DNA from: Onthophagus taurus
Taxonomy: Eukaryota; Arthropoda; Insecta; Coleoptera; Scarabaeidae
Length of the DNA stretch: 64,000 bases
Assembly (NCBI RefSeq): GCF_036711975.1
Contig: NC_091971.1
Coordinates: forward strand, 25,985,501 to 26,049,500
Direction: 5' to 3'
In this document: positions 1-64,000 of the stretch, one piece after another
Numbering within the stretch: position 1 is the first letter of the stretch
Layout of the letters: each line of letters opens with the position of its first letter
The notes under the pieces: model-generated
What the model was told of the DNA's origin: nothing
What the model saw: only the letters and a program-made list of their open reading frames with translations
Database searches by the model: none
Program-made: the position numbers and the translations under genes

Positions 1-243
1 GACGTCATCGTCGATACATGCGGACACAAAGCGTTGAGCGATAAATGACGCGCGCTAGGTGGGGGGTGTTGCCTGATGGGCGATAGATGGCGCGCGTAAA
101 TTTAAAATTCATGTGACGCCATCTGGTGATGGTGGTAAAAGAGAATAAAGATACAATTATTTTGATAGTATTAAAATGCATATTTTTTAACAAAAATAAA
201 TATTAATTTATTGATTAAAACATAAATTTAATAATACAATAGG
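1..243 (+). repeat. Left terminal inverted repeat of element A (outer end missing)
   Basis: This stretch is an imperfect inverted copy of the right end. Positions 187-243 match about 8699-8756 inverted (AT-rich block). Positions 70-118 match about 8950-9000 inverted (ACGCGCGCCATCTATCGCCC block). The GACGTC at position 1 probably corresponds to the GACGTC at 9776-9781. The right copy is longer because of a small insertion and an expanded minisatellite. Confidence 0.75.
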
Positions 244-270
244 AATATTTCTAATAATAATTCAGGCAAC

Positions 271-780
271 TTAAATACAAGTAACTTTATTTTGTTTACA
301 TAAAAATTTTTTTAAAATTAAAACATTGTTCTGTGAACATACCGCTGGACAACAGCCGACGTGAAACCAACATTGATTGGAGGTTGAATTTAATTTAGTT
401 TCATCCTCTTCCGCAAATTCTAACGCAATATCTGTTATTATTGAATTATTATTATGGTTACGTGTTTCCAAAAACTGCTTCTTTTGATTTCCCTTAACAA
501 ATATTTGATCGTAGGAGGAAATTAAACCATCAATTACATTTAGACCTTCCGATTGATTTATCCACCCATCGTTATATATCAACCTATGATGGTTGCGTTC
601 TAAATGTCTTACTGACCTCTGATCTTCAACGTTTAATCGTTGGAATGGTACGCTCGGCTTTAGGTGTAAATGTATAATGTAGCCGGTGGCGGTAATATCC
701 AGAAGAGTAAATTCTTTAACTTCGAATTTAGAGTTGACGTAAAACCCTTGAACGTCTACAACCGCACATCTGAACTTCAT
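271..780 (-). CDS. Polinton-associated CxxH...C family protein, copy 1 of 3
   Basis: Function not known to me. The start is taken at the ATG at 780, because the open frame upstream of it offers only a TTG. The 169-aa product is homologous to the products at 12520-13002 and 18531-19046. All share an N-terminal DVQGF-type motif, a KE(F/L) motif about 15 residues later, a central H/W-rich block, a (F/Y)VKG motif and a C-terminal CxxH...C...NV signature. The D-x-Q and K-E spacing faintly recalls an RNase H-like exonuclease, but I see no convincing active site. It lies next to the left inverted repeat, downstream of the capsid operon on the same strand. Confidence 0.7.
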   Translation of the reverse strand: MKFRCAVVDVQGFYVNSKFEVKEFTLLDITATGYIIHLHLKPSVPFQRLNVEDQRSVRHLERNHHRLIYNDGWINQSEGLNVIDGLISSYDQIFVKGNQKKQFLETRNHNNNSIITDIALEFAEEDETKLNSTSNQCWFHVGCCPAVCSQNNVLILKKFLCKQNKVTCI

Positions 781-928
781 ATTGTAATAAATGTAATTTA
801 TAACTATAGATACCTCCCCACTCAAAGGTTTTTGTAAAATTATTAAAGAATGTACGTAATGATTATAAATAACTTCTGAGTATTTCGAATTCCAAAGTTA
901 TTTATGTTTCAGTAAAATTATGCAGGTA

Positions 929-1066
929 TGTGTTATGTTACATTATACTTGCATATAAGTTACTTTAAATGTATCTACAATATTTCGAGCGCTGTGTGGG
1001 AATTTTATTGGATCCAGTACATCTAATTTACTAAAACGTTATGTCGATGAGATAGAGTTGTTTACA
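929..1066 (-). pseudogene. Degenerate duplicated fragment of the penton-like gene
   Basis: This roughly 138-bp stretch is similar base by base to 2646-2786 inside the penton-like gene, in the same orientation. Shared words include GGATCCAGTACATCT and GAGTTGTTTACA. Small indels and substitutions make it unlikely to be translated. It sits just downstream of the capsid stop, so it looks like the scar of a tandem duplication or recombination of the penton-capsid segment. The remaining intergenic sequence from 781 to 928 shows nothing else I can name. Confidence 0.7.
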
Positions 1067-1073
1067 AACTGAT

Positions 1074-2276
1074 CTATATTTGATTAATCATACCAGTTAA
1101 AGGAACATATTTGAAAACACGATCGTGTAAGATTAAACAGTAGAGGGAAGTAGCATTAGGTATCTCTTCACTCGTTTCAAATTCAATGCGAATATCAACG
1201 GTTCCAACATTTAAAATATCATTTTGCCGTGAACAATCAATTACAATAATCGGTGTATGTGCTAAAAATGTATCTCTGTTAAACATTGGTTCTGCAAGTT
1301 CTCGATCGTAATAGGTCTTTGCGAAATTACAATACATTTCATATAAAACTGCAATTTGACCTGTCTTAAAATTTAAATTTAAAGCTTCATAGGGATATTT
1401 CTCACTATTTAAAAACACTTTCATATCTGTTAAATTACAGTGGTCAAATTGTGATGCAGAACGTAACGGATTATCTTTTCTATTGATTTGAAACCCTAAT
1501 ATAAAGTATCTGGGCTTTTCTAATTGAGTAGATGTTTTAATTGTCCATGTGTGTTGTCTATTTTTTGGTAATGATGGGTATTCATGTAAATCAAATGATC
1601 TAAATCCCATGTCCAATTCAATTCCTTGTTCAATGTACTCTAAAAGTTTTAAACGTTCAACATCGGCTACAGAAACATGAGGAACTTTCCATACTATTTT
1701 ATTAATAGTAATCGCCACATTAGGTAAAAGACTTTCGATAACATTCTTGTCTGAATTACTGCGTACTAAAACTAATTCTTGACGGAGATTTATCAAAATT
1801 TTATTATAATCTTCTGCGAACCCAAGAAAATATTTCAAAGGAACACAAAAATTAAAATCTCCTGTATTTTCATTTACTTTAACATTTGGATATTCGAAAC
1901 CTGCGTTAGAGGCATGATAGTATTCCGATCTTGTTAATGAGCAAAGATTTTTTAATGTGCTAGCTATTCCTGGATTTCTTACTCTGTCAATTACGTTCCC
2001 TCCACATTCAAATCGTACTTCACTAAACATATGAGCGATCGGATTTGCTGACAATTTTGAATCTTTATCAACGGTTCCGTCATCTTTCAATAGTTTCCCT
2101 TGTACGTAAATAAAAGATTGACTTGGTAACGTGTAAACGTCCTGTTGTTGAATTGCAATACGAATTTCATCGCTATTGTTAAAAGAATTTGATGAGTATG
2201 GTAAATGATTATGATACTGAATCCGTACGAGTGAATTATCAAATTGTACTTTATCAGAGACGTTTAAGATACTCAT
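1074..2276 (-). CDS. Major capsid protein (hexon-like, double jelly-roll)
   Basis: The 400-aa protein is homologous over its whole length to the 420-aa product at 17093-18355. Both begin with a short N-terminus containing KV.VDNS and (S/N)H.P, then share a (D/N)DEIRI(A/G)I patch, an R(Q)ELVL patch and a C-terminal R(I)EF...YCL(I/V)LHD block. From memory, arthropod proteins of this kind are annotated as uncharacterised Polinton proteins and as adintovirus hexon. The assignment to the double jelly-roll fold rests on that and on the position next to the penton-like gene. The frame is intact. It is the last core virion gene of the leftward block. Confidence 0.8.
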   Translation of the reverse strand: MSILNVSDKVQFDNSLVRIQYHNHLPYSSNSFNNSDEIRIAIQQQDVYTLPSQSFIYVQGKLLKDDGTVDKDSKLSANPIAHMFSEVRFECGGNVIDRVRNPGIASTLKNLCSLTRSEYYHASNAGFEYPNVKVNENTGDFNFCVPLKYFLGFAEDYNKILINLRQELVLVRSNSDKNVIESLLPNVAITINKIVWKVPHVSVADVERLKLLEYIEQGIELDMGFRSFDLHEYPSLPKNRQHTWTIKTSTQLEKPRYFILGFQINRKDNPLRSASQFDHCNLTDMKVFLNSEKYPYEALNLNFKTGQIAVLYEMYCNFAKTYYDRELAEPMFNRDTFLAHTPIIVIDCSRQNDILNVGTVDIRIEFETSEEIPNATSLYCLILHDRVFKYVPLTGMINQI

Positions 2277-2283
2277 ATTGTTA

Positions 2284-2418
2284 TTATTTTATTAATTGTA
2301 AACCTAATGATTCAAGAAATTGTTTGTTTTGAGGTGTTAACTGTTTCACAGTGTGAAGAGAACTAAAAGTATTGGTTTGATTTTGTTGGTTTATATTACC
2401 TTTTACCTTAAGAACCAT
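2284..2418 (-). CDS. Small conserved protein between penton and capsid genes (44 aa)
   Basis: Too short for usual gene calling, but supported by homology and position. Its C-terminus (QLTPQNKQFLESLGLQLIK) aligns with that of the 56-aa product at 16922-17092 in element B (QLTRVNRQYLSNLGFQLL). Both sit exactly between the penton-like and capsid genes. The start codon overlaps the end of the penton gene by 11 bp, and the stop is 7 bp before the capsid ATG. The product is polar, with no hydrophobic segment. A minor virion or assembly role is only a guess from context. Confidence 0.75.
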   Translation of the reverse strand: MVLKVKGNINQQNQTNTFSSLHTVKQLTPQNKQFLESLGLQLIK

Positions 2419-3115
2419 TATTACTAGAGAGCTTTAAATGTAGTCTTATCTTGATGACTTCTCCTCTGAAATTGACCAACAATCCGTTTTGATCAACTAT
2501 TTTAAGGGTAATATTATTAATTATTTGTGTATTCAGAGGCATATATATTAAATTGTGGGGAGTTTCTGATATTTTATAACCTTTAGGTACTGTAGGGAAA
2601 AATGAGTAGATAGTGTGCGCAGGTATGTCGTTGTGATAAGCTCCATGTGTTATGCTACATAGTACTTGTATAGAATTTACTTTAAATATATCTACAATAT
2701 TGCGAGCTCTATGCGGGGATTTTATTGGATCCAGTACATCTGATTTATTAAATCCTAATATTGTTGAGATGGAGTTGTTTACATTAAAATCAATAGTTTT
2801 GTTACATGTGATCACTGCTTGTAGAGTATCCTCATTTGCTTGTAGGCTAAAGTTCACACCTTTAATATTCTTTTCTTTAAGTTGTTTATTAATGGCATTC
2901 GAAATGTGTGTTAATTCATAAGATCCTGTTGGTAGTGCTATCAATTCATTATCAATTTTTAAGCAATTATTTGTTTCATCAATATTTGGAATTGAGTTGT
3001 ATCCATCAAAGCTTACAAGTGCCAGTTCATATTGATAATTAGGATTCAGTTCTATTGCAGGGTGATAATTTGCTGTTAGAACAGATGTTTTTCCTACTAA
3101 ATCAAACGTCCACAT
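2408..3115 (-). CDS. Penton-like minor capsid protein
   Basis: The 235-aa product is homologous to the 247-aa product at 16161-16904. Shared features are an N-terminal F.L.G....L..NF/Y.P.I.LN segment, a LPNIDETNN/LPNIDSTNN motif, a central S(I).(T/L)LGF motif near residue 120, a YHFFP/YSFFP motif near 170, and a C-terminal DQ(N/D)G.LVNFR.E...R(I/V)HLK block. From memory it corresponds to the single jelly-roll penton of Polintons and adintoviruses. It follows the protease with a 16-bp gap and overlaps the 44-aa gene. The start at 3115 is the first ATG and matches the homologue's N-terminus. Confidence 0.7.
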   Translation of the reverse strand: MWTFDLVGKTSVLTANYHPAIELNPNYQYELALVSFDGYNSIPNIDETNNCLKIDNELIALPTGSYELTHISNAINKQLKEKNIKGVNFSLQANEDTLQAVITCNKTIDFNVNNSISTILGFNKSDVLDPIKSPHRARNIVDIFKVNSIQVLCSITHGAYHNDIPAHTIYSFFPTVPKGYKISETPHNLIYMPLNTQIINNITLKIVDQNGLLVNFRGEVIKIRLHLKLSSNNGS

Positions 3116-3131
3116 CCTTTGATTGTTGAAA

Positions 3132-3524
3132 CTATAATGCGTCTGATGATAAGAAATTTAAACATAAATGACCACAATTACTTGTGTTATAGGTTTGATA
3201 TTGATGGTGATTATATTTAATAATTACATTATTTCCTGCACTCTTGAAATAATTGACAATTTCTTTACTTGGTTTTAAATTACCAAAACTATCGAAATAA
3301 GTAATTATATTTCCCTTTTTAATATAGGCTGTCCAATGAGTACCAGGTCCTTTCACACTATCCAAGTTAATAATACCTCTTTCATTATTATTAATACGCA
3401 CAGGTAATTTATCTTGCATGAATATCCCTCTAAACTCTGGTATCCCTAATATTTTCACATAACGCATCAAGTCAACGTTTGTTAGCGCTTTCTGCTGTTG
3501 TATGGTTTTTCTTGGCGTGTCTTT
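3132..3524 (-). CDS. Adenain-like cysteine protease, in -1 frame after a slippery site
   Basis: This is a predicted virion maturation protease. The catalytic triad is visible: His in GPGTHWTAY, Asp in YFDSFG and Cys in SNCGHLCLNFL, in the order seen in adenovirus proteases. Similarity to element B starts upstream of the first methionine (LTNVDL here, LTDVEL there), within a frame that overlaps the 3' end of the pVI/pX-like gene. The coordinates run from the -1 slippage point at 3524. An internal ATG at 3459 would lose only part of this N-terminus. The frame from slippage point to stop is 393 nt, exactly as in element B. Expression as a frameshift fusion is therefore favoured over independent initiation. 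Confidence 0.8.
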   Translation of the reverse strand, partial: KDTPRKTIQQQKALTNVDLMRYVKILGIPEFRGIFMQDKLPVRINNNERGIINLDSVKGPGTHWTAYIKKGNIITYFDSFGNLKPSKEIVNYFKSAGNNVIIKYNHHQYQTYNTSNCGHLCLNFLSSDAL

Positions 3525-3919
3525 AAAAAAACACCTAATCCTTTTTTATATGGTTTTAAATACAGACCTTTACCTAAAGCTATTGATTCCATCGTTTGAT
3601 TATGTCTTTGACTTTCCTTGAGTGCCGCTTGTGCTTGCTTCGTTTTATTGACAGCACTTATAACGGAAGCAGTGCCACCTGCTAGAGCTCCTAATGCACT
3701 TAAACCAGCAAATATTGGAATGAACGGAAGTATACCACCGCTTTTTGGAATTGTAATAACTCTAGAACGAGGTTTCTTTTTGACAATACCTTTTACGGCA
3801 CGTAAAGCTAACTTTGCAGCAGATTTCAAATCATTAGTGCTTGACTCTTTTAATTTTATTTTAGCATTTTTAACGGCTTTATTAAAAGAAATCGCTTTTC
3901 CACTTGCTCCTTTCTTCAT
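3482..3919 (-). CDS. pVI/pX-like core protein (unfused form)
   Basis: The 145-aa basic protein has an N-terminal lysine-rich half. A glycine/alanine-rich hydrophobic segment follows IPKSGGILP (about residues 66-85) and could be membrane-active. After it come an amphipathic stretch with ESQRHNQTME and a GLYLKPYKKGLG motif. It matches the C-terminal half of the 300-aa product at 14849-15751, where the same module is fused behind a PLA2 domain. Adenovirus pVI/pX-like roles (membrane lysis, DNA condensation) are inferred from composition and context. It starts the leftward operon, divergent from the ATPase gene. Confidence 0.7.
   Translation of the reverse strand: MKKGASGKAISFNKAVKNAKIKLKESSTNDLKSAAKLALRAVKGIVKKKPRSRVITIPKSGGILPFIPIFAGLSALGALAGGTASVISAVNKTKQAQAALKESQRHNQTMESIALGKGLYLKPYKKGLGVFLKTRQEKPYNSRKR
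3524..3530 (-). promoter_or_regulatory. Predicted -1 ribosomal frameshift slippery site (U UUU UUA)
   Basis: On the minus strand the pVI/pX-like gene reads GTT TTT TTA AAG, which contains T TTT TTA in the correct zero-frame phase (X XXY YYZ). A -1 slip there enters a frame that stays open through the protease to its stop. The zero frame ends at the TAA at 3482-3484. The heptamer type is the one used by well-known retroviral frameshift sites. I could not identify a convincing downstream stem by eye. Confidence 0.65.
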
Positions 3920-3930
3920 GGTCCAATCAC

Positions 3931-4178
3931 TTCAATGGTCAACAGACAAATGAATATTATGTGTTTAAATTCAGTCTTATAAAGGAGTCAGTTATACCAT
4001 AAACATGAAAGTGATAAAACAACCTTACACATTAAATATTGATGATATTGATAATCGCTTCAATGGTCAACAGACAAATGAACATTATATATTCAAAATC
4101 AAACTTATATAATAGTTAGTTATACAATAAACATGAAAGTGATAAAACAACCTTACACATTAAATGTTGATGATGTAA
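3931..4178 (+). repeat. 128-bp tandem duplication of the ATPase promoter and first codons
   Basis: Two copies offset by 128 bp, starting TTCAATGGTCAACAGACAAATG at 3931 and 4059, include the leader and the first codons of the ATPase gene. The upstream copy has its own ATG at 4005 in the same context as the real ATG at 4133. That frame encodes the same first eleven residues and then ends after 35 codons at 4112. The region is also the divergent promoter for the leftward operon. Copy 1 contains a TTATAAAG box and TCAGTT; copy 2 contains TTATATAA and TTAGTT. Confidence 0.85.
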
Positions 4179-4828
4179 CAATGCAATTTAATAATAATCA
4201 ATCACCTCAAAACAGAAAGCATAGTTATTTATTTCCAAATAATCTACGTTGCATTATATCCGGACCTTCTAACTCTGGTAAAACAAATCTGATAATTAGC
4301 TTATTACAGGATCCTAATGGACTATCATTTAAAAATGTGTATGTGTATTCAAAGTCATTGTATCAAAACAAATATGAATATTTGAGAAAATTGCTGCAGC
4401 CTATAAAAGGTTTAGGATATTATGAGTATAGCAGTAGTGATGACATAATGCATCCTTCTAAAGCGAATGAAGATTCGGTTTTTATATTTTATGATGTAGC
4501 ATGCGATAAACAATCAATTATTCGTGATTATTTTTGTATGGGACGACATAAGGCAATAGATAGTTTTTATTTATGTCAAAGTTACACACATATTCCAAAG
4601 CATTTAATACGTGATAATGCAAACTTTTTAATACTTTTCAAACAAGATGATCTAAATTTAAAACATATTTATAATGATCATGTAACAACCGATATGAAAT
4701 TCAATGTCTTTAAGAAAATGTGTTCAATGTGTTGGAAAGATAGATTTGGATTTTTTGTAATCAGTAAGGAGGACGATATGAACAATGGTAGACATCGTAA
4801 TGGGTTTCATTACTATATAAAACTGTGA
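4133..4828 (+). CDS. DNA-packaging ATPase (FtsK/HerA, A32-like)
   Basis: The 231-aa protein has a Walker A motif GPSNSGKTN at about residues 44-52 and a Walker B-like strand (VFIFYDVA) near residue 120. It aligns throughout with the 233-aa ATPase at 22665-23366, including QSY...IPK.LIRDN and NLKHIYNDH. Such ATPases pump genome DNA into preformed capsids. One oddity is that the first acidic Walker B position is Tyr here and Asp in element B (IFDDIA), leaving only the second Asp. The start is the second ATG of a tandemly duplicated leader. The PLA2 gene follows 23 bp downstream. Confidence 0.88.
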   Translation: MKVIKQPYTLNVDDVTMQFNNNQSPQNRKHSYLFPNNLRCIISGPSNSGKTNLIISLLQDPNGLSFKNVYVYSKSLYQNKYEYLRKLLQPIKGLGYYEYSSSDDIMHPSKANEDSVFIFYDVACDKQSIIRDYFCMGRHKAIDSFYLCQSYTHIPKHLIRDNANFLILFKQDDLNLKHIYNDHVTTDMKFNVFKKMCSMCWKDRFGFFVISKEDDMNNGRHRNGFHYYIKL

Positions 4829-4851
4829 TTGTGTATGTTTCTATATCAGTC

Positions 4852-5196
4852 ATGTTAGTGATACGAACAGGTGGAGAGCTGCATTTACCCGGCTATCAGT
4901 TTTGTGGACCCGGGACAAATCTTATGAAACGCTTAGCACGTGGAGATCCTGGTATTAATGACCTTGATAGAGCATGTAAACGTCACGATTTAGCCTATAC
5001 ACAATACACAGATTTACACAATCGACATAAAGCAGATAAAGTATTAGCTGAAGAAGCATGGAAAAGAGTATTGGCGAAAGATTCATCGATTGGTGAAAAA
5101 GCTAACGCATGGTTTGTTACTAATGCGATGAAAGTAAAACGAAAGTTAGGTTTCGGTTTGAAGAATCCGAAAAAGTATCGGTGTTACAACCGATAA
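4852..5196 (+). CDS. Phospholipase A2-domain protein (parvovirus VP1-like), unfused
   Basis: The 114-aa product has the calcium-loop motif YQFCGPGT (GPG at residues 19-21) and the catalytic RACKRHDLAY (His-Asp at 45-46), the signature of the PLA2 domain that lets parvoviruses breach endosomes. The start at 4852 is the only ATG before the domain. In element B the same domain is the N-terminal third of a 300-aa fusion with the pVI/pX-like module. Here it stands alone on the opposite strand from that module. The last codons (KKYRCYNR) run into a short tandem repeat, so the C-terminus may be newly formed. Confidence 0.85.
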   Translation: MLVIRTGGELHLPGYQFCGPGTNLMKRLARGDPGINDLDRACKRHDLAYTQYTDLHNRHKADKVLAEEAWKRVLAKDSSIGEKANAWFVTNAMKVKRKLGFGLKNPKKYRCYNR

Positions 5197-5314
5197 AGTA
5201 TCGGTGTTACAACCGATAAATGCGGTTGGTCGGATAAAACTGATCGGTTAAAACCGGTCGGATAAAACAGATCGGTTAAAACCGATCGGATAAAACGGAT
5301 CGGTTAAAACCGGC
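5172..5314. repeat. Two adjacent short tandem repeats (23 bp x2, 28 bp x3)
   Basis: Two 23-bp copies containing GTATCGGTGTTACAACCGAT occupy 5172-5217. Three 28-bp copies starting CGGATAAAAC at 5231, 5259 and 5287 follow. Each unit contains inverted halves (ATCGGTT...AACCGAT), so the block is rich in small hairpins. It begins inside the last codons of the PLA2 gene and ends about 75 bp before the next ATG. Confidence 0.9.
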
Positions 5315-5388
5315 CTGAATAGTTTCAATAAAACTCTACAGTAAGCACATGCATTAGTCAGTAACCGTTCATTCATTGTACAGAAAAC

Positions 5389-6469
5389 ATGGACTCAAAA
5401 CAATTAACACGAAAGCTTATTAAAACAAGAGCAAATGTGAAAAAGAAATTGGATACATTAAAAGCAAGGAAACATAAATCCGAACATTTGCTTCAACAGC
5501 AATATAAAGCAGTAACAACCCCTTTTAAAAATTAATTTCCACAATTAAACATCCTATTAAAGTTAAGAAGGAGGATGAGGAGGAGCTTAAATCGGAGGAA
5601 GTTAAAGAAGAAGAATTTAAAACAGTAATACCTACAAAGAAAAGAAGAGTATCAGAAGCAGTACAAACATCACGTCTACCAGAACTTCATCGACAACAAC
5701 AAGCGCCTCAATCACCAACAATATCAATATTAAGCGATGATGATGACGATGTTTTTGCAACATCCCCATCACCACCACCGCAACCAACGCAAACATCACC
5801 ACCTGCAGCAACAGCAGCGACAGCAGCAGATGTATCTCCATTACCAGAAACTATGAATATTCCTGAAGAATCATTTTTCTTATACTTGGAACAATTTGCT
5901 CCTCTAACAAGATCTTACATTGAGGGCTATGTAAGAGATGATAGCAATGAATTCGATTCCAGCAACAAGGGAGTTCATGTTGATATTTTAACTGATAAAT
6001 ATACCATTGGAAATAGTGAAATATTCTTTAGTAGTAAAACGAATGATATAACCATTGCAAATAAAACTTATAAGGGTACGAAAGGTCTACTAGTGATGAT
6101 CAAAAGAATTACGTTGAAATACTTAAAACAACAGCAGCATTAAACAAAAATCAAGATAAAAGCAAACAAATTATGGGTGACAAGTCGGACAAGTATCGTC
6201 AAATAATTGCACCTGTTTTAAACACAACGGAAGGAGTTGTACGACGGACTAGAGTAAAAAGCGTTCCTGTTCGTATGAGAACTGGTGAAGGTCTCATGCA
6301 GCAGCAGTACAATAATCAACGGTCAAATTTTATTTATTGGGATGATCCTAATGAATTAGTAGATAGATTAAAACTTTTAATAGCCTCTCAGCTTGCCGGT
6401 AATACGTCACATGGTAATGAAATTAATAGTATTATAGAAGAGTTACGAGAAGCTCATATAATTGTATAA
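5389..6469 (+). pseudogene. Broken homologue of the 386-aa coiled-coil/DUF8207-like protein
   Basis: Three pieces in three frames together parallel the intact gene at 23430-24590. The first is 5389-5535 (48 codons, basic, coiled-coil-like, ends at TAA). The second is open from about 5535 to 6143: an acidic, Q/P/T-rich linker, then a globular part with NEFD and TYKGTKGL. The third runs to 6469 (start-like ATG at 6173) with WDDPNELVDRLKLL. The first break is at an A-rich tract near 5530. The second, near 6080, coincides with loss of about 13 codons relative to element B. The domain resembles what I recall as DUF8207 of arthropod proteins. No splice-site pair explains the breaks. Confidence 0.75.
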
Positions 6470-6497
6470 ACCTACAATACATTATATCATTTTAGTT

Positions 6498-6866
6498 ATG
6501 ACTATCCACAAGTTCGGACATCATATTTCTTCTTCTTCTTCTTCCTCCTCCTCAATAGAACATAACTATTATTCTTATTTGAATATTACTTTGACTGGTG
6601 CGAAAGCTGGACATAGTTATGCGCTGAGTAATTTCAACAGATATTATATTTTTCCTATTGAATCAGGAGAAATTTACTCTATCACTATTGTGCCATCGGA
6701 CACCACTCTTATAGTAAACAATAGGATTTATGATAGCTCAAATGGGAAGGGTATCAAATTGAAGAAAGGTGACAGATTAAAATTCATTCCATCTCCTACT
6801 GCGACGATTAATACACTGTTTGTAGAAATCGTACTAACATGTCCTCTGATATTAAAAGAAAATTAG
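6498..6866 (+). CDS. Small conserved Polinton protein with Ser tract
   Basis: The 122-aa product starts at the ATG at 6498, whose context (MTIHKFGHHIS) parallels IDKFGKHVHHH in the 135-aa homologue at 24637-25044. Nine consecutive serines follow, probably a repeat expansion. The rest looks beta-rich (LNITLTGAKAG..., then KLKKGDRLKFI and a final VEIVLT), like a small sandwich domain. Function not known to me. The 3' end overlaps the integrase start by 28 bp, and the order (broken gene, this gene, integrase) is the same in both elements. Confidence 0.65.
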   Translation: MTIHKFGHHISSSSSSSSSIEHNYYSYLNITLTGAKAGHSYALSNFNRYYIFPIESGEIYSITIVPSDTTLIVNNRIYDSSNGKGIKLKKGDRLKFIPSPTATINTLFVEIVLTCPLILKEN

Positions 6867-7762
6867 CTGAAGAACTTCATAAACCTGCTCGAATACATTT
6901 TAAAAGAAGACATGTACTTACTAAAGGGATAAATGATTTATACCAGGCTGATTTAGTAGAGATGATACCTTATGCACGACAAAATAGTGGTTATCGTTAT
7001 ATACTCGTTGTAATTGATGTCTTTAGCAAATATGCATGGGCTATTCCGGTAAAAACCAAATCAGGTAAAGATGTTACTAAAGCAATGAAAAGTATTTTAA
7101 AGGATGCAAACGTACCAAAAAACCTTCAAACCGATCAAGGAAAAGAGTTTTATAATAAAGATTTTATGTCACTTATGAGTAAATTAAAAATTAATCATTA
7201 CTCTACGTTTAGCTCGTTAAAAGCATCTATCGTTGAACGTTTAAATAGAACTTTAAAAGGTTTAATGTGGAAAGAATTTAGTGTTCAGGGATCTTTTAAA
7301 TGGTTAAATTTATTACCGCAAATTTTATTAATATATAATACCCGCAAGCATTCCACTACAGGTATGAAACCAATAGAGGCGGATGAGGAAAAGCTATTGC
7401 GTACTGTTTATAATAGAAAAACACATTATCAAAGTCAAACATTACACACAAAATTTCATTTGAATGACTTTGTAAGAATATCTAAACATCGTGGTGTGTT
7501 CACCAAAGGGTATACTCCTAACTGGAGCAATGAAGTTTTTAAAATTGTTAAGATTCAATATAGTAATCCAGTGACGTATTTATTACAAGATTTGAAAGGT
7601 GATGACATTAAAGGAGCTTTCTATACTGAAGAATTACAACGGACTCATTATCCTGACATACAGTTGATTGAAAAGATTCTAAAACGGAAAGGAAACAGAA
7701 TGTACGTCAAGTGGTTTGGAATAGATGAAAGAAGTTGGATTAAGAAATCAGATATTGTGTAG
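6839..7762 (+). CDS. Polinton integrase (DDE, retroviral-type) with C-terminal chromodomain
   Basis: The 307-aa protein has Asp in LYQADLVEM, Asp in LQTDQGKEF and Glu in ASIVERLNRTLK, with 33 residues between the last two. This is the D,D(~35)E catalytic set of the rve family. The C-terminus (EKILKRKGNRMYVKWFG...SWI) is a chromodomain-like module, typical of Polinton integrases. It would cut and join element ends into host DNA with a 6-bp stagger. It aligns along its length with the 311-aa integrase at 25044-25979. The frame is intact. An AATAAA at 7782-7787 probably ends this rightward transcript. Confidence 0.93.
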   Translation: MSSDIKRKLAEELHKPARIHFKRRHVLTKGINDLYQADLVEMIPYARQNSGYRYILVVIDVFSKYAWAIPVKTKSGKDVTKAMKSILKDANVPKNLQTDQGKEFYNKDFMSLMSKLKINHYSTFSSLKASIVERLNRTLKGLMWKEFSVQGSFKWLNLLPQILLIYNTRKHSTTGMKPIEADEEKLLRTVYNRKTHYQSQTLHTKFHLNDFVRISKHRGVFTKGYTPNWSNEVFKIVKIQYSNPVTYLLQDLKGDDIKGAFYTEELQRTHYPDIQLIEKILKRKGNRMYVKWFGIDERSWIKKSDIV

Positions 7763-7956
7763 TAGTAATTAGATTTTTTTAAATAAAACAACCTTTTTAA
7801 TATGTTATTTGGCCCTTATTTTAGTAGTATACTTATCTCCTCCGCCTTCAAATTATATGTTTTGTTTAAACGTTTCTTTTGTGCATCAATAGGTTTTATA
7901 CAACTGTATACTAAAACTAAAGTAATTAAAACAATATATATTTTATTATGTTTTAT

Positions 7957-8151
7957 TTATTCATTCATTTTTAACAATTTTTCACGCAATATTTTATCAA
8001 CAATTCGTTCAATTTCTTTAATACGTCTTTGAAATCGTTGTCTATCAATTACCGCCTCTAACCATTCCCGTCCACTTCTTGCTCTTTTATGTACATCATC
8101 ACACTCTACTTCATAAATCTCAATCTCTTCCTTAAATCGAACCGATTTCAT
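7957..8151 (-). CDS. PPP1R15/GADD34-like PP1-binding small protein
   Basis: The 64-aa product starts MKSVRFKEEIEIYEVE and later reads REWLEAVIDRQRFQRRIKEI. The first part fits an RVxF-type protein phosphatase 1 docking motif (K-S-V-R-F) followed by a hydrophobic pair. The second fits the W...(A)xDRxRFxxRI helix that follows it in PPP1R15 proteins and in some viral mimics. Those proteins direct PP1 to eIF2-alpha and so counter translational shut-off. Here the whole protein is little more than that domain. The 74-aa product at 14510-14734 is a homologue. The role is inferred; no search was done. It is alone on its strand, with TTTATT at its 3' end as a possible poly(A) signal. Confidence 0.65.
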   Translation of the reverse strand: MKSVRFKEEIEIYEVECDDVHKRARSGREWLEAVIDRQRFQRRIKEIERIVDKILREKLLKMNE

Positions 8152-8698
8152 ATTTATTCCAGTTAAAACACGTCATACATTGTATTATAGTCAACTTTAT
8201 TTTATTGCATTTTAAATTTCTATTTTCATTTGCATTTCTATTTGCATACACTGTCAATAAATCAAGGTGCGGCGAAGATTCGAGAAAATAAAATGCATAA
8301 TATATTATTTGCATTGTATAACAACTTTATATTCGTCTAATTACGTATAAACGTTTAAGTTATTGTTGTTGTGCAACACACATTCTAACATTTTTCAAGG
8401 TTGTTCCCGATGGTATAAACGGTTAAAATTTTCATATAGAAGTCAGTTGTTACCTTCTACTACTGCTCACACCGCTCGCTCACGTTATAAAGCAACTCAA
8501 GCTAGTATGTCACGTTTAAATCAGTTATAGAGCAGTATCAATTTGCCCCGAAGAAGAACATATCTGAATTAGAAGTGAATAAATTATATGTGATTTACGT
8601 CTGTGAAGCGGATTACATCATCTACATGGCCATCAGTTGTTGATTTGTAGGATGGTTTATTCGTATTTTTACCAAAACGTATCGCGGAGGTTTATTAA
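8152..8698. other. Intergenic stretch of element A, no convincing gene
   Basis: No credible coding frame on either strand. GGTATAAACGG near 8412, followed about 30 bp later by AGTCAGTTGTT, has the spacing of a TATA box plus arthropod initiator pointing rightward. No matching gene follows before the inverted repeat. A spliced leader or a lost gene are both possible. The leftward PPP1R15-like gene would have its promoter in the 8152-8340 part. Confidence 0.4.
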
Positions 8699-8791
8699 TC
8701 TTATTGTATTATTAAATTTACGTTTTAATTAATAAATTAATATTTATTTTTGTTTTTTTATTTTTTGTTCTGTTCAACTGCATTAAACTGG

Positions 8792-8919
8792 AAAGGTTTC
8801 GGTGGTTCGGTGGTTTATTGACTTTAAAGTTTCTAGATTTCTCCTTGCAGCTATCAGTTCAATTCCTATAACAAGTAAGTATTATGTATATTCCGTTAAG
8901 TTACACCACCGAAACCTTT
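8792..8919. mobile_element. Small MITE-like insertion with 14-bp inverted ends
   Basis: The 128-bp block begins AAAGGTTTCGGTGG and ends CCACCGAAACCTTT, a perfect 14-bp inverted repeat. It lies in a stretch that interrupts the alignment of the two terminal repeats of element A, as expected for a later insertion. It encodes nothing. It contains an AACAA/GTAAGT splice-donor-like word near 8870. I cannot see an unambiguous target-site duplication, so a fold-back sequence of other origin is possible. Confidence 0.5.
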
Positions 8920-8979
8920 TTTATATTAATTGTATCTAAATTCTATAACGTCACATGAATTTTTAAAAATATACGCGCG

Positions 8980-9745
8980 CCATCTATCGCCCATCAGACC
9001 CCCCCGCTTAACTGTCCACCGCCGTTTGGCGTTACTTCCACCATCCACCGCTAGGTGGCGTCCCGTGATGCTAGTTCCACCATGCACCGCTCTTAATTCT
9101 ATAACGTCGCATGAATTTTTAAAAATTTACGCGCGCCATCTATCGCCCATCAGGCCACCGCTAAGTGGGCGCGCGTCGTCTATCCACCATGCGAGTTCCA
9201 CCGCTAGGTGGAGCCCCATAACGCTACTTCCACCATCCACCGCTAGGTGGCGTCCCATGAAGTAGGCAACCAACATAGCCTTAGTTCCACAAACCACCGC
9301 TAGGTTAGTTCCGCTATCCGCCGCCAGGTGGCGCCCCACGAGCCAGGCAACCAACATGACATGCTTTAGTTTCACTACACACCACCAGATGGCGCCACAT
9401 GCATTTCAAATTTCCCGTCATGACTTCCACCATCCACCGCTAGGTGGCGTCCCATGAAGTAGGCAACCAACATGGCGTTAGTTCCACCTCCCACCGCTAG
9501 GTGGCGTCCCATGAAGTAGGCAACCAACATGACGTTACTTCCACCACCCACCTTAGTTGCACCACCCACCGCTAGGTGGCGTCCCATGAAGTAGGCAACC
9601 AACATGGCGTTAGTTCCACCACCCACCGCTAGGTGGCGTCCCATGAAGTAGGCAACCAACCAACATGGCGTTAGTTTCACCACCCACCGCTAGGTGGTTA
9701 GTTCCGCTATCTACCGCTAGGTGGCGCCCCACGAGGTAGGCAACC
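8980..9745. repeat. 57-bp minisatellite inside the element A terminal repeat
   Basis: Degenerate tandem units contain CCACCGCTAGGTGGCG followed by CCCATGAAGTAGGCAACCAACATG. Clean copies start at about 9434, 9491, 9566 and 9623; 9491 follows 9434, and 9623 follows 9566, by 57 bp. The CCACC...GGTGG core is a small inverted repeat. Units at 8980-9300 are more diverged and include the ACGCGCGCCATCTATCGCCC word shared with the left end at 60-110. Open frames across this block on both strands are repeat artefacts. Confidence 0.85.
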
Positions 9746-9856
9746 AACATTACATACACGTACTGCGCATGCGCTGACGTCATATCCGCTTCACTGCGCA
9801 TGCGCGAGGGAGGATCAGGATCACTTCCTGTCCAGAATCGGCCTTTTTACACTACT

Positions 9857-12016
9857 AGAGACCATTACGTTACGGGTACAATTTGCTACAATTTTTGTAG
9901 TACAAGTTTTTCTGTATTATGCTCCGGATACCGTTTTTTTTCAACACTCTTCTATTTTACACATTCTTGAAAAATTCTCGATATTGATGCATCTGGGAGC
10001 AAAAATGTTACAGACCATTACGTTAAGGGTACAATTTGCTACAATTTTTGTAGTACAAGTTTTTCTGTATTATGCTCCGGATACCGTTTTTTTTCAACAC
10101 TCTTCTATTTTACACATTCTTGAAAAATTCTCGATATTGATGCATCTGGGGGCAAAAATGTTACAGACCATTACGTTAAGGGTACAATTTGCTACAATTT
10201 TTGTAGTAAAAGTTTTTCTGTATTATGCTCCGGATATCGCTTTTTTTCAACACTCTTCTATTTTACACATTCTTGAAAAATTCTCCACACTGATGCATCT
10301 GGGAGCAAAAATGTTAGAGACCATTACGTTACGGGTACAATTTGCTACAATTTTTGTAGTACAAGTTTTTCTGTATTATGCTCCGGATACCGTTTTTTTT
10401 CAACACTCTTCTATTTTACACATTCTTGAAAAATTCTCGATATTGACGCATCTGGGAGCAGAAATGTTACAGACCATTACGTTAAGGGTACAATTTGCTA
10501 CAATTTTTGTAGTACAAGTTTTTCTGTATTATGCTCCGGATACCGTTTTTTTTCAACACTCTTCTATTTTACATATTCTTGAAAAATTCTCGATATTGAT
10601 GCTTCTGGGAGCAAAAATGTTAGAGACCATTACGTTACGGGTACAATTTGCTACAATTTTTGTAGTACAAGTTTTTCTGTATTATGCTCCGGATACCGTT
10701 TTTTTTCAACACTCTTCTATTTTACATATTCTTGAAAAATTCTCGATATTGATGCTTCTGGGAGCAAAAATGTTAGAGACCATTACGTTACGGGTACAAT
10801 TTGCTACAATTTTTGTAGTACAAGTTTTTCTGTATTATGCTCCGGATACCGTTTTTTTTCAACACTCTTCTATTTTACACATTCTTGAAAAATTCTCGAT
10901 ATTGATGCATCTGGGAGCAAAAATGTTACAGACCATTACGTTAAGGGTACAATTTGCTACAATTTTTGTAGTACAAGTTTTTCTGTATTATGCTCCGGAT
11001 ACCGTTTTTTTTCAACACTCTTCTATTTTACACATTCTTGAAAAATTCTCGATATTGACGCATCTGGGAGCAGAAATGTTACAGACCATTACATTAAGGG
11101 TACAATTTGCTACAATTTTTGTAGTACAAGTTTTTCTGTATTATGCTCCGGATACCGTTTTTCTTCAACACTCTTCTATTTTACACATTCTTGAAAAATT
11201 CTCCACACTGATGCATCTGGGAGCAAAAATGTTACAGACCATTACGTTACGGGTACAATTTGCTACAATTTTTGTTGTACAAGTTTTTCTGTATTATGCT
11301 CCGGATACCGTTTTTTTTCAACACTCTTCTATTTTACACATTCTTGAAAAATTCTCGATATTGATGCATCTGGGAGCAAAAATGTTACAGACCATTACGT
11401 TAAGGGTACAATTTGCTACAATTTTTGTAGTAAAAGTTTTTCTGTATTATGCTCCGGATATAGTTTTTTTCAACACTCTTCTATTTTACACATTCTTGAA
11501 AAATTCTCCACACTGATGCATCTGGGAGCAAAAATGTTACAGACCATTACGTTACGGGTACAATTTGCTACAATTTTTGTAGTACAAGTTTTTCTGTATT
11601 ATGCTCCGGATACCGTTTTTCTTCAACACTCTTCTATTTTACACATTCTTGAAAAATTCTCCACACTGATGCATCTGGGAGCAAAAATGTTAGAGACCAT
11701 TACGTTACGGGTACAATTTGCTACAATTTTTGTAGTACAAGTTTTTCTGTATTATGCTCCGGATACCGTTTTTTTTCAACACTCTTCTATTTTACATATT
11801 CTTGAAAAATTCTCGATATTGATGCTTCTGGGAGCAAAAATGTTACAGACCATTACGTTAAGGGTACAATTTGCTACAATTTTTGTACTACAAGTTTTTC
11901 TGTATTATGCTCCGGATACCGTTTTTTTTCAACATTCTTCTATTTTACACATTCTTGAAAAATTCTCGATATTGATGCATCTGGGAGCAAAAATGTTACA
12001 GACCATTACGTTAAGG
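9857..12016. repeat. 153-bp satellite array between elements A and B
   Basis: About 14 monomers of 153 bp, each containing ATGCATCTGGGAGCAAAAATGTTA..., a TGCTCCGGATA segment and a T8 tract. It starts in mid-monomer at the element A terminus and stops at TTAAGG, where element B is inserted. The order of monomer variants here closely matches that at 30551-32548, apart from one additional monomer at the start. Confidence 0.95.
12011..12016. repeat. Left copy of the 6-bp target-site duplication (TTAAGG)
   Basis: TTAAGG precedes the element B terminus and is repeated at 30408-30413 after the other terminus. The satellite monomer naturally reads CATTACGTTAAGGGTACAA, so the empty site is recovered by removing the element and one copy. 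Six bases is the duplication length known for Polintons. Confidence 0.95.
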
Positions 12017-12030
12017 AGTAGTAGATAAAA

Positions 12031-12145
12031 GCCGATTCTAGAACCTCCTCTCAGAACCTCAGGTCAAGGCCAAGGCCAAGGTCACGTTGAGTGACCATGA
12101 CCTTGACCTTGCCCTGAGGTTCTGGGAGGAGGTTCCAGAATCGGC
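12031..12145. repeat. 115-bp imperfect palindrome near the left terminus
   Basis: The arms start GCCGATTCT and end AGAATCGGC, pair through GAACCTCC/GGAGGTTC and AACCTCAGG/CCTGAGGTT, and meet at GGTCAC-GTTGA-GTGACC around 12088. A single strand could fold into one long hairpin. The mirror copy is 30282-30396. Confidence 0.9.
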
Positions 12146-12403
12146 TATTGCAAAGGGGGTCGTTGACCAGTAACCTTGACCTAAACAATGACCTTTACTT
12201 TGAGCTCACCTCAGGTCAAGATCACGTTTAGTGACCATGACCTTGATCAGTAACCTTGACCTGAACAATGACCTTTACTTTGACCTCAACGGAGACCTTG
12301 AAGTCAACCTTAATTGTGACCATGACATTGACCGTGTACGTGACCTGAAATGAAGGTTACACGACGTGAGGCCATTGAAAACCCCACTTCGGAGGAGGTA
12401 TGC

Positions 12404-12437
12404 TTTAAATAGCAGATAGAAAATCGTGTTCAACAGT
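12404..12437 (+). promoter_or_regulatory. Inward promoter in the left inverted repeat
   Basis: TTTAAATAG at 12404-12412 is followed about 21 bp later by CAACAGTATT (ACAGT at 12433), resembling a TATA box plus arthropod initiator. The first gene starts at 12520. The identical mirror copy in the right repeat would serve the polymerase gene. Confidence 0.6.
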
Positions 12438-12519
12438 ATTGAAGTAAGAGTGTTGTGAACATAAAGAAATTGAGGAACTTGTAGCTCCTATTTTAAGCAG
12501 TTTACATCGCTTAAATATA

Positions 12520-13002
12520 ATGGCATCGAGAAATCCAATTAAAGTCATCGATATGCAAGGGTTTACTTTATCTTCGGGATTTCGAGTTAAAGAATTGGCT
12601 ATCGGTGATGGTGAGTCGATTTCCCATTTCATATTTCAACCTGATATAAGTTATGAAAGACTCAATAAGCGAGAATGTCGACAAGTGCGTTGGGAGGAGA
12701 ATAACTTACACCATTTGCATTACGAGAATGGATATGTGCCCTATAATCAACTGAAAGACATTCTGGAACAGCATACATGCGGAGTGGAGGTGGTGTTTGT
12801 AAAGGGATCTCAAAAAGAAAAGGTATTGAGAGACCTATTATCATCGGTAAAGCCAGTGATTATTAATTTAGAAGATAATATATATTGCCCTTTGCTTTCG
12901 TTGAGTCAAAATTCTTGCGCATATCATTATAAATCGGAAAGCAGTTGTGCAATTGAAAATGTTAAATTAATTTTAAAATTTTTAAAAATGGATTTAGATT
13001 AG
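12520..13002 (+). CDS. Polinton-associated CxxH...C family protein, copy 2 of 3
   Basis: The 160-aa product begins MASRNPIKVIDMQGF and contains KELAIGDGE, a VFVKGSQKE motif near residue 90 and a C-terminal CAYHYKSESSCAIENV, which is the CxxH...C...NV signature of this family. Copy 3 lies in the same element at 18531 but is clearly diverged, so the duplication is old. Function is unknown to me. It is the first gene inside the left repeat, driven by the repeat-borne promoter, with AATAAA at 13022. That position suggests early expression together with the polymerase. Confidence 0.75.
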   Translation: MASRNPIKVIDMQGFTLSSGFRVKELAIGDGESISHFIFQPDISYERLNKRECRQVRWEENNLHHLHYENGYVPYNQLKDILEQHTCGVEVVFVKGSQKEKVLRDLLSSVKPVIINLEDNIYCPLLSLSQNSCAYHYKSESSCAIENVKLILKFLKMDLD

Positions 13003-13550
13003 TGTTAAAATTTAAAATTTAAATAAATTAATTTTTATTGTACTGACTTTTTTTTTTTTATTCAATTTAAATGTATCACATTCCTAATCCTAATATATAA
13101 AATGGAAAAGAAAAACAACCGAATTAAATTTCATTTAATTTATTGAACTCGTCTTTAATAAATGATAAACAATTGCATATCTTTTTAACGTATTATTTAT
13201 GGTGTCAACTCGACGCCCCCGAGTTAGCAGTTCATGATGTTTTTTTTTGGTGTACTCAAGTCGAGTGATGACTCTTCTCGGGTGCTCCCGGAGGAGTGGA
13301 GCATGACCGGGTTGGATTTACTTTGAGCTCACCTCAGGTCAAGATCACGTTGAGTGACTATGACATTGATCAGTAACCTTGACCTGAACAATGACCTTTA
13401 CTTTGACCTCAACGGAGAACTTGAAGTCAACCTTAATTGTGACCGTGACGTCCCCACCTAAAATGATGTGCATAAATAGCAAGTCAGGTTCATAAAAGAT
13501 TAGTTTCATTGAAATCATCCGACGTAGTGGTGACATAACAACGCAGAACA
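13003..13550. other. Intergenic region with promoter for the second rightward unit
   Basis: After the AATAAA at 13022 comes AT-rich sequence, then a GC-richer part (13200-13310) with CTCGACG...CGAGT and TCGAG words. Then follows a 134-bp copy of inverted-repeat sequence (13316-13449). CATAAATAG at 13471-13479 with TTAGTTTCATT near 13500 is a plausible core promoter for the spliced gene that follows. No gene is seen here. Confidence 0.5.
13316..13449 (+). repeat. Internal direct copy of a segment of the inverted repeat
   Basis: This stretch matches 12194-12326 with few changes, from TTTACTTTGAGCTCACC to the TGACC(G/A)TGAC region. It includes the AGGTCA/TGACCT half-sites. It sits about 20-150 bp upstream of a TATA-like box, so the half-site block is shared by at least three promoters of element B. 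Confidence 0.9.
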
Positions 13551-14505
13551 AGTAAGTCCATAAACACTTGTCTTACAGCAGAAGTATTAATGTTATATAT
13601 ACTTAGTGGGTTCCAGACAACAATATACAAAAGCACCGAAGAGAAGTCTCGAGGTTCAACAGGCGGTGTCCAAAAAAGCGAGCATAAGTCCAAAGGTGAT
13701 AAAACCCTCGTTGACACCCGTGGCATCTGAAGAGGTGTTAAAACAAGAAAAGTTTAATACAGTTATAGAGTGTGGTAACAATATGCAAGCGGTCGCTGAT
13801 GGAAAAGATTCGTTTGCAGACTTAAGCCCTTTTATTATGACGCAAAGTGTTAACGGTAATAATGAAGTAGTTTCGAGAATAGATAACATGGAGAGCTTAA
13901 CCAACATGTCGGACAGTACAGTAAGAGCAAGTAGAGGTCCTCTATTTTCGGAAACAGTGTATGCACTAAATAAGAGCCGCACGAAATGTGTGGCAATAGG
14001 ATTAAGTGCTGACTTACATTTTGAACCAGTGGTAAGGTTAATGGGAAAAGGTCAATGTTTAACATTAACGGAAAACGATTGGCACAACATTATTATGTAT
14101 AAGTCAACAATCACAAACAGTTTTGCTAATCAGTCTCCGTCGCAGATAGTGTTGTGTGGTGTCAGTATATCGTGCGATTGGATGGAAAACGTTTGCAAGA
14201 TTTTAAAGTTGGAGAGGGGTGGAGAATATGTATATATTGCATATGAATCGTTGCATGAGCTTTGGAACGTAGCAGATTTAGTAGCAACTCGACTGAAATT
14301 ATTGAGAACTGTGAATTACAAAGCATATTATGATAGTGTTATAAACGCGTTAGCTGCAATGGATGGAGATGTGAAACGTAATATGTTAACGATGCTCAAT
14401 GAATCGTGTTCTGAACAAATATGTATAAGTAAGGAAGTGATGTTGTACAATTTCGATAAAATCTTGTTGGATGTAGATTTGTTTAAATTATTTCACAATC
14501 AATAA
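13551..14505 (+). CDS. Unknown 299-aa protein, start codon completed by splicing
   Basis: I do not recognise this protein. The long frame starts at a GTG (13606-13608) with no nearby in-frame ATG. A 55-bp intron from GTAAGT at 13552 to TTAG at 13606 joins A at 13551 to TG at 13607, making an ATG in the context AACAATGG. The product has a basic, Ser/Lys-rich N-terminus of about 45 residues, a Ser/Thr-rich linker and a globular C-terminal half (CVAIGLSADLHFEPVV..., WHNIIMYKS). It has no element A counterpart. The next gene starts 4 bp downstream, so the two form one unit ending at the AATAAA after 14734. Confidence 0.65.
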
Positions 14506-14509
14506 AGAC

Positions 14510-14734
14510 ATGGGTAAGGTGCGGATTGATGAGAGTAAAAATGAGATGCATAGAATGTATGCATGGACTTATGCGTATAGACAATCACGAAAGTGTAATT
14601 GGGAGGAAATGTATTTAGATCGTCTTAGATTTAAGAATAGAATAAGTTATGTAAATGATATGTTACACCTGTACTTAAGCAGCGAATTTAGAAATAAGAT
14701 TTTTCATGAAAGATTTAAATATGTAATGACTTAA
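14510..14734 (+). CDS. PPP1R15/GADD34-like PP1-binding small protein
   Basis: The 74-aa product has KVRI at residues 3-6. After about 25 residues it reads NWEEMYLDRLRFKNRI and then LSSEFRNKIFHERF. This fits the PPP1R15 C-terminal pattern W-E-x(2-3)-x-DRxRFxxRI followed by an L...(H)R...R element. The RVxF-like docking motif is weaker than in element A because Ile replaces Phe, but the distal helix is better preserved. The inferred role is to bring PP1 to phosphorylated eIF2-alpha so that translation continues. It is cotranscribed with the unknown 299-aa gene and precedes the virion genes. Confidence 0.65.
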   Translation: MGKVRIDESKNEMHRMYAWTYAYRQSRKCNWEEMYLDRLRFKNRISYVNDMLHLYLSSEFRNKIFHERFKYVMT

Positions 14735-14848
14735 AATAAATAAAATTTTTTTTCAAATGTGAGCGTATTATTAACCATCCAATATTCACCGAATAATGTG
14801 CGAAAGCTATTAAATATAATGGTATGAATGTTAGGACAGTGAAACAGT

Positions 14849-15751
14849 ATGCATCGATCAAGCAAACGGTCTGGTCGAGGTATTGTGAATACATTAATCA
14901 ATAAGCTTCCGATAGAACTACATTTGCCAGGTTATAATTATTGCGGTCCGGGAACCAAATTGGTAAAGAGATTAGTTCGTGGAGATCGGGGAGTGAATAA
15001 ATTAGACGACGCCTGTAAAACGCATGATATTGCCTACGCAGCGACATCGAATTTAGCTGAGCGACACATAGCCGATAAAGAGTTGTATAAGACGGCGAAA
15101 GAGCGGTTGAGAAGTAAAGACGCAAGCTTAGGAGAGCGACTATCGTCGGCGTTAGTGTCAACGATAATGAAAGGAAAAACAATAATGGGTATGGGAATGC
15201 AAATTCGTGCCCTAAGACGTAGAGGGACAACTCGTCAGAAGTTGAAACGTGGCGGTAAGTTGTCGTTTACGCAGGCAATGAACTTAGTGCGGCGAGCGAT
15301 TGCACAGACCAACAGTACGAATACAAAGGGAGATGTACAAGTGGGTTACAATCTGTTGAAACCTTATCAAGGTAGAATACTTAAACCGCGCGGAAAAATA
15401 ATCAAGATTCCCAAGACGGGAGGTTTTTTACCCTTAATACTTGCAGCTTTGGGTGCTCTCGGTTCTTTAGGCGGAGGTGCAGCAGCTATTGCAAAAACCG
15501 TAAACGAAGCAAAAATAGCAAGGGAGCAGTTACAAGAAGCCCAACGTCACAATCGGGCTATGGAACCAAAAGCGATCGGCAGCGGTTTGTATATTAAACC
15601 ATATAAGCAAGGTTGCGGACTAGTCATGAAAACGGTATCACGAAAATCAAAGCGACTAAAACGCCCCAAGAGGGCGAACAAAATTGGTACAGGAATGTTT
15701 ATTAATCCATATAAAAAGGGTTGTGGTTATAAAACTGTAGCAAAAAACTAA
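14849..15751 (+). CDS. PLA2 - pVI/pX-like fusion virion protein
   Basis: The 300-aa product carries an N-terminal PLA2 domain: YNYCGPGT with GPG at 33-35, and DACKTHDIAY with His-Asp at 59-60. A basic middle follows, then IPKTGGFLP with a Gly/Ala-rich hydrophobic stretch (about 195-220), EAQRHNRAME, and two copies of a (G)(L/M)(Y/F)I(K/N)PYK(Q/K)GCG motif near the C-terminus. In element A these two halves are separate genes on opposite strands. The PLA2 part would breach membranes during entry and the C-terminal part resembles adenovirus pVI/pX. The last codons GCA AAA AAC TAA form a -1 slippery site leading into the protease frame. Confidence 0.85.
   Translation: MHRSSKRSGRGIVNTLINKLPIELHLPGYNYCGPGTKLVKRLVRGDRGVNKLDDACKTHDIAYAATSNLAERHIADKELYKTAKERLRSKDASLGERLSSALVSTIMKGKTIMGMGMQIRALRRRGTTRQKLKRGGKLSFTQAMNLVRRAIAQTNSTNTKGDVQVGYNLLKPYQGRILKPRGKIIKIPKTGGFLPLILAALGALGSLGGGAAAIAKTVNEAKIAREQLQEAQRHNRAMEPKAIGSGLYIKPYKQGCGLVMKTVSRKSKRLKRPKRANKIGTGMFINPYKKGCGYKTVAKN
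15742..15748 (+). promoter_or_regulatory. Predicted -1 ribosomal frameshift slippery site (A AAA AAC)
   Basis: The heptamer is in the right zero-frame phase (GCA AAA AAC) and lies directly before the TAA stop at 15749-15751. A -1 slip continues as CTA ATA AAA into a frame open to the protease stop at 16140. A possible 7-bp stem (15770-15776 with 15786-15792) lies 21 nt downstream, farther than usual. A pseudoknot was not assessed. Confidence 0.65.
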
Positions 15752-16140
15752 TAAAAATACCCCAACATTCTTTAACGGATGTAGAGTTAAGGCGATATGC
15801 ACGAGCGCTTGATCTGTTAAACTTTCGTGGGGTGTACATGAGAAACAATTTACCGAAGAAAATCCGAAAACGAGAGAGTGGGATAATAAATCTTGATAAT
15901 CGTACGGGTCCCGGTACTCACTGGACAGCTTACAACAAGGATGGTGTAAATGTTAACTACTTTGACAGTTATGGAGATTTACGACCACCGATTGAAGTGG
16001 AGAAGTATTTTATATCGGATGGGGGGAGAAATATTGTGAGGTATAATTATCGACGATATCAAAAAGAAGATCAAACAAATTGTGGACAATTGTGTCTGCA
16101 TTTCTTAGATAGTTTAAATACCAAGGAAGTATCCGTGTAA
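15748..16140 (+). CDS. Adenain-like cysteine protease, in -1 frame after a slippery site
   Basis: The triad residues are His in GPGTHWTAY, Asp in YFDSYG and Cys in TNCGQLCLHFL. Sequence shared with element A begins at LTDVEL...NFRGVYM, about 22 codons before the first ATG at 15838, and no AUG precedes it in this frame. The coordinates start at the -1 slippage point. The frame of 393 nt equals that in element A. A frameshift product would carry the protease on the C-terminus of the PLA2-pVI/pX protein, much as retroviruses make Gag-Pro. A shorter product from 15838 would keep the triad but lose the conserved N-terminus. Confidence 0.8.
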   Translation, partial: LIKIPQHSLTDVELRRYARALDLLNFRGVYMRNNLPKKIRKRESGIINLDNRTGPGTHWTAYNKDGVNVNYFDSYGDLRPPIEVEKYFISDGGRNIVRYNYRRYQKEDQTNCGQLCLHFLDSLNTKEVSV

Positions 16141-16160
16141 GATTAGTCTTGAGAACAACA

Positions 16161-16904
16161 ATGGAACAAGATACAATACATACAAGTTATACATTTACGC
16201 TCACCGGAAGGGGGTCGGAGTTGTCTTGTAACTTTAACCCACCGATTTATTTGAATGAACTCGGTACATACGAGTTAGCTCTTTTAAATTTCGAAACGTT
16301 CAATACGTTACCTAATATCGATTCAACAAACAATATTTTACAATATGAAGATCATATGGGAAATTTTACAGAGAATATTGAAATACCGCTAGGAACATAC
16401 GATATTAACGATATTAACGAATACGTTAAAAAAACATTAACAGCGAGGAATATTCTCAGCGTGACTACACCGGGTACACAGATACGCATAAGAGGTAACA
16501 ATAATACGCAACGTGCTGAGATAAAAACAAACCGGCGAATAAATTTTGCTAGCGATAATTCAATCGGTTCCTTACTTGGTTTTAACCCTAAAGTTATACC
16601 TAAAAACACGATAACAGAATCGGATCATATCGTGAATATAAATAAAACGAATGCATTACAAATTTATTGTAATTTGAGCTCCGGATCGTATACGAATGGA
16701 CAACCCATGCACGTGTTGTATCATTTCTTCCCGAACGTACCGGCTGGTTTTAAAATAATAGAAGCTCCGCAACAACCGATTTACTTACCTGTTACAACGA
16801 ACGTGATTAGTACATTAATAGTACGCATACTTGATCAGGACGGTCAGTTGGTAAACTTCAGAGACGAAGAAGTGACCGTGAGAGTGCACTTGAAATCGGT
16901 GTGA
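16161..16904 (+). CDS. Penton-like minor capsid protein
   Basis: The 247-aa product starts at the ATG at 16161; the TTG twelve bases upstream is not needed. It aligns with 2408-3115 through FTLTGRGSELSCNFNPPIYL, LPNIDSTNN, GSLLGFNP, YHFFPNVPAGFKI and DQDGQLVNFR. A single jelly-roll fold is assigned from memory of Polinton penton proteins and from position. It lies 20 bp after the protease and 17 bp before a 56-aa gene, inside the virion operon. Confidence 0.7.
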   Translation: MEQDTIHTSYTFTLTGRGSELSCNFNPPIYLNELGTYELALLNFETFNTLPNIDSTNNILQYEDHMGNFTENIEIPLGTYDINDINEYVKKTLTARNILSVTTPGTQIRIRGNNNTQRAEIKTNRRINFASDNSIGSLLGFNPKVIPKNTITESDHIVNINKTNALQIYCNLSSGSYTNGQPMHVLYHFFPNVPAGFKIIEAPQQPIYLPVTTNVISTLIVRILDQDGQLVNFRDEEVTVRVHLKSV

Positions 16905-16921
16905 GTAGTAGGGTATTTAAT

Positions 16922-17092
16922 ATGGGTATAGTGTACGACGTTCGAAGAAAAGCACAGGAAAATCTGGGTGATAGAGTAATGTATAAAACGGTACGAAAGG
17001 ATGTAAAACCTAACAGTAAGCGAAAATCAACTACCCAGTTAACACGCGTCAATCGTCAGTATTTAAGCAACTTAGGTTTTCAACTACTATAA
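16922..17092 (+). CDS. Small conserved basic protein between penton and capsid genes (56 aa)
   Basis: It begins MGIVYDVRRKAQENLGD and ends TRVNRQYLSNLGFQLL, the end shared with the 44-aa product at 2284-2418 in element A. The middle is Lys/Arg-rich (KDVKPNSKRKST), which would suit a DNA- or capsid-binding peptide. The stop directly abuts the capsid ATG (TAA then ATG at 17093). Function unknown. Confidence 0.75.
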   Translation: MGIVYDVRRKAQENLGDRVMYKTVRKDVKPNSKRKSTTQLTRVNRQYLSNLGFQLL

Positions 17093-18355
17093 ATGGAGTC
17101 CTTAAACGTCACGGAGAAAATAAAAGTAGATAACTCGATTGTAAGTTACGAATATCATTCCCATCAACCGTTTGGTTCTACTAGCTTCGGTAACAATGAT
17201 GAAATTCGTATAGGCATACCCGAAATAGACAATTACACATTGCCTCATGAAAGTTTTTTGTATGTGGAAGGGAGCGTACGTAAACTGGATGCGAGTGGTA
17301 AAGCAACAAAAGATGCTAGTGCAACTGCAAAATTGATAAATAATCCTGTAGCGTTTATGTTCAGTGATATTCGCTATCTTATAAATGGTGTTCAAATAGA
17401 TGGAGTGAGAAACGTGGGGTTAACATCATGTATGAAAGGATACTTTTCGTATACCCCTCACGATATAATAAAGTTGGCGAACGCAGGTTGGAACATGGGC
17501 GAGGATCTGCTAGGTCAAGTGGTCCCAACATCCCCTGTAACGGATGCAATAATGGATAAAAATGGAAATTTTGGATTGAGTGTACCGCTAAAGACATTAA
17601 TAGGGTTTGCTGAAGATTTTAAAACAATTGTGATGAATGTGAGACAAGAGCTAGTGTTAATTCGTAATAATGATGATAATGATGTGCTTGTGAATACGGT
17701 AGAAGAACCGTTACAGTTAAAAATCGATAAAGTTGTGTGGAGAATGCCCCATCTAGCCGTAGGCTTACGAGAACAATTAGCTCTAACAAAAATAGCAGGA
17801 CGAAATATTGATCTGCAAATACCTTTTCGCAGTTGGGAAGTACATGAATATCCTTCTTTACCTCAAACAACAAAGCATTCATGGGCTGTGAAAACAGCTC
17901 CGCAGTTGGAAACACCTAGATTTATAATAATTGGGTTTCAAACAAAGAAGAAAGGAAAACAGTTGGCGAACATGGCAACCTTTGATAATGTAAAACTCAC
18001 CAATTTGACGGTATTCCTAAACGGTGAACGCTACCCATACGATAATCTGAACGTGGACTTTGATAGTAATCGTGTCGCAGTGTTATATGACATGTATACA
18101 CGCTTTCAAAAGTCCTACTATGGGAAGGAAGGAGAACCATTACTCACTCCGAAACAATTTATTGAAAATTATCCACTGATTGGAATTGATTGTACATATC
18201 AAGCAGAAGCGCTACACAAAAGTGGGGTAGAAATACGGATAGAATTTACGACAAAAAATCCGATTCCTGATGGTACCACAGCATACTGTTTAGTTTTACA
18301 TGATAAGGCGTTTCAATATTCTCCACTAACAAAAATCGTCAAACAAATGACTTGA
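17093..18355 (+). CDS. Major capsid protein (hexon-like, double jelly-roll)
   Basis: The 420-aa product is homologous to the 400-aa product at 1074-2276, sharing HSHQPFGSTSFGNNDEIRI, VRQELVLIRNN, the R(S)(W)EVHEYPSLP region, FLNGERYPYDNLNVDF and a C-terminal IRIEF...YCLVLHD. The double jelly-roll capsid assignment is from remembered Polinton and adintovirus families plus synteny. It is intact and is probably the most abundant virion protein of the operon. Confidence 0.8.
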   Translation: MESLNVTEKIKVDNSIVSYEYHSHQPFGSTSFGNNDEIRIGIPEIDNYTLPHESFLYVEGSVRKLDASGKATKDASATAKLINNPVAFMFSDIRYLINGVQIDGVRNVGLTSCMKGYFSYTPHDIIKLANAGWNMGEDLLGQVVPTSPVTDAIMDKNGNFGLSVPLKTLIGFAEDFKTIVMNVRQELVLIRNNDDNDVLVNTVEEPLQLKIDKVVWRMPHLAVGLREQLALTKIAGRNIDLQIPFRSWEVHEYPSLPQTTKHSWAVKTAPQLETPRFIIIGFQTKKKGKQLANMATFDNVKLTNLTVFLNGERYPYDNLNVDFDSNRVAVLYDMYTRFQKSYYGKEGEPLLTPKQFIENYPLIGIDCTYQAEALHKSGVEIRIEFTTKNPIPDGTTAYCLVLHDKAFQYSPLTKIVKQMT

Positions 18356-18530
18356 GTATGGGGAAAGAAGGGTTGGTAGTGTGTAGTTGGATCGGATCCT
18401 GAGCCGCATCGCACCCGTAGCTCATCATCCGAAATGTGAGACTTCTATATTCAGCGTAAACAAAAAAAAGTCGTAGAGTATAAGTTGTGCGACAGATTTC
18501 TACGGCTGCATAGTATGGATAATCGTGTTG

Positions 18531-19046
18531 ATGTACGGAAGCAAGATGTATTCAAATAAAACTCAATACATAATTCTCGATATACAAGGTTTCATGGTCA
18601 ACGAAGATCAGTTCGTACCTAAAGAATTAGCATCATGTGATAGTAACAAATGCATAACCCACCACGTTTTTCAACCGAGTAGCAGTATAGCTTCATTACC
18701 ATCTAAATATAGGAATACTGCAAACTGGTTAATGACACATCATCATTGCATCGACTGGAAAGTTGGTTTTATCCATCCAATGGAATTCGACGCCATAGTC
18801 AAATATCTGTGTCGGAATGTCAAGAAAGTGTATGTTAAAGGACCTGAAAAAATTAAATTTTTAAGACATATTATTTCCGCGCCGATATTTGCGTTGGAAG
18901 GTAGTATCTATAAACTTGAGATGGGTATACCGAGCTGTGCTTTTCACTCGCGACGAAGAAGTATGTGCGCTCTTTCCAATGTACGCCACTTACAAGAAGT
19001 TGTCGAAGAGGGGGTGCAAAACAAGGATGCGAAAGACAGTCGGTGA
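18531..19046 (+). CDS. Polinton-associated CxxH...C family protein, copy 3 of 3
   Basis: The 171-aa product (ATG at 18531; a second ATG at 18549 is possible) has ILDIQGFMVN, PKELASCDSN, THHVFQPSS, WKVGFIHPMEFD, VYVKGPEKIKFL and CAFHSRRRSMCALSNV. It follows the capsid gene after 175 bp, the same relative position as copy 1 in element A, so copies 1 and 3 are positional equivalents and copy 2 is additional. Function unknown. Confidence 0.75.
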   Translation: MYGSKMYSNKTQYIILDIQGFMVNEDQFVPKELASCDSNKCITHHVFQPSSSIASLPSKYRNTANWLMTHHHCIDWKVGFIHPMEFDAIVKYLCRNVKKVYVKGPEKIKFLRHIISAPIFALEGSIYKLEMGIPSCAFHSRRRSMCALSNVRHLQEVVEEGVQNKDAKDSR

Positions 19047-19096
19047 CTATAAAGCAGAGACAAGTCGTAATGGGGGATAGTTAAGAGCTGGTTGCG

Positions 19097-19432
19097 ATGG
19101 AACAAGTGTTCACTGTGTTTGGGTGTTGGCCACTTACATCTGCCAAGAAAGTGTACAGCGTAATGAAAAAATATGAACAAGATGCCTCATTTGCGAACAT
19201 TCCAGCTCGTGATTTAAAATATTTACCAACACAGTATTATTTCGATAAAGTACCATCTATGGAATTACGAAGAATTTGGACCCAACTACCGTTCGCCTAC
19301 CAGCAATCGAAAATGTTACAAATGAAGTTACCGTGTCTTGAACATTATAATAATGATTGTGCGGAAACTCATTTCGATGGACCACCACCACCTAAAATGC
19401 ATTGTATTAAATGTACGTTAGAAAAGAAATAA
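19097..19432 (+). CDS. Unknown small protein (111 aa)
   Basis: I cannot assign a function. The frame starts at an ATG (MEQVFTVFGCWPLTSAKK), contains IPARDLKYLPTQYYFDKVP in the middle and ends with C....C and CIKC near the C-terminus, so metal binding is possible. It is the last gene before an AATAAA that overlaps its stop, and follows copy 3 of the CxxH...C family by 50 bp. Clean codon structure and placement argue that it is real. Element A has no equivalent. Confidence 0.6.
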   Translation: MEQVFTVFGCWPLTSAKKVYSVMKKYEQDASFANIPARDLKYLPTQYYFDKVPSMELRRIWTQLPFAYQQSKMLQMKLPCLEHYNNDCAETHFDGPPPPKMHCIKCTLEKK

Positions 19433-19492
19433 ATGTTATTTTTTTATCCATATTGATGAGTTTTATTTAAAGAAACCTCTTCACCTCCCCTT

Positions 19493-19696
19493 CCCCCTCC
19501 CCCCCCCTTGAGTCACGGGCGAAGATAAGGTCCGAACGACCTCGCATTCTCAGACAGTATGACCTCCCGTTGGGCCACAGGCGATAACAAGGAGAAAACC
19601 TGGACAACCTCGCATTCCCAGACAGTATGACCTCCCCTTCAGTCACAGGCGATAACAAGGAGAAGACCTAAACGACCTCGCATTCCCAGACAGTTG
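19493..19696. repeat. 68-bp tandem repeat, three copies
   Basis: Units contain GACCTCCC(C/G)TT..., then CACAGGCGATAACAAGGAGAA, then ACCTCGCATTCCCAGACAGTAT. The GACAGTAT ends fall at 19560 and 19628, and the third GACAGT at 19694. The first unit is the most diverged. It lies between two transcription units and encodes nothing obvious. Confidence 0.85.
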
Positions 19697-19891
19697 ACCG
19701 GACAAATACCTGTTCACTAACCCGTACTTAAAGGTAGTGGAAAGTGGGTTACTCCTCACTCCGTGTACAGCAGTCGCTGAGTGATATAGTAGTGTACAAA
19801 AGACGATAATTCCTTAAAAAGTGTGTTTACAATAATAACAGATTTTGTTAAAAACTGTGTTTTTCCGACCACGAAGAAATCGCCTTCTGCT

Positions 19892-20173
19892 AGAAAACCA
19901 TTTGAAAAGTAAGTTACATCAATACAATTTTTATCGGTTTTCTTCATGTATGTTTGTGATGATTTCAGGTATTAATTGTTATACGCTGAGAAAAGTGGTT
20001 CTTCAGCGCATTGCAAACCTGTCAGACGTGATAGAAAACCATTTGAAAAGTAAGTTACATCAATACAATTTTTATCGGTTTTCTTCATGTATGTTTGTGA
20101 TGATTTCAGACATTAATTGTTATACGCTGAGAAAAGTGGTTCTTCAGCGGATTGCAAACTTGTCAGACGTGAG
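19892..20173 (+). repeat. 141-bp tandem duplication, each copy holding a 60-bp intron-like block
   Basis: Copies start AGAAAACCATTTGAAAAGTAAG at 19892 and 20033. In each, GTAAGT opens (19909, 20050) and TTTCAG closes (19968, 20109) a 60-bp block with good donor, acceptor and polypyrimidine-like sequence. The 81-bp segment between the introns is open in one frame. No ATG precedes it in that frame, so a spliced leader for the 20245 or 21471 genes is more likely than a separate gene. Confidence 0.7.
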
Positions 20174-20244
20174 CGAACGTATAATTTTAATAAAATAATC
20201 CAAATTTTTTGTAACCCTTTTGATTCCTTGAAGTCTTTCCCATT

Positions 20245-21402
20245 ATGCTTCACTTAATTGGTAACAGCCACGCTCGTGCAAGCGATAATACCGATGGTAT
20301 GACCGACCCACTGGTTGCCGTGCTGCCACGCAATAACGACAGTACGAATGTTGTTGAGTCAAGCCTACCGTCGTTACCATTATATTGCAGCGGCAACTTT
20401 GACGGTTTGAGTCGTACCATGCAGGATTTCACTACAGACCCACCACTGTACGAGCAAATAATGAATGAGCTCCGGTCACAGCCAGGGAACGACAATGGTG
20501 CGATTGTTACCACCAGTCCAACCTTGTCGTCCTACGGCTTAACTCGCATCAGTATGGAGATACGAGAAGAAGGAACATATCAGGAAGTTGTTGTGCCACC
20601 TGAACCTGCTACCAATCAGGCCGACGTGGTACAACCACTTCCAGATATTGTACATACGGATGTCACAAGTCAAGCACCTGCTGAAAACCAGGTGCTTGCG
20701 GCACCGTCTGTACCAGCGACGGAAGACGTATCCCAACCCTCCGATAGGATATGTGTTTCGCCTGTCTTCTCGAGTGGACCCATACGGTACACATCCCGCC
20801 GTATAAAAAAACGCGTCAACTTGTTGTCAAGGGGTTGCGTGAAACAAACTACCCGCCCAAACCCTTCTCCTGCTTCACAAGACTCCTGTAGATTGCTGCG
20901 CAACGCATTAGCCAAACCTCCCCGTAACACACGAAGAGTACCTACACTCGCTACAGTAACCAGACCTGCAACGGTGGTTACATCTCCACCAGAGGTGACC
21001 ATCGACATCCGTGACAGCCCGCCAACTATCACAACTATCCCACCACAAAATGTGGTGTTCCCACCACCTTTACCTATCCCTACTATCCCGCAGAGGCAAA
21101 ATCTTCCAGCTGTAAATACCGCACATCCCGACCCATGGGTTGATGCGTTTCTGCATTCAACAACCAACTTGGCAAGCAGTCTTTTGTCCCAAGAGGATTT
21201 TTTCATCTTGGGCTTGAAACCTCAATTGCAAACCAAAGTGACGACTTTGGAACATCATAAGCGCCACTTCGTGAACGCGTTGAATGCAGTAAACCAGAAT
21301 CCCACCGTCTGCTTTGCTGCTTCTTCAAACATCCTTAACATGTACAACACCAAAATTAACCTGTATAAGTCCCTTCTCAGGCTGCTGCCTGACAACGGTT
21401 AA
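20245..21402 (+). CDS. Unknown Pro/Thr-rich protein (385 aa)
   Basis: No family recognised. The N-terminal two thirds are low complexity, rich in Pro, Thr, Val and Ser, with a basic patch near residues 185-200 (SRRIKKRVNLLSR). The C-terminal 90 residues look folded and helical (WVDAFLHSTTNLASSLLSQ, LEHHKRHFVNALNAVNQ). This resembles a disordered protein with one terminal interaction domain. It lies in the accessory block between the virion operon and the ATPase operon, downstream of a duplicated intron-like leader. GC content is higher than that of the neighbours, which may indicate separate acquisition. Confidence 0.65.
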   Translation: MLHLIGNSHARASDNTDGMTDPLVAVLPRNNDSTNVVESSLPSLPLYCSGNFDGLSRTMQDFTTDPPLYEQIMNELRSQPGNDNGAIVTTSPTLSSYGLTRISMEIREEGTYQEVVVPPEPATNQADVVQPLPDIVHTDVTSQAPAENQVLAAPSVPATEDVSQPSDRICVSPVFSSGPIRYTSRRIKKRVNLLSRGCVKQTTRPNPSPASQDSCRLLRNALAKPPRNTRRVPTLATVTRPATVVTSPPEVTIDIRDSPPTITTIPPQNVVFPPPLPIPTIPQRQNLPAVNTAHPDPWVDAFLHSTTNLASSLLSQEDFFILGLKPQLQTKVTTLEHHKRHFVNALNAVNQNPTVCFAASSNILNMYNTKINLYKSLLRLLPDNG

Positions 21403-21470
21403 TAGCGTTTTTTTTTGAAGCTCGTTCAGTTTTTTTGTCTCTTGCAGTGTTAACGTTGCAGGAGTTGGCT

Positions 21471-22031
21471 ATGGAGAGCGTTAATTCGACGATTTCCCGT
21501 AAAGACTGTACGTTGCGGTTAGTAGATGTTTTACCAAAGACTCTACTACTAAACGTAATGTACAGCTGGGACATATGCTTCTGGCGTCGAATATCCCGAA
21601 AGGGCGATCGAATCAATCTTGGGGAGGTTTGCTTCCCCACCGTGGAACGCTTTGGAAAGAAAATGTCGCAAGGCACCGTACATAAGTTGTTCCACGGTTC
21701 TCTGGTTGATTGGAGTTCAACTTTCGGAGTGGGTCTTCAGTATCAAGCAAGGTATGTTTTTTATGAATCACATTTGGGCAACCTTTGCTATCGTTGTCGA
21801 CGCCGCCTACACCATATTAGTATAACGAACGTTTTACAACTGGATTGTCGTGTGAAATTGCGCTCGAAAATAAAGTATGCATCTTCTGAACGATTGCAGA
21901 CTATTATTTTAAATAAAAAATATTGGTGTGCGATGTGTTGTCGTGTGTCTTTGTTTCGAGTCTGTTTTAAACCACAACTTGAGGAGGATCAAAGTACTGA
22001 GGAATTGTCGGAGGGATGTCTCAGCAACTAA
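21471..22031 (+). CDS. Unknown CxxC-containing protein (186 aa)
   Basis: The first ATG of the open frame is at 21471. A 3' splice-site-like CTCTTGCAG directly precedes TG TTA ACG in the same frame, so a longer form starting at a spliced A|TG is possible. Two CxxC pairs, CYRC and CAMC, lie about 40 residues apart in the C-terminal half and suggest a zinc-binding domain. The N-terminal half contains WDICFWRRISRKGDR. No family recognised, and no element A counterpart. Confidence 0.55.
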   Translation: MESVNSTISRKDCTLRLVDVLPKTLLLNVMYSWDICFWRRISRKGDRINLGEVCFPTVERFGKKMSQGTVHKLFHGSLVDWSSTFGVGLQYQARYVFYESHLGNLCYRCRRRLHHISITNVLQLDCRVKLRSKIKYASSERLQTIILNKKYWCAMCCRVSLFRVCFKPQLEEDQSTEELSEGCLSN

Positions 22032-22664
22032 TATGTTGTAGGTGGTTTTTTCAAATTTGTACACCATCCTTGTATGATACTGAAAATCGTTCGAATTGAT
22101 GATATGACAACAAGTTCGCTTCCTTTTCACCTTTTCCGCTCCCATGCTTTTGTTTATATGTATTATTAATTATTTATTTGAATATTTACCGTATCTACTT
22201 ATTGTTACCGCTCCCATGCTTTTGTTAATATGTATTATTAATTACTTATTTGAATATTTACCGTATCTACTTATTGTTAATTTAATACTAAGTAGTGTAA
22301 ATTGTACTGTGACTTACACTGCTTTATTTTGTTTAATCACATAACATCTGTATGTGAATAACCCACTGGTGGTTCTACTACATCAACCATACAGATACTT
22401 TTGAAATCATGATAATAAATAATTTTGTAAATTTATGTATACCACGTCTTATTGTAAAATAAATATTGTGTAATATTACGCACGCTTTAAATAACTTTCA
22501 AACTCAATGTTAACAGTTTAGTGTTGTAAACCATTATTTTGAAACAATGATAATAAATAATCTGCTGAAATTTTTTGTATGCTACATTTTATGATAAAAT
22601 AAACATTGTTTTCTACTACGACTTCATTTCTTGTTAATCTCCCGTTCAAGTATCACCCGTCAAC
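22032..22664. other. Noncoding region upstream of the ATPase operon, with repeats
   Basis: A 72-bp direct repeat starting CGCTCCCATGCTTTTGTT occurs at 22137 and 22209, nearly identical. A second, more diverged pair lies at about 22404-22470 and 22540-22612, sharing AATGATAATAAATAAT and AAATAAA.ATTGT. The short open frame across the first repeat is hydrophobic and repeat-derived, so I do not call it. The promoter of the ATPase operon should lie in the last 150 bp, but no unambiguous TATA box stands out. Confidence 0.6.
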
Positions 22665-23366
22665 ATGGTTGAAGACGTTAAGTTTGTTAGCCAACCTTTA
22701 ACACTACCAATCTGTAATCTTCATAACGACTTCGCTGCAAATAAATTTAAACGACATAGCGAATTATTTGGTGGGGAATGTAAACGTGGTTTGATAATTG
22801 GTTCTTCGGGTGCCGGAAAAACAAACGTAATGTTAACTTTATTGACAGCTCTCAACGGGTTGCGCTTTTTGAATGTATATTTGTGCTCTAATTCACTCTA
22901 CCAAATCAAATACGAATTTCTACGACAATTACTTAAACCTATCCGCTCTTGCGGCTATTATGAATACTCAGATGTCGGACGATTTCTACCACCGTCAAAG
23001 GTGAAAGAATATTCAATTATTATTTTTGATGATATTGCTCCTACAGAGCAACAGATTATCAAGGAATATTTTTCATACGGTCGTCATAGAAACGTTGATA
23101 CTTTTTTACTCGCTCAAAGTTATAGCGCCATTTCCAAGCAGCTTTTACGTGACAATTGCAACCTTTTAGTTTTATTTAAACAAGATCTCACTAACTTGAA
23201 ACATATTTACAACGATCATTTGCTAGGGGACATTACGTGGGATGATTTTGTCAGAATTTGTCGAACTTGTTGGGATACACCGCACGGTATATTAGTTATT
23301 GATTTAGATTGCGATAAAAATAACGGACGCTATCGGAAAGGTTTCGATGAGTACATTATACTGTAA
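22665..23366 (+). CDS. DNA-packaging ATPase (FtsK/HerA, A32-like)
   Basis: The 233-aa product has Walker A GSSGAGKTN at about residues 46-54 and Walker B SIIIFDDIAP near 125. QSYSAISKQLLRDN follows, then NLKHIYNDH. It is homologous to 4133-4828 but keeps both Walker B acidic residues. It would drive DNA packaging into the capsid. It opens a compact rightward operon followed by the 386-aa protein, the small protein and the integrase. Confidence 0.92.
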   Translation: MVEDVKFVSQPLTLPICNLHNDFAANKFKRHSELFGGECKRGLIIGSSGAGKTNVMLTLLTALNGLRFLNVYLCSNSLYQIKYEFLRQLLKPIRSCGYYEYSDVGRFLPPSKVKEYSIIIFDDIAPTEQQIIKEYFSYGRHRNVDTFLLAQSYSAISKQLLRDNCNLLVLFKQDLTNLKHIYNDHLLGDITWDDFVRICRTCWDTPHGILVIDLDCDKNNGRYRKGFDEYIIL

Positions 23367-23429
23367 AACCATTGACTTTACGACTGCATGCTCAGTCTCT
23401 GTGCGATCATTACACTATCACGTTGAACT

Positions 23430-24590
23430 ATGAATCGTAATGTTGCACAACAGTTAATAGCTGCGCGAGAAGATGTTAAACATAAAATACGCACTTTGAA
23501 AGGAGATATAAAACAGAAGCAGTCCATTGCCGAAGCTCAACTCGCTCCACTGAAAGAACCTCTGACAGATATTTCCAAAAAATTACAAACTGTCAATTTA
23601 TTAGCGCTCGACAATAAATTCGGGATAAAACGTGATTTATTTACCCCGAAAAAGGAGCAGTCACCAGATATCTCAGCCTTACTGGCTGACTTGCAGAAAC
23701 CTTCTAAAGGACTTAAACTGGAAACTCCTAGAGTGAAACCTAAACGTAGAGTTACGTCAACACCCATTAAACCGGGAGCTAGCATGGATGTTTCACCGGA
23801 ACTCGCACGGAGTCCGCAATTTCTCAGCGACGAAGAGGTGTTCGAGGGTCGAGATACTACACCTGAGTTTTCTGTTCGTGAGTCAGACACATCTTTAGAT
23901 GTCTACGAGCGGGACGCTAGGGAGCAGTTGGCGCGCATGAAAGAGAATATGGAGGGAATGATGGAACAGACAGTTATTAGAGAAGCTTTAGGGCAGCTGG
24001 ACCCCTTACCACGTACCTATGTTACGGGTTTAACAGTAGATGTAAATAACGAGTTCGATCAAACTTACGGTGTTCGTGCACTTACCGATGGATTGTATAT
24101 CGCAAATCAACCAATAACGTTTGACGGGAAAAACATTTTGGTGGGTGAATTTACTTATACAGGAACACCGGGGTTATACGAGTTGTTATTCAAAAATAAA
24201 CCGGGTAAATTTACTTTACCAGATGCGAGAAATTACAAAGATATCTTACAACGTTCGAATGTACATAAAAGAGATTATGACGCTTCAAAAAGTATCATAA
24301 CTGATGATGAAAATGAAAAGTTTGTGAACATAATCAAACCAATTTCCTTGGGTCAAAGACCAAATGTGTACTGGGCTCGATATTGGCCAAAACCTAAAAC
24401 TGGATCAGGTCACTTAAATAAGTTGTTAGTACCTGCTGCAATTAAAGAGTACGAATACTGGGACGACGTGAACGAATTAGTTGATCGGTTGCGTTTACTA
24501 CTTGCTTCCGAAGCAGCAGGTCATACTGCTCATCATAACGAAATTATATCCCTCATAGAGGAATTACGGGAAGCGCAAGTCATTCGTTAA
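23430..24590 (+). CDS. Coiled-coil plus DUF8207-like Polinton protein (386 aa)
   Basis: This is the intact form of the gene broken at 5389-6469. Residues 1-50 are basic and coiled-coil-like (AREDVKHKIRTLKGDIKQKQ). About 60-190 are a disordered, Pro/Ser/Glu-rich linker. About 195-300 form the conserved globular domain (VNNEFDQTYGVRAL, YTGTPGLYELL, ARNYKDILQRSNVHKRDYD). The C-terminus carries WDDVNELVDRLRLLLASEAAGH...IEELREA, probably a helical tail. From memory the domain is listed as DUF8207 in arthropod proteins. The constant link to integrase suggests a role in the virion or in integration, but this is open. Confidence 0.75.
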   Translation: MNRNVAQQLIAAREDVKHKIRTLKGDIKQKQSIAEAQLAPLKEPLTDISKKLQTVNLLALDNKFGIKRDLFTPKKEQSPDISALLADLQKPSKGLKLETPRVKPKRRVTSTPIKPGASMDVSPELARSPQFLSDEEVFEGRDTTPEFSVRESDTSLDVYERDAREQLARMKENMEGMMEQTVIREALGQLDPLPRTYVTGLTVDVNNEFDQTYGVRALTDGLYIANQPITFDGKNILVGEFTYTGTPGLYELLFKNKPGKFTLPDARNYKDILQRSNVHKRDYDASKSIITDDENEKFVNIIKPISLGQRPNVYWARYWPKPKTGSGHLNKLLVPAAIKEYEYWDDVNELVDRLRLLLASEAAGHTAHHNEIISLIEELREAQVIR

Positions 24591-24636
24591 GGGTATATAA
24601 ACTTTTTTCTGTTTCTGTGACGCTTCAGAAGCCAAT

Positions 24637-25044
24637 ATGCCTTTAAACCGTTTTGGTGAACATGGTTCTACATCTATCGATAAATTTGGTAAGCATGTTC
24701 ACCACCATGTTATACAGAACCACATAGCAAGATCCGAAGTTCTACAACCTTCATCAACATTTATTTTAACTTTACGTGGTGATGGAGATGTTGATCCAAA
24801 AACAAAACTTTATAAAATCACAAACAAAAGTGGAATTACGGATTACATCAATTCTTTCTACGAAGGTATGATAAAAGATGTTGTAAAGTCCGCTCATGTT
24901 CAGTTACTTGTTAACGATATCGTTATTAAGTCGCTCCAGGGAGTTCAACTCAAACGCGGAGATACCATTAAGTGTAAAAATAATGCACCGATAGGAGGAC
25001 TACCTTTTCTTGTAGAGTTGTTGATTGAAGGGGTTGTAGAGTAA
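24637..25044 (+). CDS. Small conserved Polinton protein (135 aa)
   Basis: Homologue of 6498-6866. An N-terminal His-rich segment (DKFGKHVHHHVIQNH) precedes a likely beta-rich domain (TFILTLRGDGDVD...HVQLLVNDIVI...VQLKRGDTIKCKNN...FLVELLIEG). Function unknown. The stop overlaps the integrase start as TAATG, which suggests coupled translation. Confidence 0.7.
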   Translation: MPLNRFGEHGSTSIDKFGKHVHHHVIQNHIARSEVLQPSSTFILTLRGDGDVDPKTKLYKITNKSGITDYINSFYEGMIKDVVKSAHVQLLVNDIVIKSLQGVQLKRGDTIKCKNNAPIGGLPFLVELLIEGVVE

Positions 25045-25979
25045 TGGTTAGTGTTAAGCGAGATCTCGTTAACGAACTACATGCACCTGCGAGACGACAT
25101 TATCGGCGACGCCGCGTTCTGCTTCACGGACTATTGGATCTTTATCAAGCTGATTTGGTTGAAATGATCCCATATGCGTCGGTCAATAAAGGTTACAAGT
25201 ATATACTGACTGTTATCAACGCTTTTTCAAAATACGCATGGGCCTTACCACTCAAAACCAAAACTGGGAAAGAGGTTACTCAAGCTATGAAGGACATTTT
25301 GCATAGTAAAAAGAATATTACTCCGAGCAACTTACAAACCGATAATGGGAAAGAGTTTTACAATAGCGATTTTCAAAAATTAATGGAACAACTTAACATT
25401 AATCATTACAGCACCTATTCCACTTTAAAAAGCTCGATTATCGAACGGTTTAATAGAACCCTAAAAAATAAAATGTGGAAAGAATTTAGTATGCAAGGAA
25501 ATTATCGCTGGTTAGACTTACTACCCAAATTACTAAAATCTTACAACAACACAATACATCGCACCATTCACATGAAACCTTCAGCTGTTAATCGACGAAA
25601 TGAATCTGCTCTGTTAAATACTGTATACAATTCCATTAAAGTTGTCGACCCCAACCACCATAAATTTAATGTGGGGGAACACGTGCGAATTAGCAAGTAC
25701 AGACACGCTTTTGCTAAAGGTTACCAACCAACTTGGTCCAATGAAATTTTCACCATAGCGACAGTTCAAAATACTAATCCCAGGACTTACCTTATTAAAG
25801 ATGGTAGAGGAGAACCCATTCTTGGAGCATTTTACGACGAAGAATTACAACGTGTGAAACACCCGGATGTATTTTTAATTGAAAAAGTTCTTCGTCGAAA
25901 AGGAAATAAAGTCCGAGTGAAATGGTTGGGAATGGATAGCTCTCATAATTCTTGGATTGCAAAAAAGGATGTATTATAA
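25044..25979 (+). CDS. Polinton integrase (DDE, retroviral-type) with C-terminal chromodomain
   Basis: The 311-aa product has catalytic Asp in LYQADLVEM, Asp in LQTDNGKEF and Glu in SSIIERFNRTLK, with 33 residues between the last two. The C-terminus EKVLRRKGNKVRVKWLG...NSWI is chromodomain-like. It aligns with 6839-7762. The 6-bp TTAAGG duplication around element B is the footprint expected of its activity. It is the last gene of the rightward operon and converges on the polymerase gene, with AATAAA at 25995-26000. Confidence 0.95.
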   Translation: MVSVKRDLVNELHAPARRHYRRRRVLLHGLLDLYQADLVEMIPYASVNKGYKYILTVINAFSKYAWALPLKTKTGKEVTQAMKDILHSKKNITPSNLQTDNGKEFYNSDFQKLMEQLNINHYSTYSTLKSSIIERFNRTLKNKMWKEFSMQGNYRWLDLLPKLLKSYNNTIHRTIHMKPSAVNRRNESALLNTVYNSIKVVDPNHHKFNVGEHVRISKYRHAFAKGYQPTWSNEIFTIATVQNTNPRTYLIKDGRGEPILGAFYDEELQRVKHPDVFLIEKVLRRKGNKVRVKWLGMDSSHNSWIAKKDVL

Positions 25980-26133
25980 TTTTTACACTAAGAAAATAAA
26001 AAACTTTTTTTTTTAATTTCGTTGATTTTATTTCAAGTAACCTTTTTAACAACCTACTTTCTACTTTATATACAAGTTTTGTGATACAAGCAAGTATTTT
26101 TTTTTTTTTACAAATTAACTGATCGCAATTTAA
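25980..26133. terminator. Convergent 3' region between integrase and polymerase genes
   Basis: AATAAA at 25995-26000 serves the rightward operon, and TTTATT at 26027-26032 (AATAAA on the minus strand) serves the leftward polymerase transcript. Long T tracts lie at about 26005-26014 and 26096-26111. No gene here. Confidence 0.7.
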
Positions 26134-29100
26134 CTAGCCATACATGTTTACGTTTAACAACTCCAATAAGTTGTCCAAAAGATCTTCCCTGCGTAGATCT
26201 TCAATAAGATAGTTTCCCCAAGCTAACGTATGACATCCATCCTCCATCACGTAACGTTTATCGTCATGTGCAGAGAGCGCCACTTTATTCTTTAGTTCTG
26301 TATACATCGTGTGATAGGAGGAGCGAAAGACATACATCTTTTTTCGCACAGAACCTCCATCTTCGATAATCCGTTTATATTCTGAAACACTTAAGTTTTT
26401 ATCGATAACATACTTTTTCACACCCTTGGCACGCTTGACAACTCCTTCCAAAGTGTTAATACAATAAGCTTTAGCTCCTGTACCATAAAACGATGTTAAT
26501 ATCGTATTTGGGTACTCATCTTTCATTTTTCCAACTATCGGCGGCCCTGGAGGAATATTATGTCTGTTGTTTAACTTGTAATTAGAGGTATCGAACATCT
26601 CTATATTTTCTTTGATATCCTGGTATACATTCTCAGTAAATATTTCGAGAATTAACGAATCCGTATCTGTATATAACAATAATACGTTTTCACCATATTT
26701 CTCTTTTAAAAAATTATAAAAAAAGTTATAAATGACCGCTTTCGACAATTCCAGTACGCTAAACCCTACATACAGAGGTTTGTTATATTTGACCTCCACC
26801 TTCTGCATTTCAATGGCTGCCAAATTATGGCAGAAAATTTTCGATGACTTGAAAGTCGGCTTTGCGATAAGAGCTTCTGCACCGGGTCTCCTGTAACGAT
26901 TCTCCCAATGTGACACTAATCGTATATCGACTCTATTTTCAACATTTTCCATCGTTTTCCCATACACGATATTATTCATTTGTTTATAATGATTTTTCCC
27001 AAATTCATTCGTAGCATTCATTCGTTTCTCAGAGTTAAAATCGATATATGGTTTCATCCACGGCGATTGTTGAAATTGCAATGCACGGTGTATTTTGGTT
27101 AGCTTAAGACCTTTTTTCACACATTCACGTAGGTTTACATAGTGAATTATGTATTTCGATTTATTTTGTAAGTTCGCAATCAACTTAGGATGCTTCGATC
27201 CGGGAGCGATTATGTTTTCGGGACAAAACGGTAGATCATCATGCTGGTTGTGTAACCTTTCGGGATACTCCAAATCCACTTCAAAGACATAACCAAGGTG
27301 TTCATCATCTAAACACTCCACATCTATATCTGCTATTTCTTGGTTCGACAACCATCGAAAACCGCCTGTTGGTAATTTACAACTCATTGCATACCCATAC
27401 AAATTGGTAGCGTCCAAGTATAGAATATATGATGATGGTTTTTCCGGGTTAAAATCGTCAAGGAACTTGTTGTTTGCTATTGCAGATCGTTTTACACACA
27501 TACAGAGACCGCCTCTAATTCCTTTCTTAAAAAAGTGTAACATGTCAATGTCTGATAACAATTCTAATTTTACACCTGTCATTTTTAACAGAGCATCCCA
27601 CCCAAACCCGGGCGCAGTATAATAATGGCAAGGATCCAGATTGTAATTCTCCAAAGATATTGTCCTGAAATTTTCAAAGACGTCAGTCAACATTAACACA
27701 TCTGACGTCAAATACAGGTCACTGTATTCTCCCAACGTTGTACACTTAAATTTATTCCATACAGTCTGTGCTCTAGAGTATTGTTCCTTTGAAATATTAC
27801 TTGAACTCAATATGTCGTAAAACTGTGTATGATCAGGCAATTTACTATACTCCAACTTTTCAAACGAATCTACGAACGAATATGGAAATACACCTTTCTG
27901 GCGCATCAATCTAAATTCTTCAGAGTCTTTGAATTTTTTTTTCACTTCCACACAATCCTTATCATCCAAATATGAAACCAACTTTTCCAAAGAACTCGCC
28001 ATAAATCTAAACGAGTCGACGAATCTTATTTTCATAAACACTTTGCGTTTCTTTCCCTTGTTATCGGTTGTTTCTCCGACAACTATTTTTTTGGAAAAAG
28101 AAATATATTTTTCTTTGTTTTGTGCTATCACCTCTACTTCCTCCTTGTTTAGGGCAATACTTTTCACAAACATGTGGGCATCGTAATTCGACAGGTTGTG
28201 GAAAAACACAGGGATAAACATCGGTAATTTATAATTTATATTGCAGACGGAATGCGCAGGACCCCTATACAATCCTGTCAAGTGATCGTGATCACACACT
28301 TTCTCTTCTTTGTTTATTGGTTTATCACAAATGTGACATACGGAACTCAGTTCATGTACAAATTGGTCCAGACAGCTTAGCGGTATCATATCCTTTGTTT
28401 GCCTCAAATGTTGTTTATAGATCTCTATTACATCCTTCTCCAATCTTATAATAAATTCCAGAGCAGCGTTTCGCCCTCGGTATATTCGGAATTTCGATAA
28501 GTTATCATCGTAAGCACACTTAATGTAGTACGCAAACGCGTATGGTTCGTGTTCAAAACATCGGGCCGTATATGGTTTATTATCATCGTAAACTTTTCCT
28601 TCTTCGGGCGTTAAGGGTTTCAGAATCGCCTCGAAATCGGCGTACACCACAAACGGAACTTTCATTTTTTTTTCAAATCCTTCAAATTGTAAAACATTTT
28701 CCTTTTCTAGATGTCCGAACTTATTCACTTTTATTTGTTCGCTTGGTACTGTTGCTTTCACTTTTTTACAGTCATCCATCTGATGTCGTACCAACTTGTC
28801 TTCAGTTGAAAAGTATTGCAAACAACCCTCACAAATATATCTTTGATGTTCATGAGTCGATGATTGTGTATTTATCAGTCGAGATAAGTTTTTTATCCAA
28901 CAATAGTGGTTATTCCCGAAATTGTCGCTGACTACTAATAAGTTTACATGACGCTCCCGTTTCTGTTTACATATACATACAGTTACAATATCATCTACCA
29001 TTTTCTCTCCATTATACCAAGAATTTATACCATAGACGTTAATTGAAATGTTATTTTCTTCCTCAAATTTTGGTATGTCTCTGATGGGTACTGGGAATGT

Positions 29101-29966
29101 TACGCAGTCAAACTTTAATTCTGTTTCCCTATAATCTGGGTATGATGATATTCTTTGCGGTAAACCTGTGGGTTGGTACAGCGCGGATATCAGTGCCCAA
29201 GCAAAGCACTTATTATCGTTATTTTGCACGTTTATTACCGCTCTCTTCCCTTTTATGGATGTCGGTAAGTCGATGTAGCTCGATGCTCTTGTAGGATTAA
29301 ACTTGTTACAGTTCACCTCAAGATATAATATTTCCAACAAGGTCCAACCTGCAGTATTAACGCCTTTAGTTTCGCATTTTACTACTTTTCTATTCTTATA
29401 CTCTTACCTGAGTCCCGTTCTTGGAATTCCGACATTTTCACCATAATCTCGTCCATAAGGTCCTCGTATGTTTGGTACAAGTCTACGGCTACTGTTATAA
29501 TTTTATTTTTTGTGTTGAATGATTTGATTTCCACTTCTTCCTTCGTATTTATGAAATACAATCCAAAAATTTCCGTATTCACTTTTAAACTACCATTTAC
29601 ATTCCTCACGGACTGTATCAAACTGATAACTTTTTCTCTAATTCGGTTACTGAATTCCTTCATGTCTACGTACTTCCGTTCATGATCGCTCACTCTAAAA
29701 CTACATATTTTATCTCCAAATATCGAATCTATTTTTTCTACACCATCATCTATTATTACGAAGGCTTTCTGTTTATGTTTGTTGCTGCGCAGATGTGAGG
29801 AATAACATTGTCTGGTTACGTGTTCATCACATATTTCACACACTATAACATCTCCTTGTTGATCCTCTTCCACCTTTCGACGTTTCCCAATACATGCTGT
29901 GCGTTGATGTCTCACAAGATTATCTGGTCTAGTAAACTCTTTGTAACACACGTCGCAGGTCAACAT
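26134..29966 (-). CDS. Protein-primed-type DNA polymerase B (two exons)
   Basis: Exon 1 is 29966-29408 and exon 2 is 29348-26134, separated by a 59-bp GT-AG intron (GTAAGAG...CTGCAG). Removing it gives 1258 codons in frame. The N-terminus has C2H2-like fingers (CDVCYKEF...H, CEICDEHV...H). A segment with NNDNKCFAWAL and, farther on, NNHYCWIK follows, then another finger (CEGCLQYF...H). Exonuclease motifs are YADFEAIL and NLSNYDAHMF. CHIC...DHDHLTGLYRGPAH is a treble-clef-like insert. Polymerase motifs are YLDATNLYG, NNIVYGK and YTDTDSL. It would replicate the element. The start ATG at 29966 lies on the inner edge of the right inverted repeat. Element A lacks this gene. Confidence 0.93.
29349..29407 (-). 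other. 59-bp GT-AG intron in the polymerase gene
   Basis: On the minus strand the intron reads GTAAGAG at its start and ends CTGCAG. Without splicing the upstream frame stops seven codons after the donor, and the downstream frame has no ATG near its start. With splicing the reading frame is continuous across a region that, from memory, is one uninterrupted polypeptide in related insect proteins. Confidence 0.9.
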
Positions 29967-30407
29967 GTTCACAACACTCTTACTTCAATACTGTTGAACA
30001 CGATTTTCTATCTGCTATTTAAAGCATACCTCCTCCGAAGTGGGGTTTTCAATGAACTCACGTCGTGTAACCTTCATTTCAGGTCACGTACAAGGTCAAT
30101 GTCATGGTCACAATTAAGGTTGATTTCAAGGTCTCCGTTGAGGTCAAAGTAAAGGTCATTGTTCAGGTCAAGGTTACTGATCAAGGTCATGGTCACTAAA
30201 CGTGATCTTGACCTGAGGTGAGCTCAAAGTAAAGGTCATTGTTTAGGTCAAGGTTACTGGTCAACGACCCCCTTTGCAATAGCCGATTCTGGAACCTCCT
30301 CCCAGAACCTCAGGGCAAGGTCAAGGTCATGGTCACTCAACGTGACCTTGGCCTTGGCCTTGACCTGAGGTTCTGAGAGGAGGTTCTAGAATCGGCTTTT
30401 ATCTACT
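29965..30407 (-). repeat. Right terminal inverted repeat of element B
   Basis: Inverted copy of 12017-12462 with about four substitutions and lacking one terminal AGT. It carries the mirrored promoter (CTATTTAAA at 30015-30023, ACTGT at 29990-29994), the half-site cluster and the 115-bp palindrome at 30282-30396. Its inner edge coincides with the polymerase start codon. Confidence 0.95.
30282..30396. repeat. 115-bp imperfect palindrome near the right terminus
   Basis: Mirror image of 12031-12145, with GCCGATTCT and AGAATCGGC arms. It lies 11 bp from the terminus here, and 14 bp on the left because of the extra AGT. Confidence 0.9.
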
Positions 30408-30413
30408 TTAAGG
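30408..30413. repeat. Right copy of the 6-bp target-site duplication (TTAAGG)
   Basis: Identical to 12011-12016. The satellite resumes directly as TTAAGGGTACAATTTGC. Confidence 0.95.
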
Positions 30414-32548
30414 GTACAATTTGCTACAATTTTTGTAGTAAAAGTTTTTCTGTATTATGCTCCGGATATCGTTTTTTTTCAACACTCTTCTATTTTACAC
30501 ATTCTTGAAAAATTCTCCACACTGATGCATCTGGGAGCAAAAATGTTAGAGACCATTACGTTACGGGTACAATTTGCTACAATTTTTGTAGTACAAGTTT
30601 TTCTGTATTATGCTCCGGATACCGTTTTTTTTCAACACTCTTCTATTTTACACATTCTTGAAAAATTCTCGATATTGATGCATCTGGGGGCAAAAATCTT
30701 ACAGACCATTACGTTAAGGGTACAATTTGCTACAATTTTTGTAGTAAAAGTTTTTCTGTATTATGCTCCGGATATCGCTTTTTTTCAACACTCTTCTATT
30801 TTACACATTCTTGAAAAATTCTCCACACTGATGCATCTGGGAGCAAAAATGTTAGAGACCATTACGTTACGGGTACAATTTGCTACAATTTTTGTAGTAC
30901 AAGTTTTTCTGTATTATGCTCCGGATACCGTTTTTTTTCAACACTCTTCTATTTTACACATTCTTGAAAAATTCTCGATATTGACGCATCTGGGAGCAGA
31001 AATGTTACAGACCATTACGTTAAGGGTACAATTTGCTACAATTTTTGTAGTACAAGTTTTTCTGTATTATGCTCCGGATACCGTTTTTTTTCAACACTCT
31101 TCTATTTTACATATTCTTGAAAAATTCTCGATATTGATGCTTCTGGGAGCAAAAATGTTAGAGACCATTACGTTACGGGTACAATTTGCTACAATTTTTG
31201 TAGTACAAGTTTTTCTGTATTATGCTCCGGATACCGTTTTTTTTCAACACTCTTCTATTTTACATATTCTTGAAAAATTCTCGATATTGATGCTTCTGGG
31301 AGCAAAAATGTTAGAGACCATTACGTTACGGGTACAATTTGCTACAATTTTTGTAGTACAAGTTTTTCTGTATTATGCTCCGGATACCGTTTTTTTTCAA
31401 CACTCTTCTATTTTACACATTCTTGAAAAATTCTCGATATTGATGCATCTGGGAGCAAAAATGTTACAGACCATTACGTTAAGGGTACAATTTGCTACAA
31501 TTTTTGTAGTACAAGTTTTTCTGTATTATGCTCCGGATACCGTTTTTTTTCAACACTCTTCTATTTTACACATTCTTGAAAAATTCTCGATATTGACGCA
31601 TCTGGGAGCAGAAATGTTACAGACCATTACATTAAGGGTACAATTTGCTACAATTTTTGTAGTACAAGTTTTTCTGTATTATGCTCCGGATACCGTTTTT
31701 CTTCAACACTCTTCTATTTTACACATTCTTGAAAAATTCTCCACACTGATGCATCTGGGAGCAAAAATGTTACAGACCATTACGTTACGGGTACAATTTG
31801 CTACAATTTTTGTTGTACAAGTTTTTCTGTATTATGCTCCGGATACCGTTTTTTTTCAACACTCTTCTATTTTACACATTCTTGAAAAATTCTCGATATT
31901 GATGCATCTGGGAGCAAAAATGTTACAGACCATTACGTTAAGGGTACAATTTGCTACAATTTTTGTAGTAAAAGTTTTTCTGTATTATGCTCCGGATATA
32001 GTTTTTTTCAACACTCTTCTATTTTACACATTCTTGAAAAATTCTCCACACTGATGCATCTGGGAGCAAAAATGTTACAGACCATTACGTTACGGGTACA
32101 ATTTGCTACAATTTTTGTAGTACAAGTTTTTCTGTATTATGCTCCGGATACCGTTTTTCTTCAACACTCTTCTATTTTACACATTCTTGAAAAATTCTCC
32201 ACACTGATGCATCTGGGAGCAAAAATGTTAGAGACCATTACGTTACGGGTACAATTTGCTACAATTTTTGTAGTACAAGTTTTTCTGTATTATGCTCCGG
32301 ATACCGTTTTTTTTCAACACTCTTCTATTTTACATATTCTTGAAAAATTCTCGATATTGATGCTTCTGGGAGCAAAAATGTTACAGACCATTACGTTAAG
32401 GGTACAATTTGCTACAATTTTTGTACTACAAGTTTTTCTGTATTATGCTCCGGATACCGTTTTTTTTCAACATTCTTCTATTTTACACATTCTTGAAAAA
32501 TTCTCGATATTGATGCATCTGGGAGCAAAAATGTTACAGACCATTACG
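30408..32548. repeat. 14-monomer higher-order repeat matching the array left of element B
   Basis: TTAAGG followed by the same monomer variant recurs at 32549, 2141 bp (14 x 153 minus 1) after 30408. The order of variants from 30551 onward (for example the DIAFF, ILTHLGAE and DTVFLQH types) repeats that of 9857-12016. The left block has one extra monomer near its start. Confidence 0.85.
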
Positions 32549-35500
32549 TTAAGGGTACAATTTGCTACAATTTTTGTAGTAAAAGTTTTTCTGTATTATG
32601 CTCCGGATATCGTTTTTTTTCAACACTCTTCTATTTTACACATTCTTGAAAAATTCTCCACACTGATGCATCTGGGAGCAAAAATGTTAGAGACCATTAC
32701 GTTACGGGTACAATTTGCTACAATTTTTGTAGTACAAGTTTTTCTGTATTATGCTCCGGATACCGTTTTTTTTCAACACTCTTCTATTTTACATATTCTT
32801 GAAAAATTCTCGATATTGATGCTTCTGGGAGCAAAAATGTTACAGACCATTACGTTAAGGGTACAATTTGCTACAATTTTTGTACTACAAGTTTTTCTGT
32901 ATTATGCTCCGGATACCGTTTTTTTTCAACATTCTTCTATTTTACACATTCTTGAAAAATTCTCGATATTGATGCATCTGGGAGCAAAAATGTTACAGAC
33001 CATTACGTTAAGGGTACAATTTGCTACAATTTTTGTAGTAAAAGTTTTTCTGTATTATGCTCCGGATATCGTTTTTTTTTCAACACTCTTCTATTTTACA
33101 CATTCTTGAAAAATTCTCCACACTGATGCATCTGGGAGCAAAAATGTTAGAGACCATTACGTTACGGGTACAATTTGCTACAATTTTTGTAGTACAAGTT
33201 TTTCTGTATTATGCTCCGGATACCGTTTTTTTTCAACACACTTCTATTTTACACATTCTTGAAAAATTCTCGATATTGATGCATCTGGGAGCAAAAATGT
33301 TACAGACCATTACGTTAAGGGTACAATTTGCTACAATTTTTATAGTACAAGTTTTTCTGTATTATGCTCCGGATACCGTTTTTTTTCAACACTCTTCTAT
33401 TTTACACATTCTTGAAAAATTCTCCACACTGATGCATCTGGGAGCAAAAATGTTAGAGACCATTACGTTACGGGTACAATTTGCTACAATTTTTGTAGTA
33501 CAAGTTTTTCTGTATTATGCTCCGGATACCGTTTTTTTTCAACACTCATCTATTTTACACATTCTTGAAAAATTCTCCACACTGATGCATCTGGGAGCAA
33601 AAATGTTAGAGACCATTATGTTACGGGTACAATTTGCTACAATTTTTGTAGTACAAGTTTTTCTGTATTATGCTCCGGACACCGTTTTTTTTCAACACTC
33701 TTCTATTTTACACATTCTTGAAAAATTCTCCACACTGATGCATCTGGGAGCAAAAATGTTACAGAACATTACGTTAAGGGTACAATTTGCTACAATTTTT
33801 GTAGTAAAAGTTTTTCTGTATTATGCTCCGGATACCGTTTTTTTTCAACACTCTTCTATTTTACACATTCTTGAAAAATTCTCCACACTGATGCATCTGG
33901 GAGCAAAAATGTTACAGACCATTACGTTAAGGGTACAATTTGCTACAATCATTGTAGTAAAAGTTTTTCTGTATTATGCTCCGGATACCGTTTTTTTTTT
34001 CAACACTCTTCTGTTTTACACATTTTTGAAAAATTCTCCACACTGATGCATCTAAGAGCAAAACTGTTACAGACCATTACGTTAAGGGTACAATTTGCTA
34101 CAATTTTTGTACTAGAAGTTTTTCTGTATTATACTCCGGATACCGTTTTTTTTCAACACTCTTCTATTTTACACATTTTTGAAAAATTCTCGATATTGAT
34201 GCATCTGGGAGCAAAAATGTTACAGACCATTACGTTAAGGGTACAATTTGCTACAATTTTTGTAGTAAAAGTTTTTCTGTATTATGCTCTGGATATCGTT
34301 TTTTTTTTCAACACTCTTCTATTTTACACATTCTTGAAAAATTCTCCACACTGATGCATCTGGGAGCAAAAATGTTAGAGACCATTACGTTACGGGTACA
34401 ATTTGCTACAATTTTTGTAGTACAAGTTTTTCTGTATTATGCTCCGGATATCGTTTTTTTTCAACACTCTTCTATTTTACACATTCTTGAAAAATTCTCC
34501 ACACTGATGCATCTGGGAGCAAAAATGTTAGAGATCATTACGTTACGGGTACAATTTGCTACAATTTTTGTAGTACAAGTTTTTCTGTATTATGCTCCGG
34601 ATACCGTTTTTTTTCAACACTCTTCTATTTTACATATTCTTGAAAAATTCTCGATATTGATGCTTCTGGGAGCAAAAATGTTACAGACCATTACGTTAAG
34701 GGTACAATTTGCTACAATTTTTATAGTACAAGTTTTTCTGTATTATGCTCCGGATACCGTTTTTTTTCAACACTCTTCTATTTTACACATTCTTGAAAAA
34801 TTCTCCACACTGATGCATCTGGGAGCAAAAATGTTAGAGACCATTACGTTACGGGTACAATTTGCTACAATTTTTGTAGTACAAGTTTTTCTGTATTATG
34901 CTCCGGATACCGTTTTTTTCAACACTCTTCTATTTTACACATTCTTGAAAAATTCTCCACACTGATGCATCTGGGAGCAAAAATGTTAGAGACCATTATG
35001 TTACGGGTACAATTTGCTACAATTTTTGTAGTACAAGTTTTTCTGTATTATGCTCCGGACACCGTTTTTTTTCAACACTCTTCTATTTTACACATTCTTG
35101 AAAAATTCTGAACACTGATGCATCTGGGAGCAAAAATGTTACAGAACATTACGTTAAGGGTACAATTTGCTACAATTTTTGTAGTAAAAGTTTTTCTGTA
35201 TTATGCTCCGGATACCGTTTTTTTTCAACACTCTTCTATTTTACACATTCTTGAAAAATTCTCCACACTGATGCATCTGGGAGCAAAAATGTTACAGACC
35301 ATTACGTTAAGGGTACAATTTGCTACAATCATTGTAGTAAAAGTTTTTCTGTATTATGCTCCGGATACCGTTTTTTTTTTTCAACACTCTTCTGTTTTAC
35401 ACATTTTTGAAAAATTCTCCACACTGATGCATCTAAGAGCAAAACTGTTACAGACCATTACGTTAAGGGTACAATTTGCTACAATTTTTGTACTAGAAGT

Positions 35501-35734
35501 TTTTCTGTATTATACTCCGGATACCGTTTTTTTTCAACACTCTTCTATTTTACACATTTTTGAAAAATTCTCGATATTGATGCATCTGGGAGCAAAAATG
35601 TTACAGACCATTACGTTAAGGGTACAATTTGCTACAATTTTTGTAGTAAAAGTTTTTCTGTATTATGCTCCGGATATCGTTTTTTTTTTCAACACTCTTC
35701 TATTTTACACATTCTTGAAAAATTCTCCACACTG

Positions 35735-38500
35735 ATGCATCTGGGAGCAAAAATGTTAGAGACCATTACGTTACGGGTACAATTTGCTACAATTTTTGTA
35801 GTACAAGTTTTTCTGTATTATGCTCCGGATATCGTTTTTTTTCAACACTCTTCTATTTTACACATTCTTGAAAAATTCTCCACACTGATGCATCTGGGAG
35901 CAAAAATGTTACAGACCATTACGTTAAGGGTACAATTTGCTACAATTTTTGTAGTAAAAGTTTTTCTGTATTATGCTCCGGATACCGTTTTTTTTCAACA
36001 CTCTTCTATTTTACACATTCTTGAAAAATTCTCCACACTGATGCATCTGGGAGCAAAAATGTTACAGACCATTACGTTAAGGGTACAATTTGCTACAATC
36101 TTTGTAGTAAAAGTTTTTCTGTATTATGCTCCGGATACCGTTTTTTTTCAACACTCTTCTGTTTTACACATTTTTGAAAAATTCTCCACACTGATGCATC
36201 TAAGAGCAGAACTGTTACAGACCATTACGTTAAGGGTACAATTCGCTACAATTTTTGTACTAGAAGTTTTTCTGTATTATGCTCCGGATACCGTTTTTTT
36301 TCAACACTCTTCTATTTTACACATTTTTGAAAAATTCTCGATATTGATGCATCTGGGAGCAAAAATGTTACAGACCATTACGTTAAGGGTACAATTTGCT
36401 ACAATTTTTGTAGTAAAAGTTTTTCTGTATTATGCTCCGGATATCGTTTTTTTTTTCAACACTCTTCTATTTTACACATTCTTGAAAAATTCTCCACACT
36501 GATGCATCTGGGAGCAAAAATGTTACAGAACATTACGTTAAGGGTACAATTTGCTACAATTTTTGTAGTAAAAGTTTTTCTGTATTATGCTCCGGATACC
36601 GTTTTTTTTCAACACTCTTCTATTTTACACATTCTTGAAAAATTCTCCACACTGATGCATCTGGGAGCAAAAATGTTACAGACCATTACGTTAAGGGTAC
36701 AATTTGCTACAATCATTGTAGTAAAAGTTTTTCTGTATTATGCTCCGGATACCGTTTTTTTTTTCAACACTCTTCTGTTTTACACATTTTTGAAAAATTC
36801 TCCACACTGATGCATCTAAGAGCAAAACTGTTACAGACCATTACGTTAAGGGTACAATTTGCTACAATTTTTGTACTAGAAGTTTTTCTGTATTATACTC
36901 CGGATACCGTTTTTTTTCAACACTCTTCTATTTTACACATTTTTGAAAAATTCTCGATATTGATGCATCTGGGAGCAAAAATGTTACAGACCATTACGTT
37001 AAGGGTACAATTTGCTACAATTTTTGTAGTAAAAGTTTTTCTGTATTATGCTCCGGATATCGTTTTTTTTTTCAACACTCTTCTATTTTACACATTCTTG
37101 AAAAATTCTCCACACTGATGCATCTGGGAGCAAAAATGTTAGAGACCATTACGTTACGGGTACAATTTGCTACAATTTTTGTAGTACAAGTTTTTCTGTA
37201 TTATGCTCCGGATATCGTTTTTTTTCAACACTCTTCTATTTTACACATTCTTGAAAAATTCTCCACACTGATGCATCTGGGAGCAAAAATGTTACAGACC
37301 ATTACGTTAAGGGTACAATTTGCTACAATTTTTGTAGTAAAAGTTTTTCTGTATTATGCTCCGGATACCGTTTTTTTTCAACACTCTTCTATTTTACACA
37401 TTCTTGAAAAATTCTCCACACTGATGCATCTGGGAGCAAAAATGTTACAGACCATTACGTTAAGGGTACAATTTGCTACAATCTTTGTAGTAAAAGTTTT
37501 TCTGTATTATGCTCCGGATACCGTTTTTTTTCAACACTCTTCTGTTTTACACATTTTTGAAAAATTCTCCACACTGATGCATCTAAGAGCAGAACTGTTA
37601 CAGACCATTACGTTAAGGGTACAATTCGCTACAATTTTTGTACTAGAAGTTTTTCTGTATTATGCTCCGGATACCGTTTTTTTTCAACACTCTTCTATTT
37701 TACACATTTTTGAAAAATTCTCGATATTGATGCATCTGGGAGCAAAAATGTTACAGACCATTACGTTAAGGGTACAATTTGCTACAATTTTTGTAGTAAA
37801 AGTTTTTCTGTATTATGCTCCGGATATCGTTTTTTTTTTCAACACTCTTCTATTTTACACATTCTTGAAAAATTCTCCACACTGATGCATCTGGGAGCAA
37901 AAATGTTACAGAACATTACGTTAAGGGTACAATTTGCTACAATTTTTGTAGTAAAAGTTTTTCTGTATTATGCTCCGGATACCGTTTTTTTTCAACACTC
38001 TTCTATTTTACACATTCTTGAAAAATTCTCCACACTGATGCATCTGGGAGCAAAAATGTTACAGACCATTACGTTAAGGGTACAATTTGCTACAATCATT
38101 GTAGTAAAAGTTTTTCTGTATTATGCTCCGGATACCGTTTTTTTTTTCAACACTCTTCTGTTTTACACATTTTTGAAAAATTCTCCACACTGATGCATCT
38201 AAGAGCAAAACTGTTACAGACCATTACGTTAAGGGTACAATTTGCTACAATTTTTGTACTAGAAGTTTTTCTGTATTATACTCCGGATACCGTTTTTTTT
38301 CAACACTCTTCTATTTTACACATTTTTGAAAAATTCTCGATATTGATGCATCTGGGAGCAAAAATGTTACAGACCATTACGTTAAGGGTACAATTTGCTA
38401 CAATTTTTGTAGTAAAAGTTTTTCTGTATTATGCTCCGGATGTCGTTTTTTTTTTCAACACTCTTCTATTTTACACATTCTTGAAAAATTCTCCACACTG
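35735..38500. repeat. 1383-bp (9-monomer) higher-order repeat, two tandem copies
   Basis: Blocks starting at 35735 and 37118 have the same sequence of monomer variants, including a LHIFEKF/LRAELLQ unit and two consecutive frame-shifting long T tracts. The same 1383-bp step recurs at 50620 to 52003 and 56756 to 58139. Confidence 0.85.
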
Positions 38501-41500
38501 ATGCATCTGGGAGCAAAAATGTTAGAGACCATTACGTTACGGGTACAATTTGCTACAATTTTTGTAGTACAAGTTTTTCTGTATTATGCTCCGGATATCG
38601 TTTTTTTTCAACACTCTTCTATTTTACACATTCTTGAAAAATTCTCCACACTGATGCATCTGGGAGCAAAAATGTTAGAGACCATTACGTTACGGGTACA
38701 ATTTGCTACAATTTTTGTAGTACAAGTTTTTCTGTATTATGCTCCGGATACCGTTTTTTTTCAACACTCTTCTATTTTACACATTCTTGAAAAATTCTCG
38801 ATATTGATGCATCTGGGAGCAAAAATGTTACAGACCATTACGTTAAGGGTACAATTTGCTACAATTTTTGTAGTAAAAGTTTTTCTGTATTATGCTCCGG
38901 ATACCGTTTTTTTTCAACACTCTTCTATTTTACACATTCTTGAAAAATTCTCCACACTGATGCATCTGGGAGCAAAAATGTTACAGACCATTACGTTAAG
39001 GGTACAATTTGCTACAATTTTTGTAGTAAAAGTTTTTCTGTATTATGCTCCGGATACCGTTTTTTTTCAACACTCTTCTATTTTACACATTTTTGAAAAA
39101 TTCTCCACACTGATGCATCTGGGAGCAAAAATGTTACAGACCATTACGTTAAGGGTACAATTTGCTACAATTTTTGTAGTAAAAGTTTTTCTGTATTATG
39201 CTCCGGATATCGTTTTTTTTTCAACACTCTTCTATTTTACACATTCTTGAAAAATTCTCCACACTGATGCATCTGGGAGCAAAAATGTTAGAGACCATTA
39301 CGTAACGGGTACAATTTGCTACAATTTTTGTAGTACAAGTTTTTCTGTATTATGCTCCGGATATCGTTTTTTTTCAACACTCTTCTATTTTACACATTCT
39401 TGAAAAATTCTCCACACTGATGCATCTGGGAGCAAAACTGTTACAGACCATTACGTTAAGGGTACAATTTGCTACAATTTTTGTACTAGAAGTTTTTCTG
39501 TATTATGCTCCGGATACCGTTTTTTTTCAACACTCTTCTATTTTACACATTTTTGAAAAATTCTCGATATTGATGCATCTGGGAGCAAAAATGTTACAGA
39601 CCATTACGTTAAGGGTACAATTTGCTACAATTTTTGTAGTAAAAGTTTTTCTGTATTATGCTCCGGATATCGTTTTTTTTTTCAACACTCTTCTATTTTA
39701 CACATTCTTGAAAAATTCTCCACACTGATGCATCTGGGAGCAAAAATGTTAGAGACCATTACGTTACGGGTACAATTTGCTACAATTTTTGTAGTACAAG
39801 TTTTTCTGTATTATGCTCCGGATACCGTTTTTTTTCAACACTCTTCTATTTTACACATTCTTGAAAAATTCTCCACACTGATGCATCTGGGAGCAAAAAT
39901 GTTAGAGACCATTACGTTACGGGTACAATTTGCTACAATCATTGTAGTAAAAGTTTTTCTGTATTATGCTCCGGATACCGTTTTTTTTTTCAACACTCTT
40001 CTGTTTTACACATTTTTGAAAAATTCTCCACACTGATGCATCTAAGAGCAAAACTGTTACAGACCATTACGTTAAGGGTACAATTTGCTACAATTTTTGT
40101 ACTAGAAGTTTTTCTGTATTATACTCCGGATACCGTTTTTTTTCAACACTCTTCTATTTTACACATTTTTGAAAAATTCTCGATATTGATGCATCTGGGA
40201 GCAAAAATGTTACAGACCATTACGTTAAGGGTACAATTTGCTACAATTTTTGTAGTAAAAGTTTTTCTGTATTATGCTCCGGATATCGTTTTTTTTTTCA
40301 ACACTCTTCTATTTTACACATTCTTGAAAAATTCTCCACACTGATGCATCTGGGAGCAAAAATGTTAGAGACCATTACGTTACGGGTACAATTTGCTACA
40401 ATTTTTGTAGTACAAGTTTTTCTGTATTATGCTCCGGATATCGTTTTTTTTCAACACTCTTCTATTTTACACATTCTTGAAAAATTCTCCACACTGATGC
40501 ATCTGGGAGCAAAAATGTTACAGACCATTACGTTAAGGGTACAATTTGCTACAATTTTTGTAGTAAAAGTTTTTCTGTATTATGCTCCGGATACCGTTTT
40601 TTTTCAACACTCTTCTATTTTACACATTCTTGAAAAATTCTCCACACTGATGCATCTGGGAGCAAAAATGTTACAGACCATTACGTTAAGGGTACAATTT
40701 GCTACAATCTTTGTAGTAAAAGTTTTTCTGTATTATGCTCCGGATACCGTTTTTTTTCAACACTCTTCTGTTTTACACATTTTTGAAAAATTCTCCACAC
40801 TGATGCATCTAAGAGCAGAACTGTTACAGACCATTACGTTAAGGGTACAATTCGCTACAATTTTTGTACTAGAAGTTTTTCTGTATTATGCTCCGGATAC
40901 CGTTTTTTTTCAACACTCTTCTATTTTACACATTTTTGAAAAATTCTCGATATTGATGCATCTGGGAGCAAAAATGTTACAGACCATTACGTTAAGGGTA
41001 CAATTTGCTACAATTTTTGTAGTAAAAGTTTTTCTGTATTATGCTCCGGATATCGTTTTTTTTTTCAACACTCTTCTATTTTACACATTCTTGAAAAATT
41101 CTCCACACTGATGCATCTGGGAGCAAAAATGTTACAGAACATTACGTTAAGGGTACAATTTGCTACAATTTTTGTAGTAAAAGTTTTTCTGTATTATGCT
41201 CCGGATACCGTTTTTTTTCAACACTCTTCTATTTTACACATTCTTGAAAAATTCTCCACACTGATGCATCTGGGAGCAAAAATGTTACAGACCATTACGT
41301 TAAGGGTACAATTTGCTACAATCATTGTAGTAAAAGTTTTTCTGTATTATGCTCCGGATACCGTTTTTTTTTTCAACACTCTTCTGTTTTACACATTTTT
41401 GAAAAATTCTCCACACTGATGCATCTAAGAGCAAAACTGTTACAGACCATTACGTTAAGGGTACAATTTGCTACAATTTTTGTACTAGAAGTTTTTCTGT

Positions 41501-43106
41501 ATTATACTCCGGATACCGTTTTTTTTCAACACTCTTCTATTTTACACATTTTTGAAAAATTCTCGATATTGATGCATCTGGGAGCAAAAATGTTACAGAC
41601 CATTACGTTAAGGGTACAATTTGCTACAATTTTTGTAGTAAAAGTTTTTCTGTATTATGCTCCGGATGTCGTTTTTTTTTTCAACACTCTTCTATTTTAC
41701 ACATTCTTGAAAAATTCTCCACACTGATGCATCTGGGAGCAAAAATGTTAGAGACCATTACGTTACGGGTACAATTTGCTACAATTTTTGTAGTACAAGT
41801 TTTTCTGTATTATGCTCCGGATATCGTTTTTTTTCAACACTCTTCTATTTTACACATTCTTGAAAAATTCTCCACACTGATGCATCTGGGAGCAAAAATG
41901 TTAGAGACCATTACGTTACGGGTACAATTTGCTACAATTTTTGTAGTACAAGTTTTTCTGTATTATGCTCCGGATACCGTTTTTTTTCAACACTCTTCTA
42001 TTTTACACATTCTTGAAAAATTCTCGATATTGATGCATCTGGGAGCAAAAATGTTACAGACCATTACGTTAAGGGTACAATTTGCTACAATTTTTGTAGT
42101 AAAAGTTTTTCTGTATTATGCTCCGGATACCGTTTTTTTTCAACACTCTTCTATTTTACACATTCTTGAAAAATTCTCCACACTGATGCATCTGGGAGCA
42201 AAAATGTTACAGACCATTACGTTAAGGGTACAATTTGCTACAATTTTTGTAGTAAAAGTTTTTCTGTATTATGCTCCGGATACCGTTTTTTTTCAACACT
42301 CTTCTATTTTACACATTTTTGAAAAATTCTCCACACTGATGCATCTGGGAGCAAAAATGTTACAGACCATTACGTTAAGGGTACAATTTGCTACAATTTT
42401 TGTAGTAAAAGTTTTTCTGTATTATGCTCCGGATATCGTTTTTTTTTCAACACTCTTCTATTTTACACATTCTTGAAAAATTCTCCACACTGATGCATCT
42501 GGGAGCAAAAATGTTAGAGACCATTACGTAACGGGTACAATTTGCTACAATTTTTGTAGTACAAGTTTTTCTGTATTATGCTCCGGATATCGTTTTTTTT
42601 CAACACTCTTCTATTTTACACATTCTTGAAAAATTCTCCACACTGATGCATCTGGGAGCAAAACTGTTACAGACCATTACGTTAAGGGTACAATTTGCTA
42701 CAATTTTTGTACTAGAAGTTTTTCTGTATTATGCTCCGGATACCGTTTTTTTTCAACACTCTTCTATTTTACACATTTTTGAAAAATTCTCGATATTGAT
42801 GCATCTGGGAGCAAAAATGTTACAGACCATTACGTTAAGGGTACAATTTGCTACAATTTTTGTAGTAAAAGTTTTTCTGTATTATGCTCCGGATATCGTT
42901 TTTTTTTTCAACACTCTTCTATTTTACACATTCTTGAAAAATTCTCCACACTGATGCATCTGGGAGCAAAAATGTTAGAGACCATTACGTTACGGGTACA
43001 ATTTGCTACAATTTTTGTAGTACAAGTTTTTCTGTATTATGCTCCGGATACCGTTTTTTTTCAACACTCTTCTATTTTACACATTCTTGAAAAATTCTCC
43101 ACACTG
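37118..43106. repeat. 3226-bp (21-monomer) higher-order repeat, two copies
   Basis: The variant order at 37118-39880 recurs at 40344-43106. Examples are 38501 to 41727 and 39420 to 42646, each 3226 bp apart. The shared units include one with an in-frame TAA (CGTAACGGG, near 39301 and 42527). Confidence 0.85.
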
Positions 43107-46100
43107 ATGCATCTGGGAGCAAAAATGTTACAGACCATTACGTTAAGGGTACAATTTGCTACAATTTTTGTAGTAAAAGTTTTTCTGTATTATGCTCCGG
43201 ATACCGTTTTTTTTCAACACTCTTCTATTTTACACATTCTTGAAAAATTCTCCACACTGATGCATCTGGGAGCAAAAATGTTACAGACCATTACGTTAAG
43301 GGTACAATTTGCTACAATCTTTGTAGTAAAAGTTTTTCTGTATTATGCTCCGGATACCGTTTTTTTTCAACACTCTTCTGTTTTACACATTTTTGAAAAA
43401 TTCTCCACACTGATGCATCTAAGAGCAAAACTGTTACAGACCATTACGTTAAGGGTACAATTTGCTACAATTTTTGTACTAGAAGTTTTTCTGTATTATG
43501 CTCCGGATACCGTTTTTTTTCAACACTCTTCTATTTTACACATTTTTGAAAAATTCTCGATATTGATGCATCTGGGAGCAAAAATGTTACAGACCATTAC
43601 GTTAAGGGTACAATTTGCTACAATTTTTGTAGTAAAAGTTTTTCTGTATTATGCTCCGGATATCGTTTTTTTTTCAACACTATTCTATTTTACACATTCT
43701 TGAAAAATTCTCCACACTGATGCATCTGGGAGCAAAAATGTTAGAGACCATTACGTTACGGGTACAATTTGCTACAATTTTTGTAGTACAAGTTTTTCTG
43801 TATTATGCTCCGAATACCGTTTTTTTTCAACACTCTTCTATTTTACACATTCTTGAAAAATTCTCCACACTGATGCATCTGGGAGCAAAAATGTTACAGA
43901 CCATTACGTTAAGGGTACAATTTGCTACAATTTTTGTAGTAAAAGTTTTTCTGTATTATGCTCCGGATACCGTTTTTTTTCAACACTCTTCTATTTTACA
44001 CATTTTTGAAAAATTCTCCACACTGATGCATCTGGGAGCAAAAATGTTACAGACCATTACGTTAAGGGTACAATTTGCTACAATTTTTGTAGTAAAAGTT
44101 TTTCTGTATTATGCTCCGGATATCGTTTTTTTTTCAACACTCTTCTATTTTACACATTCTTGAAAAATTCTCCACACTGATGCATCTGGGAGCAAAAATG
44201 TTAGAGACCATTACGTAACGGGTACAATTTGCTACAATTTTTGTAGTACAAGTTTTTCTGTATTATGCTCCGGATATCGTTTTTTTTCAACACTCTTCTA
44301 TTTTACACATTCTTGAAAAATTCTCCACACTGATGCATCTGGGAGCAAAACTGTTACAGACCATTACGTTAAGGGTACAATTTGCTACAATTTTTGTACT
44401 AGAAGTTTTTCTGTATTATGCTCCGGATACCGTTTTTTTTCAACACTCTTCTATTTTACACATTTTTGAAAAATTCTCGATATTGATGCATCTGGGAGCA
44501 AAAATGTTACAGACCATTACGTTAAGGGTACAATTTGCTACAATTTTTGTAGTAAAAGTTTTTCTGTATTATGCTCCGGATATCGTTTTTTTTTTCAACA
44601 CTCTTCTATTTTACACATTCTTGAAAAATTCTCCACACTGATGCATCTGGGAGCAAAAATGTTAGAGATCATTACGTTACGGGTACAATTTGCTACAATT
44701 TTTGTAGTACAAGTTTTTCTGTATTATGCTCCGGATACCGTTTTTTTTTCAACACTCTTCTATTTTACACATTCTTGAAAAATTCTCCACACTGATGCAT
44801 CTGGGAGCAAAAATGTTAGAGACCATTACGTTACGGGTACAATTTGCTACAATTTTTGTAGTACAAGTTTTTCTGTATTATGCTCCGGATACCGTTTTTT
44901 TTCAACACTCTTCTATTTTACACATTCTTGAAAAATTCTCCACACTGATGCATCTGGGAGCAAAAATGTTACAGACCATTACGTTAAGGGTACAATTTGC
45001 TACAATTTTTGTAGTAAAAGTTTTTCTGTATTATGCTCCGGATACCGTTTTTTTTCAACACTCTTCTATTTTACACATTCTTGAAAAATTCTCCACACTG
45101 ATGCATCTGGGAGCAAAAATGTTACAGACCATTACGTTAAGGGTACAATTTGCTACAATCTTTGTAGTAAAAGTTTTTCTGTATTATGCTCCGGATACCG
45201 TTTTTTTTCAACACTCTTCTGTTTTACACATTTTTGAAAAATTCTCCACACTGATGCATCTAAGAGCAAAACTGTTACAGACCATTACGTTAAGGGTACA
45301 ATTTGCTACAATTTTTGTACTAGAAGTTTTTCTGTATTATGCTCCGGATACCGTTTTTTTTCAACACTCTTCTATTTTACACATTTTTGAAAAATTCTCG
45401 ATATTGATGCATCTGGGAGCAAAAATGTTACAGACCATTACGTTAAGGGTACAATTTGCTACAATTTTTGTAGTAAAAGTTTTTCTGTATTATGCTCCGG
45501 ATATCGTTTTTTTTTTCAACACTCTTCTATTTTACACATTCTTGAAAAATTCTCCACACTGATGCATCTGGGAGCAAAAATGTTAGAGACCATTACGTTA
45601 CGGGTACAATTTGCTACAATTTTTGTAGTACAAGTTTTTCTGTATTATGCTCCGAATACCGTTTTTTTTCAACACTCTTCTATTTTACACATTCTTGAAA
45701 AATTCTCCACACTGATGCATCTGGGAGCAAAAATGTTACAGACCATTACGTTAAGGGTACAATTTGCTACAATTTTTGTAGTAAAAGTTTTTCTGTATTA
45801 TGCTCCGGATACCGTTTTTTTTCAACACTCTTCTATTTTACACATTTTTGAAAAATTCTCCACACTGATGCATCTGGGAGCAAAAATGTTACAGACCATT
45901 ACGTTAAGGGTACAATTTGCTACAATTTTTGTAGTAAAAGTTTTTCTGTATTATGCTCCGGATATCGTTTTTTTTTCAACACTCTTCTATTTTACACATT
46001 CTTGAAAAATTCTCCACACTGATGCATCTGGGAGCAAAAATGTTAGAGACCATTACGTAACGGGTACAATTTGCTACAATTTTTGTAGTACAAGTTTTTC

Positions 46101-48931
46101 TGTATTATGCTCCGGATATCGTTTTTTTTCAACACTCTTCTATTTTACACATTCTTGAAAAATTCTCCACACTGATGCATCTGGGAGCAAAACTGTTACA
46201 GACCATTACGTTAAGGGTACAATTTGCTACAATTTTTGTACTAGAAGTTTTTCTGTATTATGCTCCGGATACCGTTTTTTTTCAACACTCTTCTATTTTA
46301 CACATTTTTGAAAAATTCTCGATATTGATGCATCTGGGAGCAAAAATGTTACAGACCATTACGTTAAGGGTACAATTTGCTACAATTTTTGTAGTAAAAG
46401 TTTTTCTGTATTATGCTCCGGATATCGTTTTTTTTTTCAACACTCTTCTATTTTACACATTCTTGAAAAATTCTCCACACTGATGCATCTGGGAGCAAAA
46501 ATGTTAGAGACCATTACGTTACGGGTACAATTTGCTACAATTTTTGTAGTACAAGTTTTTCTGTATTATGCTCCGGATATCGTTTTTTTTCAACACTCTT
46601 CTATTTTACACATTCTTGAAAAATTCTCCACACTGATGCATCTGGGAGCAAAAATGTTAGAGATCATTACGTTACGGGTACAATTTGCTACAATTTTTGT
46701 AGTACAAGTTTTTCTGTATTATGCTCCGGATACCGTTTTTTTTCAACACTCTTCTATTTTACATATTCTTGAAAAATTCTCGATATTGATGCTTCTGGGA
46801 GCAAAAATGTTACAGACCATTACGTTAAGGGTACAATTTGCTACAATTTTTGTACTACAAGTTTTTCTGTATTATGCTCCGGATACCGTTTTTTTTCAAC
46901 ATTCTTCTATTTTACACATTCTTGAAAAATTCTCGATATTGATGCATCTGGGAGCAAAAATGTTACAGACCATTACGTTAAGGGTACAATTTGCTACAAT
47001 TTTTGTAGTAAAAGTTTTTCTGTATTATGCTCCGGATATCGTTTTTTTTCAACACTCTTCTATTTTACACATTCTTGAAAAATTCTCCACACTGATGCAT
47101 CTGGGAGCAAAAATGTTAGAGACCATTACGTTACGGGTACAATTTGCTACAATTTTTGTAGTACAAGTTTTTCTGTATTATGCTCCGGATACCGTTTTTT
47201 TTCAACACTCTTCTATTTTACACATTCTTGAAAAATTCTCGATATTGATGCATCTGGGAGCAAAAATGTTAGAGACCATTACGTTACGGGTACAATTTGC
47301 TACAATTTTTGTAGTACAAGTTTTTCTGTATTATGCTCCGAATACCGTTTTTTTTCAACACTCTTCTATTTTACACATTCTTGAAAAATTCTCCACACTG
47401 ATGCATCTGGGAGCAAAAATGTTACAGACCATTACGTTAAGGGTACAATTTGCTACAATTTTTGTAGTAAAAGTTTTTCTGTATTATGCTCCGGATATCG
47501 TTTTTTTTCAACACTCTTCTATTTTACACATTCTTGAAAAATTCTCCACACTGATGCATCTGGGAGCAAAACTGTTACAGACCATTACGTTAAGGGTACA
47601 ATTTGCTACAATTTTTGTACTAGAAGTTTTTCTGTATTATGCTCCGGATACCGTTTTTTTTCAACACTCTTCTATTTTACACATTTTTGAAAAATTCTCG
47701 ATATTGATGCATCTGGGAGCAAAAATGTTACAGACCATTACGTTAAGGGTACAATTTGCTACAATTTTTGTAGTAAAAGTTTTTCTGTATTATGCTCCGG
47801 ATATCGTTTTTTTTTTCAACACTCTTCTATTTTACACATTCTTGAAAAATTCTCCACACTGATGCATCTGGGAGCAAAAATGTTAGAGACCATTACGTTA
47901 CGGGTACAATTTGCTACAATTTTTGTAGTACAAGTTTTTCTGTATTATGCTCCGGATATCGTTTTTTTTCAACACTCTTCTATTTTACACATTCTTGAAA
48001 AATTCTCCACACTGATGCATCTGGGAGCAAAAATGTTAGAGATCATTACGTTACGGGTACAATTTGCTACAATTTTTGTAGTACAAGTTTTTCTGTATTA
48101 TGCTCCGGATACCGTTTTTTTTCAACACTCTTCTATTTTACATATTCTTGAAAAATTCTCGATATTGATGCTTCTGGGAGCAAAAATGTTACAGACCATT
48201 ACGTTAAGGGTACAATTTGCTACAATTTTTGTACTACAAGTTTTTCTGTATTATGCTCCGGATACCGTTTTTTTTCAACATTCTTCTATTTTACACATTC
48301 TTGAAAAATTCTCGATATTGATGCATCTGGGAGCAAAAATGTTACAGACCATTACGTTAAGGGTACAATTTGCTACAATTTTTGTAGTAAAAGTTTTTCT
48401 GTATTATGCTCCGGATATCGTTTTTTTTCAACACTCTTCTATTTTACACATTCTTGAAAAATTCTCCACACTGATGCATCTGGGAGCAAAAATGTTAGAG
48501 ACCATTACGTTACGGGTACAATTTGCTACAATTTTTGTAGTACAAGTTTTTCTGTATTATGCTCCGGATACCGTTTTTTTTCAACACTCTTCTATTTTAC
48601 ACATTCTTGAAAAATTCTCGATATTGATGCATCTGGGAGCAAAAATGTTACAGACCATTACGTTAAGGGTACAATTTGCTACAATTTTTATAGTACAAGT
48701 TTTTCTGTATTATGCTCCGGATACCGTTTTTTTTCAACACTCTTCTATTTTACACATTCTTGAAAAATTCTCCACACTGATGCATCTGGGAGCAAAAATG
48801 TTAGAGACCATTACGTTACGGGTACAATTTGCTACAATTTTTGTAGTACAAGTTTTTCTGTATTATGCTCCGGATACCGTTTTTTTCAACACTCTTCTAT
48901 TTTACACATTCTTGAAAAATTCTCCACACTG

Positions 48932-51900
48932 ATGCATCTGGGAGCAAAAATGTTAGAGACCATTATGTTACGGGTACAATTTGCTACAATTTTTGTAGTA
49001 CAAGTTTTTCTGTATTATGCTCCGGACACCGTTTTTTTTCAACACTCTTCTATTTTACACATTCTTGAAAAATTCTCCACACTGATGCATCTGGGAGCAA
49101 AAATGTTACAGAACATTACGTTAAGGGTACAATTTGCTACAATTTTTGTAGTAAAAGTTTTTCTGTATTATGCTCCGGATACCGTTTTTTTTCAACACTC
49201 TTCTATTTTACACATTCTTGAAAAATTCTCCACACTGATGCATCTGGGAGCAAAAATGTTACAGACCATTACGTTAAGGGTACAATTTGCTACAATCATT
49301 GTAGTAAAAGTTTTTCTGTATTATGCTCCGGATACCGTTTTTTTTTTCAACACTCTTCTGTTTTACACATTTTTGAAAAATTCTCCACACTGATGCATCT
49401 AAGAGCAAAACTGTTACAGACCATTACGTTAAGGGTACAATTTGCTACAATTTTTGTACTAGAAGTTTTTCTGTATTATACTCCGGATACCGTTTTTTTT
49501 CAACACTCTTCTATTTTACACATTTTTGAAAAATTCTCGATATTGATGCATCTGGGAGCAAAAATGTTACAGACCATTACGTTAAGGGTACAATTTGCTA
49601 CAATTTTTGTAGTAAAAGTTTTTCTGTATTATGCTCCGGATATCGTTTTTTTTTCAACACTCTTCTATTTTACACATCCTTGAAAAATTCTCCACACTGA
49701 TGCATCTGGGAGCAAAAATGTTAGAGACCATTACGTTACGGGTACAATTTGCTACAATTTTTGTAGTACAAGTTTTTCTGTATTATGCTCCGGATATCGT
49801 TTTTTTTCAACACTCTTCTATTTTACACATTCTTGAAAAATTCTCCACACTGATGCATCTGGGAGCAAAAATGTTAGAGACCATTACGTTACGGGTACAG
49901 TTTGCTACAATTTTTGTAGTACAAGTTTTTCTGTATTATGCTCCGGATACCGTTTTTTTTCAACACTCTTCTATTTTACACATTCTTGAAAAATTCTCGA
50001 TATTGATGCATCTGGGAGCAAAAATGTTACAGACCATTACGTTAAGGGTACAATTTGCTACAATTTTTGTAGTAAAAGTTTTTCTGTATTATGCTCCGGA
50101 TACCGTTTTTTTTCAACACTCTTCTATTTTACACATTCTTGAAAAATTCTCCACACTGATGCATCTGGGAGCAAAAATGTTACAGACCATTACGTTAAGG
50201 GTACAATTTGCTACAATCTTTGTAGTAAAAGTTTTTCTGTATTATGCTCCGGATACCGTTTTTTTTCAACACTCTTCTGTTTTACACATTTTTGAAAAAT
50301 TCTCCACACTGATGCATCTAAGAGCAGAACTGTTACAGACCATTACGTTAAGGGTACAATTCGCTACAATTTTTGTACTAGAAGTTTTTCTGTATTATGC
50401 TCCGGATACCGTTTTTTTTCAACACTCTTCTATTTTACACATTTTTGAAAAATTCTCGATATTGATGCATCTGGGAGCAAAAATGTTACAGACCATTACG
50501 TTAAGGGTACAATTTGCTACAATTTTTGTAGTAAAAGTTTTTCTGTATTATGCTCCGGATATCGTTTTTTTTTTCAACACTCTTCTATTTTACACATTCT
50601 TGAAAAATTCTCCACACTGATGCATCTGGGAGCAAAAATGTTACAGAACATTACGTTAAGGGTACAATTTGCTACAATTTTTGTAGTAAAAGTTTTTCTG
50701 TATTATGCTCCGGATACCGTTTTTTTTCAACACTCTTCTATTTTACACATTCTTGAAAAATTCTCCACACTGATGCATCTGGGAGCAAAAATGTTACAGA
50801 CCATTACGTTAAGGGTACAATTTGCTACAATCATTGTAGTAAAAGTTTTTCTGTATTATGCTCCGGATACCGTTTTTTTTTTCAACACTCTTCTGTTTTA
50901 CACATTTTTGAAAAATTCTCCACACTGATGCATCTAAGAGCAAAACTGTTACAGACCATTACGTTAAGGGTACAATTTGCTACAATTTTTGTACTAGAAG
51001 TTTTTCTGTATTATACTCCGGATACCGTTTTTTTTCAACACTCTTCTATTTTACACATTTTTGAAAAATTCTCGATATTGATGCATCTGGGAGCAAAAAT
51101 GTTACAGACCATTACGTTAAGGGTACAATTTGCTACAATTTTTGTAGTAAAAGTTTTTCTGTATTATGCTCCGGATATCGTTTTTTTTTTCAACACTCTT
51201 CTATTTTACACATTCTTGAAAAATTCTCCACACTGATGCATCTGGGAGCAAAAATGTTAGAGACCATTACGTTACGGGTACAATTTGCTACAATTTTTGT
51301 AGTACAAGTTTTTCTGTATTATGCTCCGGATATCGTTTTTTTTCAACACTCTTCTATTTTACACATTCTTGAAAAATTCTCCACACTGATGCATCTGGGA
51401 GCAAAAATGTTAGAGACCATTACGTTACGGGTACAATTTGCTACAATTTTTGTAGTAAAAGTTTTTCTGTATTATGCTCCGGATACCGTTTTTTTTCAAC
51501 ACTCTTCTATTTTACACATTCTTGAAAAATTCTCCACACTGATGCATCTGGGAGCAAAAATGTTACAGACCATTACGTTAAGGGTACAATTTGCTACAAT
51601 CTTTGTAGTAAAAGTTTTTCTGTATTATGCTCCGGATACCGTTTTTTTTCAACACTCTTCTGTTTTACACATTTTTGAAAAATTCTCCACACTGATGCAT
51701 CTAAGAGCAGAACTGTTACAGACCATTACGTTAAGGGTACAATTCGCTACAATTTTTGTACTAGAAGTTTTTCTGTATTATGCTCCGGATACCGTTTTTT
51801 TTCAACACTCTTCTATTTTACACATTTTTGAAAAATTCTCGATATTGATGCATCTGGGAGCAAAAATGTTACAGACCATTACGTTAAGGGTACAATTTGC

Positions 51901-54900
51901 TACAATTTTTGTAGTAAAAGTTTTTCTGTATTATGCTCCGGATATCGTTTTTTTTTTCAACACTCTTCTATTTTACACATTCTTGAAAAATTCTCCACAC
52001 TGATGCATCTGGGAGCAAAAATGTTACAGAACATTACGTTAAGGGTACAATTTGCTACAATTTTTGTAGTAAAAGTTTTTCTGTATTATGCTCCGGATAC
52101 CGTTTTTTTTCAACACTCTTCTATTTTACACATTCTTGAAAAATTCTCCACACTGATGCATCTGGGAGCAAAAATGTTACAGACCATTACGTTAAGGGTA
52201 CAATTTGCTACAATCATTGTAGTAAAAGTTTTTCTGTATTATGCTCCGGATACCGTTTTTTTTTTCAACACTCTTCTGTTTTACACATTTTTGAAAAATT
52301 CTCCACACTGATGCATCTAAGAGCAAAACTGTTACAGACCATTACGTTAAGGGTACAATTTGCTACAATTTTTGTACTAGAAGTTTTTCTGTATTATACT
52401 CCGGATACCGTTTTTTTTCAACACTCTTCTATTTTACACATTTTTGAAAAATTCTCGATATTGATGCATCTGGGAGCAAAAATGTTACAGACCATTACGT
52501 TAAGGGTACAATTTGCTACAATTTTTGTAGTAAAAGTTTTTCTGTATTATGCTCCGGATATCGTTTTTTTTTTCAACACTCTTCTATTTTACACATTCTT
52601 GAAAAATTCTCCACACTGATGCATCTGGGAGCAAAAATGTTAGAGACCATTACGTTACGGGTACAATTTGCTACAATTTTTGTAGTACAAGTTTTTCTGT
52701 ATTATGCTCCGGATATCGTTTTTTTTCAACACTCTTCTATTTTACACATTCTTGAAAAATTCTCCACACTGATGCATCTGGGAGCAAAAATGTTAGAGAC
52801 CATTACGTTACGGGTACAATTTGCTACAATTTTTGTAGTACAAGTTTTTCTGTATTATGCTCCGGATACCGTTTTTTTTCAACACTCTTCTATTTTACAC
52901 ATTCTTGAAAAATTCTCGATATTGATGCATCTGGGAGCAAAAATGTTACAGACCATTACGTTAAGGGTACAATTTGCTACAATTTTTATAGTACAAGTTT
53001 TTCTGTATTATGCTCCGGATACCGTTTTTTTTCAACACTCTTCTATTTTACACATTCTTGAAAAATTCTCCACACTGATGCATCTGGGAGCAAAAATGTT
53101 AGAGACCATTACGTTACGGGTACAATTTGCTACAATTTTTGTAGTACAAGTTTTTCTGTATTATGCTCCGGATACCGTTTTTTTCAACACTCTTCTATTT
53201 TACACATTCTTGAAAAATTCTCCACACTGATGCATCTGGGAGCAAAAATGTTAGAGACCATTATGTTACGGGTACAATTTGCTACAATTTTTGTAGTACA
53301 AGTTTTTCTGTATTATGCTCCGGACACCGTTTTTTTTCAACACTCTTCTATTTTACACATTCTTGAAAAATTCTCCACACTGATGCATCTGGGAGCAAAA
53401 ATGTTACAGAACATTACGTTAAGGGTACAATTTGCTACAATTTTTGTAGTAAAAGTTTTTCTGTATTATGCTCCGGATACCGTTTTTTTTCAACACTCTT
53501 CTATTTTACACATTCTTGAAAAATTCTCCACACTGATGCATCTGGGAGCAAAAATGTTACAGACCATTACGTTAAGGGTACAATTTGCTACAATCATTGT
53601 AGTAAAAGTTTTTCTGTATTATGCTCCGGATACCGTTTTTTTTTTCAACACTCTTCTGTTTTACACATTTTTGAAAAATTCTCCACACTGATGCATCTAA
53701 GAGCAAAACTGTTACAGACCATTACGTTAAGGGTACAATTTGCTACAATTTTTGTACTAGAAGTTTTTCTGTATTATACTCCGGATACCGTTTTTTTTCA
53801 ACACTCTTCTATTTTACACATTTTTGAAAAATTCTCGATATTGATGCATCTGGGAGCAAAAATGTTACAGACCATTACGTTAAGGGTACAATTTGCTACA
53901 ATTTTTGTAGTAAAAGTTTTTCTGTATTATGCTCCGGATATCGTTTTTTTTTCAACACTCTTCTATTTTACACATCCTTGAAAAATTCTCCACACTGATG
54001 CATCTGGGAGCAAAAATGTTAGAGACCATTACGTTACGGGTACAATTTGCTACAATTTTTGTAGTACAAGTTTTTCTGTATTATGCTCCGGATATCGTTT
54101 TTTTTCAACACTCTTCTATTTTACACATTCTTGAAAAATTCTCCACACTGATGCATCTGGGAGCAAAAATGTTAGAGACCATTACGTTACGGGTACAATT
54201 TGCTACAATTTTTGTAGTACAAGTTTTTCTGTATTATGCTCCGGATACCGTTTTTTTTCAACACTCTTCTATTTTACATATTCTTGAAAAATTCTCGATA
54301 TTGATGCTTCTGGGAGCAAAAATGTTACAGACCATTACGTTAAGGGTACAATTTGCTACAATTTTTGTACTACAAGTTTTTCTGTATTATGCTCCGGATA
54401 CCGTTTTTTTTCAACATTCTTCTATTTTACACATTCTTGAAAAATTCTCGATATTGATGCATCTGGGAGCAAAAATGTTACAGACCATTACGTTAAGGGT
54501 ACAATTTGCTACAATTTTTGTAGTAAAAGTTTTTCTGTATTATGCTCCGGATATCGTTTTTTTTCAACACTCTTCTATTTTACACATTCTTGAAAAATTC
54601 TCCACACTGATGCATCTGGGAGCAAAAATGTTAGAGACCATTACGTTACGGGTACAATTTGCTACAATTTTTGTAGTACAAGTTTTTCTGTATTATGCTC
54701 CGGATACCGTTTTTTTTCAACACTCTTCTATTTTACACATTCTTGAAAAATTCTCGATATTGATGCATCTGGGAGCAAAAATGTTACAGACCATTACGTT
54801 AAGGGTACAATTTGCTACAATTTTTATAGTACAAGTTTTTCTGTATTATGCTCCGGATACCGTTTTTTTTCAACACTCTTCTATTTTACACATTCTTGAA

Positions 54901-57900
54901 AAATTCTCCACACTGATGCATCTGGGAGCAAAAATGTTAGAGACCATTACGTTACGGGTACAATTTGCTACAATTTTTGTAGTACAAGTTTTTCTGTATT
55001 ATGCTCCGGATACCGTTTTTTTCAACACTCTTCTATTTTACACATTCTTGAAAAATTCTCCACACTGATGCATCTGGGAGCAAAAATGTTAGAGACCATT
55101 ATGTTACGGGTACAATTTGCTACAATTTTTGTAGTACAAGTTTTTCTGTATTATGCTCCGGACACCGTTTTTTTTCAACACTCTTCTATTTTACACATTC
55201 TTGAAAAATTCTCCACACTGATGCATCTGGGAGCAAAAATGTTACAGAACATTACGTTAAGGGTACAATTTGCTACAATTTTTGTAGTAAAAGTTTTTCT
55301 GTATTATGCTCCGGATACCGTTTTTTTTCAACACTCTTCTATTTTACACATTCTTGAAAAATTCTCCACACTGATGCATCTGGGAGCAAAAATGTTACAG
55401 ACCATTACGTTAAGGGTACAATTTGCTACAATCATTGTAGTAAAAGTTTTTCTGTATTATGCTCCGGATACCGTTTTTTTTTTCAACACTCTTCTGTTTT
55501 ACACATTTTTGAAAAATTCTCCACACTGATGCATCTAAGAGCAAAACTGTTACAGACCATTACGTTAAGGGTACAATTTGCTACAATTTTTGTACTAGAA
55601 GTTTTTCTGTATTATACTCCGGATACCGTTTTTTTTCAACACTCTTCTATTTTACACATTTTTGAAAAATTCTCGATATTGATGCATCTGGGAGCAAAAA
55701 TGTTAGAGACCATTACGTTAAGGGTACAATTTGCTACAATTTTTGTAGTAAAAGTTTTTCTGTATTATGCTCCGGATATCGTTTTTTTTTCAACACTCTT
55801 CTATTTTACACATCCTTGAAAAATTCTCCACACTGATGCATCTGGGAGCAAAAATGTTAGAGACCATTACGTTACGGGTACAATTTGCTACAATTTTTGT
55901 AGTACAAGTTATTCTGTATTATGCTCCGGATATCGTTTTTTTTCAACACTCTTCTATTTTACACATTCTTGAAAAATTCTCCACACTGATGCATCTGGGA
56001 GCAAAAATGTTAGAGACCATTACGTTACGGGTACAGTTTGCTACAATTTTTGTAGTACAAGTTTTTCTGTATTATGCTCCGGATACCGTTTTTTTTCAAC
56101 ACTCTTCTATTTTACACATTCTTGAAAAATTCTCGATATTGATGCATCTGGGAGCAAAAATGTTACAGACCATTACGTTAAGGGTACAATTTGCTACAAT
56201 TTTTGTAGTAAAAGTTTTTCTGTATTATGCTCCGGATACCGTTTTTTTTCAACACTCTTCTATTTTACACATTCTTGAAAAATTCTCCACACTGATGCAT
56301 CTGGGAGCAAAAATGTTACAGACCATTACGTTAAGGGTACAATTTGCTACAATCTTTGTAGTAAAAGTTTTTCTGTATTATGCTCCGGATACCGTTTTTT
56401 TTCAACACTCTTCTGTTTTACACATTTTTGAAAAATTCTCCACACTGATGCATCTAAGAGCAGAACTGTTACAGACCATTACGTTAAGGGTACAATTCGC
56501 TACAATTTTTGTACTAGAAGTTTTTCTGTATTATGCTCCGGATACCGTTTTTTTTCAACACTCTTCTATTTTACACATTTTTGAAAAATTCTCGATATTG
56601 ATGCATCTGGGAGCAAAAATGTTACAGACCATTACGTTAAGGGTACAATTTGCTACAATTTTTGTAGTAAAAGTTTTTCTGTATTATGCTCCGGATATCG
56701 TTTTTTTTTTCAACACTCTTCTATTTTACACATTCTTGAAAAATTCTCCACACTGATGCATCTGGGAGCAAAAATGTTACAGAACATTACGTTAAGGGTA
56801 CAATTTGCTACAATTTTTGTAGTAAAAGTTTTTCTGTATTATGCTCCGGATACCGTTTTTTTTCAACACTCTTCTATTTTACACATTCTTGAAAAATTCT
56901 CCACACTGATGCATCTGGGAGCAAAAATGTTACAGACCATTACGTTAAGGGTACAATTTGCTACAATCATTGTAGTAAAAGTTTTTCTGTATTATGCTCC
57001 GGATACCGTTTTTTTTTTCAACACTCTTCTGTTTTACACATTTTTGAAAAATTCTCCACACTGATGCATCTAAGAGCAAAACTGTTACAGACCATTACGT
57101 TAAGGGTACAATTTGCTACAATTTTTGTACTAGAAGTTTTTCTGTATTATACTCCGGATACCGTTTTTTTTCAACACTCTTCTATTTTACACATTTTTGA
57201 AAAATTCTCGATATTGATGCATCTGGGAGCAAAAATGTTACAGACCATTACGTTAAGGGTACAATTTGCTACAATTTTTGTAGTAAAAGTTTTTCTGTAT
57301 TATGCTCCGGATATCGTTTTTTTTTTCAACACTCTTCTATTTTACACATTCTTGAAAAATTCTCCACACTGATGCATCTGGGAGCAAAAATGTTAGAGAC
57401 CATTACGTTACGGGTACAATTTGCTACAATTTTTGTAGTACAAGTTTTTCTGTATTATGCTCCGGATATCGTTTTTTTTCAACACTCTTCTATTTTACAC
57501 ATTCTTGAAAAATTCTCCACACTGATGCATCTGGGAGCAAAAATGTTAGAGACCATTACGTTACGGGTACAATTTGCTACAATTTTTGTAGTAAAAGTTT
57601 TTCTGTATTATGCTCCGGATACCGTTTTTTTTCAACACTCTTCTATTTTACACATTCTTGAAAAATTCTCCACACTGATGCATCTGGGAGCAAAAATGTT
57701 ACAGACCATTACGTTAAGGGTACAATTTGCTACAATCTTTGTAGTAAAAGTTTTTCTGTATTATGCTCCGGATACCGTTTTTTTTCAACACTCTTCTGTT
57801 TTACACATTTTTGAAAAATTCTCCACACTGATGCATCTAAGAGCAGAACTGTTACAGACCATTACGTTAAGGGTACAATTCGCTACAATTTTTGTACTAG

Positions 57901-58755
57901 AAGTTTTTCTGTATTATGCTCCGGATACCGTTTTTTTTCAACACTCTTCTATTTTACACATTTTTGAAAAATTCTCGATATTGATGCATCTGGGAGCAAA
58001 AATGTTACAGACCATTACGTTAAGGGTACAATTTGCTACAATTTTTGTAGTAAAAGTTTTTCTGTATTATGCTCCGGATATCGTTTTTTTTTTCAACACT
58101 CTTCTATTTTACACATTCTTGAAAAATTCTCCACACTGATGCATCTGGGAGCAAAAATGTTACAGAACATTACGTTAAGGGTACAATTTGCTACAATTTT
58201 TGTAGTAAAAGTTTTTCTGTATTATGCTCCGGATACCGTTTTTTTTCAACACTCTTCTATTTTACACATTCTTGAAAAATTCTCCACACTGATGCATCTG
58301 GGAGCAAAAATGTTACAGACCATTACGTTAAGGGTACAATTTGCTACAATCATTGTAGTAAAAGTTTTTCTGTATTATGCTCCGGATACCGTTTTTTTTT
58401 TCAACACTCTTCTGTTTTACACATTTTTGAAAAATTCTCCACACTGATGCATCTAAGAGCAAAACTGTTACAGACCATTACGTTAAGGGTACAATTTGCT
58501 ACAATTTTTGTACTAGAAGTTTTTCTGTATTATACTCCGGATACCGTTTTTTTTCAACACTCTTCTATTTTACACATTTTTGAAAAATTCTCGATATTGA
58601 TGCATCTGGGAGCAAAAATGTTACAGACCATTACGTTAAGGGTACAATTTGCTACAATTTTTGTAGTAAAAGTTTTTCTGTATTATGCTCCGGATATCGT
58701 TTTTTTTTTCAACACTCTTCTATTTTACACATTCTTGAAAAATTCTCCACACTGA
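48932..58755. repeat. Large segmental duplications inside the satellite (4298, 1838 and 6136 bp steps)
   Basis: A block marked by CATTATGTTACGGG occurs at 48932, 53230 and 55068. A block marked by ACACATCCTTG occurs at 49675, 53973 and 55811. The steps are 4298 and 1838 bp, and the sum, 6136 bp, is about 40 monomers. The 1383-bp pairs lie within these copies, so the duplications are nested. Confidence 0.8.
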
Positions 58756-60137
58756 TGCATCTGGGAGCAAAAATGTTAGAGACCATTACGTTACGGGTAC
58801 AATTTGCTACAATTTTTGTAGTACAAGTTTTTCTGTATTATGCTCCGGATATCGTTTTTTTTCAACACTCTTCTATTTTACACATTCTTGAAAAATTCTC
58901 CACACTGATGCATCTGGGAGCAAAAATGTTAGAGACCATTACGTTACGGGTACAATTTGCTACAATTTTTGTAGTACAAGTTTTTCTGTATTATGCTCCG
59001 GATACCGTTTTTTTTCAACACTCTTCTATTTTACACATTCTTGAAAAATTCTCGATATTGATGCATCTGGGAGCAAAAATGTTACAGACCATTACGTTAA
59101 GGGTACAATTTGCTACAATTTTTGTAGTAAAAGTTTTTCTGTATTATGCTCCGGATACCGTTTTTTTTCAACACTCTTCTATTTTACACATTCTTGAAAA
59201 ATTCTCCACACTGATGCATCTGGGAGCAAAAATGTTACAGACCATTACGTTAAGGGTACAATTTGCTACAATCATTGTAGTAAAAGTTTTTCTGTATTAT
59301 GCTCCGGATACCGTTTTTTTTTTCAACACTCTTCTGTTTTACACATTTTTGAAAAATTCTCCACACTGATGCATCTAAGAGCAAAACTGTTACAGACCAT
59401 TACGTTAAGGGTACAATTTGCTACAATTTTTGTACTAGAAGTTTTTCTGTATTATACTCCGGATACCGTTTTTTTTCAACACTCTTCTATTTTACACATT
59501 TTTGAAAAATTCTCGATATTGATGCATCTGGGAGCAAAAATGTTACAGACCATTACGTTAAGGGTACAATTTGCTACAATTTTTGTAGTAAAAGTTTTTC
59601 TGTATTATGCTCCGGATATCGTTTTTTTTTTCAACACTCTTCTATTTTACACATTCTTGAAAAATTCTCCACACTGATGCATCTGGGAGCAAAAATGTTA
59701 GAGACCATTACGTTACGGGTACAATTTGCTACAATTTTTGTAGTACAAGTTTTTCTGTATTATGCTCCGGATATCGTTTTTTTTCAACACTCTTCTATTT
59801 TACACATTCTTGAAAAATTCTCCACACTGATGCATCTGGGAGCAAAAATGTTACAGACCATTACGTTAAGGGTACAATTCGCTACAATTTTTGTACTAGA
59901 AGTTTTTCTGTATTATGCTCCGGATACCGTTTTTTTTCAACACTCTTCTATTTTACACATTTTTGAAAAATTCTCGATATTGATGCATCTGGGAGCAAAA
60001 ATGTTACAGACCATTACGTTAAGGGTACAATTTGCTACAATTTTTGTAGTAAAAGTTTTTCTGTATTATGCTCCGGATATCGTTTTTTTTTTCAACACTC
60101 TTCTATTTTACACATTCTTGAAAAATTCTCCACACTG

Positions 60138-63100
60138 ATGCATCTGGGAGCAAAAATGTTACAGAACATTACGTTAAGGGTACAATTTGCTACAATTTTT
60201 GTAGTAAAAGTTTTTCTGTATTATGCTCCGGATACCGTTTTTTTTCAACACTCTTCTATTTTACACATTCTTGAAAAATTCTCCACACTGATGCATCTGG
60301 GAGCAAAAATGTTACAGACCATTACGTTAAGGGTACAATTTGCTACAATCATTGTAGTAAAAGTTTTTCTGTATTATGCTCCGGATACCGTTTTTTTTTT
60401 CAACACTCTTCTGTTTTACACATTTTTGAAAAATTCTCCACACTGATGCATCTAAGAGCAAAACTGTTACAGACCATTACGTTAAGGGTACAATTTGCTA
60501 CAATTTTTGTACTAGAAGTTTTTCTGTATTATACTCCGGATACCGTTTTTTTTCAACACTCTTCTATTTTACACATTTTTGAAAAATTCTCGATATTGAT
60601 GCATCTGGGAGCAAAAATGTTACAGACCATTACGTTAAGGGTACAATTTGCTACAATTTTTGTAGTAAAAGTTTTTCTGTATTATGCTCCGGATATCGTT
60701 TTTTTTTTCAACACTCTTCTATTTTACACATTCTTGAAAAATTCTCCACACTGATGCATCTGGGAGCAAAAATGTTAGAGACCATTACGTTACGGGTACA
60801 ATTTGCTACAATTTTTGTAGTACAAGTTTTTCTGTATTATGCTCCGGATATCGTTTTTTTTCAACACTCTTCTATTTTACACATTCTTGAAAAATTCTCC
60901 ACACTGATGCATCTGGGAGCAAAAATGTTAGAGACCATTACGTTACGGGTACAATTTGCTACAATTTTTGTAGTACAAGTTTTTCTGTATTATGCTCCGG
61001 ATACCGTTTTTTTTCAACACTCTTCTATTTTACACATTCTTGAAAAATTCTCGATATTGATGCATCTGGGAGCAAAAATGTTACAGACCATTACGTTAAG
61101 GGTACAATTTGCTACAATTTTTGTAGTAAAAGTTTTTCTGTATTATGCTCCGGATACCGTTTTTTTTCAACACTCTTCTATTTTACACATTTTTGAAAAA
61201 TTCTCGATATTGATGCATCTGGGAGCAAAAATGTTACAGACCATTACGTTAAGGGTACAATTTGCTACAATTTTTGTAGTAAAAGTTTTTCTGTATTATG
61301 CTCCGGATATCGTTTTTTTTTTCAACACTCTTCTATTTTACACATTCTTGAAAAATTCTCCACACTGATGCATCTGGGAGCAAAAATGTTACAGAACATT
61401 ACGTTAAGGGTACAATTTGCTACAATTTTTGTAGTAAAAGTTTTTCTGTATTATGCTCCGGATACCGTTTTTTTTCAACACTCTTCTATTTTACACATTC
61501 TTGAAAAATTCTCCACACTGATGCATCTGGGAGCAAAAATGTTACAGACCATTACGTTAAGGGTACAATTTGCTACAATCATTGTAGTAAAAGTTTTTCT
61601 GTATTATGCTCCGGATACCGTTTTTTTTTTCAACACTCTTCTGTTTTACACATTTTTGAAAAATTCTCCACACTGATGCATCTAAGAGCAAAACTGTTAC
61701 AGACCATTACGTTAAGGGTACAATTTGCTACAATTTTTGTACTAGAAGTTTTTCTGTATTATACTCCGGATACCGTTTTTTTTCAACACTCTTCTATTTT
61801 ACACATTTTTGAAAAATTCTCGATATTGATGCATCTGGGAGCAAAAATGTTACAGACCATTACGTTAAGGGTACAATTTGCTACAATTTTTGTAGTAAAA
61901 GTTTTTCTGTATTATGCTCCGGATATCGTTTTTTTTTTCAACACTCTTCTATTTTACACATTCTTGAAAAATTCTCCACACTGATGCATCTGGGAGCAAA
62001 AATGTTAGAGACCATTACGTTACGGGTACAATTTGCTACAATTTTTGTAGTACAAGTTTTTCTGTATTATGCTCCGGATATCGTTTTTTTTCAACACTCT
62101 TCTATTTTACACATTCTTGAAAAATTCTCCACACTGATGCATCTGGGAGCAAAAATGTTAGAGACCATTACGTTACGGGTACAATTTGCTACAATTTTTG
62201 TAGTACAAGTTTTTCTGTATTATGCTCCGGATACCGTTTTTTTTCAACACTCTTCTATTTTACACATTCTTGAAAAATTCTCGATATTGATGCATCTGGG
62301 AGCAAAAATGTTACAGACCATTACGTTAAGGGTACAATTTGCTACAATTTTTGTAGTAAAAGTTTTTCTGTATTATGCTCCGGATACCGTTTTTTTTCAA
62401 CACTCTTCTATTTTACACATTTTTGAAAAATTCTCGATATTGATGCATCTGGGAGCAAAAATGTTACAGACCATTACGTTAAGGGTACAATTTGCTACAA
62501 TTTTTGTAGTAAAAGTTTTTCTGTATTATGCTCCGGATATCGTTTTTTTTTTCAACACTCTTCTATTTTACACATTCTTGAAAAATTCTCCACACTGATG
62601 CATCTGGGAGCAAAAATGTTACAGAACATTACGTTAAGGGTACAATTTGCTACAATTTTTGTAGTAAAAGTTTTTCTGTATTATGCTCCGGATACCGTTT
62701 TTTTTCAACACTCTTCTATTTTACACATTCTTGAAAAATTCTCCACACTGATGCATCTGGGAGCAAAAATGTTACAGACCATTACGTTAAGGGTACAATT
62801 TGCTACAATCATTGTAGTAAAAGTTTTTCTGTATTATGCTCCGGATACCGTTTTTTTTTTCAACACTCTTCTGTTTTACACATTTTTGAAAAATTCTCCA
62901 CACTGATGCATCTAAGAGCAAAACTGTTACAGACCATTACGTTAAGGGTACAATTTGCTACAATTTTTGTACTAGAAGTTTTTCTGTATTATACTCCGGA
63001 TACCGTTTTTTTTCAACACTCTTCTATTTTACACATTTTTGAAAAATTCTCGATATTGATGCATCTGGGAGCAAAAATGTTACAGACCATTACGTTAAGG

Positions 63101-63827
63101 GTACAATTTGCTACAATTTTTGTAGTAAAAGTTTTTCTGTATTATGCTCCGGATATCGTTTTTTTTTTCAACACTCTTCTATTTTACACATTCTTGAAAA
63201 ATTCTCCACACTGATGCATCTGGGAGCAAAAATGTTAGAGACCATTACGTTACGGGTACAATTTGCTACAATTTTTGTAGTACAAGTTTTTCTGTATTAT
63301 GCTCCGGATATCGTTTTTTTTCAACACTCTTCTATTTTACACATTCTTGAAAAATTCTCCACACTGATGCATCTGGGAGCAAAAATGTTACAGACCATTA
63401 CGTTAAGGGTACAATTTGCTACAATTTTTGTAGTAAAAGTTTTTCTGTATTATGCTCCGGATACCGTTTTTTTTCAACACTCTCCTATTTTACACATTCT
63501 TGAAAAATTCTCCACACTGATGCATCTGGGAGCAAAAATGTTACAGACCATTACGTTAAGGGTACAATTTGCTACAATCTTTGTAGTAAAAGTTTTTCTG
63601 TATTATGCTCCGGATACCGTTTTTTTTCAACACTCTTCTGTTTTACACATTTTTGAAAAATTCTCCACACTGATGCATCTAAGAGCAGAACTGTTACAGA
63701 CCATTACGTTAAGGGTACAATTCGCTACAATTTTTGTACTAGAAGTTTTTCTGTATTATGCTCCGGATACCGTTTTTTTTCAACACTCTTCTATTTTACA
63801 CATTTTTGAAAAATTCTCGATATTGAT
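60138..63827. repeat. 1230-bp (8-monomer) higher-order repeat, three tandem copies
   Basis: Blocks starting at 60138, 61368 and 62598 share one variant order, beginning with a CAGAACATTACG unit. The third diverges in its last part after about 63360. It is the youngest-looking local amplification in the window. Confidence 0.85.
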
Positions 63828-64000
63828 GCATCTGGGAGCAAAAATGTTACAGACCATTACGTTAAGGGTACAATTTGCTACAATTTTTGTAGTAAAAGTT
63901 TTTCTGTATTATGCTCCGGATATCGTTTTTTTTTTCAACACTCTTCTATTTTACACATTCTTGAAAAATTCTCCACACTGATGCATCTGGGAGCAAAAAT

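Follow-up and report, generated by a model that had tools for sequence, protein, structure and literature searches.

Predicted −1 ribosomal frameshifting between the core gene and the adenain-like protease of Onthophagus taurus Polintons

The Polinton element B, located in a 64,000-nt window of the Onthophagus taurus genome (the window being the whole stretch of DNA analysed), very probably makes its adenain-like protease by programmed −1 ribosomal frameshifting, as a core-protease fusion. Judged from sequence, this is the best explanation for a core gene that ends in the slippery heptamer A AAA AAC and a protease that continues in the −1 frame. The initial annotation had predicted such a Gag-Pro-like fusion, and the prediction is supported: the heptamer, its phase and an open, coding −1 frame are conserved, and seven of eight families lack an AUG ahead of the conserved protease sequence.

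Element B harbours 443-nt terminal inverted repeats (12020-12462 and 29965-30407, 99% complementary) and a 6-bp target duplication, TTAAGG, the left copy of which finishes 3 nt short of 12020. Together with an rve integrase (PF00665, 2.8e-13) and an A32-like packaging ATPase (PF04665, 1.8e-07), both detected with Pfam, the double jelly roll capsid protein and the adenain-like protease, these features identify element B as a Polinton/Maverick. Its main features are the following:

12020..30407, no strand assigned: element B, a Polinton, with terminal inverted repeats and target duplication
14849..15751, plus strand: core gene, 300 aa, with a phospholipase A2 (PLA2) domain and putative pVI/pX-like C-terminal motifs
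15733..16140, plus strand: adenain-like protease in the −1 frame (stop to stop)
15742..15748, plus strand: slippery heptamer A AAA AAC, in phase
15749..15751, plus strand: zero-frame stop TAA, immediately 3' of the heptamer
15838..15840, plus strand: sole AUG in the protease frame, past the first helix, where the first strand ends
17093..18355, plus strand: major capsid protein, double jelly roll (PF21738, E 4.8e-105)
26134-29403, minus strand: polymerase-like frame, 1089 codons

In the polymerase-like frame, the candidate for a protein-primed family B DNA polymerase, a YTDTDS motif was spotted by eye, and Pfam detected only Endonuclease_7 (the Endonuclease VII domain, PF02945, E 1.5e-05) and zf-MYST. 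A 153-bp satellite array adjoins element B at 30404-33998 (TRF) and seemingly continues to 64000. Satellite seemingly lies to the left of the element too, at about 9984-12016, as indicated by the 153-nt periodicity of the 9984-11516 ORF; the long open frames of this satellite look like repeat artefacts.

The PLA2 domain of the core protein was detected with PF08398 (E 2.2e-14), and of 7994 candidates that were scored, 832 match the protein at E <= 0.001. As the initial annotation had read, the core gene ends GCA AAA AAC TAA, with the heptamer in the phase X XXY YYZ. The −1 frame begins nine bases ahead of the heptamer, overlaps the core ORF by 19 nt (core stop counted) and is open from 15733 to 16137, which bears out the claim of a stop-free passage into the protease. 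The whole frame contains one ATG, at 15838, and the junction itself reads TAATA, with ATA at 15751-15753. Conserved protease sequence had been claimed upstream of the AUG at 15838, and LTDVELRRYARALDLLNFRGVY indeed aligns with relatives there in a 38-sequence alignment.

The AlphaFold2 model of the protease (mean pLDDT 91.8) has a helix at residues 11-20 and a strand at residues 26-31, and the Met is residue 31. According to this model, initiation at 15838 would cost the protease its first helix and most of its first strand. Conserved residues of the pre-AUG stretch in the 38-sequence alignment, numbered from the codon at 15748, are the invariant F26 and the nearly invariant L9, R27, G28 and M31. 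His58, Asp73, Gln105 and Cys112, which we take to be the catalytic centre of adenain type, are also invariant. The best PDB match of the model in Foldseek was 1nln (E 1.2e-06, TMq 0.72), and profile matches included 6lj9 (ASFV S273R, E 1.2e-04) and 1avp (adenain, E 4.6e-04). The element B protease possesses both the fold and the His-Asp/Glu-Gln-Cys centre of an adenain.

A second Polinton, element A, was observed at about 189-8754 of the window, where a 59-nt inverted repeat (189-247 / 8696-8754) may mark its ends. Its core gene lacks the PLA2 domain, and its junction carries U UUU UUA:

3482..3919, minus strand: short core ORF of element A without PLA2 domain; its C-terminus resembles that of PLA2 core proteins
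3524..3530, minus strand: in-phase heptamer T TTT TTA (U UUU UUA)
3132..3545, minus strand: protease of element A in the −1 frame, with no AUG ahead of LTNVDL

The genome (290.8 Mb, 33 contigs) was searched with the window core protein, protease P0020 and the core proteins P0206, P0153 and P0223. The Polinton load is very high, with at least 131 core-gene and at least 150 protease matches. Ninety of the 131 places found with the window core protein were taken (L001-L090, L007 being the window's own element B), 20 of the 150 found with the protease (L091-L110), and 21 from the 139, 143 and 139 places found with P0206, P0153 and P0223, respectively (L113-L133). These loci and element A of the window give 132 junction loci, a part of the places found, which belong to eight families:

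Family A (element A; short core without PLA2 domain): gtT TTT TTA, 13-16 codons before the stop
Family B (element B of the window): gcA AAA AAC TAA
Family C: tcA AAA AAC TAG; core 60% identical to that of the window
Family D: caA AAA AAC TTG or TTT TAA; core 47% identical to that of the window
Family E: tcA AAA AAC TGA; core 62-63% identical; one copy, with the protease broken downstream
Family F: tcA AAA AAC, then five sense codons, then the stop
Family G: caA AAA AAC TTT TAA
Family H: agA AAA AAC TAA; one junction copy, L125, the second, L126, being decayed

In all eight families the protease lies in the −1 frame, and the heptamer is A AAA AAC in seven of them and U UUU UUA in family A. An in-phase heptamer of either kind, from which the −1 frame runs without a stop as far as the beginning of the protease match, was present in 124 of the 132 loci (101 with A AAA AAC and 16 with T TTT TTA among the first 125, and A AAA AAC in seven of seven more), where only AAAAAAC and TTTTTTA were scanned for and the −1 frame was checked solely between the heptamer and the match start. 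These 124 loci have the canonical −1 signal, X XXY YYZ in zero-frame phase within the ORF overlap. Relatives without a slippery heptamer at this junction had been named beforehand as evidence against the prediction; the comparison, once run, found one kept at 124 of 132 loci in eight families. Upstream of the heptamer, the core frame has no stop for 25 codons or more in 121 of these loci, and 113 of the 132 also pass a stricter tally that requires this together with a −1 frame free of stops over 100 codons or more. In the 11 loci that pass without being strict (L039, L042, L045, L051, L075, L078, L086, L093, L105, L106 and L107), either the core frame is short or the protease frame meets an early stop. 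Seven of the eight failing loci (L033, L052, L054, L059, L070, L119 and L126) are decayed or rearranged, and the eighth, L077, is without a protease match.

The stretch ahead of the AUG is coding, since differences among 15 pairs of six families (family F was omitted because of its length) fall 126/65/203 on positions 1/2/3 of the −1-frame codons. The −1 frame is conserved as protein, as in a canonical −1 signal. A Met codon in this frame ahead of the L(T/S)(N/D) motif was found in one of the 124 passing loci, L075, the single decayed copy of family E, where an ATG lies inside the core gene, nine codons 5' of the heptamer. The motif itself is absent from L105 owing to a stop, and in families A and F the first Met sometimes lies a few residues into the conserved stretch. 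The family-H protease frame of L125 (G000:C10:15042900-15043950) runs for 137 codons with no ATG, even at the Met that its relatives have in FRGVFM.

The missing AUG might reflect start-codon loss in a decayed copy, with the protease no longer being made in family B. The closest listed protease relative, P0001 (84%), has a gene-model M at the ATA of the window, an M in a protease gene model standing for ATG, GTG or TTG alike. However, no passing family-B locus has an AUG at this place, and the AUG is missing in six other families as well. Thirty-one places, the window's own included, match the window core protein at the top score (100%), and in 30 of 30 fetched copies with such a core the protease match over residues 1-130 is 99-100% identical. 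Family B has thus spread recently while AUG-less. Start-codon decay was rejected on the family comparison, and we give it next to no credence.

Termination-reinitiation, or separate initiation at or near the core stop, would yield a free protease, and some relatives may have TAATG at this place. The stop lies immediately behind the heptamer in families B, C, E and H, and family E has the in-frame ATG within its core gene. Besides, 25 of the 120 listed protease models start 0-4 residues ahead of the (I/L)P motif, for example P0001 (MSIPHH), P0002 (MKLPHH) and P0004, and others begin further upstream, across the junction. On the other side, all passing loci but one (123 of 124, covering seven of the eight families) have no −1-frame AUG ahead of the conserved motif; sense codons separate heptamer and stop, five in family F and 13-16 in family A; and reinitiation requires neither A AAA AAC nor its phase. 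Furthermore, the M of the gene models aligns with I or V of the AUG-less families, as at a hydrophobic residue. The near-cognate codons between the heptamer and L(T/S)(N/D) vary by family in kind and place: ACG and ATA in A, ATA in B and C, AGG in D, CTG, ATT and TTG in E, ACG in F, AGG, CTG and AAG in G, and ATT and CTG in H. Near-cognate initiation was therefore rejected as a general route. We regard reinitiation as improbable for the families of this genome, although a start codon near the junction may serve in some relatives, to go by their gene models, and frameshifting need not be the sole route everywhere.

Could the heptamer be there by chance? In-phase slippery heptamers occur 45 times in 4681 codons (nine of the 45 come from the repeated satellite ORF), and the chance of one in a 5-codon overlap is about 5% for one family. 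Chance was rejected because the arrangement recurs in eight families, which are not independent events owing to their shared descent; families C, D and E, the only ones for which identity was read, share just 47-63% core identity with the window. The junction Lys-Asn is encoded A AAA AAC in six of six families examined, and family H makes a seventh, compared with none of five internal Lys-Asn pairs of the same genes, a comparison that covers just the last 90-odd codons of families F and G. Codon usage alone would put A/AAA/AAC at a Lys-Asn site with a joint probability of about 0.09. Two of the five internal pairs are A AAA AAT, so slippery-like heptamers also arise by chance in these A-rich genes. 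The junction arrangement is neither chance nor decay.

RNA polymerase, rather than the ribosome, might slip on the A6-A7 (or T6) run and give some mRNAs in which the frames are joined, and a homopolymer run of six or seven is indeed present at the junctions shown. Such transcriptional slippage needs no codon phase, yet these junctions keep X XXY YYZ; a C follows the run in all seven A-run families, and the runs remain short. It seems to us slightly less probable again than reinitiation. None of the rivals accounts jointly for a phase that is conserved, a C that follows the A-run and an AUG that is missing, entirely so in family H, and ribosomal frameshifting is the reading that we follow below.

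Relatives elsewhere were compared at the protein level, the nucleotide junctions being read from this one genome. Counts of proteins refer to the 120 best of each set of matches (357, 832 and 2144). Among the 119 listed PLA2 homologues, 105 end in Lys-Asn followed by 0, 1 or 2 residues (31, 33 and 41, respectively), and elsewhere in these proteins Lys-Asn occurs at 0.38% per position. Among 180 core proteins (those listed minus the window's own, with P0125 probably from the same species), Lys-Asn occurs within the 16 C-terminal residues of 148, and in 143 of these no more than two residues follow it. Gly-(Leu/Val/Ile)-Phe-Leu was found in 18 of the 32 proteins lacking Lys-Asn versus 28 of the 148 having it (Fisher p 6.5e-5, uncorrected for kinship of the proteins). 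It is possible that the Phe-Leu of those species is encoded by U UUU UUA, as in element A. Fourteen of the 180 have neither Lys-Asn nor Phe-Leu: six appear by eye to be cut short or mis-modelled (P0143, P0145, P0207, P0242, P0248 and P0262), four end in a lysine run (P0259, P0265, P0273 and P0283), and four, which do not look truncated by eye, have none of the three endings (P0250, P0278, P0288 and P0299).

Three Polinton-like proteins are filed as bacterial, namely P0213, P0108 (named Enterobacter cloacae complex sp. 2DZ2F20B) and P0244 (Pseudogracilibacillus), and are probably insect DNA within bacterial assemblies. The scan of viral contigs with the protease and its alignment revealed no relative; the scan with the PLA2 alignment gave two loci, L111 and L112 (39% identity over 50 residues), which were excluded from every count. 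Scans of a set of genome contigs and of plasmids likewise revealed none.

Seven PLA2/protease pairs, paired by contigs of equal length without a check of co-location, were back-translated in two frames. The four pairs whose protease model starts 5' of the junction fit in the −1 register only, with AAAAAAY twice and AAAAAAC twice. No consistent register was found for the three pairs whose model starts past the junction (P0124/P0002, P0148/P0036 and P0140/P0034), and no fit was obtained for P0049 or P0014 with any of the 119 PLA2 tails. Among 1547 cross-pairings there were 123 fits of at least 12 codons in −1 and none in +1; most of the −1 fits share an LKPYSKNC-type tail and hence are not independent.

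A spliced mRNA, or a separate one from a downstream promoter, could supply the protease with its own start codon. In Exocentrus adspersus the gene model P0262 joins PLA2 and protease in one protein as though an intron were modelled, and the O. taurus record P0125, which is 99.3% identical to the family-C core protein of this genome, is labelled isoform X1. But P0262 skips the protease N-terminus, with its conserved first helix, and this fusion is probably an automatic annotation repair of the frame change. In addition, the −1 frame is uninterrupted and codes for protein all the way from the heptamer, and an internal transcript of family H would have no AUG to start from. A separate or spliced mRNA appears to us a still fainter prospect than transcriptional slippage. 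Taking ribosomal frameshifting as the explanation, we think it fairly likely that the core-adenain −1 frameshift is an old, general strategy of insect Polintons/adintoviruses, selectively kept through the interchange of A AAA AAC and U UUU UUA.

Downstream of the heptamer of element B, a stem enclosing a further stem is predicted:

15757..15764, plus strand: 5' arm of the stem, ATACCCCA, 8 nt past the heptamer
15828..15835, plus strand: 3' arm of the stem, TGGGGTGT, pairing with 15757-15764

The 90-nt piece of family B has an MFE of -28.7 (z -3.3, p 0.003 against 300 synonymous recodings and p 0.006 against 500); the 60-nt piece gave nothing significant (p 0.64). Family F has a hairpin from 9 nt downstream (60-nt z -4.8, p < 1/300). 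These p values are uncorrected for nine sequences at two lengths, and family H was folded without a null. Family C has a predicted stem positioned as that of family B (ATACCTCG / CGGGGTAT) and family E a related one, neither of them significant. Inspection by eye revealed a pair changed on both sides, A-U in B and G-C in C and E, and a second, C-G in B and U-A in E. In families A, D and G no structure stood out significantly against the synonymous null. The folding models back a downstream stem-loop in families B and F only, and as a general stimulator it is unproven.

In the proposed mechanism, most ribosomes on the PLA2/pVI-like core gene would halt at the TAA at or just past the heptamer and release core protein. 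A minority would slip one base back on A AAA AAC (U UUU UUA in the lineage of element A), enter the protease frame and produce a minor core-protease fusion. The fusion would fix a low protease:core ratio and bring the protease into the particle, Gag-Pro-like. We infer the slippage, its rate, virion incorporation and any later self-cleavage. The joining of a pVI-like C-terminus to adenain may, speculatively, be functionally apt, because in adenoviruses, where pVI and adenain are separate gene products, the peptide at the C-terminus of pVI activates the protease.

If the frameshift is such an old, general strategy, it would let these dsDNA elements dose and package their protease the Gag-Pro way, and would imply that particle building is under selection in these families at least. 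Conservation of such a case among Polinton families would mean that they and retroviruses converged on one solution for protease dosage, and would speak indirectly for selection on virion assembly in Polintons, which is a standing question. The frameshift may also account for the missing N-terminus in 41 of the 120 listed protease gene models.

A 2021 review counts relatively few eukaryotic DNA viruses among the known users of frameshifting (PMC8310308). In a search of the Polinton, adintovirus and Maverick frameshift literature that lay mostly outside subscription papers, the sole relevant statement was in a 2024 preprint, the accessible text of which suggests hypothetical −1 frameshifts in the adintovirus Penton and potential Hexon-Adenain fusions, Hexain (PMC11071296); the accessible parts of PMC12567637 and PMC8363768 contain no report of this frameshifting. 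The initial annotation knew of no report for Polintons, which holds in these sources for a PLA2/pVI-adenain case and needs amending for Penton and Hexon-Adenain. Going by that same portion of the preprint, its cases resemble element B in concerning the same element group and in reaching adenain via a predicted −1 frameshift, and differ in that the upstream gene is hexon or penton, rather than PLA2/pVI, and in being KnotInFrame predictions in some genomes.

Similar to retroviral Gag-Pro and Gag-Pro-Pol, element B has its core stop at a canonical heptamer or close to one and its protease in the −1 frame; a minority fusion is expected, and the same two heptamers are used. A AAA AAC is the heptamer of the MMTV and HTLV-2 type, and U UUU UUA that of the HIV-1 type. 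Unlike retroviruses, element B is a dsDNA transposon/virus, and its PLA2/pVI-like core and adenain-like protease are unrelated to Gag and the aspartic protease; it would work alike without belonging to the retroviral Gag-Pro systems. With adenovirus it shares the adenain fold (1nln being the best PDB match) and a putative pVI-like partner. However, the pVI-like C-terminus of element B would be joined to the protease by frameshifting. The integrase, ATPase, capsid, protease, terminal inverted repeats and 6-bp duplication are those of Polintons/Mavericks and adintoviruses (Eupolintoviridae). The PRO gene of Polintons/Mavericks is usually depicted as its own ORF, whereas the protease of element B would be frameshift-fused to the core.
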